DNA from: Polytrichum commune
Lineage: Eukaryota; Streptophyta; Polytrichopsida; Polytrichales; Polytrichaceae
Assembly: GCA_950295325.1 (NCBI GenBank)
Contig: OX485803.1
Span: 1,178,001-1,242,000, forward strand
Direction: 5' to 3'
DNA: 64,000 nt
The notes beneath the pieces are model-generated. The model was given only the letters and a program-made list of their open reading frames with translations. It ran no database searches and was not told the origin of the DNA. Positions 1 through 64,000 of the stretch are shown here, piece after piece (the first letter of the stretch is position 1; every line of letters begins with the position of its first letter). Made by a program: the position numbers and the translations under genes.

Positions 1-263
1 CCATTGCAAGAATCTTCCACATTTTCCATTAATAATGCAAGTGAGTTATTTTGACCAAGAGGTGCAAGTGTTGAAAAACACTTTTTCTCAATGGTTAAAC
101 ACACTTATACAAACCCACACGTGGCACCAACTAGCCTAAATGAATATAACTTCTTAGCTACCACTAAAGATGGCCTAATGTGATCTAGTTTTTTATGTGC
201 TAATACTTACTACTTGAGCTAGCCTTGCTAACCCCTAGATAGTCTAAATGAATTGTTGCTAGG
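1..263. other. No gene seen; AT-rich window edge
   Basis: I see no convincing coding, RNA or repeat structure here. The stretch is AT-rich and leads into the tandem repeat that follows. Confidence 0.4.
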
Positions 264-742
264 CAACCCAGCTGCCTTCTGATTCCAGTCCCGGGTGTGG
301 TCTAACCTCCAAGCCCAGCTGCCTTTGATTCCAGTCCCGGGTGGTCTAACCTCCAAGCCCAGCTGCCTTCTGATTACAGTCGCGGTGTGGCCTAACTTAC
401 CAAGCCCAGTTGCCTTCTGATTACAGTCGCGGTGTGGCCTAACTTACCAAGCCCAGCTGCCTTCTGTTCCAGTCCCGGGTGGTCTAACCTCCAAGCCCAG
501 CTGCCTTATGATTACAGTCGCGGTGTGGCTTAACTTACCGAGCCCAGCTGCCTTCTGTTCCAGTCCCGGGTGGTCTAACTTACCAAGCCCAGCTGCCTTT
601 GATTCCAGTCGCGGTGTGGCCTAACTTACCAAGCCCAGCTGCCTTTGATTCCAATCGCGGTGTGGCCTAACTTACCAAGCCCAGCTGCCTTTTGTTCCAG
701 TCCCGGGTGGTCTAACCTCCAAGCCCAGCTGCCTTCTGATTT
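264..742. repeat. Minisatellite, about 11 copies of a 40-50 bp unit
   Basis: The words CAAGCCCAGCTGCCTT, then a variable linker (TGATTCCAGTCCCGGGTGG or TGATTACAGTCGCGGTGTGG), then TCTAACCTCC or CCTAACTTACC recur every 40-50 bases. Two sub-types alternate, one with CCCGGG and one with TCGCGG. I see no coding potential. Confidence 0.85.
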
Positions 743-1453
743 CAGTATATGAAGTTATAATACCCGAATGGGTATCCCAACCACTAGTTGCACCCTAATC
801 CAAACTCTCTCCTTCCCTAATCACATGTTTTCTAAGTTTTTCTTCTTCTTTCTTTTTCCTTGCTCCTAAATAATAAACTAATCTAACACACTAATTCCAC
901 TAACTACTAACTAATCAACACATGCAACTTTAAACTCTAAGAGCTCCCTCAATTGGGAGGCATTGAGAGAGAGAGCTTAACTAATTAACTTCACTAAGAA
1001 CTAATGTCTCACACACGTGGCTCAAGCTCTTCAAGAGCTTGCTCTCTTGAGAGCGCTTGATGGAGAGAGAGGAAAATGAGAGAGAAACCACCTTAAGTAG
1101 CAAAGAGGGAGAGAGGGAGAGAGAGGTGAGGATAGGGTGAGAGGATTAGCACCTCCAATCACAATCCCTTAACCTTCACCTTCAAAGTAGGGACTAATCC
1201 CCTTCCACCAAACTTCCTTCTCCCTAAACTACCAAGGTGGATCCAAAAGTGGGCATTTAACCCGCGGAGCTCACCTTGCTTCACCTTACCCCTTACTCAC
1301 AATATCAAGGTATACTCTTATTGAATTCAACCTTGAAATAATCACACAACACATTCTAAAGCCTAAACTTAAATCCAAACCACACTTCACTCTTTTTATG
1401 TTTTGTGAATAATCATAACACATCAAAGTCAAACTAAAATTGGTTTCGAAGAA
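743..1453. other. Intergenic, CT/GA-rich low complexity
   Basis: Purine/pyrimidine-skewed tracts (gagagagagg and related words around 1050-1130) and AT-rich DNA. If the transposase-like gene just to the right continued on the minus strand, its next exon should lie here or beyond the window edge; I could not recognise one. Confidence 0.4.
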
Positions 1454-1488
1454 TTAATCACCACATGTGGGCACCATTTTAGGCTCAC

Positions 1489-2283
1489 AGTACCATGCCG
1501 TACAACACACGTCTATGCTCTCAAGGGTGATGACCTTCCGACCCGCTCCGTTCACATGTATCGCCCTATGGACATCAAATTTTTTGGTGGATCTTAGACG
1601 GAAATCTCCAAGCCACATTTCCTCGCAAATGGCCCTCAATTTATCCCTTGGGAACAATTGGCAACAACGATGTACACAACAATCCTTTGTGGCAACTTCT
1701 CTAATAGACTCCTCACAGAGCAACCTTTGACGTTTACATTCATTTGCAGACGGAGTAGCACGTGCCAATGTATCGTACTTCCGTAGGCCTTTGCGTGGCC
1801 GAATGTTTGCTTGGAGCTCCTGTTGGATTTGGATGTGTCGTCGCTCATGGTCATGTAAGCTAACCCCCTCAATTGTCACATTCCTCAACGGCCACCTTCG
1901 CAACGAGAACCTATGAGTTGGATTCACTTCGGAATGTACGAGTGATTCCAATATAACAACTCCAACGTCCTCGGTTCCAAGGGGGTTTTCATCAATGCAA
2001 TCTTGTGGATGTGTGTTACGACAAATACCCTCCGCCACAACAACTCCACTGTCATTAACAAGTACCACATCCAAATTCACCCATGAAGCTCGTGAAAGCC
2101 CCGCACATTCCACAATGGGGCAAAAAGGGGCAGATGGCGAAGGACTCCCCAAAGGACCTTCATCTGCACTGTCATTAAAACTATCCTCCCCGACAATGTC
2201 TAGCTCATCCCCAGACGAAGAATGGGTGTTGCCCATGTCTTCAGAGAAGGAGTCCCCTCTTCCACCAACTCCCTCCATTGCGC
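1489..2283 (-). pseudogene. Transposase-like N-terminal exon (partial)
   Basis: A 263-codon open stretch from ATG at 2278 down to a probable donor (GTGAGC) at 1488-1483, preceded by a plausible acceptor (GTGTGTAG) ending at 2284. The N-terminus is acidic and Ser-rich. The C-terminal 90 residues carry a Cys/His-bearing segment (CCVHRCCQLFPRDKLRAICEE, then MWLGDFRLRS, then VITLESIDVCCTAWY). This resembles the N-terminal region found before the catalytic core of transposase-like proteins that continue as C-x-AWY-x-(I/V)-x-G-x-(S/P). The open stretch ends just where that core should begin, with an intron signal, and no catalytic exon is visible in the remaining 1.4 kb. It may be truncated or continue outside the window. 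The family match is from memory of the motif and is not certain. Confidence 0.45.
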
Positions 2284-2478
2284 CTACACACATGCACATG
2301 AAACCTCAACACACATGGACACAATGCAAGGTTCCAAAAGAATCAAATATCGGAGAATGCAAGACATCATGATCAATGGGGACACCCAGGATAAAGACAT
2401 AAGCAACACAACTACAATGTGAACTCCCAATACTGTGCGCAAGTCCAAAAAAAGTTCCACAAAATATTTTGGGAGGGA

Positions 2479-3342
2479 GTTTGGGTCGGCCGACCTAAAC
2501 TCTGTGGCACCATGGATTCATCCACAGCTTGCCCATGGGATGGGGTCGGGATTCGGTTGACCGACTCAAACCTTGTACAATGATGGGTTCAGGGCCATAC
2601 AAAATTCGATCACGTTGTGGAAAAAAGTTTGGGTCGACCGACCCAAACCTTCCCATGCTCAACCTACATCCGCCCAAGCTGAGGTAGGGGTTTGGGTCGA
2701 CCGACCCAAACCTTCACAGGGTAAATATACCTCCACTGTGCTAGGGGTTTGGGTCGGTCGACCCAAACCCCTTAAGGGTCAGAGAGGCACCCTGAAACAC
2801 ATGGGTAGGGGTTTGGGTCGGTCGACCCAAACCCCTTAAGGGTCAGAGAGGCACCCTGAAACATTGGGGTAGGGGTTTGGGTCGGTCGACCCAAACCCCT
2901 TAAGGGTCAGAGACGCACCCCAACACACTGGGGTAGGGGTTTGGGTCGGTCGACCCAAACCCCTTAAGGATCAGAGACGCACCCCAACACACTGGGGTAG
3001 GGGTTTGGGTCGGTCGACCCAAACCCCTTAAGGATCAGAGACGCACCCCAACACACTGGGGTAGGGGTTTGGGTCGGTCGACCCAAACCCCTTAAGGGTC
3101 AGAGAGGCACCCTAACACACTGGGGTAGGGGTTTGGGTCGGTCGACCCAGACCTGCTAAGGGTCGTACAGGCACCCTAACACACTGGGATAGGGGTTTGG
3201 GTCGACCGACCGCAACCTGATAAGGGTCGTACAGGCACCCTAAACAGTAGTGGACAGGTTTGGGTCGGTCGACCCAAACCTCATCAGGGTCAGACAAAAA
3301 CCCTAAACAATAGTGGAGGGGTTTGGGTCGACCGACCCAAAC
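2479..3342. repeat. Tandem array of about 14 palindromes, period about 62 bp
   Basis: Each unit holds TTTGGGTCGGTCGACCCAAA or the variant with ACCG in the centre. Centres lie near 2490, 2639, 2701, 2761, 2823, 2887, 2950, 3014, 3077, 3139, 3205, 3270 and 3332, plus a degenerate copy near 2560. In the best units the arms extend to 14 bp (AGGGGTTTGGGTCG and its complement) around a 2-base centre. Units are joined by a conserved linker with CTTAAGG, GTCAGAGA and GCACCC words. Arms are perfect in the middle of the array and decayed at both edges, as expected for tandem amplification. It lies in the presumed first intron or leader of the minus-strand transposase-like gene. Confidence 0.95.
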
Positions 3343-3344
3343 CT

Positions 3345-3655
3345 CATAAGGGTCAGACTCAAAACCCGCCAACACTCGTGGAAAGATGAAGAGCGCCCAA
3401 ATACACCACAAAATCCGGCGTATAATACGGAGGATATTGCGTGGTGTGTTGAATTTGAGCTCATTGCAAAGTTCACGGTGGGCTTGCACCCTGTGGATAG
3501 GTGCTCATGAAATTCCATGCTCTGGAAAAAGTGCTCGTGAACGGCAGCATGCACAAACCTTTCAGTACAGTTCCGACTAAGAGTTCTCTCTACGAATTCA
3601 GCAGCGGGAAAGGAGAAAAAAATGACCAACTTTTGGGGGGTGCGCCCCTTTATAC
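3345..3655 (-). promoter_or_regulatory. Possible promoter/leader of the minus-strand gene (TATA at 3649-3654)
   Basis: On the minus strand AGTATAAAGGGGCG forms a TATA-box-like element at 3649-3654, in a locally GC-richer patch. About 30 bases downstream begins a leader-like stretch running to the palindrome array. This layout (leader, palindrome-bearing intron, ATG exon) mirrors the plus-strand gene that starts near 6.9 kb. Evidence is positional only. Confidence 0.35.
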
Positions 3656-3839
3656 TATCCACCTCCGCTTCCCAGACTTAGGCATTGGATGCCTTTCCCG
3701 CCTTCTTCTCTTGCAGAGGTTATTTCGAACCTCCTTACATAATTCCCGGTTTTTTGTTTATTGTAGAAAATGCGCATCTATCAATGCCCCTCTGATACCC
3801 CAGCCGTCATATGACTTAGTCTATGATATTTAATCTATT

Positions 3840-4254
3840 TTTTTGGTTTTGTGTGGATATGACATACATCATTGGGAGGAAGGGTGGCGGCCACATTTAT
3901 TTTTTCAAGTATCATGACAGTATATTTTAACCAATATATAGATCCAAACACAACTCCATTCAATGCTTTCAAGTGTAAACCTATTTAGGTGGGGTTTGGG
4001 CCATTTGGAGGCTTCAATTATGAGAGAGTTTCCAAGGCTTGAGGCCATTGTCATGGTGAATAAAATTATTTATTTGTCTCCACTAAACCCTACACCCTAG
4101 AACATTGTTCTATTATCTCGCATGCAAGTGTGGCAATGACGAACGTATGTGGACGTTCTTAAGGGGATACTAACTACCAATGTCCCTTTTTAGTTCAATC
4201 TTTTAATGTTACTTGAATCCATCCTCAAGTTCACTTCAAGTTTACAAATGTGTG
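3840..4254. other. Intergenic, nothing recognised
   Basis: AT-rich DNA with no coding signal I can support. Confidence 0.4.
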
Positions 4255-5075
4255 TGAGCAAAACATCAAAAATTGGACCCTCAACCCTTATATCATCCAC
4301 AACATGAAATACGTATTGACTAAATACAAAACCAATTAGGATATCATGTTTAAACGTCCCATATAACATATTCACATGATCAACATTGTATTTACTATGG
4401 CCTTCCGATTAGACTCTTCTTCATATTATGCAAACAATATCTGTTATATCTTCCTCCATTATCTAATACACGTGCAGAGAACAATGAATAACAACATGAT
4501 TGCTTGAATGGCTTCATTTGATGTTGTGCTTCTCCGATCTACTTTTACATCACATTCCATATATTAAATACATCATAAACCATGGTTTATTAGCGACTAT
4601 GCGATTCCCTAAAGTGAGCAAAACATCCAAAGTTCGACCCCTAACCCCTAATAACATCCACAACATTTCATGTTATTTGAATAAACACAAGAGCAATCAA
4701 TATATCGCGTTTAAACGTCTCAAATAACAAATTAACATAATCAAGATCGTCTTTCCTATAACCTTCCTTTAAGACTCTTCTCACCAGTAAGATAATGTTA
4801 TACATTGACAATGTTAATATGTTATAACCCTATCTCCTAAACCCTAAACCCTAAACACCAAATCTAGTTGTGATTCACTGATGCCCCCATATACAAACAA
4901 CATCTATTTTATGTTGCGCCATCATCTAATATACATGGAGGGAACATGTATAACAACATGATTGCTTGAATGGCTCCATTTGATGTTCTGCTTCTCCGAT
5001 TTACTCTTATATCACAATCTAATATATATTAAATATATCATGAACCATGGTTTATTGGCCACTTTGCGATTCATC
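4255..5075. repeat. Local tandem segmental duplication
   Basis: The block 4255-4610 recurs in the same order at 4617-5075. Shared words include GAGCAAAACATC, CATCCACAACAT, GTTTAAACGTC, AACAACATGATTGCTTGAAT and ACCATGGTTTATT. Divergence is substantial, so the duplication is old. The second block carries a small insert with a short CCCTAAACCCTAAAC run near 4840. No coding function is visible. Confidence 0.75.
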
Positions 5076-5271
5076 AAAGTCACAATATCAGGGATGTATT
5101 TAAAACTTGAGCATGTCAGCATTTTCAAATAAGGCTCATGCATTTCAAAACCCTTACAAAATGCAGTTGGGGAATGTATTCATTTAATAGGCTCCACACT
5201 CAAGTATTCTAAATTGTTCCACATGTTGGGGGGTGTGGGTAATCTTTTTTATTCATTCAATATCGTGTGAG

Positions 5272-5520
5272 TTGTTGGCATCATTGGTATAGTCTAGATG
5301 TCAATGATTACATCGTTAAATATCACGCAATTGTATGGTTTTCCTAACATGCTCGAACAAAAGAGAAAGCAATGTCCTCAATGTGTTTGGAAAATTTAGG
5401 GTATGGTGTCATGTAAGTAAGGGTTAAGTATTCGTTTAGCATAAAGTTTTGTTGTAAGAATGCATTGGCTATATAAATGGTTAGTTTAGTAGAATAACAC
5501 ATTTTATGTAGCACCTTAGT
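5272..5520 (+). repeat. Direct repeat, copy 1 (partner 6549-6785)
   Basis: AGTTGTTGGCATCATTGG opens both copies and GCATAAAGTTTTGTTG with AAGAATGCATTGG closes them; identity looks roughly 80-85%. The two copies bracket the tandem repeat and the hairpin-array element lying between them. Confidence 0.8.
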
Positions 5521-5547
5521 GTACTCCAGAGTTCAAGGTACATACTA

Positions 5548-5690
5548 TTTAAGGGCTTTATGTTGGATACTTCAAGTTACATACTATTTAAGGGCTTTAT
5601 GTTGGATACTTCAAGTTACATACTATTTAAGGGCTTTATGTTGAATAGCCTTCAAGTTACATACTATTTAATAAGGGCTTTATGTTGGAT
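5548..5690 (+). repeat. Tandem repeat, about 4 x 40 bp
   Basis: The unit TACTATTTAAGGGCTTTATG followed by TTGGATACTTCAAGTTACA is repeated nearly perfectly; the last copies carry short insertions. Confidence 0.9.
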
Positions 5691-6119
5691 GAACGAGAGG
5701 TGCACTTGTACACTTCAGAATTATGTCTTGCTATAACTTTTACCGACATTATCGTTTTTTACGAACTAAGTCATATCATAATTTTTCGTGTGCATACTAC
5801 CTACTTATGTTATTTGGATGAAAAAATACTTTCTATTAAATGTTACAGAAATGTGTAACTCCGAATGTTATGCCACACTAATTAGAGAAAATAGTCTAGT
5901 GGATTAGGAAATGATCACAAGCACAAGGGATTGAAAACTTGAGAAACTTGTACAAAAGCTTTGGTGGGGTGCGAGGTGGGGGTGGGGGGCATTTTATACA
6001 TCATAGTAGAGTTATACATGAAGTCTTGGATCAAACTTAGGTTTGAGAATATAACCATAAAGTCATCCAATTATTTCAAGGGCTTAGAACCATTTTTAAA
6101 GCAGGACCACAACAACATA

Positions 6120-6548
6120 GTCTAATGTTTGGGTCGTCCTACCTAAACCATCCCAAATTAACGAATATAGTGATTAATACAAATGCAGCCTAAAAAATAA
6201 GTGACTTAGCCTATAAAATTTTGAGAGTGTAGGACAAAGAGCCTATGCACAATTTAAGAACATAGGATATCAACCTAGTATGTGATAAAAAACATGTAGG
6301 AAATTTTACCTACAAATTTTTTAAAAGAGAGGATTTTAGCCATTCATCCTTCTTCAAATTGGGAAATTAGTTGGCCTAAGTACATATCTTTAGGCTATAT
6401 CTTGCAGGAAGAGTAGAGGTTGAATCTAAAGATGGTGAGGACTTTCACCCTTAAACTCATTTGAATTTTAGCAACCTTTCATAACTTATAATCAACGCTT
6501 TAAAAAATAGTTGGTTAATCCTTGGCCTTCAAACGTGGTGAAAGGCAT
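6120..6548 (+). repeat. Hairpin-array element, truncated copy C
   Basis: The segment matches 57.6-58.3 kb in the opposite orientation and contains evenly spaced short hairpins: TAGG-8-CCTA near 6230, TAGG-7-CCTA near 6264, and GTAGG-8-CCTAC near 6296. It starts next to a decayed palindrome (TTTGGGTCGTCCTACCTAAA, 6129-6148). It ends inside the tRNA-like core, where the sequence switches abruptly to the direct repeat at 6549. Confidence 0.75.
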
Positions 6549-6785
6549 AGTTGTTGGCATCATTGGGAAAGTCTAAATGTCAATGATTACATCGTTATAT
6601 GTCACGAAATTGTATTATTTTTCTAACATGCTCAAACAAAAGAGAAACCAACGACTTCAACTGGTTTGGAAAGTTTAGTGTATGGTGTCATGTAAGTAGG
6701 GGTTAAGTATAAGCTTTGGCATAAAGTTTTGTTGCAAGAATGCATTGGCACCGCACCTTAGTATATTTCATGTAGCACCTTAGTT
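6549..6785 (+). repeat. Direct repeat, copy 2 (partner 5272-5520)
   Basis: Same wording as the first copy from AGTTGTTGGCATCATTGG onward. It truncates the hairpin-array element at its left edge, so it was placed after that element or by recombination through it. Confidence 0.75.
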
Positions 6786-6854
6786 CATTGAAATAAGTAA
6801 TACCCGCTAAGGGTTTAGAGTTAGGCTTTAGGATTTAGGGTTCCCCGAAATCCT

Positions 6855-7611
6855 AATTACATGGGTACCCTAATCCTGTGGGCCGCCTATTGGCGGGGGT
6901 GGGGCCAATTCCCGAGGCGAACAAAACCCCAAACGTCACCTTTTCAAATTCTTTCTCTCTCTCTCCGCGGCAAGCATTCCCTCCGCGCCTCGCTTGGAAG
7001 CGCCGCTTTCGCGAAGCGCCGCGGCGATTTAGGCGCGGTATTCCCACCATTCTGCTTCTTCTTCATTATTTCTCTTTTTGCTCTTGCTCTTGCTCTTGCA
7101 TAACTCTTATCCAATCTTAGGTTTTAGGAAGAGTCTTGAAAAGCACAAAAACTTGCGGAGGAAAGGTTTAGTGCGTGAGGGTAAAGGAACTTAGTAGAGG
7201 AGTTTTCAAGAGTGTTGTTTAAGAGTGTTCAAGAGTGTTGCAGAGTGTTGAAGAGTGCGGCAAGAAGTTAGGAGAACATCGTGTAGGAGGTTGAGATTGT
7301 GCTTGTGAGTATCAGGAGTTCTTGTGTAGTGCAAAAGATTTCAAAGTCGTTTGAGCGATTCTGTAATTTTGTGATAGATTCAGGAGTTGCTTGAGACATT
7401 TAGAAGTCTTTTGAGAGATCCAGTATTTGTTTGAGAGATTGAAGAGTTGTTTGTGAGATTGAAGAGTTGTTTGAGAGATTGAAGAGTTGTTTGAGGGATT
7501 CCAGAGTTGTTTGAGATTGAATAGTTGTTTCAGAGATTCCTGAGTTGTTATTGAAGGTTATTGGAAAGAGACATCATCTACTCCAAAGTGTTTGCAGTGC
7601 AAATTTCAAAG
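6855..7611 (+). promoter_or_regulatory. Promoter and non-coding leader exon of the ParB/methyltransferase-like gene
   Basis: Composition changes abruptly near 6870 to GC-rich DNA with CT tracts (TTCTTTCTCTCTCTCTCC) and CGCG-rich words, typical of a plant promoter/5' leader. From about 7130 the sequence is purine-rich without a long open frame. It ends AATTTCAAAG before a good donor (GTATTG) at 7612, which pairs with the acceptor TTTCTTTCCTTGCAG ending at 8267, just before the first coding ATG. I infer a leader exon of roughly 0.5 kb and an intron of 656 bases. Confidence 0.5.
7377..7550 (+). repeat. Tandem repeat in leader, unit about 22 bp
   Basis: Repeats of GATTGAAGAGTTGTTTGAGA with point changes, about seven copies, lying in the presumed non-coding leader exon. 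Confidence 0.85.
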
Positions 7612-8267
7612 GTATTGTGTTATGTTTCTGGTCTCTTAGTGTTGTAGCATACACAACGCATAAGCATTGTTTATGCTACGTGCAAACTTTTAAAATATAT
7701 TAGTAAAAAACACTTTGGGGAGACGACCCAAACAAGGCTGCTGTTTGGGTCACTCGACCCAAACAAAGGAAGATGTTTGAAACCCTAAACCCAATCAAAG
7801 GCAGATGTTTGGGTCGCTCGACCCAAACACGGTCTTCTAAACCCTAAACTCATAAAGAAATCCATGATGTTAGATACAATATCAAATACAAATCCACCCA
7901 AAACTAAAAAATCCGATGTCACCATACAAATGATGTTCACATATAACAATATAAACTAGGGTCCTCTCATTCTTGGGTCGCTGGACGCAAACAAGGGCTG
8001 ATGTTTGGGTCGCTCGACCCAAATACAGTCTTCTAATTATAAACCCATCAAACAATCCATGATGTTAGATACAATATAAAATGCAAGCCCACCCAAAAAT
8101 AAAAATACAATATCACCATTAAATGATGTTCACATATAACAATACACAAACCACCAAAATACATGCGGCAATTTATTACATTTCAATTACATCACGTGAC
8201 TTCTATTCATTTTGAAGAAGTTTGGGTCGAACGACCGAAACTAACATTGGGATTTCTTTCCTTGCAG
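7612..8267 (+). other. Leader intron carrying five palindromes
   Basis: Bounded by GTATTG and CCTTGCAG. It contains TTTGGGTC-act-CGACCCAAA near 7750, TTTGGGTCGCTCGACCCAAA near 7810, degenerate copies near 7974 and 8219, and a good copy near 8004. A 45-base block around CCATGATGTTAGATACAATA is also duplicated within the intron (7862 and 8056). No coding potential. Confidence 0.55.
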
Positions 8268-9593
8268 ATGGCCCCAAAGAAACAACCAGGCGAAAGGTGG
8301 TTCATGCTTGCGCCAGACATGATATGGCAAGAACACAAAACACCGGAAGATGACTCCTACGTTCCTAAGGACGGGCTTGTCCTCGCGTGGTCTATACAAG
8401 TGGTTAAGGGTTCGCAATACAAAATGATTTTTGTTGTGAAGGTTGGGACCGTGGAGAAGCACACATGGGCTACTCTTACGGGGTGGGAGGTGGCATCGGT
8501 TCAGTCTCTTGGAGACTACATGGATGTCATCCTCGAGAACAACGCTGTCCAGAACGCGCATATGTTTATGCACCAGTTCTCCGAACCCTTTGACGCTATC
8601 TATGCAAAAGAAACATGTGTAGAACCAGACGTCATCAAACCGGAGTCCATATTCATCGATAACAGTACATCGAATACCAAGGTCTCAAGCCGGTTCACAA
8701 AACTAAAACATGCAATAACCGTGTTGAACAAGGACCTGCAAAGCAAAACCAAATCACAGCAACCTGTGAGGCGGAAAGCTACCACAGAGGAAGGAGCAGG
8801 GTCGTCAAGACCTCAATCGGTGAGGATGCCGTGACCAGTACCGGCTGACTCACGGAGGACCACTCCCTCCCAAACACCTACGAATAGTGAGGCTCCTACA
8901 CCTTCTGGGAGCCGTCAAACAACTCCATCCAAGAAGGCGAGAGAGTCATCTGTGATGACTGACGAGCCAGTCTCACCGGAGTTGCGCATGCCGAAGCCCG
9001 GCGAAGAGGTGGATGCAGGGGAGTTGCAGAAAATCGTGAACAATTTCACGACGAAATGCTCCCACTGTTTTTTCATGGGCAGGGATTTCAAGTTCGACGT
9101 GAACATCAGCCAGTGCCATCTAGCGCCACCGGAGAAGTGTGTCTGGGCAAAGGAGGACGCCTACGTTGACTGGATAATCGCGCAGATCGTTTGCGAGCAG
9201 TTTAAAGACGACAGACAAACGATTGTAGTGATACCACAGGGTCTCAAGAAAATGCCTACCCCTGAAATGTGGCTAACAATTCAGAAGGGCGATTTTTGGT
9301 TGATAGACGGCCAATACAACGTGGAGGCATCCAAGAAAATCCAACTCATGAATGAGTGGGATGATCCCAACAATCAGAAGGAAAAGCTGAAGGTTTGGAA
9401 GGCACTGATAGTGTGGTCTGACGACGAGACCAAGCTCAGCGACATCTCCCGGTACTTCAATATGGGAAACAAGAAGAGGGCCTACCAAGCTTCCTGGATA
9501 AAGAATATCATGGCCTCGCGGGAGGTGTGGGAGTTCTATGGTAGGCCTCCCAAAGAGAGGGAGAATGCGAAGGACAAGAATCCCAAATGGGAG
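8268..9593 (+). CDS. Exon 1: unknown N-terminal domain plus ParB/DGQHR-like domain
   Basis: Begins MAPKKQPGERWFML directly after the acceptor CCTTGCAG; 442 codons. Residues 1-130 form a compact mixed domain I do not recognise. Residues 150-230 are Ser/Thr/Pro-rich and include an in-frame TGA (8832-8834), with the frame open on both sides for hundreds of bases. Residues 245-440 contain DVNISQCHLAPPEK, TIVVIPQGLKK, FWLIDGQYNVEASKKI and ISRYFNMGNKKRAYQASW. A strand, then DGQ-(H/Y)-x-V-x-A, then a downstream S-x-x-F-N motif is the layout of ParB/Spo0J-type and DGQHR-type domains; here His is replaced by Tyr. The exon ends at a strong donor, GAG then GTGAGT. Confidence 0.55.
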
Positions 9594-9808
9594 GTGAGTA
9601 TTGTTTGGGTCGACTGACCCAAACTCCTGGTGCAGCCTTGTTTATTTAGTTTGGGTCGATCGACCCAAACTACTGTTGCAGTCTTGTGTTTTTTTAGTTT
9701 GGGTCGATCGACCCAAACTCTTGTTGCAGATGTTGGTCATGATATGGTTTGGAAATCACATGTACATATCTAACACGCATTCAAATGTTATGTTTTGTTC
9801 ACGTGCAG
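9594..9808 (+). other. Intron 1 with three palindromes
   Basis: GTGAGT to CACGTGCAG. Palindromes at 9603-9624, 9649-9670 and 9697-9718 are spaced about 47 bases, and each is followed 10-15 bases later by GTGCAG or TTGCAG, a possible 3' splice site. The first palindrome starts only nine bases after the donor. Confidence 0.75.
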
Positions 9809-11141
9809 GATTTTAAATACCAAATGATCAACAAATTCTCCTCCATTGATAATTCGAGCCACAAGCAGAAGAAATACAACGACCTCAAGGGGGAGATTTA
9901 CTTGATTACAGCATCTGACTCAGTTTGGAGGAAGTGGAAAACCGTGTTTGAAAAGCATGAGACGGGGAATTTGATCGACCCCGTACACTGGCGCTTTCTT
10001 CAGCCAAACCTCGCGCTTCAAGCAAATGAAGCCTCTCGTGAGAGAGTTCTTTAGAACTCTTCAAGGGCTGTCAGAGACGGAGGTGGAGAAGGCGACATCG
10101 CACATCCTGCACGTGGCACCCACGGCGAAGAGGTGCTGGGTGCACCCGAAGATTGTCTTCGTAAAGCCCAAATCCTTCGTTCCTTCATGCTACACCATGA
10201 ACAAATGGACGGAGAACAGGAAAAAGAAGACGACTATCGTGCAGGAGCTGCATAAATTGGTGCCAGAGAGGAATATTGTCGTGGATGGCGAGGTTCATGA
10301 GGCTAACTGGAGAGCATTCAAAGATGAATATAAGTTCACCAGTGCCTCCATGGCGGCTCTAATAAGGGAAGCGGGGGACGACTTCTTGCGGGCCAAGATG
10401 GTGAAGGGTGGGAAGAACCGGACGCTTCCGGATCACACAGCGCGTGCGTTCTCGAACTTCATCAAGGAGAAGAAGATTGTCCAGTTTGAAGGGGACGCTT
10501 ACTTCAACCTTGTCATCTTCGACCCTTTGAAAATTCAGGGCTGGCCAGGTCAAGACGCCAGAATGGCGATAAGGACGAAAGCAAGGGACCGCTTTCCTTT
10601 TGGGATGATTGATTTTAGAAATATTTCTGGAAGCTCATTTGAGGGCACGATGAGCACCCTCTTCTACGACCCCTTCTTATCTAAGTTCGTCGATTATGCA
10701 AGCCCTAAGTTCAGGGAGGTAGATATCTGGCTTTGGATAGTCGAGGATAGGAGGGCGGAGCAGGTGTACGAGCTTGTCCAGAAACTGTAGCCGGAGTATG
10801 CAGTGTCCAAGTCTCACTACATCGCCGCACCGGCAGAGGGGGCTTACACAACGTTGAAGGACAAGAAGACCAAGTTCGTCAACGTCTTGTGTTTGTACTT
10901 CGTGTACAAAGCGGAGTTGCTGAAGGTGCCGAACCACCCTATATCCCGGATGGACAAACTCTTCCAAGTTCCAGAAGGGTTGGGTGCCAACAAGTGCCTC
11001 TACGACGAGGCTAAATACGCGAACTATCCTGCAGATGAGCTGCGGATGGAATTTTACATGAGAATGATGAGGACGCTGACGAGGAGAGGGGACTGCATCT
11101 TCAACGTCTTCGGAGGCTCAAAACCTGTTTATGCTGCTATG
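9809..11141 (+). CDS. Exon 2: beta-class DNA methyltransferase-like domain
   Basis: Opens DFKYQMINKFSSID. A one-base frameshift lies near 10020 (frame LQPNLALQAN switches to MKPLVREFFRTLQG) and an in-frame TAG (CAG to TAG) at 10788-10790. The catalytic-type motif YFNLVIFDPLK (about 10500-10535) sits where N4/N6 amino-methyltransferases have DPPY or DPPW. About 195 residues later comes ELRMEFYMRMMRTLTRRGD followed by CIFNVFGGSKPVYAAM, matching the PE-x-L...PGD...DPF-x-GSG AdoMet-binding motif. The order (catalytic motif first, AdoMet motif last) is that of the beta class. Both motifs are off consensus (DPLK for DPPY, GGSK for GSGT), so activity is doubtful. ParB-methyltransferase fusions are known in phages and prophages. 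The exon ends ATG then GTAAGT. Confidence 0.5.
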
Positions 11142-11302
11142 GTAAGTGACTTTCTATAGCTCGTAAGCAGGTTTGGGTCGATCGACCCAAACTAGGCTCT
11201 TTGCAGGTTTGGGTCGACCGGCCCAAACTACACATTGTACTTAGTCTTGTTTATGTGACTGCCTCGACAAATTCTAATTTCCCTATAACTTGGATTGTGT
11301 AG
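11142..11302 (+). other. Intron 2 with two palindromes
   Basis: GTAAGT to ATTGTGTAG. Palindromes at 11170-11191 and 11207-11228, the second preceded immediately by CTTTGCAG. Confidence 0.75.
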
Positions 11303-12787
11303 ATGTCGGGGCTGAATATATACTCCTACATAGAGGATGGCGATCTGCCATTTTACAAGGTGCAGAAATCGCTGGCGAAGAAGATGGACATCCTCGATTG
11401 GATCCCGGGTAGCTACGTCGACGAGGTTGTTCAGGGGGGCGAAAACCCTCTTGATAGGGTGAGGCGCATCAACCCGGAGGAAATGGACATGAGGGCCACG
11501 ACCCAAGTACCCGAACCTCTGGTCGGGTTGCATCCGGGCAATCCGTCCCGCACAGAAGGTGGCGAGGTTGAGGAGGAGGAGGAAGAAGAGGAACACGAGG
11601 AGGCGGAGAAGGAAGGCGACGTCGAGGAAGGGGCAACGGGCTTCACGCAAGAATCCGAAGCCCCTCAACGGAAGAAGGCGATGCGGGCGGCAACCCCGCA
11701 GAGTAAGCTCGTGCCCGTCCTGACGGTGGACGATGCACGGGACATGTACTCCAGGGACACGACCGCCACGTTCAGGGAGAGGAGGAAGATGAAGGGGAAG
11801 AAGTTGTATGGCGACTACTCCGTGAAGGAGACCATTGCCATAAGCAGCGAGGACGACGATGATATTGAGCTCGCCAAACGGCTCAAATCGGATCCCCCCT
11901 CCCCGACAGCGTTCGCTGGCATGGTTAGGGTGAAACCCGAAGTCCTCACGGTGGATGAGGCGAACGAGAAGATGCGGAGGGACGAGGAGCAACGCGTCTG
12001 TCTGCAGAAGGTTGCCGCTGAGGAGCCCTCAATGCGGAACGAGGTAGCAGAGCTGAGGGCTCTCCTGTTGGAGCAGGAGCGACATAGGACGATGGCCCAA
12101 CCTCCGTCCCACGCCGAATTGATATCACAAGTGATACAAAGAATGTGGGCGCAAGGTTTGGTGGTGGCTCCCTCCAGCTCCTTCCCGCACTTGCCCCCCG
12201 GCTTCCCTGCGCAGAGCATCCCTCGGCAACCTATGCCGCAATCGTCTTTCAGCTTCCAGCATTTGATGCGGCCCCACCAAGTTCCGTACGCGCCGGTCCA
12301 ACAAGTGGATGACCCCAACATCTGGCGCGTCTCTGGAGCCTCCTCCCCTTTGGGCCCTCCACCACTTCGGCCCCCCATAGTCATGGCGCCCCCTCACCAA
12401 TCGGACGACCCCAGGATGTTTGGGTCGACCGACCCAAACCCACCATCCACTGTAGTGTCCGAAGGGCCTTCTCCAGATGCAGGACAATTTGGGTCGGGCG
12501 ACCCAAACCCCGTTGCAGCGCAGTCCTCCCTTGACCAACATGGGTGTCAACTAGACACGGCCATGCTAGATGTTGAAGGCCTGCAAGGGCCTGGTGATAC
12601 CTCTACTCCTAACCAAATCGATGAACGCATGCATGATGCACATGCGGAGATTGGTTTACGACAAGGGCCTGATGCCGATCGTTTGCAGGAGAAGGTTCCT
12701 GACGTCGTTGGAGAAGGCGGTGGCGAGAGAGGCGGGGCAGCGGGGACGGTGGAGGCTTCCACATCGTCGAGACATGACCAGGGCGAG
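11303..12787 (+). CDS. Exon 3: end of methyltransferase-like fold and long disordered linker
   Basis: 495 codons, open throughout. The first 35 residues (LNIYSYIEDGDLPFYKVQKS) follow the FGGSK motif as the strand and helix after the AdoMet loop do in beta-class enzymes. The remainder is low-complexity: an acidic run around codons 85-112 (EEEEEEEEHEEAEKEG), a basic stretch RERRKMKGKKLYGDY, a second acidic patch SSEDDDDIELAKRLK, a short coiled coil (RNEVAELRALLLEQERHR), then a Pro/Ser-rich region. Two palindromes (12420-12439 and 12489-12508) are translated in frame as FGSTDPNP and FGSGDPNP. This is the only place in the gene where the repeat is exonic, and an unrecognised intron there is possible. 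Ends GAG before GTAATA. Confidence 0.55.
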
Positions 12788-13276
12788 GTAATACACTGAG
12801 CCCTCCCCAGTTTGGGTCGACCGACCCAAACTTCCTGGGTCAATGTCTTGTTGGCGTGGTCGTGTCCCCCTTGCTAGGAGGAAATGCACACCCCTTGCCC
12901 CCCCCCATGCTCTACACTTGCTCCCCCTCCCCCAACGTGCCCCCCGCGATCCCCTTCGTCTCACCTGCATTCGACTACGCTCGACCTTGGCGGCGCTCAA
13001 CCAATTTTGTAGATGTAGAATTAGGGTAGTGTGAATGCCCTCGTTCACCGCGGTCCCCCCCCCCATCAAATTGTACATAGAGATTTGTAAAAATAAAATT
13101 ATTATTTTTGGCGCCCATATGTTTGCATCCGTGTCCCAATGTATGTTGTTCGCCTTGTATATTTTTGTTGCCACCAATGGTCCAATTGTTCTTGTGTTTG
13201 CACAAAATTTCCGTTCTGCTTGAGATGGACATAGCATAACATAGTCCTTGCCGCCTTCTCTCGCTCGTCGCCGCAG
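12788..13276 (+). other. Intron 3 with one palindrome
   Basis: GTAATA to CGTCGCCGCAG, 489 bases. One palindrome at 12811-12832, then C-rich DNA (12880-13000) and a T-rich stretch. No alternative frame runs through it. Confidence 0.65.
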
Positions 13277-14047
13277 GGTTCGGAGCATAGCGTCGCGGCT
13301 CCCCACCGATCCTGTCCGAGGAGTGTGGAGGACAGCGCGGTGGTCCCCCCGATTTTGCCCTCGCCACCTTCGCCTCCCAAGACCCGGTTCCTGGTGCTAG
13401 ACCTCAATGGGGTCCTTGTCCAGTGCGTGCATTGTCCGAGGGTCCCAACGGTCCCTTTCTGCAAGCCCGAGGACGCCAACTACGATGGTCCCCCCGCGTA
13501 CATCAAAAGCAAGCTAGTGTACCTCCGCCCGTGGCTTCGGCGCTTCCTGCAGGTCGCCCTATCCAAATGGTGGGTGATCGTGTGGAGCTCCATGAAGTCC
13601 GAGACCACCCAGGCCGTCGTGGAGTTCATCTTCAAGGGACTCCAACCCCCGTGCTTGGTCCTAGGACAGGATTCTTGTAAAACATTATACACCCCCGAGG
13701 GCAGGGTTGTGAAGAAGCCCAACAACCCCGCCGTAAACCAATTTCTTAAGGTCTTGAAGCCAGTCGTATGGGACCAGCGTCCGACCATGGTCGGCTGTCC
13801 CTACGACGTTCGCCCCACCCGTGACAACACGTTGATGGTGGACGACAGCGCTTCCAAAAACATTTTGAACCCGACCTCGAACTTCATAGTTTGCCCCACG
13901 TGGACGGTCGAGAAGGTCCGAGACCGCTTTTTGTTAGACCTACTTAAGTACATTCAAACGCTCGTGGGGAGCGGACTACCCGTGCCCCGGTTCCTTAGTT
14001 GTAATCCGATAGGCGAAAGATACATGGATCCGAAGGACTATATGTAG
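13277..14047 (+). CDS. Exon 4: FCP1/NIF-type HAD phosphatase-like domain
   Basis: Starts GSEHSVAAPH after the acceptor; 256 residues to TAG. Residues 40-50 read FLVLDLNGVLV, the motif I of FCP1/SCP-like HAD phosphatases in the plant-typical DLNG form (second Asp replaced by Asn). WWVIVWSSMKSETTQAVV matches the conserved WSS(A/M)...N segment. NTLMVDDSASKNILNP matches the (M/L)-(I/V)-DDS-x-x-K motif, and FIVCPTW the closing motif. Family role: removal of phosphate from Ser/Thr, classically the RNA polymerase II tail; the Asn change is common in this plant subgroup and its effect is unknown to me. After TAG the frame stays open (RELYAHAKYNKLI) to a TGA, and AATAAA lies at 14075-14080, so a transcript could end here. 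Confidence 0.7.
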   Translation, partial: GSEHSVAAPHRSCPRSVEDSAVVPPILPSPPSPPKTRFLVLDLNGVLVQCVHCPRVPTVPFCKPEDANYDGPPAYIKSKLVYLRPWLRRFLQVALSKWWVIVWSSMKSETTQAVVEFIFKGLQPPCLVLGQDSCKTLYTPEGRVVKKPNNPAVNQFLKVLKPVVWDQRPTMVGCPYDVRPTRDNTLMVDDSASKNILNPTSNFIVCPTWTVEKVRDRFLLDLLKYIQTLVGSGLPVPRFLSCNPIGERYMDPKDYM

Positions 14048-14207
14048 AGAGAGTTGTACGCTCACGCGAAATATAATAAACTCATTTGAGATACTACATG
14101 GTGTGCCATTGTGTGTGATATATTATGCCTCAATTGTATATCGATTTTCTCATGCTCCCCCCTGCCCCCCTCCCCTTGGGTTTTGTTTGTTTTAATTTTG
14201 CCATCAG

Positions 14208-14561
14208 CGTTTGGAGCCCTCGATTGAGATCGTCAGCGAATCAAACTTGGGGAGCTTCTTCTACGAGACCGTCTACGATGCCGCGTCCACCATCGACTAC
14301 TCCAAGGAGCCTATTGACGCCGGCGTCGTCGATAGCCCCCCACCCAAGCAAATCTTCCGGCATTCTCCGTCCCCGTCGCCGCTCAAGGGCATAAATCGCA
14401 AATGCGTCCGGACGTCCCCCTCTCGGCCCGGCGGCAGTATTACACCTCAACGGCGGCTGCGGATGGACGCTCGGCCAATGAAGAGTGGAACCCTTCCTAT
14501 TCCTTTGCGGGACGCATTGCCCCTCCTCGCCAACTCCGACGGGAACGCCCCCGGTGACAAG
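14208..14561 (+). CDS. Possible exon 5: Ser/Pro-rich tail
   Basis: 118 open codons from a T-rich acceptor (TTTTGCCATCAG) to a donor (AAG then GTGAAA). It encodes LEPSIEIVSESNLGSFFYETV and a Ser/Pro/Arg-rich stretch (HSPSPSPLKGINRK). It lies after the stop of exon 4, and no phase-0 donor is obvious upstream, so it is either the continuation of the gene past a mutated stop or a separate partial transcript. No domain recognised. Confidence 0.4.
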
Positions 14562-14691
14562 GTGAAACCCCCCCCCCCCAACATGGTTAACCGCGCATTA
14601 CAATCATCCCGCACTTAAAAAATGAACGTGTGACTCGTTTGGGTCTTCCTCCCTAAACTAACACGTGTGTTCTTGCATTCACGCGTTGCAG

Positions 14692-14994
14692 GTTGCTCCC
14701 ACCCGTAAACCTATGCGGGCTAGTATGTCCGTCGAGTTGGAGCGTTTCTACTCCATGATCAGAAATGCAAGACAGTCCACTTCATCGTATTCGAATTCTT
14801 CGTCGTATAATTCGGGCGGCCGACGGAATCCAAAATGTGTTATTGATGGCGGTCACCCCAAGAATGGCTATAGTCGCGGGGTGGAGATTTTCAGGAATGT
14901 TGAAGCAATGCGAGCAAAAGAAGCCGCAGGAAAAGAAAAAGAAAAAAAAGAAAAAAAAGAAAAAGAAAAAGAGGCAGTATCCGAGGCTAGATAG
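14692..14994 (+). CDS. Possible exon 6: Lys/Glu-rich C-terminus
   Basis: Follows acceptor CGCGTTGCAG; 100 codons then TAG at 14992-14994. Reads VAPTRKPMRASMSVELERFY, then a Ser/Tyr/Asn-rich stretch. It ends in Lys/Glu repeats encoded by an A-rich microsatellite (14930-14972), so the tail length is probably variable. The intron before it (14562-14691) carries a decayed palindrome near 14639 (TTTGGGTCTTCCTCCCTAAA). Confidence 0.4.
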   Translation, partial: VAPTRKPMRASMSVELERFYSMIRNARQSTSSYSNSSSYNSGGRRNPKCVIDGGHPKNGYSRGVEIFRNVEAMRAKEAAGKEKEKKEKKEKEKEAVSEAR

Positions 14995-15159
14995 GCCATA
15001 GTAGGCGTAGGGTTTTGGGGGCGTAGGCAACATCATTTTGGGTCGCACTATCCAATGGATGTGTGGTGTTAGCATGCTATGCATTTTACATGCCATAATT
15101 TGTATGTTTTTTTTGCAATAATATAAGTGTCACATGATTTCCCCTTCAATATGGTTTAA

Positions 15160-15375
15160 GGTTTGGATTGCCCTACCTAAACCATCACAAATATGAATTT
15201 GGAATATTTTGTATGTTATATTATATTGGTTCACATATTTCCCCTTCAATATGATCTATGGTTTGGATTGCCCTACCTAAACCATATTCATACAAGTTTT
15301 TGTGCGATAATATGAATGTTTTAAGATTTCCCCTTCAACTTGGCCTAAGGTTTGGATTGCCCACCCTAAACAATC
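15160..15375 (+). repeat. Three decayed hairpins, period about 95 bp
   Basis: GGTTTGGATTGCCCTACCTA followed by AACC occurs at 15162, 15261 and 15349 (the last slightly changed), separated by AT-rich DNA with TTTCCCCTTCAA words. It looks like the CpG-depleted form of the TTTGGGTCGNNCGACCCAAA palindrome, and marks the downstream edge of the gene block. Confidence 0.75.
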
Positions 15376-16165
15376 CCAAATATGAGTTATTAATGGGGTT
15401 CTTGTTCTAAACACCCGCTTCAAAGTGTTCGCATCTTACAACTTTCTCCAATATGTGTTCCATTTATCCTTGTTCTTATTTCTATGAATGTCTCAAAATG
15501 CCCAAAAAGTCTCATTTTAACCATTATAGTGTTCCTTGCATTTTTAAGCGATTGTGTTAGTGGGTTATAATAGTAGTATTTTCATCATTTGCGGTGGTTG
15601 GGAATTCATCGTGACAATATGTGAATTAATGTATTGTATGGTATGTGATGGGGTCACGGGGGGTTGACTCCTTGGGGGGTGTTGTATATCACGTGTGGCC
15701 AAGGGGTATTTTTTTGGGGGGTATTTTGATGGCCTGGACTAATTAAATGGACCCTTCAATTACCTAATTTTCTAATTCTTCATGTTTTTTGGGTCCATAT
15801 AATTACTTACAATTTCCGAAGTGGAGTAATATTTCAACCCCTAAATTTATTATAACAAATTAAAGTAAATCAAAAAAGTGAAGTTTGGAGATTAAAGACA
15901 AAAATCTTGAACACACTATACAACCCTGAAACGACCACATGTATGCAAGACTATTGAGAAGAATCCCACAGAAAAATATATGCATTACGGTGTGTATTTA
16001 CAAACACAGTTTTCATACAAAAGCCGGTTCCTACTTCAAGATACTTAGCCCTATTTAAAAGCCGAGACATCCTGAACCTGCACAAACCAGCTAAATACCT
16101 TAGGAATTGCCTGCGCCAAAACTAAACCCGCTAGACATACAATATCAAAACTGAAGTAGTGGAAT
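15376..16165. other. Intergenic, nothing recognised
   Basis: AT-rich, with a G-rich patch near 15650-15720. No coding or structured element I can support. Confidence 0.4.
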
Positions 16166-16451
16166 CTAGACAAAACCAACAGCTCCTTCACGCATTGAAG
16201 GGGTGACCCACACCCGTTCCATGCTCTGCCAATCTGCTCCCTTGGATACCGAAGCCTCAACACCCCAACCAGCCTCCAATTTAGCTCGTAGCTGACCCAA
16301 CTCTACATCTGACAAATCCGAGAGGGGTGCGGTGCGGAGGCGATGGGGCATGGGTCTCGAAAGCTCCCACGATTTTGACAGCAACACGATGTTGCGGTCA
16401 TACCTGTCAACAACAAAATCATCAGCACTGGTTCGATAGGGCCGATTCCAC
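16166..16451 (-). pseudogene. Possible 3' exon of the zinc-finger transposase gene
   Basis: On the minus strand an acceptor-like GGATGTGCAG is followed by 95 open codons, including DRYDRNIVLLSKSWELSRPM and LSDLSDVELGQLRAKLEAGW, then a stop at 16166. Codon use looks protein-like and the GC content exceeds the flanks. It sits just downstream of the transposase frame, with a MITE between them, so it may be a last exon or an unrelated fragment. No domain recognised. Confidence 0.3.
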
Positions 16452-16471
16452 CTGCACATCCATTTCACATA

Positions 16472-16646
16472 CAGTAGAACCTCTCTAAAACAATAATGTT
16501 GGGACCGGGGGTTCAATATTGAATTAGAGAGGTTATTGAATTAGGCAGGGTCATACACTGGGTCATTTTAACGTTGGGACCGGGTGCACATATTGAATTA
16601 CGGAGGTTATTGAATTAGACAGTATTGTTTTAGAGAGGTTATACTG
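16472..16646. mobile_element. Emigrant/pogo-like MITE, 175 bp, TA target duplication
   Basis: Left end CAGTAGAACCTCTCTAAAAC and the complement of the right end CAGTATAACCTCTCTAAAAC agree at 19 of 20 bases, continuing as AATA on both sides. TA flanks each end (16470-16471 and 16647-16648). Inner words GTTGGGACCGGG and TATTGAATTA(G/C) are repeated. The terminal wording is close to that of the Arabidopsis Emigrant family (pogo-type Tc1/mariner). No coding capacity; it would need a pogo-type transposase in trans. Confidence 0.85.
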
Positions 16647-16686
16647 TAATTGCAAATTTGAATTAAATGCAGAAAAATTGAATTAT

Positions 16687-18363
16687 TTATTTTTGATCAT
16701 TAATGAATTGATTTAGGGCATCTGCATCTTCAGAGTCTAGGGTGTATACATCGGTGGACGAGTTATACGAAAGTGTCACAGTGGTGATGATTGTATCTAC
16801 ATCAATCCATCTACTATCCGTATGGTCATACTTGAACTTCAGATGGCCCGGACATTTACGAAAATATTGAAGCATAACTTGAAGATTGCATGGGGAGGAA
16901 CTTTGCTTCCCTGAAGTTGAAGACCGGTTCATAAGGTCAATGGGGTGTCGAAGCAGACCCCATTGTGTTCCAACACGCCTCCGCATCGACTGTACACGGC
17001 CAATCCACCATGTTCCATCGTCCACTCCCTGCAAAATGTTCGTTGGGGTTCCAGATTTTGACGCTTTGGAATTGCGACCCCGCTTTCTCTTCGCCGCTGA
17101 CCTCACTGTAGAGGAAATATTGGCTGTACTACTCTGCACAAAATAAACCCCACAATCCGACCCTATACCAAGGAGACATGTGCTAGAAGATGCAGCAGCT
17201 GTTAGATAGTCATCATGGTTGTTAAAATACATAGAATGCTTAACCCGAGTCAATCTATCCTTAGATAAAAATGGATTACCGTTCAATTGTGACACCAACG
17301 TAGACTTGTAAATGGAATGACCTGCAAACTCTACTGTTGGACTAACCTGGGTAGGGCATGCTACAGTTGACACTTGCTCTTCGTGGGAACTCAACATATT
17401 TGAGATGGCATCCCTCACCTCTCCCTCAAGCACAGCTGTTGCATCCTGACCGTCGTCACAGAAATCATTCTCCAAATCGTCTTGGCACAAGATTTGTGCC
17501 CCTTCTTCATCTCCCGCATGCCTTGATGCCATCATACTTTCTCTGATCACTTCGGAATCACCATCCTCTCCGGACACAGGTCTAGAACCCTGTTTGAACT
17601 TCATGAACCGTTCATCCACCTTCTCCAACTCCCATGGCTTGTTGAACCATGTTTTCAAATTTGCACGTGCATGTACACTTGGAGCCATGTTTAAATGTCT
17701 TAACATAACTTGGGCCAATTTTAGACCCTCCTGTAATGCCTCTACAACCTCAGGATTTGTTCTAATGTCGCCATAGTCAGCAAGGTCACATGGGGCTTCA
17801 CCATCCATGAGGGGATGTAATTTGGCCCAAATGTTTTCCATTTTATTGTGTTGCTTGTTGAACTTAAGGCCATTTTCAGCGTACTCGACTTCCGACATAT
17901 GGTTCAACGTGTTGGCTGTATTGACCAACTCATGAAAGTCATACGCTCTTTCGTTACCATTCATACCACCAATTTTGGAGAAAAAAACCTCACAACAGTC
18001 GCTCCCGGTTAGGTGCAGTGGAACCTGCAAGTGAGGATACCTATCCCTAAAGTGGCAAATGAGAAGAACAACAAAGTGACAAGACAATTGGATGTCAACG
18101 AAACATTGTTGGCTAACGAAATGATGAGCTTCAACGATCGCCATGGAGTTCCCCTGCACGGCATGATAACCATGTTTCAACCATAATCTCCAGATCCTGA
18201 AAAAGAATGAAACTTTGGCCGCCAATACTATCCTAGACCGCAAACTATGCCTAGGCGAGCAAAAGATGTCTATGTAATCTGCACAAATCTCTAAGTAATA
18301 CTCTGTCCCTAGTGTACGTTCCCTGTGGACATCATCCACCTCTCGCAAACGTCTTAAGCACTG
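16687..18363 (-). CDS. Transposase C-terminal part (catalytic Glu region)
   Basis: Continues the same frame after the TGA: GTEYYLEICADYIDIF, then a helical hydrophobic stretch with FFRIWRLWLKHG, then HLTGSDCCEVFFSKIGGM with the presumed catalytic Glu. A less conserved acidic tail of about 350 residues follows (for example DDLENDFCDDGQDATAVLE) with a basic patch SAAKRKRGRNSKASKSG. It ends LNQFINDQK then TAA about 40 bases before the MITE. Confidence 0.7.
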   Translation of the reverse strand, partial: QCLRRLREVDDVHRERTLGTEYYLEICADYIDIFCSPRHSLRSRIVLAAKVSFFFRIWRLWLKHGYHAVQGNSMAIVEAHHFVSQQCFVDIQLSCHFVVLLICHFRDRYPHLQVPLHLTGSDCCEVFFSKIGGMNGNERAYDFHELVNTANTLNHMSEVEYAENGLKFNKQHNKMENIWAKLHPLMDGEAPCDLADYGDIRTNPEVVEALQEGLKLAQVMLRHLNMAPSVHARANLKTWFNKPWELEKVDERFMKFKQGSRPVSGEDGDSEVIRESMMASRHAGDEEGAQILCQDDLENDFCDDGQDATAVLEGEVRDAISNMLSSHEEQVSTVACPTQVSPTVEFAGHSIYKSTLVSQLNGNPFLSKDRLTRVKHSMYFNNHDDYLTAAASSSTCLLGIGSDCGVYFVQSSTANISSTVRSAAKRKRGRNSKASKSGTPTNILQGVDDGTWWIGRVQSMRRRVGTQWGLLRHPIDLMNRSSTSGKQSSSPCNLQVMLQYFRKCPGHLKFKYDHTDSRWIDVDTIITTVTLSYNSSTDVYTLDSEDADALNQFINDQK

Positions 18364-20220
18364 TCAAACTTTTTTAGAACACAGTCTTTGGGCTGAACCC
18401 CAGTTTTGCCGATCTTTTCTATCAATATCCTCTTGTCTCAGACCATGTTCATCTGCAGTGAACCGGTTATAGACATGACCCACATGTTGGAGTAAACATA
18501 CGTCACCTCCAAGTTGCATGCAACGCACGGAAGACAACAAAGGGTTTATTAATTTCTTCCCGTTGTGAATGTAATCTTGGTCATGTAGACCAGAAACATC
18601 ACCATCTCCATTAATCGATGCTGTGAAAAACCATCCTTCCCACCCCACAGAAAGACGCTGACCAATTGGGTTTCTATAGTCTTGAAGCATTAGTTGCCTT
18701 CTACGACTGTCTCCGTCACTAGCATGTCCAACTATCGGTCCGACTGCAGCTTGGCACTTAGTAGCCCACAATGCATGAATACTATCCCATTGACGCCTTA
18801 CCCAAGCGGAATCAAAGCAATTACATGTACAACAAACAACTAGAACAAGTCGGGGTAGCTTGTCATGTAGGGGATTTACGATGATTACCCTTGCAAAGGA
18901 CCCAACCTGGTCATCCCTAAATGATTCAACAATTTTACTGTATCCATCTTCTCCTACTCCACAGACAGGCTTATACGTTGTTATACACACATGATTGGCT
19001 TTTGGCCCACAAAAACCAGCAAGCGTGTCCCACTTAGCTTCCCACGATATTCTGCCTTTTACCTTGGTCTCATCCTGAGCCAAAATCACTGGGACGGGAC
19101 CAATAATGTTATGAGCTGTCTTGGCGTCTGCGTATATTCTAGCAACGGCACCAAAAATTTCGGAGTGCTCACCCGGTACAAACTGGACTCCTTTCTTAAG
19201 ATCTCGTTTTATTGTGTTGTAATTAGGTCCAGCAAAGTTCAAAGCAAACAAGTCGCACATCCGCCTCCCGCCATAGACCTTCATTGCTTGAGCAAAACAC
19301 TTACTGTTTCCACTATATCGATTACCCCTATCGTCCCGATTCAGATTTTGGGCTACATCTTGAATGAAGTCCCAAAGTGCAGGCTTACCTCCAAATGCCC
19401 CGGTTCGATGCGCATTCAATATATTTTGGCAGAACTTATGGACATTGTGGTCAGAGGTGGCATTCTTAGCCATCTCTCGAAGAGTTGGTCGTTTCACCTT
19501 CAGTTGCGTTATTTTAGCACGTGCTGCCCAATGTTGCAGCCTCTCGAATCTATATTTCCTCGCTACATACCTACTGTGACGTGAAAGCTCATTCATAGAC
19601 AAATAACCCACCTTCATACCACTAGAAGTGGTTCGTAAGCCCCTCTTCACGATAGACTTGTCCTCCCTAACAACCCTTTTTCTAAAATCAGATTCTAGAG
19701 GAATTTCAGCGCACGACGGGCAAGTAAGATTAGGAAACCCTGCAACGAACGATGACACCCTACGACATTTCTTGTGTCGAAATGTACCTTGGACTCGTAC
19801 TTCAGTATCACGAACAGAAACAGAAGCCTCTACGTGTGGTTCAGGATACCAAGATACACCAACATGTCGATCTTCTAATAACGAGGTTACAGAATATGAT
19901 ACTCCACCATATACAACATTGGGTCCACGATAACCCCAACACATGACACTCAACAAAGAATTACTATCATGTGAGAATGGATCACATGTTTGCCCACCTG
20001 CGCTAGTGCTTGTACCACCTCCACATCTGAAGAATGCATGCAAGTCCGGTTGATTAGACTCCACAATTAAAGCTGATGACGTCCGTGGCCTTCCCTTCCT
20101 ACCGGTGAGCAGCGCAACACCTCTTCGCTCTTGATTCTTGAATTCCTCAACTGCTTGTAAGTGCTTTGAACTAGCCATGTGATTCTTCAATGTGGATTCC
20201 AATTTTTTTTGGGCGGGCAC
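18364..20220 (-). CDS. Transposase central part (first two catalytic Asp)
   Basis: Open for about 610 codons after the A8 frameshift. It starts with the rest of the second finger (LKNHMASSKHLQAVEEF), then a Gly/Ser-rich linker, then a Cys-bearing segment (HKKCRR ... LTCPSCAEIP) resembling a third metal site. The core begins near 19100 with AQDETKVKGRISWEAKWDT and continues to GPIVGHASDGDSRRR and LHDQDYIHNGKKLINPL. It ends SAQRLCSKKV then TGA, and the same frame continues directly below. Confidence 0.7.
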   Translation of the reverse strand: MPAQKKLESTLKNHMASSKHLQAVEEFKNQERRGVALLTGRKGRPRTSSALIVESNQPDLHAFFRCGGGTSTSAGGQTCDPFSHDSNSLLSVMCWGYRGPNVVYGGVSYSVTSLLEDRHVGVSWYPEPHVEASVSVRDTEVRVQGTFRHKKCRRVSSFVAGFPNLTCPSCAEIPLESDFRKRVVREDKSIVKRGLRTTSSGMKVGYLSMNELSRHSRYVARKYRFERLQHWAARAKITQLKVKRPTLREMAKNATSDHNVHKFCQNILNAHRTGAFGGKPALWDFIQDVAQNLNRDDRGNRYSGNSKCFAQAMKVYGGRRMCDLFALNFAGPNYNTIKRDLKKGVQFVPGEHSEIFGAVARIYADAKTAHNIIGPVPVILAQDETKVKGRISWEAKWDTLAGFCGPKANHVCITTYKPVCGVGEDGYSKIVESFRDDQVGSFARVIIVNPLHDKLPRLVLVVCCTCNCFDSAWVRRQWDSIHALWATKCQAAVGPIVGHASDGDSRRRQLMLQDYRNPIGQRLSVGWEGWFFTASINGDGDVSGLHDQDYIHNGKKLINPLLSSVRCMQLGGDVCLLQHVGHVYNRFTADEHGLRQEDIDRKDRQNWGSAQRLCSKKV

Positions 20221-21197
20221 AACTGGACTAGACCATCACGACAGTAAGGGCACTTCACCTTCAACCAATAGCTCTTAAGTCTATCTTGATCCAGATCTCC
20301 CACAGTGTGAAATGGCTTCATCCCTTCTTGTAGTTCACCATTCACAGCGTTCATTATGTCAACTCCTTCGGCCATCAATCGTCTATGATCAGCTGTAGTT
20401 AGCACTACAGCTTTTCCTTTCGGCGATGCAGATTGGGGATGATCAAGGTAGTTCACATTGTGCTTGCGACACCAAGATTTTATGTGTTGGATACTCTGAA
20501 GGTGACTTGTTCTGAAATTTGAGAACAAGTTTTGTATAGTGACCTTACTGTGATTTCCACTTTGCCCCCCCGTCTCCTTCCGGCACTCACAGCAATACAA
20601 TTTGACAACTCCCACGCCATCTTGATCCCATGACCGGAGCTCCCACTTGTGATCATCGAGGTCAGAATCTTTCAGATCTCTCTTCAGCTTCTCCGCTTGA
20701 GCATGGTACCGTTCCATGACTTCAGCTGAAATCAACGTCGACCTTAACGCCAAGACGCTCTGGTCGGTGTCATCAGCGGTTCCAGCAGTCCCTCCACTAA
20801 TTCCACTAACCCTAGAAGATCCAACAGGGTCAATGCTCACCAGAACTCCCAAATCGTTCAACAAAACAAATTGTTCTTCATTGCAGATCGGGTCGGGCCC
20901 TTCTTCAACGTGAGATCCATCTTCTAAACGACGCCGCTTAAGAGGATCTTCGTTTGCACCTTGGGACCGAATCACATACACATCTCCTTCAACATCATTC
21001 AGGCGCTCCACCTTCTTCCTAATCCGCCGCTTATCCTCCACATCCCAATAGTCGAACTCCCAATCGAGAACCTCCTCTGTTTCCAAGCGAACTCTTAATG
21101 AAGCCAGTGTTTCTGCTCCCTCTTGTTTCACCTTATCAAATATCTCGGGTGCTGCGGACTCATCCTCCAACGTCCAAATCTTGACAAGCCGCGCCAT
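20187..21197 (-). CDS. Transposase N-terminal part (zinc finger region)
   Basis: Start chosen at MARLVKIWTL (ATG 21197), in the context ACCATGGCG. The frame could extend upstream, but those codons look like leader. It contains a bipartite basic run (KRRRLEDG, residues 87-94) that could be a nuclear signal, and the CCEC/HLQSIQH finger. It ends after CPPKKNWNPH when the frame is lost at the A8 run. One more A would join it to the next part and restore a C-x2-C ... H-x5-H finger. Confidence 0.7.
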   Translation of the reverse strand: MARLVKIWTLEDESAAPEIFDKVKQEGAETLASLRVRLETEEVLDWEFDYWDVEDKRRIRKKVERLNDVEGDVYVIRSQGANEDPLKRRRLEDGSHVEEGPDPICNEEQFVLLNDLGVLVSIDPVGSSRVSGISGGTAGTADDTDQSVLALRSTLISAEVMERYHAQAEKLKRDLKDSDLDDHKWELRSWDQDGVGVVKLYCCECRKETGGQSGNHSKVTIQNLFSNFRTSHLQSIQHIKSWCRKHNVNYLDHPQSASPKGKAVVLTTADHRRLMAEGVDIMNAVNGELQEGMKPFHTVGDLDQDRLKSYWLKVKCPYCRDGLVQLCPPKKNWNPH

Positions 21198-22640
21198 GGT
21201 GTAAGATACCCTAAACTTAAAACCTCTAATTGAAAACCCCAGAACCAACCCTAAACCTGACTTGCGTGTTGGAGTTGTGGAGAAGCTAGACAGCTTATGT
21301 TACTAACTCAGAAAGATTGGTGCTACCTTCTCCGTTTCGTGATTGCGTGGGTTGTGCTGCATGCAAAATTAATATGAGTAACTGCAGGATTGAACCATGA
21401 AATGATATTTCTTCAGTAAACAGAAGTGAAATTGCAAAACACCAAAAGAAACCAACAAACGAATGTGGAATAATGTGATGCGAAATAAAAACACTGTGCT
21501 ACGAAATCAGCCAACAAAGGAACCATATAAGTAACAATTTTGCCACATTAATATGTTATCTGTAGATGAGATTTGTATCCTAGCTCACCTGCACGGACAT
21601 ATACTTTTGCTAGAAAATCTTCCCGATCACTGACCCATAATCGCCATCATCACTTAAGAAGTTAAGAGCCATCTTCTGCGAGCAGCAGCAGGACCAAAAT
21701 GTATATATATGGGTGAGACTGCCTACTCTCCGCCAGCGTCCGGGTAGGATTTTCGTTACAATCGGTCAAAAATCCGAGTGTTTCCAAGTCCAATTGGCTA
21801 CGTGTTGTGATCGATCTTTCAGGTTTTTTTTCTGTATGAGTTTGAGGTGTTCCTCAAAATGGATCTGTAGTTTTTCCTGAAGTCTTGATGAACTTCAACC
21901 GGTTCAATTTCTCACACCCAACCGGCTGCTCATCTGTAACTAGCAGTCGGTTCTTCGCGTTCATTGCTCTTTGGTTGATTATATCTGAGCAACTAGAATG
22001 AATTTGCAGGCCGGTCACGTACCAGTGTTGGATTCGCACTTACAGAGGAGTCAGTGTAGAGAATTTTGTTATTGACATGTAATGCAAGATCTCGGAGCAC
22101 TCGTAATCTTGCACACACTGTTGAAGAACACACAATCAACCAGAAAAAACGCACGGAAAACAACCCAAACTGCAACCGTCGACAACTGGAGAAACCTTGA
22201 AAAACTGAAGCGGCTTCCTCAAACGCGCATGTGGTTCTGAAAACCTGGTCGTAACCCTAAGCAAACCCTTAAGAGCCCTTCATCCATTCGAACTGAAAGC
22301 CCCGGCCGGTACCAACTCAAAATCCAGAAATTCATCCATCAGTACCACCGCAGGAAAAAAAGTTGTTTTCATCCATTTGTACAACCGTTGGACGGAAAAC
22401 ACCAATATTTCATCCATCGACTAGTTCAATTTTCAGTCTACAGCCTTTTTTCTAGACGGTATATTAGATATAAAAATTCAAAATTGAATGAATTATTGAG
22501 AACCCTATATTAGTTATAATGCAAATTCTCATATTTTATCCGCCCTATATTATCTCTAAAAAATTTCAAAATTTTAGCTCATAAGAATTAAACACACCAT
22601 ATCTTTGGTCACACCATCCCGGATAAAAATTTCTAAGTCC
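21198..22640. other. Upstream region of the transposase gene; no gene recognised
   Basis: GC-mixed DNA with CGG-containing words to about 22300, probably promoter/leader of the minus-strand transposase gene, then AT-rich. Short related words CATCCAT recur near 22330-22420. I found no terminal inverted repeat matching the region left of 16.1 kb. Confidence 0.35.
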
Positions 22641-25225
22641 CCCCCCCCGGGGATGGGGTTGGTGCAATAGGAGGTTGGTTGTCTATGGGGGCACCTAGGA
22701 CATATAGAATGTCTGGGCTAAGTCTAGCTAGGCAAGTCCATGGGAGGATGGCACATGTACATTGAAGCAACTAGTCTGGACTGTGGCGTCTTGTGATGTA
22801 GAGTTTTTGTGTCCTGGATTGACGACGATGTAGGATCTCGTGTGTTTATTGGAGTGGAGAGTGTGCACTATTTGGTATACGCCTTTGTTATGTCTGGCTA
22901 GCGGAGTTCATTAATGTGTCGGTTTGAGCATGTGGAGAGTAGGTGTGGCTATGTATAATTGCATTATTGGGGCATAGTGTACGCTTTGGATTTGGGTTTA
23001 AGTGTGTGGTGGGCCAAAGATGCTTTTGCAGTGGTTACCTATGTAATGAAGCTATATATGATATTTTCTTGAAATTGGTTATTAAATTTAATTTTTGTAC
23101 TATGGAAATGATATTTGAAAACGTTTGGGGGGGGGGCATGTATAATTGCATTATTAAGGGCATGCACTAAGCACTTACCCTATCTTGAATCATAATATTT
23201 TTTCTTTTTAATAATTATTTTGATCTTTGTATTTTGAAAAGGTTGATTAGGCGCCAACCTTTAATGCTCATGTCATTATTAAATGGGAGCCATGTATTTT
23301 ATAGGGTCAATGGTGGCATTTGTCCACAAATATTCATGTAAGATTGAATTTAGTTTGTTTAATTGGATTGCCTACCTTCCGGTAGGTGGGCCATATACAA
23401 GTGAAGAAAAAGGGCGAGTGGTTTATCTAGGCTAAATGGGGCCTTGTTGTTTATCAAGTTATATTTGTTTAGTAGTGTCAACTACACTAAAGACTCCTAT
23501 TAGCGTGGGCCACACTAAATTTTCCGTCAAGGTGGAATTATGTGGGTCCAAGACCTCAAGTTTTCCCTTGAATTTTCATAAAGACTTCTGACCAACACAT
23601 CATATATTAGTTATGAATAAACATAACAAGATAAAATAATCAATGTGGCCCATGCTAATTTTCTACTATAATTTAGCGTGGATTAAAAATTAGTGTGTGG
23701 GCTCTTGAAAAATATTGTGGCCCACAATATTAGGACCGTTTAGTGCACTTGATAACGTTGTGTTGAAGGGACTTTTAATGAATAGATTTGAAAATTTAGA
23801 CCCAAAACGACAGATATTTGATATTGGTTTTGGAATGTGAGGTCCTTTGAATTCCTTGATGGATGGGGTGTGGACGACTCCTTTGATGCCTCCAGTGATA
23901 GTTTGAAAGGGGACAACTTGCCATCCAATTTGTGGAAAGTGAGAAACAAGTAAGTTATATTTACCATTTGTATATTATGTTACAATGTGTAAATACAAAC
24001 TACACTTCCAAATGGTCATTTGTGTACACATCACTACATTCACAATCACAATGTGCTTTGGAACATAGTTGCACGAGGTTCTCAATGACCATGTAAACTT
24101 ATTGATTATGAAACGTGTATTCTTTCATAGCTTAGTAGTTGCAAATTAGACCTATCTTGACCTCAACATTACCATAGAAATTCTAAACTCATCACAATGT
24201 AGGGGGGTAGATTATAAACACATATTAAGATAGAGGTTGCTAAAACCAACACCCTATATTTTCCCTTTATAGGTATATTTTGAGTTAGAGAATATATGTA
24301 ATCAAACTTTACCACCACCTTAACACCAATCTCTATTCTTGGTCTTGGGGCCATTTTTCAACAGAGCTTTGAATCCTTATAACTTTTGCCTACAAAATTC
24401 AAATAAGACAGTTGTTGGTACGTTGGAATCCCTTTCAATCACTAAACAATAAACACCTAGAACTTCGATCCAATAATATTATATACCATGAACGCCGAAA
24501 GTGACCATTTTAATACCTCCACCTTAGGCTTGGAATTTATGGCGTCTATGTAAACTCGTCGATCATGGAAGAAGGGGTTACAATAACAATAAAACCCCTT
24601 ACAAGATTGAGGGCCGATTCATTCCAATTTGACTCCAACAGATGGATCCGGATCCTTGGTTCATTTTCCGGAGTCAAATCATCTTAAAATAACCACTCGA
24701 ACTTATATTACGATTCACTTCGTTTTCACGTTCGCAATGGATGAGTTCACATGCACAACATGGATGCCTAGCCCTTACCTTAGGACAAGTTTTAAATAGA
24801 CGTCTCCGGTCATCCCCGACGGATGAGGTTATTGATGGGGAAGAGCATCAAACTTGGGTGAAGTATCTTGATAGGTTATCGTTCATGGAATGTGGCGTCT
24901 ATGAGCATGATTATTTATTCTTTGGAATATGTACATTCTTATCCCAATGAATGCTGCAATCTCCCCGAATCTAGGCCCCAACTGGAGTACTCTTGAGTCG
25001 CATTATCTGGCTATCAAAGGACATGGCACAGGTGGCAGGCGGAATGGTCCAAGGCATGCAGGTGTTATTCGGTTGAGTCACGTTTCTTAATTGGACACCT
25101 ATTGGTTGGTGTGTGGTTAGATGACGATCAAAGTACAAACACCATTAAGACATGTGTTTGAATGAGACTGGATTACATCTTCAAATTATATAAACTACTC
25201 TACACTTTATAGTCAACACAATCAT
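22641..25225. other. Intergenic, nothing recognised
   Basis: AT-rich DNA without a supported coding region; only short random open stretches. Confidence 0.4.
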
Positions 25226-25352
25226 GACATTATTCAGATTCATACCAATGTTTTGTGGGACCGACAATATTATGCAGAATATTCCTTGCATTCATACTGA
25301 ATGTGGAGAATATTCTGTTAAATATTTTCAGTCCCACATAACATTGTTATGG
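25226..25352. mobile_element. Short foldback (MITE-like) hairpin
   Basis: The left arm (CCAATGTTTTGTGGGACCGA, then ATGCAGAATATTCC) pairs with the right arm, whose complement reads ACAATGTTATGTGGGACTGA, then ACAGAATATTCTCC. The arms run about 55 bases and nearly meet at CATTCATACTGAATG. No target duplication was found by eye. Confidence 0.65.
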
Positions 25353-26196
25353 ATCCCAATAATGTTATGATTGGGAGGACATACATGTTTAGTAAATAAA
25401 TCGACAAACATGCACTTCCAATAAGTATACCTAAATTAGGGGGGAGTATGATGTTTGATCTGCTTTTGCAAATGCTTTATCGTAGATATGCTAATGCAAC
25501 ACATGTTCCTTTGTGAAAATCAAATCGGTAGAAGTTGGAAGTTACCCTTACAACATTGAGTTTTTTTTAATGTAAGGGTAACATGTGGTGGTCATATTCT
25601 CAATACACTCACGAGAAGGCCAGGTATAGGGAAAGCAAACAACATTCGAACGGCTTGTTCCTTATGTGTTTGCTAGTAGGCTCGTTATCAATGCAATGAA
25701 CAAAATTGAAATACAAATTCATGTAGGCATTAACATGCTAACAAATACTTTTAAAAAAACATGAACATATCAATGAATACAAGGTCTAGTCATGCTTTAG
25801 GTATCTATGTTTTATTTTATTCTATTCATATGGCTCTCATGACTCACAACCCGTTATTGACTTCCCTAAGAAATAATCCGACATTGTTGAGATGTCATTC
25901 TTATTGAGATGTCGTCCTTGTTGGGCGACATTGGCGGGAATGGAGGAGTGGGAGCCTTGCAAGAAGGGTGGGAGAGTTCAAACCGGTGCCCGGGAAGTGT
26001 TTGGCCATATAGAGTCGGTCAAGATCCATGCGATTCTAAATCCAGCCGGTTACATGTTGACATCTTTCGGTTTTCCTTTATTACATTAGGGTATATTATT
26101 CTATAGATTCCTCTAAAATGATGGGTAATTCTCCTGCTGAAGTGTCCAACTTCAATCAGTTATCATTTCTCAAACTCCACCGGTTCATGTGGTAAC
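25353..26196. other. Intergenic, nothing recognised
   Basis: AT-rich to 25890, then a GC-richer patch (25890-26060) with short overlapping open stretches that I do not believe encode protein. Confidence 0.35.
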
Positions 26197-26199
26197 TAA

Positions 26200-26746
26200 G
26201 GGCCAAGTTCCATGTGCCGGTCCCGGTCCGTTTTTTAAATGGGTGAGAAACGGGTGACATCATCCAAAAAATGGGTGATGTCACCCATTTTATGGAGGGG
26301 TACTTCTATGTGGGGTGCCGGTTTCTTTCGATTTCCTACTTTCTAACTAAATTTGGTGAGTGATAAGACATGACACTTTATGAAGGTCACCGGCAATGAA
26401 GGTCATCTAGATTCTAAAAACATCCTAAAATACACGTTCCCTAGGAGTACTCCTCAAAAGAAGGGACTAGAAGAACAAAGTGGCCTTAGTATCCAAGGGT
26501 GTACCCTAGGTGACCGGCCAATCCGGTCACCGGAGCTTTTTAACCGGCACATGTCCTTCTTGTGACCGTTAGGACCGCCGGTCCTTTGGCACCCGTTCTT
26601 GCACAACACAAAATGTGGGACACCCATCCATGGGGGGTACCGGTCCTTGGGTGAGAAGGATGGGCACATGGCACCACCCTCTTTTCACCGGCCCACCCAT
26701 TTATTTTGAAAATAACAGACCGGGACCGGCACATGGAACTTGGCCC
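26200..26746. mobile_element. PIF/Harbinger-type MITE, 547 bp, TAA target duplication
   Basis: The left end GGGCCAAGTTCCATGTGCCG and the complement of the right end are identical over at least 29 bases, continuing GTCCCGGTC. TAA flanks both ends (26197-26199 and 26747-26749), the TWA-type duplication of PIF/Harbinger transposons. The inside is CCGG-rich (accggccaatccggtcaccgg near 26512), contains a second local inverted repeat, and encodes no transposase. Confidence 0.85.
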
Positions 26747-27131
26747 TAACCGTCGGTTTCTTCCCGGACAAGAGGTTCAAAACCTCTTTCCCTCATTTTT
26801 GTGGTCATCTCTCTGGACTTGCAAGCTGGTGTTTCCATACACGAGGCTCCTTTGTCCCACGCCTTTGCATTAATTCACTCTACACTGTCTCCATGCCTCC
26901 ACTGCTCATGTCAGAAGCACCTTTGACTGAGGTGGTGTTGGCCCTACCTATTGCTCCAATGCTCGTACTTGAGACACCACTCATTTTTGCAACATGGTTT
27001 TGTTTTTGGGCAGCTTATATTGTGTTCGACACACTCATTTCAATCGTGTTCTACCACCTGCATTGCATGCATTGTGTATACGTGAGGTATGTTAGGTTTG
27101 GGCATTGGGGAAATATGTGGTTGGTGTCAAC

Positions 27132-27495
27132 CCTAACATTACCCAACCCAATACTCTTAACTCCAGCGCGGAGTTCGATGCGGCTCCGATGCGGCTCCAG
27201 GGAGGTTCGGATGCCAGCTCCGGTGGGTCCATTTTTCTGGCCCTTCCCGTTTTGGCCCCTTGATGACTTTTTTGGGGTTTTTTTTGCTAAATTTGGGTTC
27301 TACGGCCCCAAGTTACTCTAGGAGGCCCCTTATGAGATCAAGTAAGGCCCCACCCAATCAAAAAAATAGGGGGCAATTTTTGCCCCAACCCACCTGAACC
27401 CACCGGAGCTGGCATCCGAACCTCCCCGGAGCCGCATCGGAGCCGCATCGAACTCCGCGCCGGAGTTAAGAGTATTGGGTTGGGTAATGTTATCC
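27132..27495. mobile_element. MULE-like element with about 95-bp inverted arms, 10-bp target duplication
   Basis: Left arm TAACATTACCCAACCCAATA continuing through CTCTTAACTCC, GCGGAGTTCGATGCGGCTCC and TTCGGATGCCAGCTCCGG; the right arm (27395-27493) is its complement with few changes. TGGTGTCAAC stands at 27122-27131 and again at 27496-27505, a 10-base target duplication within the 9-11 range of Mutator-like elements. The 160-base centre has no coding capacity. Confidence 0.85.
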
Positions 27496-27509
27496 TGGTG
27501 TCAACAAGG

Positions 27510-28203
27510 TTTAGTTGGCAAACATTGAGGCAATTAATGTTGAATGTATTCTTTGGTTGCACGGTGAACGATATGAACCTCTTGGAGATGAAAACTGAGC
27601 ATGATGCTCAATGGTTCCATGAAGGTGGTTTGAGTCAGACTTGAGCGATATGAAGGATGTTGTAAAGAATCGGCAATACAAACCTTGCAAGGAAAGTTTA
27701 TGAGTGTGTGAAAGATAAACTATTGGCAATAATAGATGTCATGAGAGCTGATTTATGCAAGAATAATAGGCAACTACCAAACTACCATGACACCAAATAT
27801 CTAAGACTATGCGGATGATACATACTGTCATGGAACTACCTTCATCACTTGGCAATGCATTTACCATTGCCCATTTTGTGTTCGCCACCCTCTTCCTAGT
27901 AGACATCCAAGTTGCACATGCTCCTTTTCGCTAACCTTTTGCCACCTTAAGCTCCATCACAAGTCCTCCCAACCTGCATTTTCCTCTTGCTAGATTGTCT
28001 CTAACTAAGTAGATTTTCGTGGTAATGACGTCTTGGTGTCGTTTGATCGCCACCAACTCGCTACATCATGTGGGGTCTCAAGTACCATCTCCTCCCTCTC
28101 TTCATCTGCATCTTCATCTGCATCTTCATCTTTGGTACTTCAATGGTGAAGGGCACTCTTAGAGGACTTCTCTCCATCTTTGTATCTTCTTTAAACCCAC
28201 TGA
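27510..28203. other. Intergenic, nothing recognised
   Basis: AT-rich with a short CATCTGCATCTT repeat near 28105. No supported gene. Confidence 0.4.
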
Positions 28204-28533
28204 TCACCCTCCCCACCACTGCGCTTTAGTAGCAAACTTGGCCCAATTTACTTTGAATCCTTTCCTCTTAGCAGCAATCCCTTTAGCAAAGTGTAGCACA
28301 ATGTAGCCACTAGTAAGTGGTTTTTGATATATCACATGCCACAATGTAGAAACTCTTTTAACTACAATCTCATGATCACAATTCTTCTCATACTTAAAAC
28401 CATTGTGCACTGAGCGCTCACCAAAAAATTCATCACAATCTTTTGTAGGGGCGATATTATTAGTTATAGAACATCTAACATCTAATCCCTCTCCACACAA
28501 TCCTTTCAATATTTTTGACAACGCAGTAGGCAA
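28204..28533 (-). CDS. Unrecognised 109-residue open frame (low support)
   Basis: Contains KYEKNCDHEIVVKRVSTLWH and LHFAKGIAAKRKGFKVNWAK. Amino-acid composition is protein-like with spaced aromatic and basic residues, but I recognise no family and there is no clear promoter or partner exon. It could be a fragment of a decayed transposon protein or chance. Confidence 0.2.
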   Translation of the reverse strand: MPTALSKILKGLCGEGLDVRCSITNNIAPTKDCDEFFGERSVHNGFKYEKNCDHEIVVKRVSTLWHVIYQKPLTSGYIVLHFAKGIAAKRKGFKVNWAKFATKAQWWGG

Positions 28534-28871
28534 ATGAAGATTGTGGTTGTAGAGTGGAATTGAAGACTACTAAATGCAAAATTGAAGGAGAGGTGAAGTA
28601 GGTGAGATGAACTATGAAAAATTGTGACTGTGGATTGAGTTTCACTTTGAACTGAAGACTGTTAAATGGAAAGAGAGATGAAGTCCATGTGCATGATAGA
28701 ATGGAGGCTAGCTATACCATAATTGCAACTCCCGCACATGGAATTATTCAACTTAAGAAGGGGTTAGTGATCATCGTGTAGTAGGCAATTGAGGACTTAA
28801 GGTAATTATAGACTTACACCCTCATTAGTCACCGAGGAGTTTTCATGATGTAGTACCAGAGTTCGGGAAGT

Positions 28872-29512
28872 TTTTGAAGCCTTAGTGGCTAATTGCCGGT
28901 AGTTGCTACGAAGGGTCGGATTTTTCCCAATTTACATCGGCAAGAGCCGGTCTTTTGTAAAATCAATCGGCCAATTGCCTATATTTTCATATTTTCATCG
29001 GCCAATATCCGATTAAATGGAATTCATATCGGCACTAATTGTTTAAAAAATGTATGAAAAGTTATTAGAAATCATTTCTTAGTACAAAATCTTGAATAAG
29101 TGAAAAGAAAGGCATGTTCAAAACTTTAAATTTGAAGAGTTAATATCCTTGGCAGGAATTGAACCTAGCAATGCCTTCACCGCTTGAAGGCCGAGGGTCC
29201 CCCAATTCTTCATAGAAGCAATTGGATTTGGTCATGGAAAGGTTGCATAATTCAAAAAGTTGAAGGTTTAAGGTACTTCCTCAAGTGCATCATTAGATGC
29301 CCCAGACAAATAGTGCTCTGGATGCTTCCGGTTGAAATCCAGTAACTCACAAGAAGAATCGGCTACATTTCCGGGACATTTTCTGGTCCATCGGCTAATT
29401 GCCGGAGGATTGAAATTACAGTTGGATTGCCATCCGATGGTTGGAAATTTGGACCGGCCACGAGGAGAAATATATCGGCTGTTAATGAACTAGCCGTCGG
29501 TTTTCCCCGAAC
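28872..29512. repeat. Hairpin-array element, copy A, with tRNA-like core
   Basis: Ends are short inverted repeats (GTTCGGGAAG at left; complement of right end GTTCGGGGAA). Inside, hairpins recur on both sides of the core: CGGC-4-GCCG near 28949, ATCGG-7-CCGAT near 28998, CGG-8-CCG near 29358, CGGC-5-GCCG near 29391 and CGGCT-11-AGCCG near 29475. The layout matches copy B at 57.3-58.3 kb, but the stems there are TAGG/CCTA. No coding potential. Confidence 0.65.
29155..29216 (-). repeat. tRNA-like module in copy A
   Basis: Minus strand: box-B word GGTTCAATTCC, an anticodon-arm-like hairpin (CCTTC, 7-base loop, GAAGG), and 3' CCAAGGATA. The D-arm region is degenerate and the outer stem pairs only partly, so it is a tRNA-derived relic, not a working tRNA gene. 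Confidence 0.55.
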
Positions 29513-29781
29513 ATAGTGTAGTACTATTAGTAATATGTAGGAGTAGGTGTTTATCTAGGAGTAGCTAGTCATCTGGGTGTAGTAGGCTTCATGTAGGAGT
29601 GGGTTGGCTATTTTGGTTACTTTGGTTACTTTTATCAAGTAGTCCACTTCTCCTAACTTATGAAACACACAATTACTGCACGAGATGCTATATGAAGTTG
29701 AGCATATGAATGCAAATATTGTGATATATAATTGATTGGTGTAAAGTAGTGTCATGAGTTTGAGTTGACAGGAGTTGAAAT

Positions 29782-31776
29782 AACTACACTAAATATTGTA
29801 TTTAGTGTCACATGGTATTTTATGTCACTGTGACAACTTTTCTAGTGACATCATTTATGACTAATTTTGCAAGTATTGTCATCCTGACATGCTTTTTGTT
29901 ATTCAAATGTCAATTATTGAAACACAGTTTGATAGAAATTGCATCCTATCAAATCTATGATGAAATATTTTCAAGGATGATTGAAAATTTGATGAGAAAT
30001 CACTTAGTAAGTGATAGTCTGCAACACTATAAATCTAGAATCCTAATTTTTTTTACAAGGTATGACAAATACTGGTAGGTTAACATTGTAGTGTTGGTGA
30101 CACTAGACCGGGATTTAGAATGAGTATTAAGCAAGATAATTAGAATTGGTGACACTAAATACAATATTTAGTGTATTTCATGGGTTTTTTGGTTGGTAGC
30201 TTCATTATTTGTCCGCAGTGGGGGGGGGGGGTTGTTTTTGAAAGGGGGTCATGGAAGGTCAAAGTACACAAATATAAACCTTGACATGAGTCCAACTTTA
30301 GGGGACCTTGGTTTCAAGTTGATCTCTCTTTTTGAGGTAGAAATGAGTGAAGTTGGTTTAAACCCTACATAACCTTCATCTTGGAACATAGTTAAAAACC
30401 TACATTTCTACCCCCGCAAAAAACAAAGGACCAATCTTAAAACTAAACTCCCCAAGGTTATGCACATGATTTCATTTTTTAACACCTACCAGTGGGGATG
30501 TAGTTGAAATCTATCGTATTAGATTTATGACTCATTCATACCAAATTCACCTCAATAGACCAATTTGGGGTTCCTGATCCCAATATCCTCTAGACTCTAC
30601 ATAGGAATCAATGTTCACCCACCCCAAAGGTAGGTGTCCTGGTCATGTACACTTCTACACATATTGAGGCCAAGAGTCTTTTACCTTGGCCTACAGGTCA
30701 AAAACCACATTTTCGAATTTGTGTGACCCCCAAAAGAATCAATTACTTTCTTCATGAACATGATCCTATTCATGTTGAAAGAAAATTAAATCTTAAACAT
30801 CAACCTATGTGCTCCAACTGTACACATGTGTTTCCAAACCCATCTAGAACAATTTCATCTGAGAAGTTTTAAGCGAAATGAAAAGAAGTACACCGCTTAT
30901 GGTATTTAGTGTCGCTCACTGTATGAAGTTATGCAGTGCCATAACTATTTATTGAGAATGTAATATTTTACCAAGAAAAGTCATCTATATTCTACAATGT
31001 CTGAACACCCATTCAACTTTCACTAGTAATAATGGAACTCCTAAGCAAGAAGTTATTCCATTGCATAGTTCCAAATTGTAAGTGACACTAAATACCACAA
31101 ACGGTGTAATATGATACTAGACTTCATGCCACTCAAATTGCAGACACTATAGTAAGTACATATGCTTCAGTACAAGTGACGAGGAACTTCTCAATTACTA
31201 GAAACCTAAATTTACATTTGAAGGCTAGACAAACACCTATGACACAGATTATCCCGAATAGTGCATGTTACTATTTGGAGTTATGCAGTGCAATAACATC
31301 TTATTCAGGATTTCACATTTTACTAATGAAAGTTCAATACGTTGCTCGGACATTATAGGACATGAATGGTTTTGTTTGGTAAAATTATTGCATCCTCGTT
31401 AGGTACACTAAATATGATATCTAGTGTCACCAATTCTAATTGTCTTGCTCAATACTAATTGTAATATGCGGTGTAGTGTCACTGACACTAAATGTTAGCC
31501 CAACATTATTCATTATTCCTTGTAAATATTTGGGTGATTCTAGATTTACTGTGTTGCAATTACTATCACTTACTAAATGATTTTTCATCCAAATTTCAAC
31601 CATCAATGACAATATATTCATCACAAGTTGTTGACAAGAGAAGGTAGGGTTTTGGCCAATGTATGAACTCATTCATGACAGTACGTGTTCACTTATTCAT
31701 AAGAAGTGTCATTCCAAAAAGTACCATAGTCACACAAAATACCATATGACACTAAAACATCATATTTAGTGTAGTT
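29782..31776. mobile_element. Foldback element with about 390-bp inverted arms, TA flanks
   Basis: Left arm 29782-30180 pairs with right arm 31388-31776. Outermost words are ACTACACTAAATAT on both sides (in complement), flanked by TA. Inner matches include TTAGTAAGTGATAGT, AATCTAGAAT, AATTAGAATTGGTGACACTA and TATTTAGTGTA. The centre (30181-31387) has no transposase and contains a smaller related MITE at 30886-31108. The TA flank suggests a Tc1/mariner-type mobiliser, which is inference. Confidence 0.75.
30886..31108. mobile_element. MITE nested in the foldback, about 220 bp
   Basis: Ends TACACCGCTTATGGTATTTA then GTGTCGC, and in complement TACACCGTTTGTGGTATTTA then GTGTCAC. Next comes GTTATGCAGTGCCATAAC on the left, with a matching complement on the right. 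Same family as the elements at 32.98, 34.27, 34.83 and 35.25 kb. Confidence 0.75.
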
Positions 31777-31835
31777 ATCGCACTGCATAACTCCAAATAG
31801 TAAACACGCACTAATTGGGATAATCGTTTCACTAA

Positions 31836-32419
31836 GGGCCACTTCACACTATGGCCGTCCAAGTCGAGAGGCCATGGGATTGAATGGCCAAACGTTGTTG
31901 AGAGTCCAAAGAAATGGGTTGAAAATAGCCAATAAAATATAGGAAGTGGAGCCTGCAACTGGGCATAGTGTGAAGCCTCCAAAGGCCAAGCCCAAAGTCC
32001 AAACCTTTGGCCATGAACTCCCATGGCCTCTTGACTTGGACGACCATAGTGTGAAGTCTCCAAAGGCCAAGCCCAAAGTCCAAAGGAAGAAGGAACACCA
32101 CACTTTATTCCTTGCCCAAAACAACCCCTCCAATCTAACGGCCAAGATCTTGTTAGTTTTTTAAAAACAAATTATGAAAAAAAACCGATAACCTCTCGAC
32201 CATAGTTTGGGTTCCATTCTTGTCCGACCCAAACTTCTTTCAAGAATTCGTCGCCTTGGTCAAAAAGTACTGCCATGTAGGCATTTTGGAGAACAACGGC
32301 CTTTGGACTTTGGCCTCTAGTGTGAAGGGTCGATAGGCTGAATTCTTGGTTTCTTGCAATCTCATTGGTGGAAAGGAACGGCCTCTCAATCAACCTTCGG
32401 CCATAGTGTGAAGCGGCCC
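31836..32419. mobile_element. PIF/Harbinger-type MITE, 584 bp, TAA target duplication
   Basis: Left GGGCCACTTCACACTATGGC, right (complement) GGGCCGCTTCACACTATGGC; TAA on both sides (31833-31835 and 32420-32422). Inside is a second palindromic pair: GGCCTCTTGACTTGGACGAC near 32028 is the complement of the words near 31855, and CCAAAGGCCAAGCCCAAAGT occurs twice (31979 and 32056). Terminal GGGCC and TAA match the element at 26.2 kb. Confidence 0.85.
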
Positions 32420-32984
32420 TAAGAATCTATCTACATAGTTTACTATCCTCAATCAAAATCATCATGCTACGATTTCGTGGTGGCCTTTTGTATGTTGCGA
32501 CAAGGTACAATACTTTCCAACCGATGATTGAGTGAACTTTAATCTTCATCACAAGTTAGGCCATTTTCTTCATTTTTATTTTAACACCATTCCAAGTTCA
32601 TGCGCCTGTAAGAACATTGATTCTTGTGTAGAGCCACGGGGTTGTTCTTATTACACATATTATCCTAATAAGTGTGTGTTATTTTTGGGGTTACGTGGTG
32701 CAATAACACCTTACTCATGAGTTCAAATTTTACTAACGAAAAGTCAAATAGGTTGTTCGGACAATAAGAAAACATAACTGACTTTGCATGACTAAAATAT
32801 TACATTCTCATTTAATAGTTAGAGCACTACGTAACTCCGAATAGTAACACACACTAATAAGGATAATCGATGTAGTAACATCAACACCTAAATCGGGGCC
32901 AAAGATCCCAAATTCATCTGTTGACGTTAATTTAGTACGAATCAACAATACATTTATAGGGGCAAGGTTTTACTGCACCCCAAG

Positions 32985-33211
32985 TGGTACACAAAATATG
33001 ATATTTAGTGTGACTTACTGTTTGGAGTTACATATTCCTATATCTTTTTACTATTAATGTACTTTTTTTTATCAAGTACATGTGTTAATGTTCTATAGTG
33101 TCGAAACGACCAATTCGACCATGGTTGGTAAAAAATGAGATGCACAATAGACAATTATAGCATTGCGTAATTCCAAATAATAAGTCACACTAAATATCAT
33201 AATTTGTGTAG
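32985..33211. mobile_element. MITE of the TATTTAGTGT family
   Basis: Left AATATGATATTTAGTGTGAC then TTGGAGTTACA; complement of right AATTATGATATTTAGTGTGA then TTGGAATTACGCAATGC. No coding sequence. Confidence 0.65.
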
Positions 33212-34272
33212 TTGTTGGGAAATGAAACCCCAATCTTATGAGCCACGCACCTAATTTAGGGTGAAGTTTTTTGACACCTACCATGAGGGAGGGTAAAACA
33301 CAAAGAACAATTGTACAGTCCAAGGAATCCTAATTCTATGCAAATTGACCTCTAAACCGGTGTCAAAGACCTCAATATGGTTTGGTGGAAGCCATATAAT
33401 ATGAACTTAACCCTAACCAACGTGAGCAACCACAAAGTGGTAAATTTCCAATTAAAGGGCCAAGTCATTAGTTTCCAACCTTCTAATGGAGGTTTTTCCT
33501 ATTGCAAGACGTTTAAGTTAGTTTGCGATGCATCTTTTGACCTTTCAGATTAAGCACAAAACCTAATTTTCTTTTCTATCTCCATTGTTGAGAAAATCAA
33601 AATTTAAGTGCCCAAAATGAAAACTGCATTCTAGGGTTGCTTCAATTATGTGCCTCTTATAACAAATTTTCCTTTGAATCTTCCTGCCTACTAGTGAATA
33701 CATATTATCGTTATCACAAATAAAAATATGGATGAAATTTTATGCTTATAGTATATTAATTTTCAATTTTATCTTTCTTCTATGCAAAAAAATTATAACC
33801 AATCCCAATATGGTCTAATCGATGAAAATTTTGGTTACAACTTCAATATACATTTGTCTTCTTGTGTGGATTTTACTTTGGAATTTACGCTCCTTCAAGT
33901 AAAAAAAAATATATTCATATGCAACGCTTTGACTTTTGGGAAATAGGCCCAAGCATTTAGGGGTTAAGATCAAACTTGAGATGGAGAACTTTGTACCAGA
34001 CCCCCATAGTGAGTGTCATGGATCAAAAACAATTAAGGTATCGACCTATAACGACCTTTGACCTACAATGAGTTCTAACAAATACTTATATGTTTGTTAA
34101 ATGGAAGACAATTGTGCACACACATATAAGAGAAATCTTCTTCAAAGCAGACCTAATGCCATGACAAGTTTGCACACTTCAACCATGTGACATTATATAA
34201 TTCCACTTCTTACATCGCATGGATCCATTTTTTGTGCTTTCTTCCTTTCGCTAAATCTTTACAACGCAGGAG
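33212..34272. other. Intergenic, nothing recognised
   Basis: Strongly AT-rich, no supported gene or repeat. Confidence 0.4.
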
Positions 34273-34830
34273 AGGTGTACACTATTTATGGTATTTAGTG
34301 TCAAATGTGTAATAGTGTCACTAACCCTATTTTGAGGCGTCTACTTGGATACACTGATGATTAACAACTTCGCCATAAGTGTCGCCTCATGATACTTGGC
34401 ATTCAAGTGTGTTTACAAATATCTTGACATGACTATGTTTAATAATGTTATGAGGTGAATGCCTATGTTACAAAATGGTCTACAAGTTGACTAAAATGTA
34501 GACAAATTACACTTGCCATTAGAATGCTCAAGAATATCTACCTCTTGTATCTAAAATGTCAATACATGACACTTGCCATTAGGACTCTCAAAAATATCTT
34601 CCTCTTCCATGGTAAAACTCAAGACTATCATCTAAAGTATCCCAATGTGCTACTCTAAATGTCATAATGTAGATGTCTTCACTTAGAGAAGTTACTTATG
34701 TTGATGAATGGAATCGTATTGGGAATCTAGTGGGCATGACACTTTGAGACCTCTAGACATCTAGTTTATGCCCTTCGCAATAGTATATGTGACACTAAAT
34801 ACCATAAACCATGTAGTACAAGACATTATA
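34273..34830. mobile_element. MITE of the TATTTAGTGT family, about 560 bp
   Basis: The left end has TACACTATTTATGGTATTTA then GTGTCA; the complement of the right end has TACATGGTTTATGGTATTTA then GTGTCAC. The interior carries repeated words (CTCAAGAATATC / CTCAAAAATATC, ACACTTGCCATTAG twice). Confidence 0.65.
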
Positions 34831-35043
34831 TATGGTATTTAGTGTTGCTTACTTTTTGGACTTACGCAATGCTATAACTATTTACTGAGAATGTGGTATT
34901 TAACTAAGTAAAGTCATTTATATTCTAGAATAGTTGAACAACCCACTCAACCTTTGCCAATAGAAATGAAATTCTAGAATAAGAAGCTATTGCATTGCAT
35001 AATTCCAAATAATATGTGACACTCAATACCAAAAATGGTGTAG
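34831..35043. mobile_element. MITE of the TATTTAGTGT family, about 210 bp
   Basis: Left TATATGGTATTTAGTGTTGC then ACTTACGCAATGCTATAAC; complement of right CTACACCATTTTTGGTATTG then AGTGTCAC and AATTATGCAATGCAATAGC. It directly abuts the preceding copy. Confidence 0.7.
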
Positions 35044-35246
35044 TGGGAATGAAACAAGTTCTCATATTAAGAGGTTCATATTATTTATCTCGTGCAAGGG
35101 AACGGATCTACCATTAGCCTTGCGACTTCCTGGACTCTAACATTGATTTAGTTTCAATACGTTTTATGAATATCGTGTTCCTTAGAATTCACATTGTTCA
35201 TATAGGTACAAGTTGTTTCTTGTTTTCTTTGAACAACATATACAAG

Positions 35247-35897
35247 GAACTACACCATTTTACGATATTTAGAGTCACTTACTTTTCAGAGTTACGCAAT
35301 GCTATAACCATTTATTGGTTCTGTCTATAGGACAAAGACTATGCATTGACTTCTATGTTTTAAGAGTAAGTTTCCTAACCACTTTGCGTTCACACCTGAA
35401 CGTTACTCGATCTTGCTATTTTTGGTCCAGTTTATTTAGTGTGGATGTTAACTATAGTTATATATATTTAGTTAATTATAGTTGCTCCCTAAAATGTATT
35501 GAAAGAAATCTAGTTAACTATAGTTATTTGGGCAGTTGTTAATTATTTATTTGTAAAATTTTGGGTGATAAATGAGTAGATTTAGTCCTTGACCCACATT
35601 TGAGAAGAAGGTGCACAAAATCCAAGAAAGGTTTGGTTATAGGTATAATAAATAGCCATGGACTTGCATGAGCAAAGTGAACAACTAGAGTTGCAGTCTT
35701 TCATAGTAAAGGACAGAGCCTCACGATTCTACCGTTTTCTTGTTTGAAATTGCATTGTACCAAGCAAAGTCATTTATGTTCAATAATGTCCCACCAAACA
35801 TGTTTAATCGTTGCTACTAAATATATTCTCAGAGTAAGAATTTTTTGCATGTCGTAATTTCAAATAGTAAGTGACATTATATACTATAAAATAGTGT
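35247..35897. mobile_element. MITE of the TATTTAGTGT family, about 650 bp
   Basis: Left ACTACACCATTTTACGATAT then GAGTCACTTACT and GAGTTACGCAATGC; complement of right ACTACACTATTTTATAGTAT then ATGTCACTTACT and AAATTACGACATGC. The centre has TTAACTATAGTTA-type repeats near 35450-35525. No transposase. Confidence 0.7.
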
Positions 35898-38150
35898 AGT
35901 TTAAGCGAGTCACATATTTGTCATAGTCAAGGGAGCATAGTCTATTGAGAGGCTTATATTAGTCCTCACCACTTTGAAAGCTTATTGTAGTGTAAAGCCT
36001 TCCTATGTCCTCAAAATTGTAGGATATTCTCTCACACAACTTTTGAGTTTTGTATCAAGATAGGCTTTTATTCCCAGTCCCACATAACACTCTTATGAAG
36101 CATAGTGATGTTTATGGAGATTTTAAAATATGAAATATTACAAGTAGATTCTAACTTCCCTAATATCATGTATGTGGCAACCAAAATGCACGTAATATTA
36201 AGGAGGTTTGCAGTGTTAATATGGATGCATGATAATAGAGAATTAGTGTAGCATGTGACATTATGGAATAAGACAAAGTCAACATTGCAATAATGACAAT
36301 AATGACATGATGAAAACATGATGCATGTGAACGTGTGGTTTTAATTTTTTGGAGGATTATTTAAATGTCAAAACCCATTATATTTATAAGGGAAATGTGA
36401 CAACAAGGAGGGAGATTGAAAATGAGCACATCTGTTCCCTAGGGTTTCAGGATATAAGAGAGACAAACATTATAGAGGGTGCCATTATGGAGGTTTAGGG
36501 TGTACTTGAAACAATTTCACAACATGGTATATGCCATTTCAAGCACATCATCACTCAATGCAACTTGATAACCAATTTTCTGCTTGAGGTTGAATAAATA
36601 TCAACAAATTTTGCACATGTCAAAATTTGTTTACAACAATGCAAGTTGGAAATCAAGATTACCTACTGCTTTGAGATGTAAGTAACAATCCAATGGGGGG
36701 TACTTACATGTGAAATGCACTAGGACCAATGAAGTACACCAAGTGCATTCAATATAATCTAAATACCCTAAACACACCTGTCACTACAAGCATATAAGTC
36801 ATGAGCAATTGACTTGCATCGCTAAGAGATTCTCCTATATCACTGGAAAACCTTTAAGTTTATTAGAATGATAGATTAGCATATTTTTGTCATTGATGCA
36901 TGACAATCGCCTCAGACCCATATGTTGGTAGTGTATGTAAATTCCAAGAGAGCATTATGCTTGCAAGTGGATTTTATTTTTCAACGATGTTTGATAGAAA
37001 AAAGAATACAAAGTCACGTAATATGTTGTAACAATTTCTATTGTGCATTCAAGCAAGTGTGACAAGGTAGTATTGCAACTTTACAGAATTGGATTCGAAA
37101 CATGGTTAGCCTTGAATGTCATCTTGAGATTGCATTGTCAAAGTTTATAGTTACCATGAAGACATCCCATGAATTTGACTGGTGGCTAAGTATCCCAATC
37201 CCTAGAGATAACATATTATGCACCTTTCTATCTAAACTCCACCTATGACACTAGGGAATCACGCGACACTCTCGCTTTTGATGGCCATGTGAGCATGGTA
37301 AAAACACATATCTAATGGCTCGCCAAAGCTCTGGAACTGCCCTCACATAGCATTGTAAAGGACACTATCATGGCATCCTTCCAAGACATGTTTGGGGTTG
37401 CAGAGCCTTTGGCACCGCAAACATATATGAAAATTGCTTAAATTTATGAGCAGAATGCCAAGGATAAGCACGGAACAAGGAAAAATGTTGATGACCATAA
37501 GCATGCGCCATTGGCCTTGTTACCACAACCCACTTCACTATATTACACACTCTCGAAAGGCCTCACTAGGGTTGCAACACAGTCAAGAGGTGCAATTATT
37601 CTTGGAGTTGTGCTTAGTTGAAAGTGAGGCACGCTTTGTACAAGAGTGTCCCCCTACAACTCCATTAGAGATAGGTTTGCTTCCATATTTTAAATTATGG
37701 TGCTAGACAATATCAAGTCTTTCAACCAAATGGATCGAGTTTGATGTTAACCAATATCTCACATAGGCCAGTACACCCAACCTAGATGTCCTCCTAACCC
37801 CACATTTTCAAATTGCCTTTCTACTTCCCAAATATTAAATCAGTTTCAATTCATTTCATAGCTTTGTCTTTAAGTACGAAGTTCAAATTCAATTTCCAAT
37901 ACCTATTGTTTTGATGGATTCAAAAACTACCAAAAAGATAATGATTTATTTAGAAAATGTAGAATGTAATTGTAAAGGAACTAGACGTTGACTTTTAGAT
38001 GATGTCATGGTGATGTCATCAACTTCACTAGGGTTTTGGTGAGAGGAAGAGAGACGTCGACGTCGCATAGACTCAATTTTTGAGGCGCCGCTTGCTACCT
38101 TCTTTGAGAGCTCTCAATTTCTTGTTTCTTCATCGTTTTGAGTCAAAAAA
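35898..38150. other. Intergenic, nothing recognised
   Basis: AT-rich DNA; short open stretches only. A word shared with the 25.2 kb foldback (AGTCCCACATAACA) appears near 36076. Confidence 0.4.
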
Positions 38151-38214
38151 TTTGAGGGTTTCGTGTGTATCGTGTTGAATGCTTCTTATGGCTTTGTGGA
38201 GGTTGTATAGAAAG

Positions 38215-39210
38215 ATGAGACCTATTTCATAAGAGAAAGAGCAAAATATTGTAGCCTTGATAGAGAAGGGGAGGAGAAGTAGAGAGATTGCAAAGAATGT
38301 GGGTTTGGCATAATCTACAATTAATAGAATGAGAAAAAGGCTTTCTACGAGTGTAGCATTGTCTAAAGAAGGTCGTCCTAAAGTCCTAACAGAGTGGGAG
38401 AAGCATTATGCTTCACGGCTAGTTACTGTTGGCCGTTTAGAAACTACAACAGAGGCATCAAAAGTGCTTCGAAGAGAGATGGGTGTAAAGATGTGCGACA
38501 ATACCTTGAGGAATGCGTTGAGAGAACAAGGATTGTGCTTTGAGTCGGAAGAACATCAAAGACAGATTTTGCTTTGCCCAAATGCATAAAGATTGGAATG
38601 TGAGTGATTGGGAGTGGGTGGTTTTTAGTGATGAAACTAAAATATGTCGTTTCAATTCAAATGGGAGGACTTGGTGTTGGATAGAGGACATAGACATCAT
38701 CCTTGTGCATGTTGTGAACCAAATTGTGAAGCATGGTAGAGGCTCTATAATGCTTTGGGGTTGTTTGACTTGCAAAGGATTGGGGTCATTGCATAATATA
38801 CAAGGGCACTTGAATGCTAGAGGCTACATTGCAATTTTAGAGCAAGATTTGTGTAGTACATTGCTTGCATTTGGGTTCATTGACAAACTGAAGAAACCAT
38901 TTTTCAACAAGAAAATGATGTTGTGCATACAACCAAGATTGTTCACAAATGGTTTGGGAAGCAACCATTTTGTGTTTTAGAGTGACTTGCACAATCCCAT
39001 GAATTAAATCCTATTGAGCACATATAGGCTTTATTGAAACGACGATTGAACTCATACTCTAGTCCTCCCAATGGTATTCTGCAATTATTGGTTTGAGTGC
39101 AAGAAGTTTGCGACTCTATTAATCTACAAGAGTGTAGAGGATTGCATGCTAGCATGCCTCATCGAATTGCAATTATATTAGTTGCAAAAGGGCAATGGAC
39201 AGATTTTTAA
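38215..39210 (+). pseudogene. Tc1-type (DD34E) transposase, dead copy
   Basis: The reading starts at ATG 38215 and is interrupted by stops (after MRPIS, after KNVGLA), a frameshift near 38545, another near 38890-38910, and stops near the C-terminus. Recognisable parts: helix-turn-helix (EKGRRSREIAKNVG, then STINRMRKRL), a GRP hook (SKEGRPKVLTEWE), first catalytic Asp in WVVFSDETKICRFNSNGR, GRGSIMLWGCLT, then FQQENDVVHTTKIVHKWF where the family has FQQDN-x-(P)-x-HT (second Asp changed to Glu), and LNPIEHI with the catalytic Glu kept. About 330 residues, the usual Tc1 length. I could not see terminal repeats by eye. Confidence 0.8.
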
Positions 39211-39500
39211 GTGTCTTCTACCTTGTAGTGCAAAAACCAAGTCTATGTACATACTTTTCTTCAATATCTTTATCTACTTTATTGTATTTGAAATCATGGT
39301 TTTATCATTACAGTGGTGTGTAGAACTTTGTACTCTACAATATTTGTTCTTGTAGCTTTTGAGTTCGAACACTCTTGTTTCCGGCATTGTCATTTGAAGC
39401 TTCAAGTTCCTTGCATAGACTCACTTTTTGGAATCACTGTACTTCCAACTTGTGTCCAGAAACAACCATCCTTGCACATCACTAGTATAGATAATCAATT
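39211..39500. other. Gap between Tc1 relic and ABI3 3' end
   Basis: AT-rich, no gene seen; the Tc1 element's right end probably lies here. Confidence 0.3.
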
Positions 39501-40448
39501 CTATGATGCATGAAACAATTTAGAACCACCTTAAAACAATGGAAGGAGAGGAGAGGAGAGGAATACATTGAAGAAGGGGTCATATCAGACAATGGAATAC
39601 ACAGTACAATAAGGGCACATGTTCAACCTAACCCTTGTAGTAAACTGAGTAAGTCTAACAATTACAAAACATCGTCATTGACATCGACCGCAGCAGCATC
39701 CAACTAAGTTTAAGGCCCACATTTTCATTCCCGGCCCGGAATGCAACACTTGCCGCCTGTATCACTATGTACTGTAAATCGCCATTGATCACTGATAGGT
39801 TTAGCTACAGAAAGGCCTGCTGAAGATGTGGTTGGAGAAATTTACAGCATCACATTGTTTGTTGGCAGAGGTGGTGTATTCATCATCATCATCATCGGCA
39901 GCAGCAGCAGCAGCAGCACATAACTAAGACCGGATTATTCAAAAATTCCTCCCAATAAATGAAGTGCTAGATATGCATGATGACACATGCACATCCGAGT
40001 ACAAGTCAAGTTTTCAGTATTTGGCAACAAGAATGACTCATCATCAATCAAGTATTCTACAAGAGTCGTGGACTATTTTAAAGGAGTAAGTGACTGCTGA
40101 CTGGTGGCCACTCCCAAGGATTTTGCACACTTTTGGTGGTACAACACATGGAGGTTATTGGATTGCAACGCGCATTCTCCCCAGCCTCGCCTCCCCGGTG
40201 TGAAAGTATTAGGACGACCCATTTGACGTAGAAACCACTTGCATGCCATTTTTGAGGCATGAAAAATGACAACATGCCACCAATTTTTTTTAAGAGCAGA
40301 TTCAAACCCAGAGACCACGTGATCTTCTTTGTTTACCACTCTACTCTCGAAAACGGGAGATTGCACAACTTGTAGGAACAAATTGCTGTCACTTTTACAG
40401 CAATTCTTCTGTCTTTCTTTTCCCTCCTCCACTGTTTCACAAACACCA
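39501..40448 (-). other. Probable 3' UTR / downstream region of ABI3
   Basis: Lies directly after the ABI3 stop codon. It includes a CAT/CAG trinucleotide microsatellite (39878-39918). An overlapping frame through the stop (including ETVEEGKERQKNCC) is probably chance. No clear single polyadenylation site could be chosen. Confidence 0.4.
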
Positions 40449-40877
40449 TCAGCTTGCTGTCTCGGCTTTTGGTACGACTCCCAACACCTGATCCTCACCC
40501 TTGCTTGAATCTGCAATGTCCGAATCTGTTTTTGGCACCACCATGTCATCCAACACAAAATCCAAGTTCAAGCTCGGGAACCGCTCCAAGGGCTCCCAGG
40601 TTCCGTTTGACAATCCTCCTGACCCAGACGAAGAACCCATGCGGTGCATCACTTCTTTGAAGAAGGGATCATCATCATCATGCCCTGTCCATGGAGGCTC
40701 CTCCTTCACCTTCCCACATGTCTCCGGGAGAGCACCCCCATAAAGTCTTTCCGTGATAAAGTTTTCAGCCTTTGGAGTGTTACTCTCCTCTGGGAAAACC
40801 TTTGCCAAGCTGTGTGCGACTTTTGAGTGTGCAACTCCCCCTTCTGACCGCAACTTCTTCTTCTTTCCTCTCAACAC
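40449..40877 (-). CDS. ABI3: ABI3 exon 6: B3 last strand and acidic C-terminus
   Basis: 142 codons then TGA. It begins VLRGKKKKLR, the equivalent of the (Y/F)-(M/V)-(I/L)-RG-x-K motif that closes B3, after acceptor GGGTTAG. The rest is acidic and Ser-rich (TGHDDDDPFFKEVMHRMGSS, LNLDFVLDDMVVPKTDSD), with alternating acidic and bulky hydrophobic residues like an activation segment; this tail is longer than I expect for angiosperm ABI3. Confidence 0.85.
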   Translation of the reverse strand: MLRGKKKKLRSEGGVAHSKVAHSLAKVFPEESNTPKAENFITERLYGGALPETCGKVKEEPPWTGHDDDDPFFKEVMHRMGSSSGSGGLSNGTWEPLERFPSLNLDFVLDDMVVPKTDSDIADSSKGEDQVLGVVPKAETAS

Positions 40878-43800
40878 CTAACCCATTCACAGAATGAAAA
40901 ATAAATAAATAAATAATGTTTTTGGGACAACACGTCTCAGATACTAATACATGAGCTAAACTGTGACATAACATTGAAATCAAATGTGTAAAAAACCTAA
41001 CCCATTAACACAAAAGGAAGAAAAAAAGTATAATCTATTTTTTATTTTTTATTTTTTACAAAAAGAAGAAGTTCAGAACAGCACATCTAACACACTGATA
41101 CAAAGGGTAAGCCGCAACATTAACATTGGAAAGATATATGTAAAACAAAACCTTGGAATGAGAAGTGCTATGGCAATTGCTATGAGTGAAGTAAGAGGAG
41201 TTCGTGAGATTCCAGAGAAGTTTGCTTACAAAGTTTCCCTTTTGACTCCTGTAAAGAATAAGCAGGTCTCCTTCCTCAAGATGATGCAATTTCACAAATT
41301 CCCCTGAACATAGAAATAGCATCTTTGTCAGACTGGAATAAAGATTTGTACTGAAGCAGCACATTATCAAAGAAACCTCAAGGAACTTTAGAAATAGATA
41401 TTGAAAAGTATTGCCCTCCTGTATCATTACCAAATGGTAACTGGACTGGCAAGTACGTTATATTTGTACAACTATTTGCAATATTCACAATAGTTTGATG
41501 AGCACACCTGTGTTCTCCAGTAAGTACATTCTGCTTTTGTTGTTGGGCCAGAACCTATCAGCAAGAAAATAGAAATTCCATTTAGTATAATGCATGTAGG
41601 GAAGAAAGAGGAGACAAAATTTACTAAAACTTAAGTCCTTGGTTCTTCCCCAATATGACATTGCAGAGTATCGAAGACTATAGTTACGGCACATAGGACA
41701 CACGACACAGTTTAAAGGCAACTAACCTTACAGTTAGGTGACCTTCCAACCCCTAAACAATGCACAAGCTGCACGTACGGCATACCTCTTTTAATAAAGT
41801 ACAATCACCTGAAATAGAGTTACAGTAAACAGAAGCCAAGGGCAAGTGACATACAGAACTAGGAACCCGGAAATCACCAAAATGTAATGTGTTCTATAAA
41901 AATACACTCTAAGCTACATACTCGCATAACAATAGGTGCAAACGAATAGCATAGCTTGTCCTATAGATTTCAGTTTGAACCTCAATTGAAATTTACAAAA
42001 GCCACTAATCCTTGCATGTACTGGCCCACTTATAATATCCACTAAGTAGATTGGTAAGAGGCACTTCCATCTCTAATCAAATCTGCTTATATTCACTTCA
42101 GAAAGGAAGTCAGGAGGAACAAAAAGATTCACATACTTGCTATCATACAAATCTCATATCTCAAATAAGGATAATTGCCTAAAAGAAGGAATCTGGAGAA
42201 CCTAGACAAGTGTTTAAACAAATAATACCACCTACCATTCTTTTAATTAGCATCCCCTAGTGTGGCTGAAGTTAGAGGACTATATGGTACAAGTTTGTGA
42301 TCATTCGAGTTGAGAAATTCATCATCAATTCGAATCAATGCATATCCCATGTACAAGTCGAGGTAAATGAACACTGATTCACGAATACCCTCCTATAGGG
42401 TAATCTGATCCGCATGAAATATACATTGCGGGGTGAAGCAAGTGGGGGAAGAGGGATGAGGTTGCGCAATCTACAAATTCCACTGCAATCCTGATAGATG
42501 TTAGAGATGCAGTCCAATTTGATTTCCACACAGCATTCACAAGATCCCAACCGCAGGATTACATGTGAACAGCATGGGTCCTTAACAACTAAGGCTTCAG
42601 TAATCCTAAGATTTTCCTGATTTCCTGGTCAAAGTAGATTCGCACAGATCGGATACATTTCTGATCGACAGCTATTTTCAATATTGCGAAACACAACAAA
42701 TTTGACAAACCAAAGAGGTAAGGACACATTCCCCTGAAAATGATTATTTTACTGAGTTGAAGTTCAATAATAGATCTACCCACCTGTATCTGATACTCCA
42801 GCAAACACCAGTGTCAAAATCCTCCATCTGTAACGAAATACCTTCTCTCACAGCAAGAAACGGCAAATGCATTTCTGCCTCTTTCTGCAACACAAGAAAA
42901 ATCCTCAATTCAGGATAATTCCACAAAAAACCAGCTCCGCAATGAAACCCACATAGATAAGAAACCACCAACATCCTGTTGCCAGACTTGTCCCAAACTC
43001 GCAAACTCACCTTGGGAAGAATGATGCGTCCAAGATTACCCACGTCACTTGGACGCAGCTCTTTTTGCAGCAACGCAGTTAACGAATCCATGTTGAACAC
43101 CTGCACACCAAACATATCATCGTCCTTAGTGATTCAATAACATCAGCAATCCTACATGGCTTGATTCTTCAAACACGAGAGACAAACTGCGCGTCAGGTT
43201 GCTTGCGTAGTTTTTGTGAGTTTTTAAAACACATCTATTTTTATTTCACAATGAGTAAAGAGTGGCAGCGGTGTTAACCTTGCAACTCTGCGTGAGTCAG
43301 AAATCTCACCCATCAGCTTCATCAAGAGTGGCACTGACAAGCTGCCACCACAAAGCGATTCAATGGCATCATCAGACCCAGCGAAGTAAATCTCCTCATA
43401 TTCTCACCCGCAGTAGTGTTATTGTACCCAATTTTCTTGTTATTACAAAAGGAAAGAACAGGGAGTATACCTTTCTGGTGTTGTTCGTCGCGGGATGGTC
43501 ACCTGACGGACCTTGTTGCAACCCCGGTGTGTACATCCCTGTCTTCCTTGGAGCTCCAAGAGACCAATGCCCACTGTCGCAACCAGCTATGGCGCCCCCA
43601 GCGCCCGCCACCGCCGTTGCCAAACCTTGCCCGGCCCCCGCCGCAGCACGGTTCTGGTTAAGCACTGATTGCCTCTGTCGCGCTATCCGGTTCTTGCGAG
43701 CGGCGCGGGTGGTGGCCGCGTGCGAAGGAGCTATGGAGATTTTCCCCTCATTAGTTCCCACCGTGTACACCATCGATGGCTGCTGTTGCAGGCAGTTGAA

Positions 43801-44820
43801 CCTCGCATGCTGCTGCTGCTGCAATTCGTCATCGTATTGCTGCATTCGAGGCATGAGGGGGCCAAGTGCGGCTCCAGGGCTCACCGGGCCCATTTCGAGC
43901 TTGGGATAAGGGGAGTGGTTGGGCATGGCTCCAATGTCTCGGAACCCGGTGGGGCAGAAGCCATTTTCTTGCTCACCCACGCTCTCCACCTCACCGTCGA
44001 CCACCATTAGCCTCCGGGACTTGATACGGTGGAGGTGCCTTAAGTCCTGTCCACCCTGTGGATGAGGAGCTTCCGAATTCGACTGCACCATGTGGGAGGA
44101 AAGAGGGTGAAACCTTTCCTGCTCCAAACTCGGTGTGCCCTCAAATGGTGCCATCCCCCCAGACGAAGGAGCTCCAAATGGAGAGGAGCCTTGTGGAAAC
44201 CCCAGAAGTGGCTTCATAGGTTGATGTTGCTGATGCTGTTGTTGTGATAGTGTCTGCGAGATAGAAAAGTCATTCGAGTTGTTGATGTTGTTGTTGCCAC
44301 TCTGATCCTTCATCCACGTCATGATGTAGCTCATCAAACCCTTGAGCCCTTTCTCCCCTCCTCCCAGGCTCTCAATTGCTTTGTTGAGCACGCCCTCATT
44401 CACGGTGATCTTCTTCAACATGGCACGGATGTTGCCGTCCATGAGGTAGGACGAGAGGGATGTGTTGTCAACCTCCGAAGCACCGTCCACCAACCCGGAC
44501 GAGTTTCGTTCCGAGGAAGCAGACGAGTAGGCCGGAGAGTCAACTTGCAAGCAAAAATCGCCGCTACCACTACCAACTTGGTTGTTTTCTGCTGGTGCTA
44601 CTACGGGGGGCGGCATGGCAGCAGAGTTAGGAGGAGGATGTGAAGAGAAAGGAACACAGGGAAAGGCTTGTGTGTCCAGCCATGATCCTTCCACGTCTCC
44701 TCGCACCGCGGAATCTCGCTCCCGCGTTGCTTCTAGCCCGCGGACTAGATCTGTCCAGTTGGTGGCCGCAGTGACGGCTACGTTTCGCCCCACCCCGCAC
44801 TCTTGCTGAAACACATCCAT
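40449..44820 (-). CDS. ABI3: ABI3/VP1-like B3-domain transcription factor, six exons
   Basis: Exons (minus strand): 43471-44820, 43011-43100, 42784-42884, 41508-41554, 41230-41303 and 40449-40877, all with GT-AG borders. They sum to 2,091 bases, 696 residues plus stop, with no lesion. B1-like domain at about 122-172 (AIESLGGGEKGLKGLMSYIM), B2-like basic motif at about 370-391 (ATTRAARKNRIARQRQSVL), B3 domain at about 455-562 ([58 protein letters not shown]). B3 of this family binds the RY element (CATGCA); ABI3 acts in the nucleus with bZIP partners in abscisic-acid responses, seed maturation in seed plants and desiccation tolerance in mosses. The six-exon split of B3 is typical of ABI3. Start ATG 44820 (MDVFQQECGV) is the first in frame. 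Confidence 0.95.
41230..41303 (-). CDS. ABI3: ABI3 exon 5: B3 end
   Basis: 74 bases, (G)[18 protein letters not shown] then SQKGNF, acceptor TATGTTCAG, donor GTAAGC. Confidence 0.95.
41508..41554 (-). CDS. ABI3: ABI3 exon 4: FWPNNKSR block
   Basis: 47-base microexon-like exon reading [16 protein letters not shown], the most conserved B3 contact block. Acceptor GCTGATAG, donor GTGTGC; codons are split at both ends and rejoin in frame. Confidence 0.95.
42784..42884 (-). CDS. ABI3: ABI3 exon 3: B3 middle
   Basis: 101 bases encoding KEAEMHLPFLAVREGISLQM then EDFDTGVCWSIRYR, acceptor TGTTGCAG, donor GTGGGT; the final Arg codon is split by the intron. Confidence 0.95.
43011..43100 (-). CDS. ABI3: ABI3 exon 2: start of B3
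   Basis: 30 codons, VFNMDSLTALLQKELRPSDV then [10 protein letters not shown], between acceptor GGTGTGCAG and donor GTGAGT. It carries the first DNA-contacting strand (SDVGNLGR). Confidence 0.95.
43471..44820 (-). CDS. ABI3: ABI3 exon 1: N-terminus, B1-like and B2-like domains
   Basis: 450 codons. Residues 21-50 (NWTDLVRGLE ... GSWLDT) may be the acidic/hydrophobic activation segment; 122-172 is the B1-like helical domain with LGGG. Gln-rich stretches follow at 190-202 (SQQQHQQHQ) and 330-348. The basic B2-like motif with KNRIARQRQ (also a likely nuclear signal) is at 370-391. A Gly/Ala-rich linker (392-412) follows. Donor AGAAAG then GTATAC, phase 0. Confidence 0.93.
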
Positions 44821-45338
44821 TCTAGAGAGATGCACCTAAAACACCCACAGAAAGATGTGCAGCTGCACTATGAAACTCTGCAACCAACACCACAACCACT
44901 CCTACGACAGTCTTACCACACCGAATTTGGAAGCAACGGCGACCAACCTCCCTACCTCTCAAGAGTCCTAAATCCAACCATACCAACCTGTTTCTCCGAA
45001 AACACCAGCACCTACCCACCTAGTCCCACGAACGCACACGGCCTTGGAAAGATTCCATGAAGAAAGTGATGTCAAGCGGAGGAAGAACCACCCGTGGCTC
45101 TCGCACAAATGTGCAGGTTTACCTTCCGAGAACATGATTATGCCTCTCCAATGGAACGACAAATGTGCGTCAACCACAAGGCTAGCCCTCTCGAAACATC
45201 TTAGAAGGTTCTCCTGAGACCGGGAAGGCTTCAGCCAGACAGACGGACAGAAGCCACGCCGATGCAACATCATAGGCTACAGATTTCACATACTACTCCA
45301 GTGTGTTGATATATTGTAGATGATGGTCAACTTTACGC

Positions 45339-45342
<4 letters not shown>

Positions 45343-45367
<25 letters not shown>
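45343..45367. repeat. (GA)n microsatellite
   Basis: GAGAGAGA run of 24-25 bases in the ABI3 upstream region; CT-rich on the transcribed (minus-sense) strand, as often found in plant leaders. Confidence 0.95.
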
Positions 45368-45369
<2 letters not shown>

Positions 45370-46118
45370 CAAAAAGGGGACGTCTGTACCATCTCGGGTC
45401 GGCTGGCCGTTAAGGTCATCGATCCACCAGCGCCCTCGCCGTCGCCGTCGCTGGAAGTTGTTTGTTGGATCTCTGCCAACAAACTCACCGGCTACAATAT
45501 CTTTTTGTTGAGCCTTCCCAGCTCAAATTCCAAGAACCGGTAGTCCTCACATTCTCACCCTTCTCCACATGTAGTGCATTGCGAGAGAGAATCTCCACTC
45601 CCACCTCTCACACCCGCCCCACCATTACACCAAAGCCTTCACTCCTCGCTTCTCCAAATATCAAAATGGAGGCATGAGAATCTGACCTTTACCCAAGCCA
45701 CTGCCCAGCACCACCACCACCCCTAGAAGAAGAGTCTAGCAATGTGATGACCCGCACCAGCGTAGCTTCTCCTCCGCCCCTCATGAGCCTTAACCCATTC
45801 ACAACCACCACTACACCGAACCTTCAAAAACTACACAACTCACACCACCTTAACCCTCCCTCCGAGTCCCGCTCTGTTTCTCTCTCTTACTTACATTAAT
45901 CTTCTCCCCAGCTTCCACGAGTCTCACCACGCAACCTTCACCATCCACCAACAAACACTACACCTACCCCTCTCCGACCTTACTCCATCAATGAATCACC
46001 TCGCAAGCTTCGGCAACCTGAACCTGAACCTGTCAAGCTGCGCCGACCACACACACACGACAGGATAACATAATACCAGCAACAACGGCCTCACCGTGAC
46101 GCCAAGTGCCGGAGTGTC

Positions 46119-46168
46119 ATATCATCTCATCTCATCTCATCTCTTCTCTTCTCTTCTCTTCTCTTCTC
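46119..46168. repeat. (TCATC)n / (TCTTC)n pentanucleotide microsatellite
   Basis: Repeats of CTCAT pass into CTTCT and back to CTCAT, a compound 5-base microsatellite. Confidence 0.95.
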
Positions 46169-46900
46169 ATCTCATCTCCACGTAGAGTGAGCTTACCATA
46201 ACATCGGCCCTGGCGCTCTGACGAAAGAGCAAAATGGCTTAGCAAGAAGGCGATGATGATAATGATGAGCTCCGGAAGCAGCCTTGATGCGTCCGAGTCA
46301 GCTGATAATAGAAGAAGAAGGAAAATGGAGAAAAATGGGAAGGGAAAACCAAGAAAGGCAACCCAAAAAAAACAAAAAAACAAAAAAAAAAATCCTTCAC
46401 CCGATGGCTCCTGGCAGCCCACCAGCGGGCCCGCGAAAATGCCCACCCAGCGGAATTGGTCGCTGGCTTCGTATCCAAAAACAAAACAAAACCCAAGGTG
46501 CTTGAAGCGAAGGAAAAGCGAGGGCGGTCAGTATTGCTAACTCCCAAAGGTTGCGCCTTTGGCATGGACTGCGCCGCGAAGGAGAGGAGGAAGGTGGGCG
46601 TATTGGGGGAGGGGGGGGGGGCGCTGAGCTGGGGGGAGGGAGAAAGCTGAGTTGGCACCCTGTCAGCAGACGAGTGGTTGCGTGGCGCGTCCTGAGTGGG
46701 CGACCCTGGAAAGCCCTGCAGGCTTGGGACTCGGTCCCTCGTTCCCTCGTTCCCCTCTCGACCTTTTTGGTTCCCTTCAGTTGGTTCCCCTCCTCTCAAC
46801 ATTAACTACTTACCGGGGAAAGAGCTTTTCTTTGCTCTCACGGAAGTTGAAGTTGGGAGGCCGTAACTTCGGTCTCAAGCCATGCCCACCTCGGCTAATT

Positions 46901-48563
46901 TTACGGAGAGATTTTTAGGGTGGGGTTTACATTAGGCTCCACGGGCTCCAACAAACTTGGGGCCCAAAACATCTCATAACCCCTACCTGAACCCTTTTGG
47001 AGCGTCCTATTTTTCAGTATCCGTTCTGTGATCACTTGCTAACCAACCATGGTTCATCTTTGATGCATGCAAGGGAAGTGGATGTAGGCATTGATAATAG
47101 ATTTTCTAACACCAATAGACCATGTCATGATCTCTCCGGAGATAATAGGATGCTTGGATAAACCAGTTTAGAAAAAGCTTGGGTACATTTCAAACATGTT
47201 TTTGATTCGCCCATCCCCCATCTCAAATTCAGTTTGAATGGGGGGGAATATTCAAACCTTGTTTTTGATACCAACATATGGGAGGTTCGGCATTGGGCCC
47301 ACTAAAGTCGACTCTTTACTTGGCCCTCCAGTGCTTACAATCCTTTAAAAAAGTTACATCGCAAATTTTGTGATATAGTTTTCGGTAGATTGTGATAAAT
47401 TGTTGTCTTCAGTTTTTTTGACATCCACAGTAATGAAACTTGGAAGGAGGTTGATGACAATTTCAGAACATCTATTATACATATGAGAGAGTACACAAGA
47501 AGTATAAAAAATGTAGAACTTTTAGGAGTTAGTGGACCATATTCTTTGGACTTAGATATTGAACCAAAGCTTGAAGTTTGGTTCCCCAAATTAGGTGGAT
47601 TATTTTTTCAGTCAAGACCAATAATATTTGGCATGCAACTTGGTCTACTGCAACGCCACTTCACTTTTTCCCATGGTTTGGACTCAGACCTTGGTGTGGG
47701 TTGCTTGGATCCATAAATTGCTCTCGACCAATAAGATTGCTTGATTTTGGAATATATTTGATCTTGAACCATAATGTAAACAAATAATATTTCAGTAAAA
47801 TGGACTAAGTCCTAGTGCATAATTACATGAAGCTGAAAGTTTATCATAGAACTCTCCCAAAGATTATCAAGATCTAATTGTGATAATATTAGAGCACTCT
47901 TTTTATTTATATCAAGAAATGCATATATTGTTTTTTCCCATTATATAGTGTAAATCATAACACTCAAGTAAACATCGAAGATTCACATATCTCCCATGAG
48001 AATTGAGTATATTAGAAGTGTCTTCATATATCCACCCATAGAATTGAAGCAACAAAAAGTTCAAATCTTGAACATATGTCCATATTTTACTTGAATACAA
48101 GTTAAGCCCCCTCTAAGGCAGGTGTACACGAGCCTTAGGTCCAAACAATAGTCTTAAATGGCATCTAACACGTGTGCATAAATTCATGTTTCAAATGTAC
48201 ATAAATTTCAAATGTACAAATAGTGTAAGGTTGATGTTTGTGTTCTTAGTTTGGATTTGCTCATGCAATTTAGAAGTGGATTCTTACATTGTCCTAGGGT
48301 TCCATATATATATGCCAAATGTTGGAAGGAACTGTTTCAAGTCTGTCTACATAGCTTAGAGCTTGGGCAAGTATTAGGGTCTGAGTCAAATGTAGGAGAG
48401 AATGAACTAGGTGCTTGCATGGCATCATTTTCTTTGAGGTTCTCATCCGCATTTTGACTTGGAGAAGCAAATTCTCATCATTTGAGAAACAAAGCTCCCG
48501 ATCTTGATTTCAGAAACAGGTTTTTTCTGGTCCGGAACATTGTGCGGTTTTGGAGCCTCAGGT
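46901..48563. other. Intergenic, nothing recognised
   Basis: AT-rich DNA without supported coding or structured sequence. Confidence 0.4.
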
Positions 48564-48836
48564 GGGCCACTTCACACCCGAGACTGAAGGCCCATGACCA
48601 TTGCATTCTGTGATCTCTCCTAGGTCAAAAAGGCCGAGACTGTCCATGTTCACTTCACAATAGAAGGTGAAGGCCTACGAGCCCAAAGAGTTATCGTGGA
48701 TGAAAAGTCTACATGGTTTTCTACATGGTAGACCATGTCAGAGTCAAGGTCCTTAGACAACTAATGTAACCTTTGGATGAGATTCAAGGGCTCTCACAAC
48801 GTGGCCATGGTCCCTGACTCGTGTGTGAAGTGTCCC
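48564..48836. mobile_element. Foldback MITE, about 273 bp
   Basis: The left end GGGCCACTTCACACCCGAG matches the complement of the right end GGGACACTTCACACACGAG at 17 of 19 bases. The opening resembles the 31.8 kb element (GGGCCACTTCACAC), but no clean TAA duplication is visible. No coding sequence. Confidence 0.6.
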
Positions 48837-48878
48837 TAAGTGCACTCATGTCATTGAGGTTGTAGAAAAGCAGTGTGC

Positions 48879-48897
48879 GGGGGGGGGGGGGGGGGGG
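48879..48897. repeat. Poly-G run of 19
   Basis: Homopolymer G19; its exact length is likely to be unreliable. Confidence 0.9.
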
Positions 48898-50609
48898 TGA
48901 CCAGGCAATCGTCACCTTTCCTTTTCCGACGGGATTGAGCTTGTTTAAAGAACTTGGTTTTTGTTTGGATGAACTTTTGATACCACTCGAGTTGTAGAGT
49001 ATGAACAAACACGCCCACAACTAAATGTTGTATACTTATAGCCCACCCACACTTACTGGTGCGGGGCACCACTGCATGGTGAGTACCAACATTGGTTGCA
49101 TCCTGTGACTCTCGCTAACTAAACCAACTCTAAAAGTTGCCCCTGCTGACAGAAACCGTTCACTGGTGGCCTGCACTAGTAAGTGTAGGTGGGTTATTAC
49201 TCTATAAAGGGATGATAACATTGGGTTGATAGTATTGGGGGGCAAGGGGGTGATGGTAGTGTTCCTTGTAGGAAGCATCTTCTTATAGCAAGCCCATGAT
49301 TTAATATTTCCAATTGCTCCCAACCCCACATTCAAACACCATGACATGAGATTTTTTGGCTCCTTTTTGTATTCATCAGTATGGCATCAATTGCATTATA
49401 GACTCTCCTCTTATGAGAATTGAGTCTAAGCCATCTTCGATGTCGGAAGGAAGGGCCACAATTGCCATGGACTAGGCTAATTGCAACATGTGTTGGTTGG
49501 TGTCTATATGACTTATAGATAAACACCTCTCAAATGCAATGTTGTTTTTTTGGGCTACAACACATAGCTATTCAAGGTGTTCCACAGGGACACTTTAGTG
49601 GGTACATGGCGCAATGAGCATGCATAGGATGAATAAACAAAACTAGGATGTACTACACTAAACACTTGATTCATTATTGTATTCAAATTGGCGTGCAATG
49701 AACAACATCATTCGATGCAAAATAATGTTTCGAGAAACAACACCCTCATGATAGAGTGGTCTTCATGACTTATCATGTAGCACCAAGTATCACATATCAC
49801 CCTCTATGATTTCCATCCAACGATTGCAAAACAACCAAACCCTTGAACGACCCCACAAACCACAAGATTGAAAATACAATTCCCCTCCCAATTGCGGCCC
49901 TTCATCGTCCATTGTGGCACCTTGGATGTACACTCAACCCTCTTTATCCAGCTTAATTGCCAAAACCCACATTTCCATTGCCACCCAACCATCCTACATT
50001 GGACGTCTAGATGGGCATGTATATAGAGTCAATCGAATTTGGTTAACACCTTGCCACCTAGTAATCCAATGTGCATTGCATTCGGGAGTCGCTCATTGAA
50101 CATGACCATTGCCATTTGTCAAAAGGCCACGTGATGACAATACGTGGACTAACCCTATCAATGAAAGTTGTTGGCTTTGTTGGGTGGGGGCTTGACATTT
50201 TTAGCATGTGCAACCACCCCCGCCCCTTGTCACATGGCATCCTCTTATTGGTTCGCACCCCTGTTATAGGGGTTCATAGTCACAGCAACCTAGACTATCC
50301 AACTAGAAAACCACCTTAAACGCATTGGACTGTTATTTTAGAGTAGAGGCGCCCATAACCAAACACTTGCGAGATTTTGCACCAAATATAGAGGAATATA
50401 AGGTGGTGCAAATGTTTCCCGTGTTTTAGTAATTATATTCCTTGAATTGAAATTACTGTGAAAATTTGAAGCCAAAAAGTCGGCGGAACACATTATCATT
50501 GTCGAGTCTATCATGACCGCTCATTTTGAGACAAATTCCTCCTCACTTTAGCACTCAAAATCAAGGACATGTGTCATGGCATTTTTTATTGCATGGTGAT
50601 ACCATAACC
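48898..50609. other. Intergenic, nothing recognised
   Basis: Mixed-composition DNA; short open frames only. Confidence 0.4.
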
Positions 50610-50735
50610 GAAGTTGGAAACTTAGGCTTCGTTTCCATGTAGGCCGCTCGCCCACCACATTCTAATGAAAACATAGATGCCACTAGGTGGACCAGCCGCC
50701 TACACGAAAACTAACCCTCATAAACCATGTTCCGT
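50610..50735. mobile_element. Short foldback, about 125 bp (weak)
   Basis: Left TTAGGCTTCGTTTCCATGTA then GGCCGCTCGCCCACC; complement of right TTAGTTTTCGTGTAGGCGGC then TGGTCCACC. Pairing is imperfect with a gap, and no target duplication was found. Confidence 0.4.
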
Positions 50736-53269
50736 AGAACATTATTTTAACCACCCACGAAAAGAAATTACTGAAATCAATCCCAATATGATTAAAATTA
50801 TACCGCCATACATATCCTGATTGGGAATAGGTGGCTCCACTCTACATATTGAACCCAAATAGCTCTCCCCCATGAGTTGTTCAATAATACAACTAGTCAA
50901 CCTTAAGTACCCTACAATGGTCCGCTAGACCAAGGGTCCTATATGACTTCTAGTAGTGTTAATTTCTTTTGAATTGTGGGTTTTGTCGATTTTTGATGTC
51001 ACAAGCCATTGACTGTATTATGGACTCATTATTGTGAAGAAATAAAATGGAATGGATAATTCTAGCGATTGCGACAAGTAAAGGTCTCTGTCACCAAGTT
51101 GAATCTAGATCTCGTCATCCATTCATTTTTTACTCGTGTGTTTCTTCTCATAGGCTTTGTAGTGCATGATTATGATATATGTTTAGTGTGGCCCATATTG
51201 TACGGAAAGTACTATGGGTGGCATGTAAGAGCTTTGCAATTGCTTAAGGGTTTGCAACCGGATCACATGTGACATGTACATGCTTATTTGCATTAGCCTG
51301 CACTAATTACATAATCTACCAAACACTATACACAACTTACTTACACGATTGGGTTTGGTCATAAGAGCATCACCATCCGTCATGTAGCAAACACAATAGT
51401 TGAGTTTGTTATATTAGTAAGCGTTAAAGTAGAGCGACAAGCTCCAACCATTGGCTCTTTTACGAGTTGGTGATCATGCTTTGAGGATTCAAGAAGTTTG
51501 AGTTGGGCTTCAATATGCACAAAAACACGTATGTGAGTTGTATATATATATTTTTTCTAGTTCATTGTGCAAAACATTGCTCAACTTAGCCGTGGTTCAC
51601 AAAATGCTATGGCTATGTTGGGTAACGTTATGTGATATAATCGACTTTGTTTAGAATAAGCTTGTTCATCGAGTGTGCTTTTAACTTTATTTGAACACCT
51701 ATATGAGTACAATTCAAATTTGAGTTCAAATTAAAGATATGCGTGCTTTTGGATGCAAATACATATTTAGTACATCCATCATCAATGTCACATGCAAGCA
51801 AATGTTTTTTTTCTCCTCCCCATAAGATAAATATAGTAAATAGAATATCAAACTACTGACTATAACAAATATGGGTTCAAAAGTTGATGAGGATTCATGG
51901 AATTTGTATGTATTGACCATATGTTGAGCCCCTTGGACGTATTTTGCATATGTGGAAGCAAGATATCATCAAGAACTTTCATATTTTGTTCACGAGTTGG
52001 TTGGTTATAATTACTAATAACCAACTCGAGTAGGTGGATGACTCTAGTCCCCTATGGCTCATCGTCCACTCTCCTCTCGGTGGTTATCTAGTAAGGTGGA
52101 TGTGCCTAACCTGAACACAACAATAATCATGATACCCATATTTGAGTGATATGTGATGAGGTATGAATCCAAAAAATGGCACTTGAAAAGTCATGTGTTT
52201 CAAAAAGATTGAATTACATGCTTAAGATATGCTACCCATTACGGGCTCAATAGTCAACATGGTTGGGAGGGGGGGAGACCTATATGACCATCTAATGAGC
52301 ACGAGAATCTTTACTTTGAGAATGAATAAGATATTCACATGAGCTCCAAAAATTATCAAACAAATGACTACGAACATGATTCTCTTGCACTAATTGCATG
52401 TTTCATAATCTACGAGAATTGGGCTGCAGAGAGAAATCACATCCATCTAAGGCACGTCTACCTTATATGTAATGATAAATTTGGATTCTTTTTCTCCCGA
52501 TTAGATGTTGCCCACTCATGTGACACCGTCCCTTGACATCATAAAATGTACATAGTACTAACATTTGGGCATCAAGGCTCCCCCACCTCCGACCAAAATA
52601 AAAAGACCGAGCATATCCTATCATGTGAATGCGATGTTTGAACTAACTTATCCTCTATAAATTATAGTAAAGGTCGTTGGTACCCGATCGAGGACCACGT
52701 CTCTTGTTTTCTTTATGGTGGACGACTAAATCTAAGAATGGCAAGTACATGACGGAGGGCCACTTTACACATTGACCAAGAGCCGTGACCATGAAAATCT
52801 AAGGCCCCTTCAATGTCATCCAAAGGCCATACCATGGGGAATTCTTTTTTTTGCAATGATGGGTGTTCAAGTTTAGTGTGACATGAAAGTGGATCATGTT
52901 GAGTGACTACAACAACATATTTGGGTTCATGTCCACCTCATGACAGTGTAAAAGTTATAGGAGCCTTGGAATGGTAATTTAAATGATTGTTACAATTTTT
53001 AGTTTTATGTTAGACTGCTCTTTTTGGTGAGCCTAGCGCATACAATTAAGAACAAAATTCAATACATTTTGAACAAACTCATCTTCAACAAACAACCACA
53101 AAGAATTCACATGTTTTTTTTAGATTTGAAAAGTGGATATAATACTGCACAAACTTGTGCACATGTATGCAAAATTTCACATTACATTAACAGTAAGAAT
53201 GTATATTGCAAAGCCAAATGAGAAACTACATATAGATACTCAAATTTGTTCAAGTTGCCTACAAAATAT
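50736..53269. other. Intergenic, nothing recognised
   Basis: AT-rich. A word at 52757 (GGGCCACTTTACACATTGAC) resembles the ends of the GGGCC MITEs and has an inverted partner near 54778, so the Tc1 relic may lie within a 2-kb foldback, but no target duplication supports this. Confidence 0.35.
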
Positions 53270-54274
53270 TTAGTAATTGGTCCAATAATCCCTACTCTTC
53301 AACACAACGTCAATTCTTTGTGGCATGCTTTCATAAAGTGCCATGCAATCTTGTTCAATGAAATTGGGATACACTAAACACACACACTCCCACAATTCTT
53401 GGATACCTCTTGGTGGTGTCGTAAATTGATTCAATTGCCGTTTGAAAAATGCCCATAAATGTTCAATGGGATTCAAATCCGGAGATTGTGCAGGCCCCTA
53501 AAGGAGTTGAAATGGTTGTGATGCCAACCATTCTTGCACTATTTTGCTTGTGCGTTTGGGAACATTACCATGTTGAAAGACCAACTTACTTGGATCCAAA
53601 TCATAATTTTGTGTAGGATTTTTTGAAATAAATTTGTACAAATACCTATCCATCATACCTTCAGTTTTGTACCGTGCTCCCGGCCCAAAAGTTGTCATGC
53701 ATCCCCAAATCATCACTGGCCCACCACCACGCTTCACGGTCTGATGGACATGTTGAGGTCCAACGTGTTCTCCATCTCCAATCCAAAACCATGACTTACC
53801 ATTTGAGTTTAACCTATTCATCTTTGTATCATCACTAAAAATCACGCATTTCCAATCATCAATGGTCCAATTCTTATACCTTTGAGCAAACCTCAAGTGT
53901 ATGAGAACATGTTTATGACACATAAATGGCTTCCTTTGATGCACTTGTGCACCCAATTCAACCTCTCTCAAAGCACGCCTCAAATTGATGTCTGACAACA
54001 ATTTACACGTTTTAGATAGAACTTGTTTTGTTGTCGCATATGCAATTTCAAGTCCACCTTTAGTAACGAGAGTAACGCAACACCTCTTCTCTTGGTTTGC
54101 AAGAAACTTTGATTGCCCTCCTCTTTGTCTCTCAATCTCGCCCCCTACATCCTTCCTCAAATGCGTTACAAAATATTGGCTCATGCCCACTAAAACGACA
54201 ACTTTGCGAGTAAAAACACAACTTCTAAGTTGCACCAAAGCTTGGTGCTTCTGTTCTTGAGACAATGGAAGCAT
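53270..54274 (-). pseudogene. Tc1-type (DD34E) transposase, near full length but dead
   Basis: Starts ATG 54274 (MLPLSQEQKHQALVQL) and reads to a stop at 53270, interrupted once by an in-frame TAG at 53498-53500; about 334 residues, the normal Tc1 length. The N-terminal helix-turn-helix region is weak, and KDVGGEIERQRGGQSKF is the linker. First catalytic Asp in CVIFSDDTKMNRLNSNGK, then KRGGGPVMIWGCMT, then VFQHGNVPKRTSKIVQEWL where the family has QQDN (second catalytic Asp changed to Gly), then SPDLNPIEHLWAFFKRQL with the Glu intact. It differs clearly from the 38.2 kb copy, so the two are separate insertions. No terminal repeats recognised by eye. Confidence 0.85.
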
Positions 54275-56693
54275 ACAGCTACAAACGGATTTGCAAATTA
54301 CACCTTACGTACTGTGAACCAAGGCTACACAATGCACACAAAGATGTGAATGCTGGAAGAGTGGCCGCGAACGAAAGCGAGTATTGTAACCCTAACCACT
54401 TCAACATTCCCTATTTTAGAAACCCTATTTCCTTTTCACTTTTTGGTTTCACATTTATGCAATTGATTACTTGGACTCTTGCTTTGATCACTATGTTTGT
54501 GATTTGAATCGGATGACAATGGGAGCCAAAGTTGAGTTGGTGTACAATGTACTCAATTTTGTTCATAACTGTATGCACTTAACCATGAAACATTGTCCAC
54601 TTGTTACCATGTAAGATGTTGTGTAAGATTTTTCTAACATTTGAATTTCTCTGGTCCCCCATGCCTTCAAAGTCATGTGTAAAGTGAACTTAGATCGTCT
54701 TTGGCTTTCTTAACCAATCACATGATTTGTATATCACAGGTCAAAGACCCTCAAGCTCTAGTATAAAGCGGCCCTTACTAAGTATTTACAAATTTTATGG
54801 GAGTAAATGTTTTGTGGGTCAGACAACAATAAACTCCAAGAATTGATTGGCTCGTGGGAGGGTGGGCCCCCGGGTTAGGGGTTCAAGTCATGGCATGGAT
54901 GCTTGGTGCAGCTTTTTCACCTGGTTTGCACTCTTTTTTTTAATGAAACTCTCCCTTCTAGTCTCCCATTCAATTTTGGGGTCATTTATATCCCCACAAA
55001 AACGTTTGGCTTTCACCCCCAAGTCATTCACAAAAGATTGGAAAAAGGATGTCCGGCTCTTCCTCTACCTCTAATGCCATGGCCACACTAGGGTTCGTCG
55101 ATAGTCTTGGATAATAGGAGTCCCTCTTGATAGAGAAAGTGCATCTACTCCTGAAATTTACTGCTTATCAATAAGGAATTTTTATCCTACTAACAATAGC
55201 CTCATTGGATATAACATACTACAATTTCACAAGTGCATACAAGACAATAAACTTTTATCAAGATTGAGACTCTCTCGTTAGTGTGCGCCAATCACTGGTC
55301 TTAGCGTGGACATGGTATAACTTGCTCCTTCCCTACATATGGCTTAAAAAACAAACTTCTTGTGTATAGGTACAATAAAGAGTCCTAGTATTATGGACCA
55401 CGCTAATCTTCTAGAGCCCATGCTAATTCTCACAATGACAATGAATGTGGGTCACTTGAAATTCATGGTCTTTGATATTGATTTTTTTTTTTTTTCATTA
55501 TAGAGGGACAAATCCAAGTTATAAAAGGCAATCAAGTAATGTTCACCATGACAACATTGAACAAATCCTTTGTTGTTGTTGTGTAAATACAATTGCAATC
55601 TACCTTTGTAACCTCATGAGTTGCCTCCTGAAGACTTGGTGAGTTAACCTCCAATCAAATATGTTGTAGAGAGTACGACTTAAACATCTATTATGGAGTT
55701 GACACTTGTGAAGTACAAATTTTGCACTATACATGTAAATTGGGAACAAACAACATTGACATTGAACTCCACCAAATGTTGCCATTGAAGCACCAAAGTC
55801 GTAAAGTACCGGAGTCATAAGCAACCATGTACTCCCCCTCCCCCCACCCCAAACTATATTGACTATTCAACTTATAATGGTTAACACATTTTAAACACAT
55901 AGTCTAAAATATTTTAAACATGTGTGTTTTCAATGCTTATTCTTAGATCCACATCTAACCATATGCCACTCAAATATAAGTGTGTAGTTGGAATAAGAAA
56001 CTAAATTATGCATATTAGTCTCACATGTTATGTACTATTCTTCGTTGATAATGGAACAAATTTTTCTATGAGAAACACCCACTCCAAAACCTTCGCAACC
56101 ACTATCACGTGGTTGGGCCTTGGGCCTTTAGGAGACAATGTGTGAACACATTTGTCATTCGGAGGTATGATAGAGCCCTGTCATCATTCTTTATTTCATC
56201 TTTTAAAATACAAGGGGAAACTGTGCCCACCGCCAATGATAATTGGATGGAAGCTTTATGGCACTACGATGCGGACACTCATCAAAGTGTCTAGGGCAAA
56301 GATGCTCTAGTTCGGCAAGCAATTACTAATATTCACTTCTCGGTATATTATATTTCCACTCCACCATGTCAACTTTAAATATATATATATAGGTAGGAGC
56401 CCACGATTCCCCCGCCAACTCATGGCGCCACCAATAAAACCCCATAATAAAAAAGAAACAATCGGGGGCTACCTCTTCGAGTTGGCCCTCTAACACTATC
56501 AACTGAGGTAAAGGGATCTAGTAAAAACCTAAGCTTCACATGTTCGTGGGCAAGAATCATCTTGATTAGATCACTCTACATTATTCAAGGGTCTCTAATT
56601 GATACAACAAGGGCTAAATGTTCACATCTTTGAGCCCAAACTTCCCAGCTTGAACCACCTGAGACACCAAAAAAGAAAAAAAGAAAAAAAAAG

Positions 56694-56728
<35 letters not shown>

Positions 56729-57344
56729 TCATTATATCACAACCCATAAACTTCGTTTTACAAATGTTTAGATCACAAAATTAGCATCAAAGACCCCCCC
56801 TCCCCCGTCCCCCCTTCCCCCTTCCCCCGAATTAGTCGGGAGTGACCCACTCAAGATGGAAGTAACCCTAAACCTATAAAGATTATGACGTTTTTTCGAG
56901 ACCCTCTTTTACCTCAGTAACAGGGGGGGGGGGAACCATCGTCAACCGGAGGTGGGGTGAGCCAACCTGCAACGATGGTTTGTTGGAGGCCAAGGTTTAG
57001 GCATCCGACAAGGAACGAGTGTATGGGTTGGTTAGCCCAAATCCGGCAACCGGGATCCGTGTGAAAGTAAGTAACTAGCGAGTGAGTGGGCGAGCGGGCG
57101 GTCGGTTTCTCCCCATTGATCGAGGTGAGCTCGAATCAAGTGCGTCGCTCCGCCATTGGCAATTATTTAAACCCCAAATAACCCACCCTTTAATGACCCA
57201 AGAATCTGATGGAGTTATGTAGGAGGAGGGGAGAGGGGGGGGGGGCTGTTCAGCGTGGGCCCCACCCTGCCTATAATAGGTCATTGGAAGACAAGAGGGG
57301 CATGCGAAACCAGTGCGAGGGGGGGTCCGGAGGCTGCCAAGTGT
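54275..57344. other. Intergenic, nothing recognised apart from microsatellites
   Basis: AT-rich with C-rich patches near 56791-56830. No supported gene. Confidence 0.4.
56696..56726. repeat. (CA)n microsatellite
   Basis: About 15 CA dinucleotides following an A-rich AAGAAAAAAAAAG-type tract. Confidence 0.95.
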
Positions 57345-57591
57345 CCCCACCAGTGTCCGAAAAGTTTTTGAAGTTATTGAGGTTAATTGCCTACCTCTTT
57401 AAAAGGGCATAGGCTATTTCCCTCATGGCATAGGTTGCATCCTACAATATCAAATTTTTGTAAGTTGAAAACCTTTTGAGTTTTTAAGTTACCCGCCAAT
57501 TGCCTTCAAAACTAATTTTTAGTAGGTTAAAATCCTTCATATCTTTTAATGTTGTAGGCTTTAAATTCAAAATTTGAGTACTAAGTGGTAT

Positions 57592-57660
57592 CCTTGGCAG
57601 GAATTGAACCTGGCTAAGCCCTTCACCACGTTTGAAGGCCAAGGATTAACCAACTCTTTT
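57592..57660 (-). repeat. tRNA-like module in copy B
   Basis: Minus strand: box-A-like AGTTGGTTAATCC (57643-57655), anticodon-arm-like hairpin CTTCA-AACGTGG-TGAAG, box B GGTTCAATTCC (57600-57610), and 3' CAAGGATACCA. ATCCTTG and CAAGGAT can pair as a perfect 7-bp outer stem, giving a short tRNA-like fold without a D arm. It is too degenerate for a functional tRNA. Confidence 0.55.
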
Positions 57661-57893
57661 TTTAAAGAGTTGATTATAATGAAAGGATGCTAAAATTCAA
57701 ATGAGTTTAAGGGTGAAAGTCCTCACCATCTTCTGATTCAACCTCTACTCTTCCTGCAAGATATTTCTCAGGATTAGTAAACAAGAATCGAAACTTTCTT
57801 GAATCCTTCCACAAAGATATAGCTTCCTCCAAAATAAACTCAAAATTTTTGGTTGGTCCTTGATATGCGACACTTTAATTTCAACACAGCGTG

Positions 57894-57907
57894 CGAGCGA
57901 GCGAGCG

Positions 57908-57953
<46 letters not shown>
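57894..57953. repeat. (GCGA)n/(GA)n compound microsatellite
   Basis: GCGAGCGAGCGA passes into about 20 GA dinucleotides; it creates spurious Leu-Ser repeat frames on the minus strand. Confidence 0.95.
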
Positions 57954-57955
<2 letters not shown>

Positions 57956-58459
57956 GCTTCACAGAGAGAGAGGAGTTGATGAGAGAGGAGTTGTGATGAA
58001 TGGTATTTGTAAAGATTGGCGGGAAGGGAGTTAGGGCTATTATTGATATCCATCTATGTGCCACCCAAGAGCCCCGAGTATTAGCCTAAAGATATGTACT
58101 TAGGTCAACTAATTTCCCAAATTGAAGAAGGATGAATGGCTAAAATCCTCTCTTTTAAAAACTTTGTAGGCAAAATTTCCTACATGTTTTTTATCACATA
58201 GGTTGATATCCTATGTTTTTAAATTGTCCATAGGCTCTTTGTCCTACACTTTCAAAAATTTATAGGCTAAGTCACAAATTTTGTAGGCTGCATTTACACT
58301 AGCCTTATGCTCTTGGCGGACATTGGTCCCCACTAGGCTTCGCAGCCAATAGGAAGAGGAGGGCACCAGGGTGTGGAAGGGACTTCAGCTTTTCCACCTT
58401 CTTTGACTGCAGGCCCACCGCTTTATCCTCTTAACCATAAAGCGCTTGCCAATGTTTTT

Positions 58460-58462
<3 letters not shown>

Positions 58463-58504
<42 letters not shown>

Positions 58505-58570
58505 GTTATGTTTATCTATATATATCTACACACATATATCTATCTATCTATATATACATCACAAGCCTTT
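58463..58570. repeat. (AC)n-(AT)n-(TATC)n compound microsatellite and T run
   Basis: AC dinucleotides, then TA, then TCTATCTATCTA words, followed by a T14-type run near 58569-58582. Confidence 0.9.
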
Positions 58571-58582
58571 TTTTTTTTTTTT

Positions 58583-59505
58583 CTTGATTTTTTTTCTTGT
58601 GTATTGACATAACAAAGTTATGCACTTTTGAGAGCGAACGGATCAAAGTTTTATATCAATGACTCTAACATATGTCCCAATGTCCCCTTGTTCAGTGGGC
58701 ATCGGGTCATTGGCATTACGAACGGACACTTTATTCACGCCGGCCCCTTGCTTGAAAGGGGTTGGAGTTTCTATCTATGAACCTTGAAGTGGTTCAACCC
58801 CTTGATTTTTTCCTTTGTTACCAACTTAGATATCATGGGAAAGTAACAATGTCAATGACATGAATATTTTTGGTTATTCCCACCGAATTTTGTGCCTCAA
58901 ACTTTTAGCCAATTGTATTAAAGATCAAGTGATTTTCATATATCATGGATGTTTATTTGTGTATTTATGTTAAGGAAAGTGCTTATCAAATGATTTGGTG
59001 GAGACTAGGGATAAAGATCTATATTCCAATTGCATGGATATGATTTCAAATTAACTCCCTTTTCCTTGTGTGCCGACACATAGTAAAGTTTGTAATTTAC
59101 TCTTTATAGTACATCTTTTATTCCAGCTAAAACCCCCCATGCTTTGAGGGGTTAATATGACACTCGATAACCTTGATATTGTGACACTAATGTTGCAAAA
59201 CCAAACTTTCTAGTTAAATTGTACCTCTATAACATGACTGTGAATTTGTGAACATGATACTTTTGAACCCCCAAAATGTCATATTATATAGGTAATAAGT
59301 GCATATATGACACGCCCCACACATGTATAAGTACATAGTGGATATTAAATTTATGTAACTTTCATATATGAGATGTGGGTAAAAGTATCTTAATGTAAAA
59401 TGATGTTAAAACATTGGGAACTAAGGGAACTACGTTCTCTATCTTAGAACTTAATCAAGACACTCAAGCTTTTGTAGCAATTTTTCACCTAAACCCTAAA
59501 CCAAT
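58583..59505. other. Intergenic, nothing recognised
   Basis: AT-rich, no supported gene. Confidence 0.4.
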
Positions 59506-59900
59506 GTGCACAATATGTTTTCATGAGAATAGAGCCACCTAGTTTTGACCTTTATGTAGATCCCTTGGACAATTTAGATGTTGATGAGAGACCTCCACCT
59601 ATTGTGAAATTGGCAAATGCTCAACATCGTGCTCAATTGTAAGCTTCATTATTTTTGTGGACAACCCATTAGACCTTACTCCTGCACATGTAATGGGATT
59701 GCAAGCCACATAGAATAAGCTCAATAAGATGTTTGCTGCTCATTTGAAGTGACAACATCAACAAACTATTGATTCCTTCTTCAAATCCACATAAATTTCA
59801 CGAGAGACATTTGTATATTTATAAAGACACTTGAGAAAACATTTATTTTGTACACGTCACAAAATATCTAATGTGCGTTTTGATGAAGTACCTCGTTAGT
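59506..59900 (+). pseudogene. Possible decayed protein fragment
   Basis: A plus-strand reading with several stops gives protein-like text: FDLYVDPLDNLDVDERPPPI, then AQHRAQL, then QQTIDSFFKST, the last resembling a Q-x-x-I-x-x-FF clamp-binding motif. It is too damaged to identify; chance cannot be excluded. Confidence 0.2.
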
Positions 59901-61236
59901 GTGACAGAGAGGTCCAATTTGCCATAGTATGGAATATGCGACACCTCAATAGTAGAATGGCTTTCTCGTTTCCCAAACGTGTCATATTAAAGAGGTAGGA
60001 CCGTATTGGAAAACCCGTTGTGCTTGATGGGTCCCACTTCCCCACTAACTTAAGACCCAACTAATACACAAAAGGCAAGAGTACATGATGACGGTGCTCC
60101 CCCCCCACCCCCCACCTCCGCACGGAAGTTAATAAAAGGTGACCCACAAGATGTTCCATGTACCTAGTGGTGCAATATTATATTCAGTAATAAGTTTTGC
60201 AGTGTTTGGGGCCCCTTTTCGAAAATGTCTTCGAGAGTCGTTATTTTATGATACGATGTCCTTTGAAGGCATAGTAGGGTTCGTGGGAGCCATGTTACGT
60301 TGGTGGGTCCCCTTATAACCATCCTCCATAAGTTTATGGTTGATTCATCCCGATGTAATTTCACCAAGCCGATTTGGGCTCTTTGACAATGGGGTAAAAC
60401 CAAAACCCATCGAGGTATGAAGGGTTCCCAACGTTTTCACCCCCCACCCCTCCCCTTATAACTCGATTGTCCGGAGTTCTTGGGCTCTTCTAGAAGCGCT
60501 CTACCCCAAACATCCACGTGTCGTTCCGAGGGACATGACGAAGATGTGTCATGTATCTATTCTTAAGTCATGTTCTTCTTACGAAATGGTCTCGTGTACT
60601 TCAAATATAACAAGTTCTGACATTGTAGCAAATTGGTTGTTGATAACATGTCTTCTAAAAGTGCTCCACCAACCCCGAAATCTACGGTCGTTTGGGGATA
60701 CATGATGAACATGTTTCATGTATCCCAATCTATTTCATGTTCTTGGCTTCTTCGACTTACAAAAGGAATGGAAAGGGTCCATGTACGACCCTCGAAAACC
60801 ATGTAATTGGGCGTTGATCCTTTCATTTTAATTGATTGATTTTCGCTTTCGTCTTCGCGATGATCGGCTCATGTCCATGGGGAAGATTGTTTGAATACAT
60901 ACGCCTTAGAAAGTATCGCAAGAAGCTTTTGTGGACGAATGCATGGGCGACACGTCACGAGAACCGATCAACCAACTTTGATCCCCTTGACATTCTTTTG
61001 GGTAGTATACACCCCACAAAATTATAATATTGAGCTGCCAAAACTGCACTTTTTTCTGCCCCCAAGTTTTCCGGCCCAATGCGTGACCAAATACACCATT
61101 TTGCATATTTCCTTATTGATTTCGACGTGTTAATCCATGTCTCGTTCAAGGAAAACAAGTCGTCGGCCTTAACATGGTCCCACTCACGCAGCAAAATATC
61201 AATCTATTCCGTATTTTGAAATTGGTGAGAGTACGT
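59901..61236. other. Intergenic, nothing recognised
   Basis: GC-mixed DNA. Two diverged, roughly 150-bp tandem blocks near 60470-60760 share CATGTTCTT, ATGTGTCATGTATC/ATGTTTCATGTATC and CTTCT.AAA/GAAG-type words. No gene supported. Confidence 0.35.

Positions 61237-61268
<32 letters not shown>
61237..61268. repeat. (TA)n microsatellite
   Basis: About 15 TA dinucleotides. Confidence 0.95.
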
Positions 61269-61364
61269 TTAACACCATGCGCTTATCGAGAAAGTTCCGG
61301 CTAAGGCTAGACACCTACATCTTTAAGTTGGACCCATGTCCATTAACTAATTACCCAAGGTGAG

Positions 61365-61569
61365 AATGCAAACATAACATTACTTAGCACTCACTTCTCG
61401 TTCAGTGACCCTCCGAAATATAACAGTCGGATGTTCGGAAAGTTTGAGTCCCCTTGCATTCAGAGCATCTCACCATATGAGTCTTAAACTCTCCAAGCAT
61501 CCGACTGTTATATTCCGGAGGGGGCCCACCGAACGAGAAGTGAGTGGTGAGTAATGTTATGTTTGCATT
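61365..61569. mobile_element. Foldback MITE, about 205 bp, arms about 85 bp
   Basis: Left AATGCAAACATAACATTACT then CACTCACTTCTCGTTC and ATATAACAGTCGGATG; the right arm is the complement with few changes. The word TAACATTAC is shared with the end of the MULE-like element at 27.1 kb. No target duplication was clear by eye. Confidence 0.8.
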
Positions 61570-62319
61570 GCACTACATCGTATATGTACATTATTTTTAA
61601 AAATAATTTACCTTGAACTAGTCTAGAGGGACCCACTTGGGATGCATTTACGATGAACTTATGGGAGTTATGTGTAGACTAGACCTCTTTAACTTCAGTA
61701 ATAGTGGTGGGGACCCAACAAAATTAGTAGTTCGTCAATCATTTATTTACAAAAACAACAATTTGCATACGAAAGCTTATATTATTTACCCTTTTTTTCT
61801 TCTTCCCGGTGTTGATATGCACACAACAACATCCCATGGAAGTTTCCATGCCTTGTTAGATCAAAGTACATGTGTCTTATCTTGTCACTCTTCTCGATTG
61901 GACAATTATAATTGAGTGGTAAATACAAAGACTTATGGTTAAGAACATAAGTTGGACACAAAAAGGGATGTGTGATTTATATAACACATCATATTATTGT
62001 TGACACATATCAAATCATATCGTACCATATCACATCATATCATATATGACATATGTGTTGGATTCATTTTCGTAATACGGACTTTTTGGTTGAACCTCGA
62101 TTCCATGGGAATAAGTGAATCAACGGGGCAAATAAACGAGTTGTTGTCCTCAAACATGAGAGAAGGGTAAATGTTTGTGACACATACCATAGGGAAGGTG
62201 AAAACGTAGAGAGACATTGCATATCTTGATTCCCTCTACTTAAACCCTAATTCACTCCTCGTTCGGGGTAAGAGGAGGCCCCATTCTAGTCTTGTGAGAC
62301 ACCATTGACATGAATTAAT
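61570..62319. other. Intergenic, nothing recognised
   Basis: AT-rich, with an ATCATATC-type short repeat at 62008-62047. No supported gene. Confidence 0.4.
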
Positions 62320-62735
62320 GACAAACATGAGAGGGGCAAGTTTTTCTTGGTAGGTGTCGTGTACCGAAAACCCTGATAGAGAGAGAAAAAGTGATGGAGA
62401 GCCTAGTAAGTTACACGTTGAGGGAGAGGGTCAACAAGGACAAAAACACATGCTCAAAGGGACATGATCCCAACCACTTGAGCCAAAAAGTATGATTGTT
62501 TATGCTTAGAACCAATTTCATCCCTCATTCACGACAAGAGACCCCAATTTAATTTAGCAAGGCCCAGTTAAAATGAACTAACCACAAACTTGGGAGGGAC
62601 AAGTTTTTACTTGGTGGTTGTTGTGAACCAAAGGGAGAGATAAAGAGGGATCAAAAACCCTAGTAAGAAGTTCCAAGACAGGACGATGGGCTCAGAGGAC
62701 ATGATCCCAGGCCATTTCGGCAAAGGAGGGTTTTT
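62320..62735. repeat. Diverged tandem duplication, period about 240 bp
   Basis: AACATGAGAGGGGCAAGTTT / AACTTGGGAGGGACAAGTTT, AACCCTGATAGAG / AACCCTAGTAAGA and GGGACATGATCCCA / GAGGACATGATCCCA recur in order at an offset of about 240 bases. Confidence 0.6.
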
Positions 62736-64000
62736 CATCTTTCAACATGGATGAAAGAGGGATGAAAGGTTACCAGAATCTGTCCAAAAAATATCTGGGT
62801 ACGGGCGAATTAGAAAGTGTGCAAAAGGAAGCGGAGGGGCAGGGGGTTTGGGGGAATTGCATGCCTTGGGGGCTCGACAAGTGTCGGCCACCCTGGACAT
62901 TCCCTGATATCTGATTGGGGGGGGGGTTCTAGGGTTTAGGGCTAGGGCTAGGGCTAGGCATTGCCGGGCCATGGCCATGGCCACCTTATCTCCTAGTTGT
63001 GCGATCAAACCAAACCAAAATGAGTGGCCCCATGTGTGGGTTTCGGGTCAACTGAGTTGGCAAGCTGCCAGCAAGCCCGCTTTGACCCTTCAAACCCCAT
63101 GCATATGTGCATACACCATGCATGCATGTCTGTGCCTATGATGAGTCATGCCTAATGGAGTTCATGGGTATAGGTGCTGATGACTATAGCCTGCAACGGC
63201 CCCTCCGCCATGGCTCGTGTTAGTTATAATGGATGGGCCAACTCCCATGCTTGTCCTTAGATTTCCTTGTCTCATGCCACTCCTAGACAAGAATCTACAC
63301 ACCCAACACAATCATTGACACGGGAAACATTTCTGAAATCCTTCAAATTTTGACCATCAGTAGCCACCCTCAACAGTTCAAAATGGGGTTTTATTGGTTT
63401 GAACCTCACACTCTTTGTGAAAGTTGTATTGGTGGATTATTTAAGATTCCAGGTCCTTAATTCAAATGTCCAACACAGTGGGAGTTTTGCGTATTATTTT
63501 GCAGTGATGTAGGACACATTCTCAGTGACATTGTTCAATTGCCTGTGACTCATATGCTTGTAATGAAACCACCAATTTCTCGAGTGCAACCCTGATTCAT
63601 CGCCAAAACCCTCCAAGCGCACCAAGCATTCATGATGAAGTCTGCTTAGCAGCAAAACCTGCGCCAAATTCATTCAGACCTTCAATAAAACTTTTGTTAG
63701 AATTGATGAACTTGGCCAACTTGGATGGCTAGAGCTTAGTCAACACCTTACATGTTGGCTGTGCTGTGGTCGTTTTAACCAGTGTGTGGTTGATTTAACA
63801 ATTCCCTAAATTTAACTCTGTTTACAGGGAGTAGTGCTTTTGACTTGTAGCTTTTGGCATTCTAACATACCACCACTGTAACACAAAAATGTACCTCCAG
63901 TGCAAAAGATGTACATTGAAAGAAGGTTTAAATGGGACACCATGATACATACAGCAAAAGAATGAGGAAAAATAAAGCTCAAACTTGTTCAAATAAAGAT
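62736..64000. other. Intergenic, nothing recognised
   Basis: Includes a short telomere-like run (GGGTTTAGGGCTAGGGCTAG, 62932-62951 and beyond), too short and degenerate to be a telomere. No supported gene to the window end. Confidence 0.4.

Follow-up and report, generated by a model that had tools for sequence, protein, structure and literature searches.

The locus at 8268-14047 of the window (the whole 64,000-nucleotide stretch of Polytrichum commune DNA that was analysed) raises the question of what kind of gene joins ParB/DGQHR-like, methyltransferase-like, and FCP1-like features in a plant. The original prediction regarded it as a composite host gene; the domains were borne out in part, and the host-gene reading was wrong, since this is the accessory gene of a DNA transposon. 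The surrounding transposon, two further exons (5 and 6), and a 22-bp dyad had been overlooked. Homology with all five other copies compared began at -3083/-3082 and ended at 15533, and 28-bp terminal inverted repeats with 4-bp target duplications were present in all six copies (in copy c3 the duplication was TAGG, or 5 bp if shifted). The element is high-copy in the genome, ranges from 16.5 to 20 kb across copies, and carries two divergent genes, the transposase and the accessory gene. Its main parts were located as follows.

-3082 to 15533 (C1:1174918-1193533): whole element, with its left end outside the window
1-15533: right part of the DNA transposon, from copy alignment, terminal inverted repeat, and target duplication
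1-1489 (full span -268 to 1489): private insertion of the window copy, splitting the transposase gene
1490-2305, reverse strand: N-terminal transposase exon with a Cys-rich region, from open reading frames; the exon encoding DUF7869 is outside the window, to its left
15506-15533, reverse strand: right terminal inverted repeat, diverged in the window copy and followed by the target duplication CCTT

The insertion, which contains tandem repeats with 46/91-bp units at 267-746, was absent from all five other copies, where -269 joins 1490 directly. No alignment with the other copies was seen for 5535-6149 or 6551-8202 at the alignment length displayed. DUF7869 was detected in the transposase of copy c4 with an E-value of 3.1e-42, and we take DUF7869 transposases to be Sola-like; in a literature search, DUF7869 appeared in none of the matches listed. 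The 4-bp target duplications, the terminal inverted repeats, and the length above 15 kb of the window element are all compatible with Sola transposons. According to excerpts of one account, these elements have terminal inverted repeats, 4-bp target duplications, and a DDD-type transposase, may be longer than 15 kb, and are on record from the moss Physcomitrella patens (PMC10741241). Those excerpts mention neither an accessory ParB/FCP1 gene nor an array of dyads, both of which the window element has (PMC10741241).

The accessory gene was resolved into the following exons and introns.

8268-9593, forward strand: exon 1, with an N-terminal domain of no known type, a linker, and the ParB/DGQHR-like region
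9594-9808, forward strand: intron 1; dyads at 9603, 9649, and 9697
9809-11141, forward strand: exon 2, with the methyltransferase-like motifs IFDPLK and NVFGGSKP
11142-11302, forward strand: intron 2; two dyads (11171, 11207)
11303-12787, forward strand: exon 3, the continuation (MSGLNIYSYIED) with an acidic and proline-rich region
12788-13276, forward strand: intron 3; one dyad (12810)
13277-14047, forward strand: exon 4, with the FCP1/NIF (HAD) domain and FLVLDLNGVLV
14208-14561, forward strand: exon 5, conserved, 118 codons, phase 0, with a similar open reading frame in both c4 and L034
14692-14994, forward strand: exon 6 with the final stop, in the window and c4; the L034 stretch ends earlier

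The predicted GC-rich exons and phase-0 GT..AG junctions were confirmed at 9593/9809, 11141/11303, and 12787/13277, as were the quoted peptides in the translations. The proposal of one transcription unit is backed by conservation of the phase-0 exons in c4 and in the diverged family L034, a comparison made at the sequence level. An intact four-exon gene, conversely, was not found in the window copy, which is broken by an in-frame stop in exon 1 (8832-8834) and by a frameshift (about 9975-10052) and a stop (10788-10790) in exon 2. The stop at 14045-14047 was private to this copy; c4 and L034 read through it, and exon 5 is possibly an alternative to exon 4. The window copy of the transposon is decayed, and other copies are open.

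The accessory gene is under strong purifying selection between the two families. The dN and dS values were 0.090 and 1.79 for exon 2, 0.144 and 1.135 for the first 346 codons of exon 3, and 0.150 and 0.777 for exon 4, and differences in exon 1 were distributed 51/32/220 over the three codon positions (442 codons). In a genome survey of exon 2, the best 95 of 1,222 candidate places were scored, and 72 of these were stop-free, a proportion biased to intact copies because the best-scoring places had been taken. Given purifying selection between the families, most off-consensus motifs were inherited, and dN/dS ruled out decay as the cause of most of them. Decay, as originally suggested, is rejected as the cause of [DE]PL[KR], GGSK, and DLNGV, which are common to the window, c4, and L034. 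DGQYN is particular to the window copy, the other two sequences having DGQHS.

The predicted FCP1-like domain was recovered in exon 4, which matched Pfam PF03031 (NIF) with an E-value of 1.1e-13 and 51.6 bits against a curated cut-off of 21.8, over positions 3-154 of the 160 in the profile. TIGR02251 matched at 3.6e-8, below its family cut-off, and a PDB sequence search yielded just a weak UBLCP1 match (E 0.9). The catalytic motif of FCP1/NIF phosphatases is DxDx(T/V), of which the second Asp is catalytic. The accessory protein has the NIF domain in common with the FCP1/SCP CTD phosphatases but reads DLNGV at this motif in the window, c4, and L034. Since the second Asp is Asn in all three sequences, the domain is probably an inactive pseudo-phosphatase.

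The predicted ParB/DGQHR region gained weak direct support from its best profile alignment, which fell at DGQH-DGNHR. With a six-sequence profile of relatives, hhalign gave P 0.052 and 1 of 150 shuffles was equally good; with three sequences only, 19 of 200 were. The motif is DGQHS in c4 and L034, and DGNHR in element X, a second element type, and in the Z-type genes, a diverged relative. Pfam, PHROG, and NCBIfam searches of exons 1-2 found no family for ParB or methyltransferase. For the window gene, the methyltransferase reading is motif-only: profile comparison did not bear it out (113 of 200 and 82 of 120 shuffles were equally good), and it rests on motif order and relatives. N6_N4 methyltransferases have a DPPY-type motif IV and an FxGxG motif I; the window gene has DPLK/EPL[KR] and FGGSK at these places, in a pattern identical in c4 and L034, and the motif IV counterparts, placed by eye, are QFPD in X and ADIP in a nested relative.

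The X gene combines DGNHR with a methylase-like region, whose motif I part aligned with 43 phage records in tblastn (best E 0.007); among the best 10 of the 43, nine were annotated as methylase and one had no annotation. An hhalign comparison with five of these phage matches gave E 2.4e-8, a value that is not independent because the targets were themselves tblastn matches. Five X pieces had no Pfam match at E<=10, and PDB sequence searches returned nothing relevant for exon 1, exon 2, the X+Z ParB profile, or the X methylase-like piece. For the second part of exon 1, an IMG/VR scan confirmed no relative; in tblastn against phages, all matches of this part and of the X ParB exon had E 0.5 or worse. 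Two window pieces were modelled from single sequences, and neither predicted structure was usable (mean pLDDT 39.0 and 35.4).

The element also carries a mirror-symmetric 22-bp dyad, GTTTGGGTCG-NN-CGACCCAAAC, with 16-36 exact occurrences per element and 9,231 in the genome (control, 0). Between 2480 and 15056 of the window there were 28 sites with <=3 mismatches, where 0.03 were expected. Outside the accessory gene, the dyads were grouped as follows.

2479-3357: dyad array, holding 13 of the 28 sites (<=3 mismatches), mostly in a 64-bp tandem repeat between the divergent genes
7743-8241: dyad group upstream of the accessory gene, five sites (<=3 mismatches)
15161-15371: 92-nt subterminal repeat containing three degenerate dyads (4, 4, and 5 mismatches)

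The number and positions of array sites varied from copy to copy. Introns 1-2 were almost randomised between families and nevertheless kept their dyads; in intron 1 of c4 and L034, the dyads were exact (3 and 4) and the remainder was near shuffled-level identity. The exon 3 dyads at 12418 and 12487 translate in frame as FGSTDPN and FGSGDPN. At <=2 mismatches, 0 sites were found in the flanks checked (window 15534-64000 and 16.9 kb left of the element), which left the notion of a widespread dyad in host DNA unsupported. No exact dyad occurred in IMG/VR or GTDB contigs. In a literature text search with three short dyad pieces, none of the matches listed was about the dyad by title, and none contained its 14-base centre.

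Element X carries the identical dyad (class 1) together with other transposase-like ORFs, which showed no BLAST similarity better than E 0.79 to the window-type proteins; its right end was common to two copies. When pieces of the window gene were compared with pieces of X in 15 pairings, none aligned significantly. A class 2 dyad (997 exact places; control, 0) accompanies the Z-type genes, and a variant of class 2 (92 exact places) accompanies 64-69% relatives; 13 of its 22 clusters hold a listed exon, against 0.23 by chance. In the elements counted, classes 1 and 2 never occurred together. Dyad type tracks the subfamily of related accessory genes.

The analysis established the element, its ends and copies, the selection on its gene, the conservation of its dyads, and the agreement of dyad type with accessory-gene subfamily. 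The best reading is that transposon-encoded ParB-like proteins would bind cognate palindromes, as in VANC anti-silencing or ParB/parS. With confidence slightly better than even, we regard the locus as a decayed DUF7869 (Sola-like) transposon whose accessory ParB-like protein reads the element's own dyads and marks it. The protein, in which a ParB/DGQHR-like region is followed by a degenerate methyltransferase-like one and by an FCP1 domain of pseudo-phosphatase type, would bind the dyads as a dimer and mark the element's DNA; chromatin or RNA polymerase II may then be the target of its FCP1-like and acidic parts. The element would stay transcribed, as VANDAL does through VANC, and/or a nucleoprotein complex would be assembled for transposition. 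A broader proposal, possible but short of probable in our estimate, is a self-recognition module of ParB/parS type in a eukaryote. At least two element kinds with dissimilar transposase-like genes in one plant would carry ParB(-methyltransferase)-like proteins, each protein lineage would have a cognate palindrome of its own that changes along with it, and one lineage would have gained the pseudo-FCP1 domain for RNA polymerase II.

It seems unlikely that the dyads are sites of a host transcription factor or chromatin protein, recruited independently by several mobile elements, with the accessory proteins doing something else. The sharing of one exact dyad by two element types whose accessory proteins hardly align and whose transposase-like genes are dissimilar speaks for such recruitment, but dyad type shifts with the accessory-gene subfamily, down to an intermediate variant in intermediate relatives. 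Moreover, the first 100 of the 9,231 class 1 places all lay in loci of the window-type family or element X, which makes host sites uncommon at the least.

We consider it distinctly unlikely that the X-type protein is the true class 1 reader and that the window-type element copied the dyads, its own protein being a poor or antagonistic relative. X has DGNHR and the methylase-like motif I region, of which the window gene has degraded versions only, and excerpts on fungi describe transfer of an epigenetic gene between transposon superfamilies (PMC12730594); against this, strong purifying selection between families acts on the window-type gene as well. Slightly less likely still is a role of the dyads as transposase-binding or hairpin (cruciform, termination, RNA-structure) signals for excision or replication, independent of the accessory protein. 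The dyads are inverted repeats, and repeated transposase sites near the ends are found in many plant transposons, among them En/Spm (TnpA) and Ac; yet the dyads here are not restricted to the ends and also lie between genes, in introns, and in an exon, and one dyad is common to elements with dissimilar transposase-like proteins while the Z relatives differ. Methylation of the dyads by a catalytically active accessory protein is very unlikely: relatives have the methylase-like motif I region, but none of the motif IV forms given above is DPPY-type.

Prokaryotic ParB works with parS, and phages encode ParB-methyltransferase fusions. The accessory system resembles these in its putative ParB/DGQHR-like motif and palindromic sites, and through the X-type methylase-like piece that aligns with phage methylases; it differs in being eukaryotic, intron-bearing, and on a transposon, with no Pfam match and, in the window gene, without canonical methylase motifs. 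VANC proteins form another family, DUF1985, on MULE-type elements, whereas a ParB-like plus FCP1 protein on a DUF7869 element, with anti-silencing as its putative outcome, is found here. The excerpted accounts of Arabidopsis VANDAL transposons, which encode VANC anti-silencing proteins, describe an accessory gene adjoining the transposase gene and a short motif that is tandemly repeated upstream of the latter and also occurs within introns, as in the window element; the motif likewise differs between families together with the protein, and repeat number varies between copies (PMC5735166, PMC10398659). The VANC motif, in contrast to the 22-bp dyad, is 9 bp long and non-palindromic (PMC5735166, PMC10398659). 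Fungal DNA transposons of several superfamilies carry a TET/JBP dioxygenase gene, and so resemble the present elements in having a single accessory epigenetic gene across superfamilies; enzyme and host differ, and the excerpted text mentions no cognate repeat (PMC12730594). Judged by titles and abstract openings, a search of open literature on ParB with plants or transposons showed, among the matches listed, nothing on ParB-like genes in plant transposons, and one combining methyltransferase, transposable elements, and bryophyte gave no match; the ParB strings in excerpts of PMC3671162 were species abbreviations.

If these proteins bind the dyads, thousands of sites of known sequence (9,231, 997, and 92 exact) would be available for transposon-encoded DNA-binding proteins, and specificity evolution and transposon escape from silencing would become directly testable outside Arabidopsis. 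A bacterial-type partition or methylase scaffold would then have been reused by plant transposons, and one plant genome would offer a naturally occurring range of variant proteins and variant sites. For the variant class 2 dyad, 53 of the 54 assigned sites lay on the strand of the gene.

The window lies at C1:1178001–1242000 of the 408-Mb genome. A 601-bp exon 1 probe of the accessory gene gave 40 scored places among 398 candidates, and the 39 besides the window copy were 97–98% identical. When the window plus 20 kb leftward was compared with five other genomic copies of the transposon (c2–c6, 30 kb each), homology ended sharply at window −3083/−3082 and 15533 in all five; the window-copy stretches 5535–6149 and 6551–8202 were unaligned to c2–c6 at the lengths displayed. 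The element ends are inverted repeats starting AACACTATATTCGTTAAATTGAGACTTT, and each of the six copies is flanked by 4-bp target duplications (CCTT, TTAT, TAGG, AATA, TCAT, and AAAT). The product of the leftward-read left gene is a DUF7869 transposase (E 3.1e-42 in c4); we take DUF7869 to be a marker of Sola. A private insertion (−268 to 1489) interrupts this gene in the window copy and contains the following repeat:

window 267–746: 46/91-bp tandem repeat

Sola elements, reported from a moss, are described in PMC10741241 as having 4-bp duplications, TIRs, and sizes that can exceed 15 kb. The window element is compatible with Sola in its 4-bp duplications, TIRs, and size above 15 kb.

The exons and peptides quoted in the original prediction are present and join at clean phase-0 boundaries. 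The copy in the window is nonetheless disrupted: stop codons interrupt the reading frame at 8832 and 10788, exon 2 is frameshifted early on, and a further stop, at 14045, is absent from c4 and from L034, a diverged family of the same gene. Exons 1–4 are open in c4, and exon 2 was stop-free at 72 of 95 scored places (91–100% identical; 1,222 candidates), a share biased upward because the scored places were the best matches.

Comparison with L034 demonstrated that the accessory gene is under selection. Exon 2 gave a gap-free alignment of 444 codons, with 51/31/197 differences at first/second/third codon positions (dN 0.090, dS 1.79), and exon 1 differed at 51/32/220 over 442 codons, with dS not computable. 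For exon 4, dN was 0.150 and dS 0.777. The dN/dS values for exon 3 were 0.144/1.135 over the first 346 codons, a count omitting the tail, whose frame is lost in L034, and 0.305/1.334 including it. Copy-private changes within the family (own 3/10/6, c2 3/3/4, c3 1/8/2, c4 2/3/2, c5 3/7/1, c6 2/5/2) displayed no third-position excess, as expected of insertions drifting after landing. Since c4 and L034 share DGQHSVEASKKI, EPL[KR], NVFGGSKP, and DLNGVL, most of the motifs called off-consensus are inherited, and decay, offered earlier as their possible source, does not account for them; DGQYN is a change particular to the window copy.

The accessory gene certainly contains the proposed FCP1-like domain (Pfam NIF, PF03031, E 1.1e-13), its sole Pfam match, in which DxD has become DxN. 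Exons 1–2 had no family match in Pfam, PHROGs, or NCBIfam, and the proposed ParB/DGQHR similarity is weakly supported. When exon 1 was aligned with a profile of its relatives X (a second element type carrying the window's dyad) and Z (L045), the top alignment fell at DGQH–DGNHR (hhalign P 0.052; 1 of 150 shuffles equalled the score); with a thinner profile of these relatives, 19 of 200 shuffles were as good. X and Z are labelled ParB-like from this motif alone; X had no Pfam match here, and a PDB profile search returned no ParB. A methyltransferase identity is treated as unproven for this gene. Against five phage methylases the correct motif was aligned without significance (E 0.42; 113 of 200 shuffles as good), and a combined 8-sequence motif-I profile matched best elsewhere (82 of 120 as good). 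The start of exon 3 (window 11318–11404) weakly matched NCBIfam MAD1, an HTH protein from a defence system associated with methylation (E 0.019, well short of the cut-off). Exon 5 is open, phase 0, and alike in c4 and L034; exons 5–6 may provide an isoform without the FCP1 part.

The class-1 dyad, GTTTGGGTCG-NN-CGACCCAAAC, occurs at 28 window sites with ≤3 mismatches in the 20-bp core, all within 2480–15056 (0.03 expected); window 15534–64000 has none at ≤2 mismatches. Genome-wide, there are 9,231 exact dyads (reversed control 0). Seven stretches of the window family (own, c2–c6, and A2, comprising L035 and L034) contain 182 exact (16–36 each), 37 one-mismatch, and 10 two-mismatch sites, located in the intergenic array, 5′ of the accessory gene, in introns 1–3, and in exon 3. 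With their dyads set aside, introns 1 and 2 of c4 were 0.52 and 0.52 identical to those of L034, close to the shuffled level (20 shuffles; means 0.47 and 0.47, maxima 0.51 and 0.50), yet the exact dyads in c4 and L034 numbered 3 and 4 in intron 1 and 1 and 3 in intron 2, their central bases varying freely. Intron 2 of c4 has one extra imperfect dyad; intron 3 is still alignable (0.63).

The first 100 of the 9,231 class-1 places (C1 0.44–2.16 Mb) were all in window-family or X loci, including C1:475338 and 475370, which lie within X-type locus Y in a part not itself aligning to X. X has ORFs judged transposase-like by eye (Pfam match to SWIM at E 0.076, below cut-off), whose BLAST similarity to the DUF7869 transposase was never better than E 0.79. 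Its divergent gene contains FIWDGNHRFFAW, with a methylase motif I region farther along. This region found 43 phage records by tblastn (best E 0.007), nine of the 10 listed being annotated methylases and one unannotated; hhalign against five of these gave E 2.4e-8, a value not independent of the tblastn selection. The methylase-like pieces of X had no Pfam match. Searching with the X ParB-like exon gave 154 matches, with identity as low as 41% (150 scored of 1,242 candidates). The X and Z exons each had >1,200 first-look candidate places genome-wide (150 scored per search), and may be among the genome's commoner coding repeats.

Z, a 42% relative, lacks the class-1 dyad and has a class-2 dyad, GTGTCTCGG-NN-CCGAGACAC, in a 244-bp array; this occurs 997 times genome-wide (control 0). 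Among 50 distinct class-2 places listed, 49 belonged to clusters containing an exon of ParB-like or methylase-like type, the sole unassigned place being C1:10990945. The relevant loci are:

C1:461375–486000 (Y; L027, L036, L030, L032, L037): X-type locus with a nested methylase-like element, each keeping its own dyad class
Z, the Y-nested element, and C1:15.22, 18.38, and 19.86 Mb: exon-bearing class-2 clusters
L051 2148–2747: dyad-free tandem repeat, 136–139-bp unit

Exact class-2 dyads number 13 in the element nested in Y, whose methylase-like pieces are 26–29% identical to X, and class-1 dyads are absent from it; the surrounding Y has 12 class-1 and zero class-2 dyads. In a prediction test, L050 (69% relative) lacked class 1 and carried a variant, GTGTCTCGG-CC-CCGACACAC, at seven sites, three within one mismatch of class 2 and seven within up to two. 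Exact matches to the variant number 92 genome-wide (27 + 65 by strand; control 0); 54 of these places lie ≤10 kb from an entered ParB-like exon, 53 of them on the exon strand. Such an exon accompanies 13 of 22 variant clusters, against a chance expectation of 0.23 (at most 2 across 1,000 placements, taking C5 as about 53 Mb long). Of those 13, five consist of a lone TC-centred site next to a 93–94% relative and are probably mutated class-2 sites; the remaining eight are nearly all CC-centred and lie next to 64–69% relatives. Counting against dyad–gene pairing are the nine variant clusters (38 sites) without an entered ParB-like exon and L051 (64% relative), with neither dyad class within 5.1 kb. 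Several Z-type exons, at C1 80 kb, 2.5 Mb, 11.0 Mb, and 13.8 Mb, also count against it, having no class-2 site among the matches listed.

The best reading of these sequence patterns is that the accessory protein would bind the dyads carried by its own family of elements. A ParB-like fold is suited to palindromic sites, and the FCP1-like putative pseudo-phosphatase with its acidic region could act on transcription. The nearest working model is VANC, the anti-silencing protein of Arabidopsis VANDAL transposons; according to PMC5735166, its motif is tandemly repeated 5′ of the transposase gene as well as within introns, and it changes with the protein. Sequence-specific accessory proteins of transposons (VANC) are already known, as are epigenetic genes spanning superfamilies, one being common to transposons of several superfamilies in PMC12730594. 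The open-library literature searched yielded no plant transposon described as pairing a ParB-like accessory gene with a cognate palindrome.

Elsewhere in the window, three consecutive long minus-strand ORFs (16687–21299; 370, 623, and 558 aa) with QDETKVKGRISWEAKW and CPYC motifs, seen by eye, may be a single broken transposase; they had no Pfam match below E 0.1 and were dissimilar to the DUF7869 and X transposases. A 479-aa minus-strand ORF (43399–44835) without a Pfam match contains AARKNRIARQR, presumably similar to the B2 region of transcription factors of the ABI3/VP1 type. A Tc1/mariner-like transposase fragment lies at 53498–54304 (−; HTH_Tnp_Tc3_2 E 4e-4, below cut-off), and what we take, by motif, to be another lies at 38522–38980 (+).
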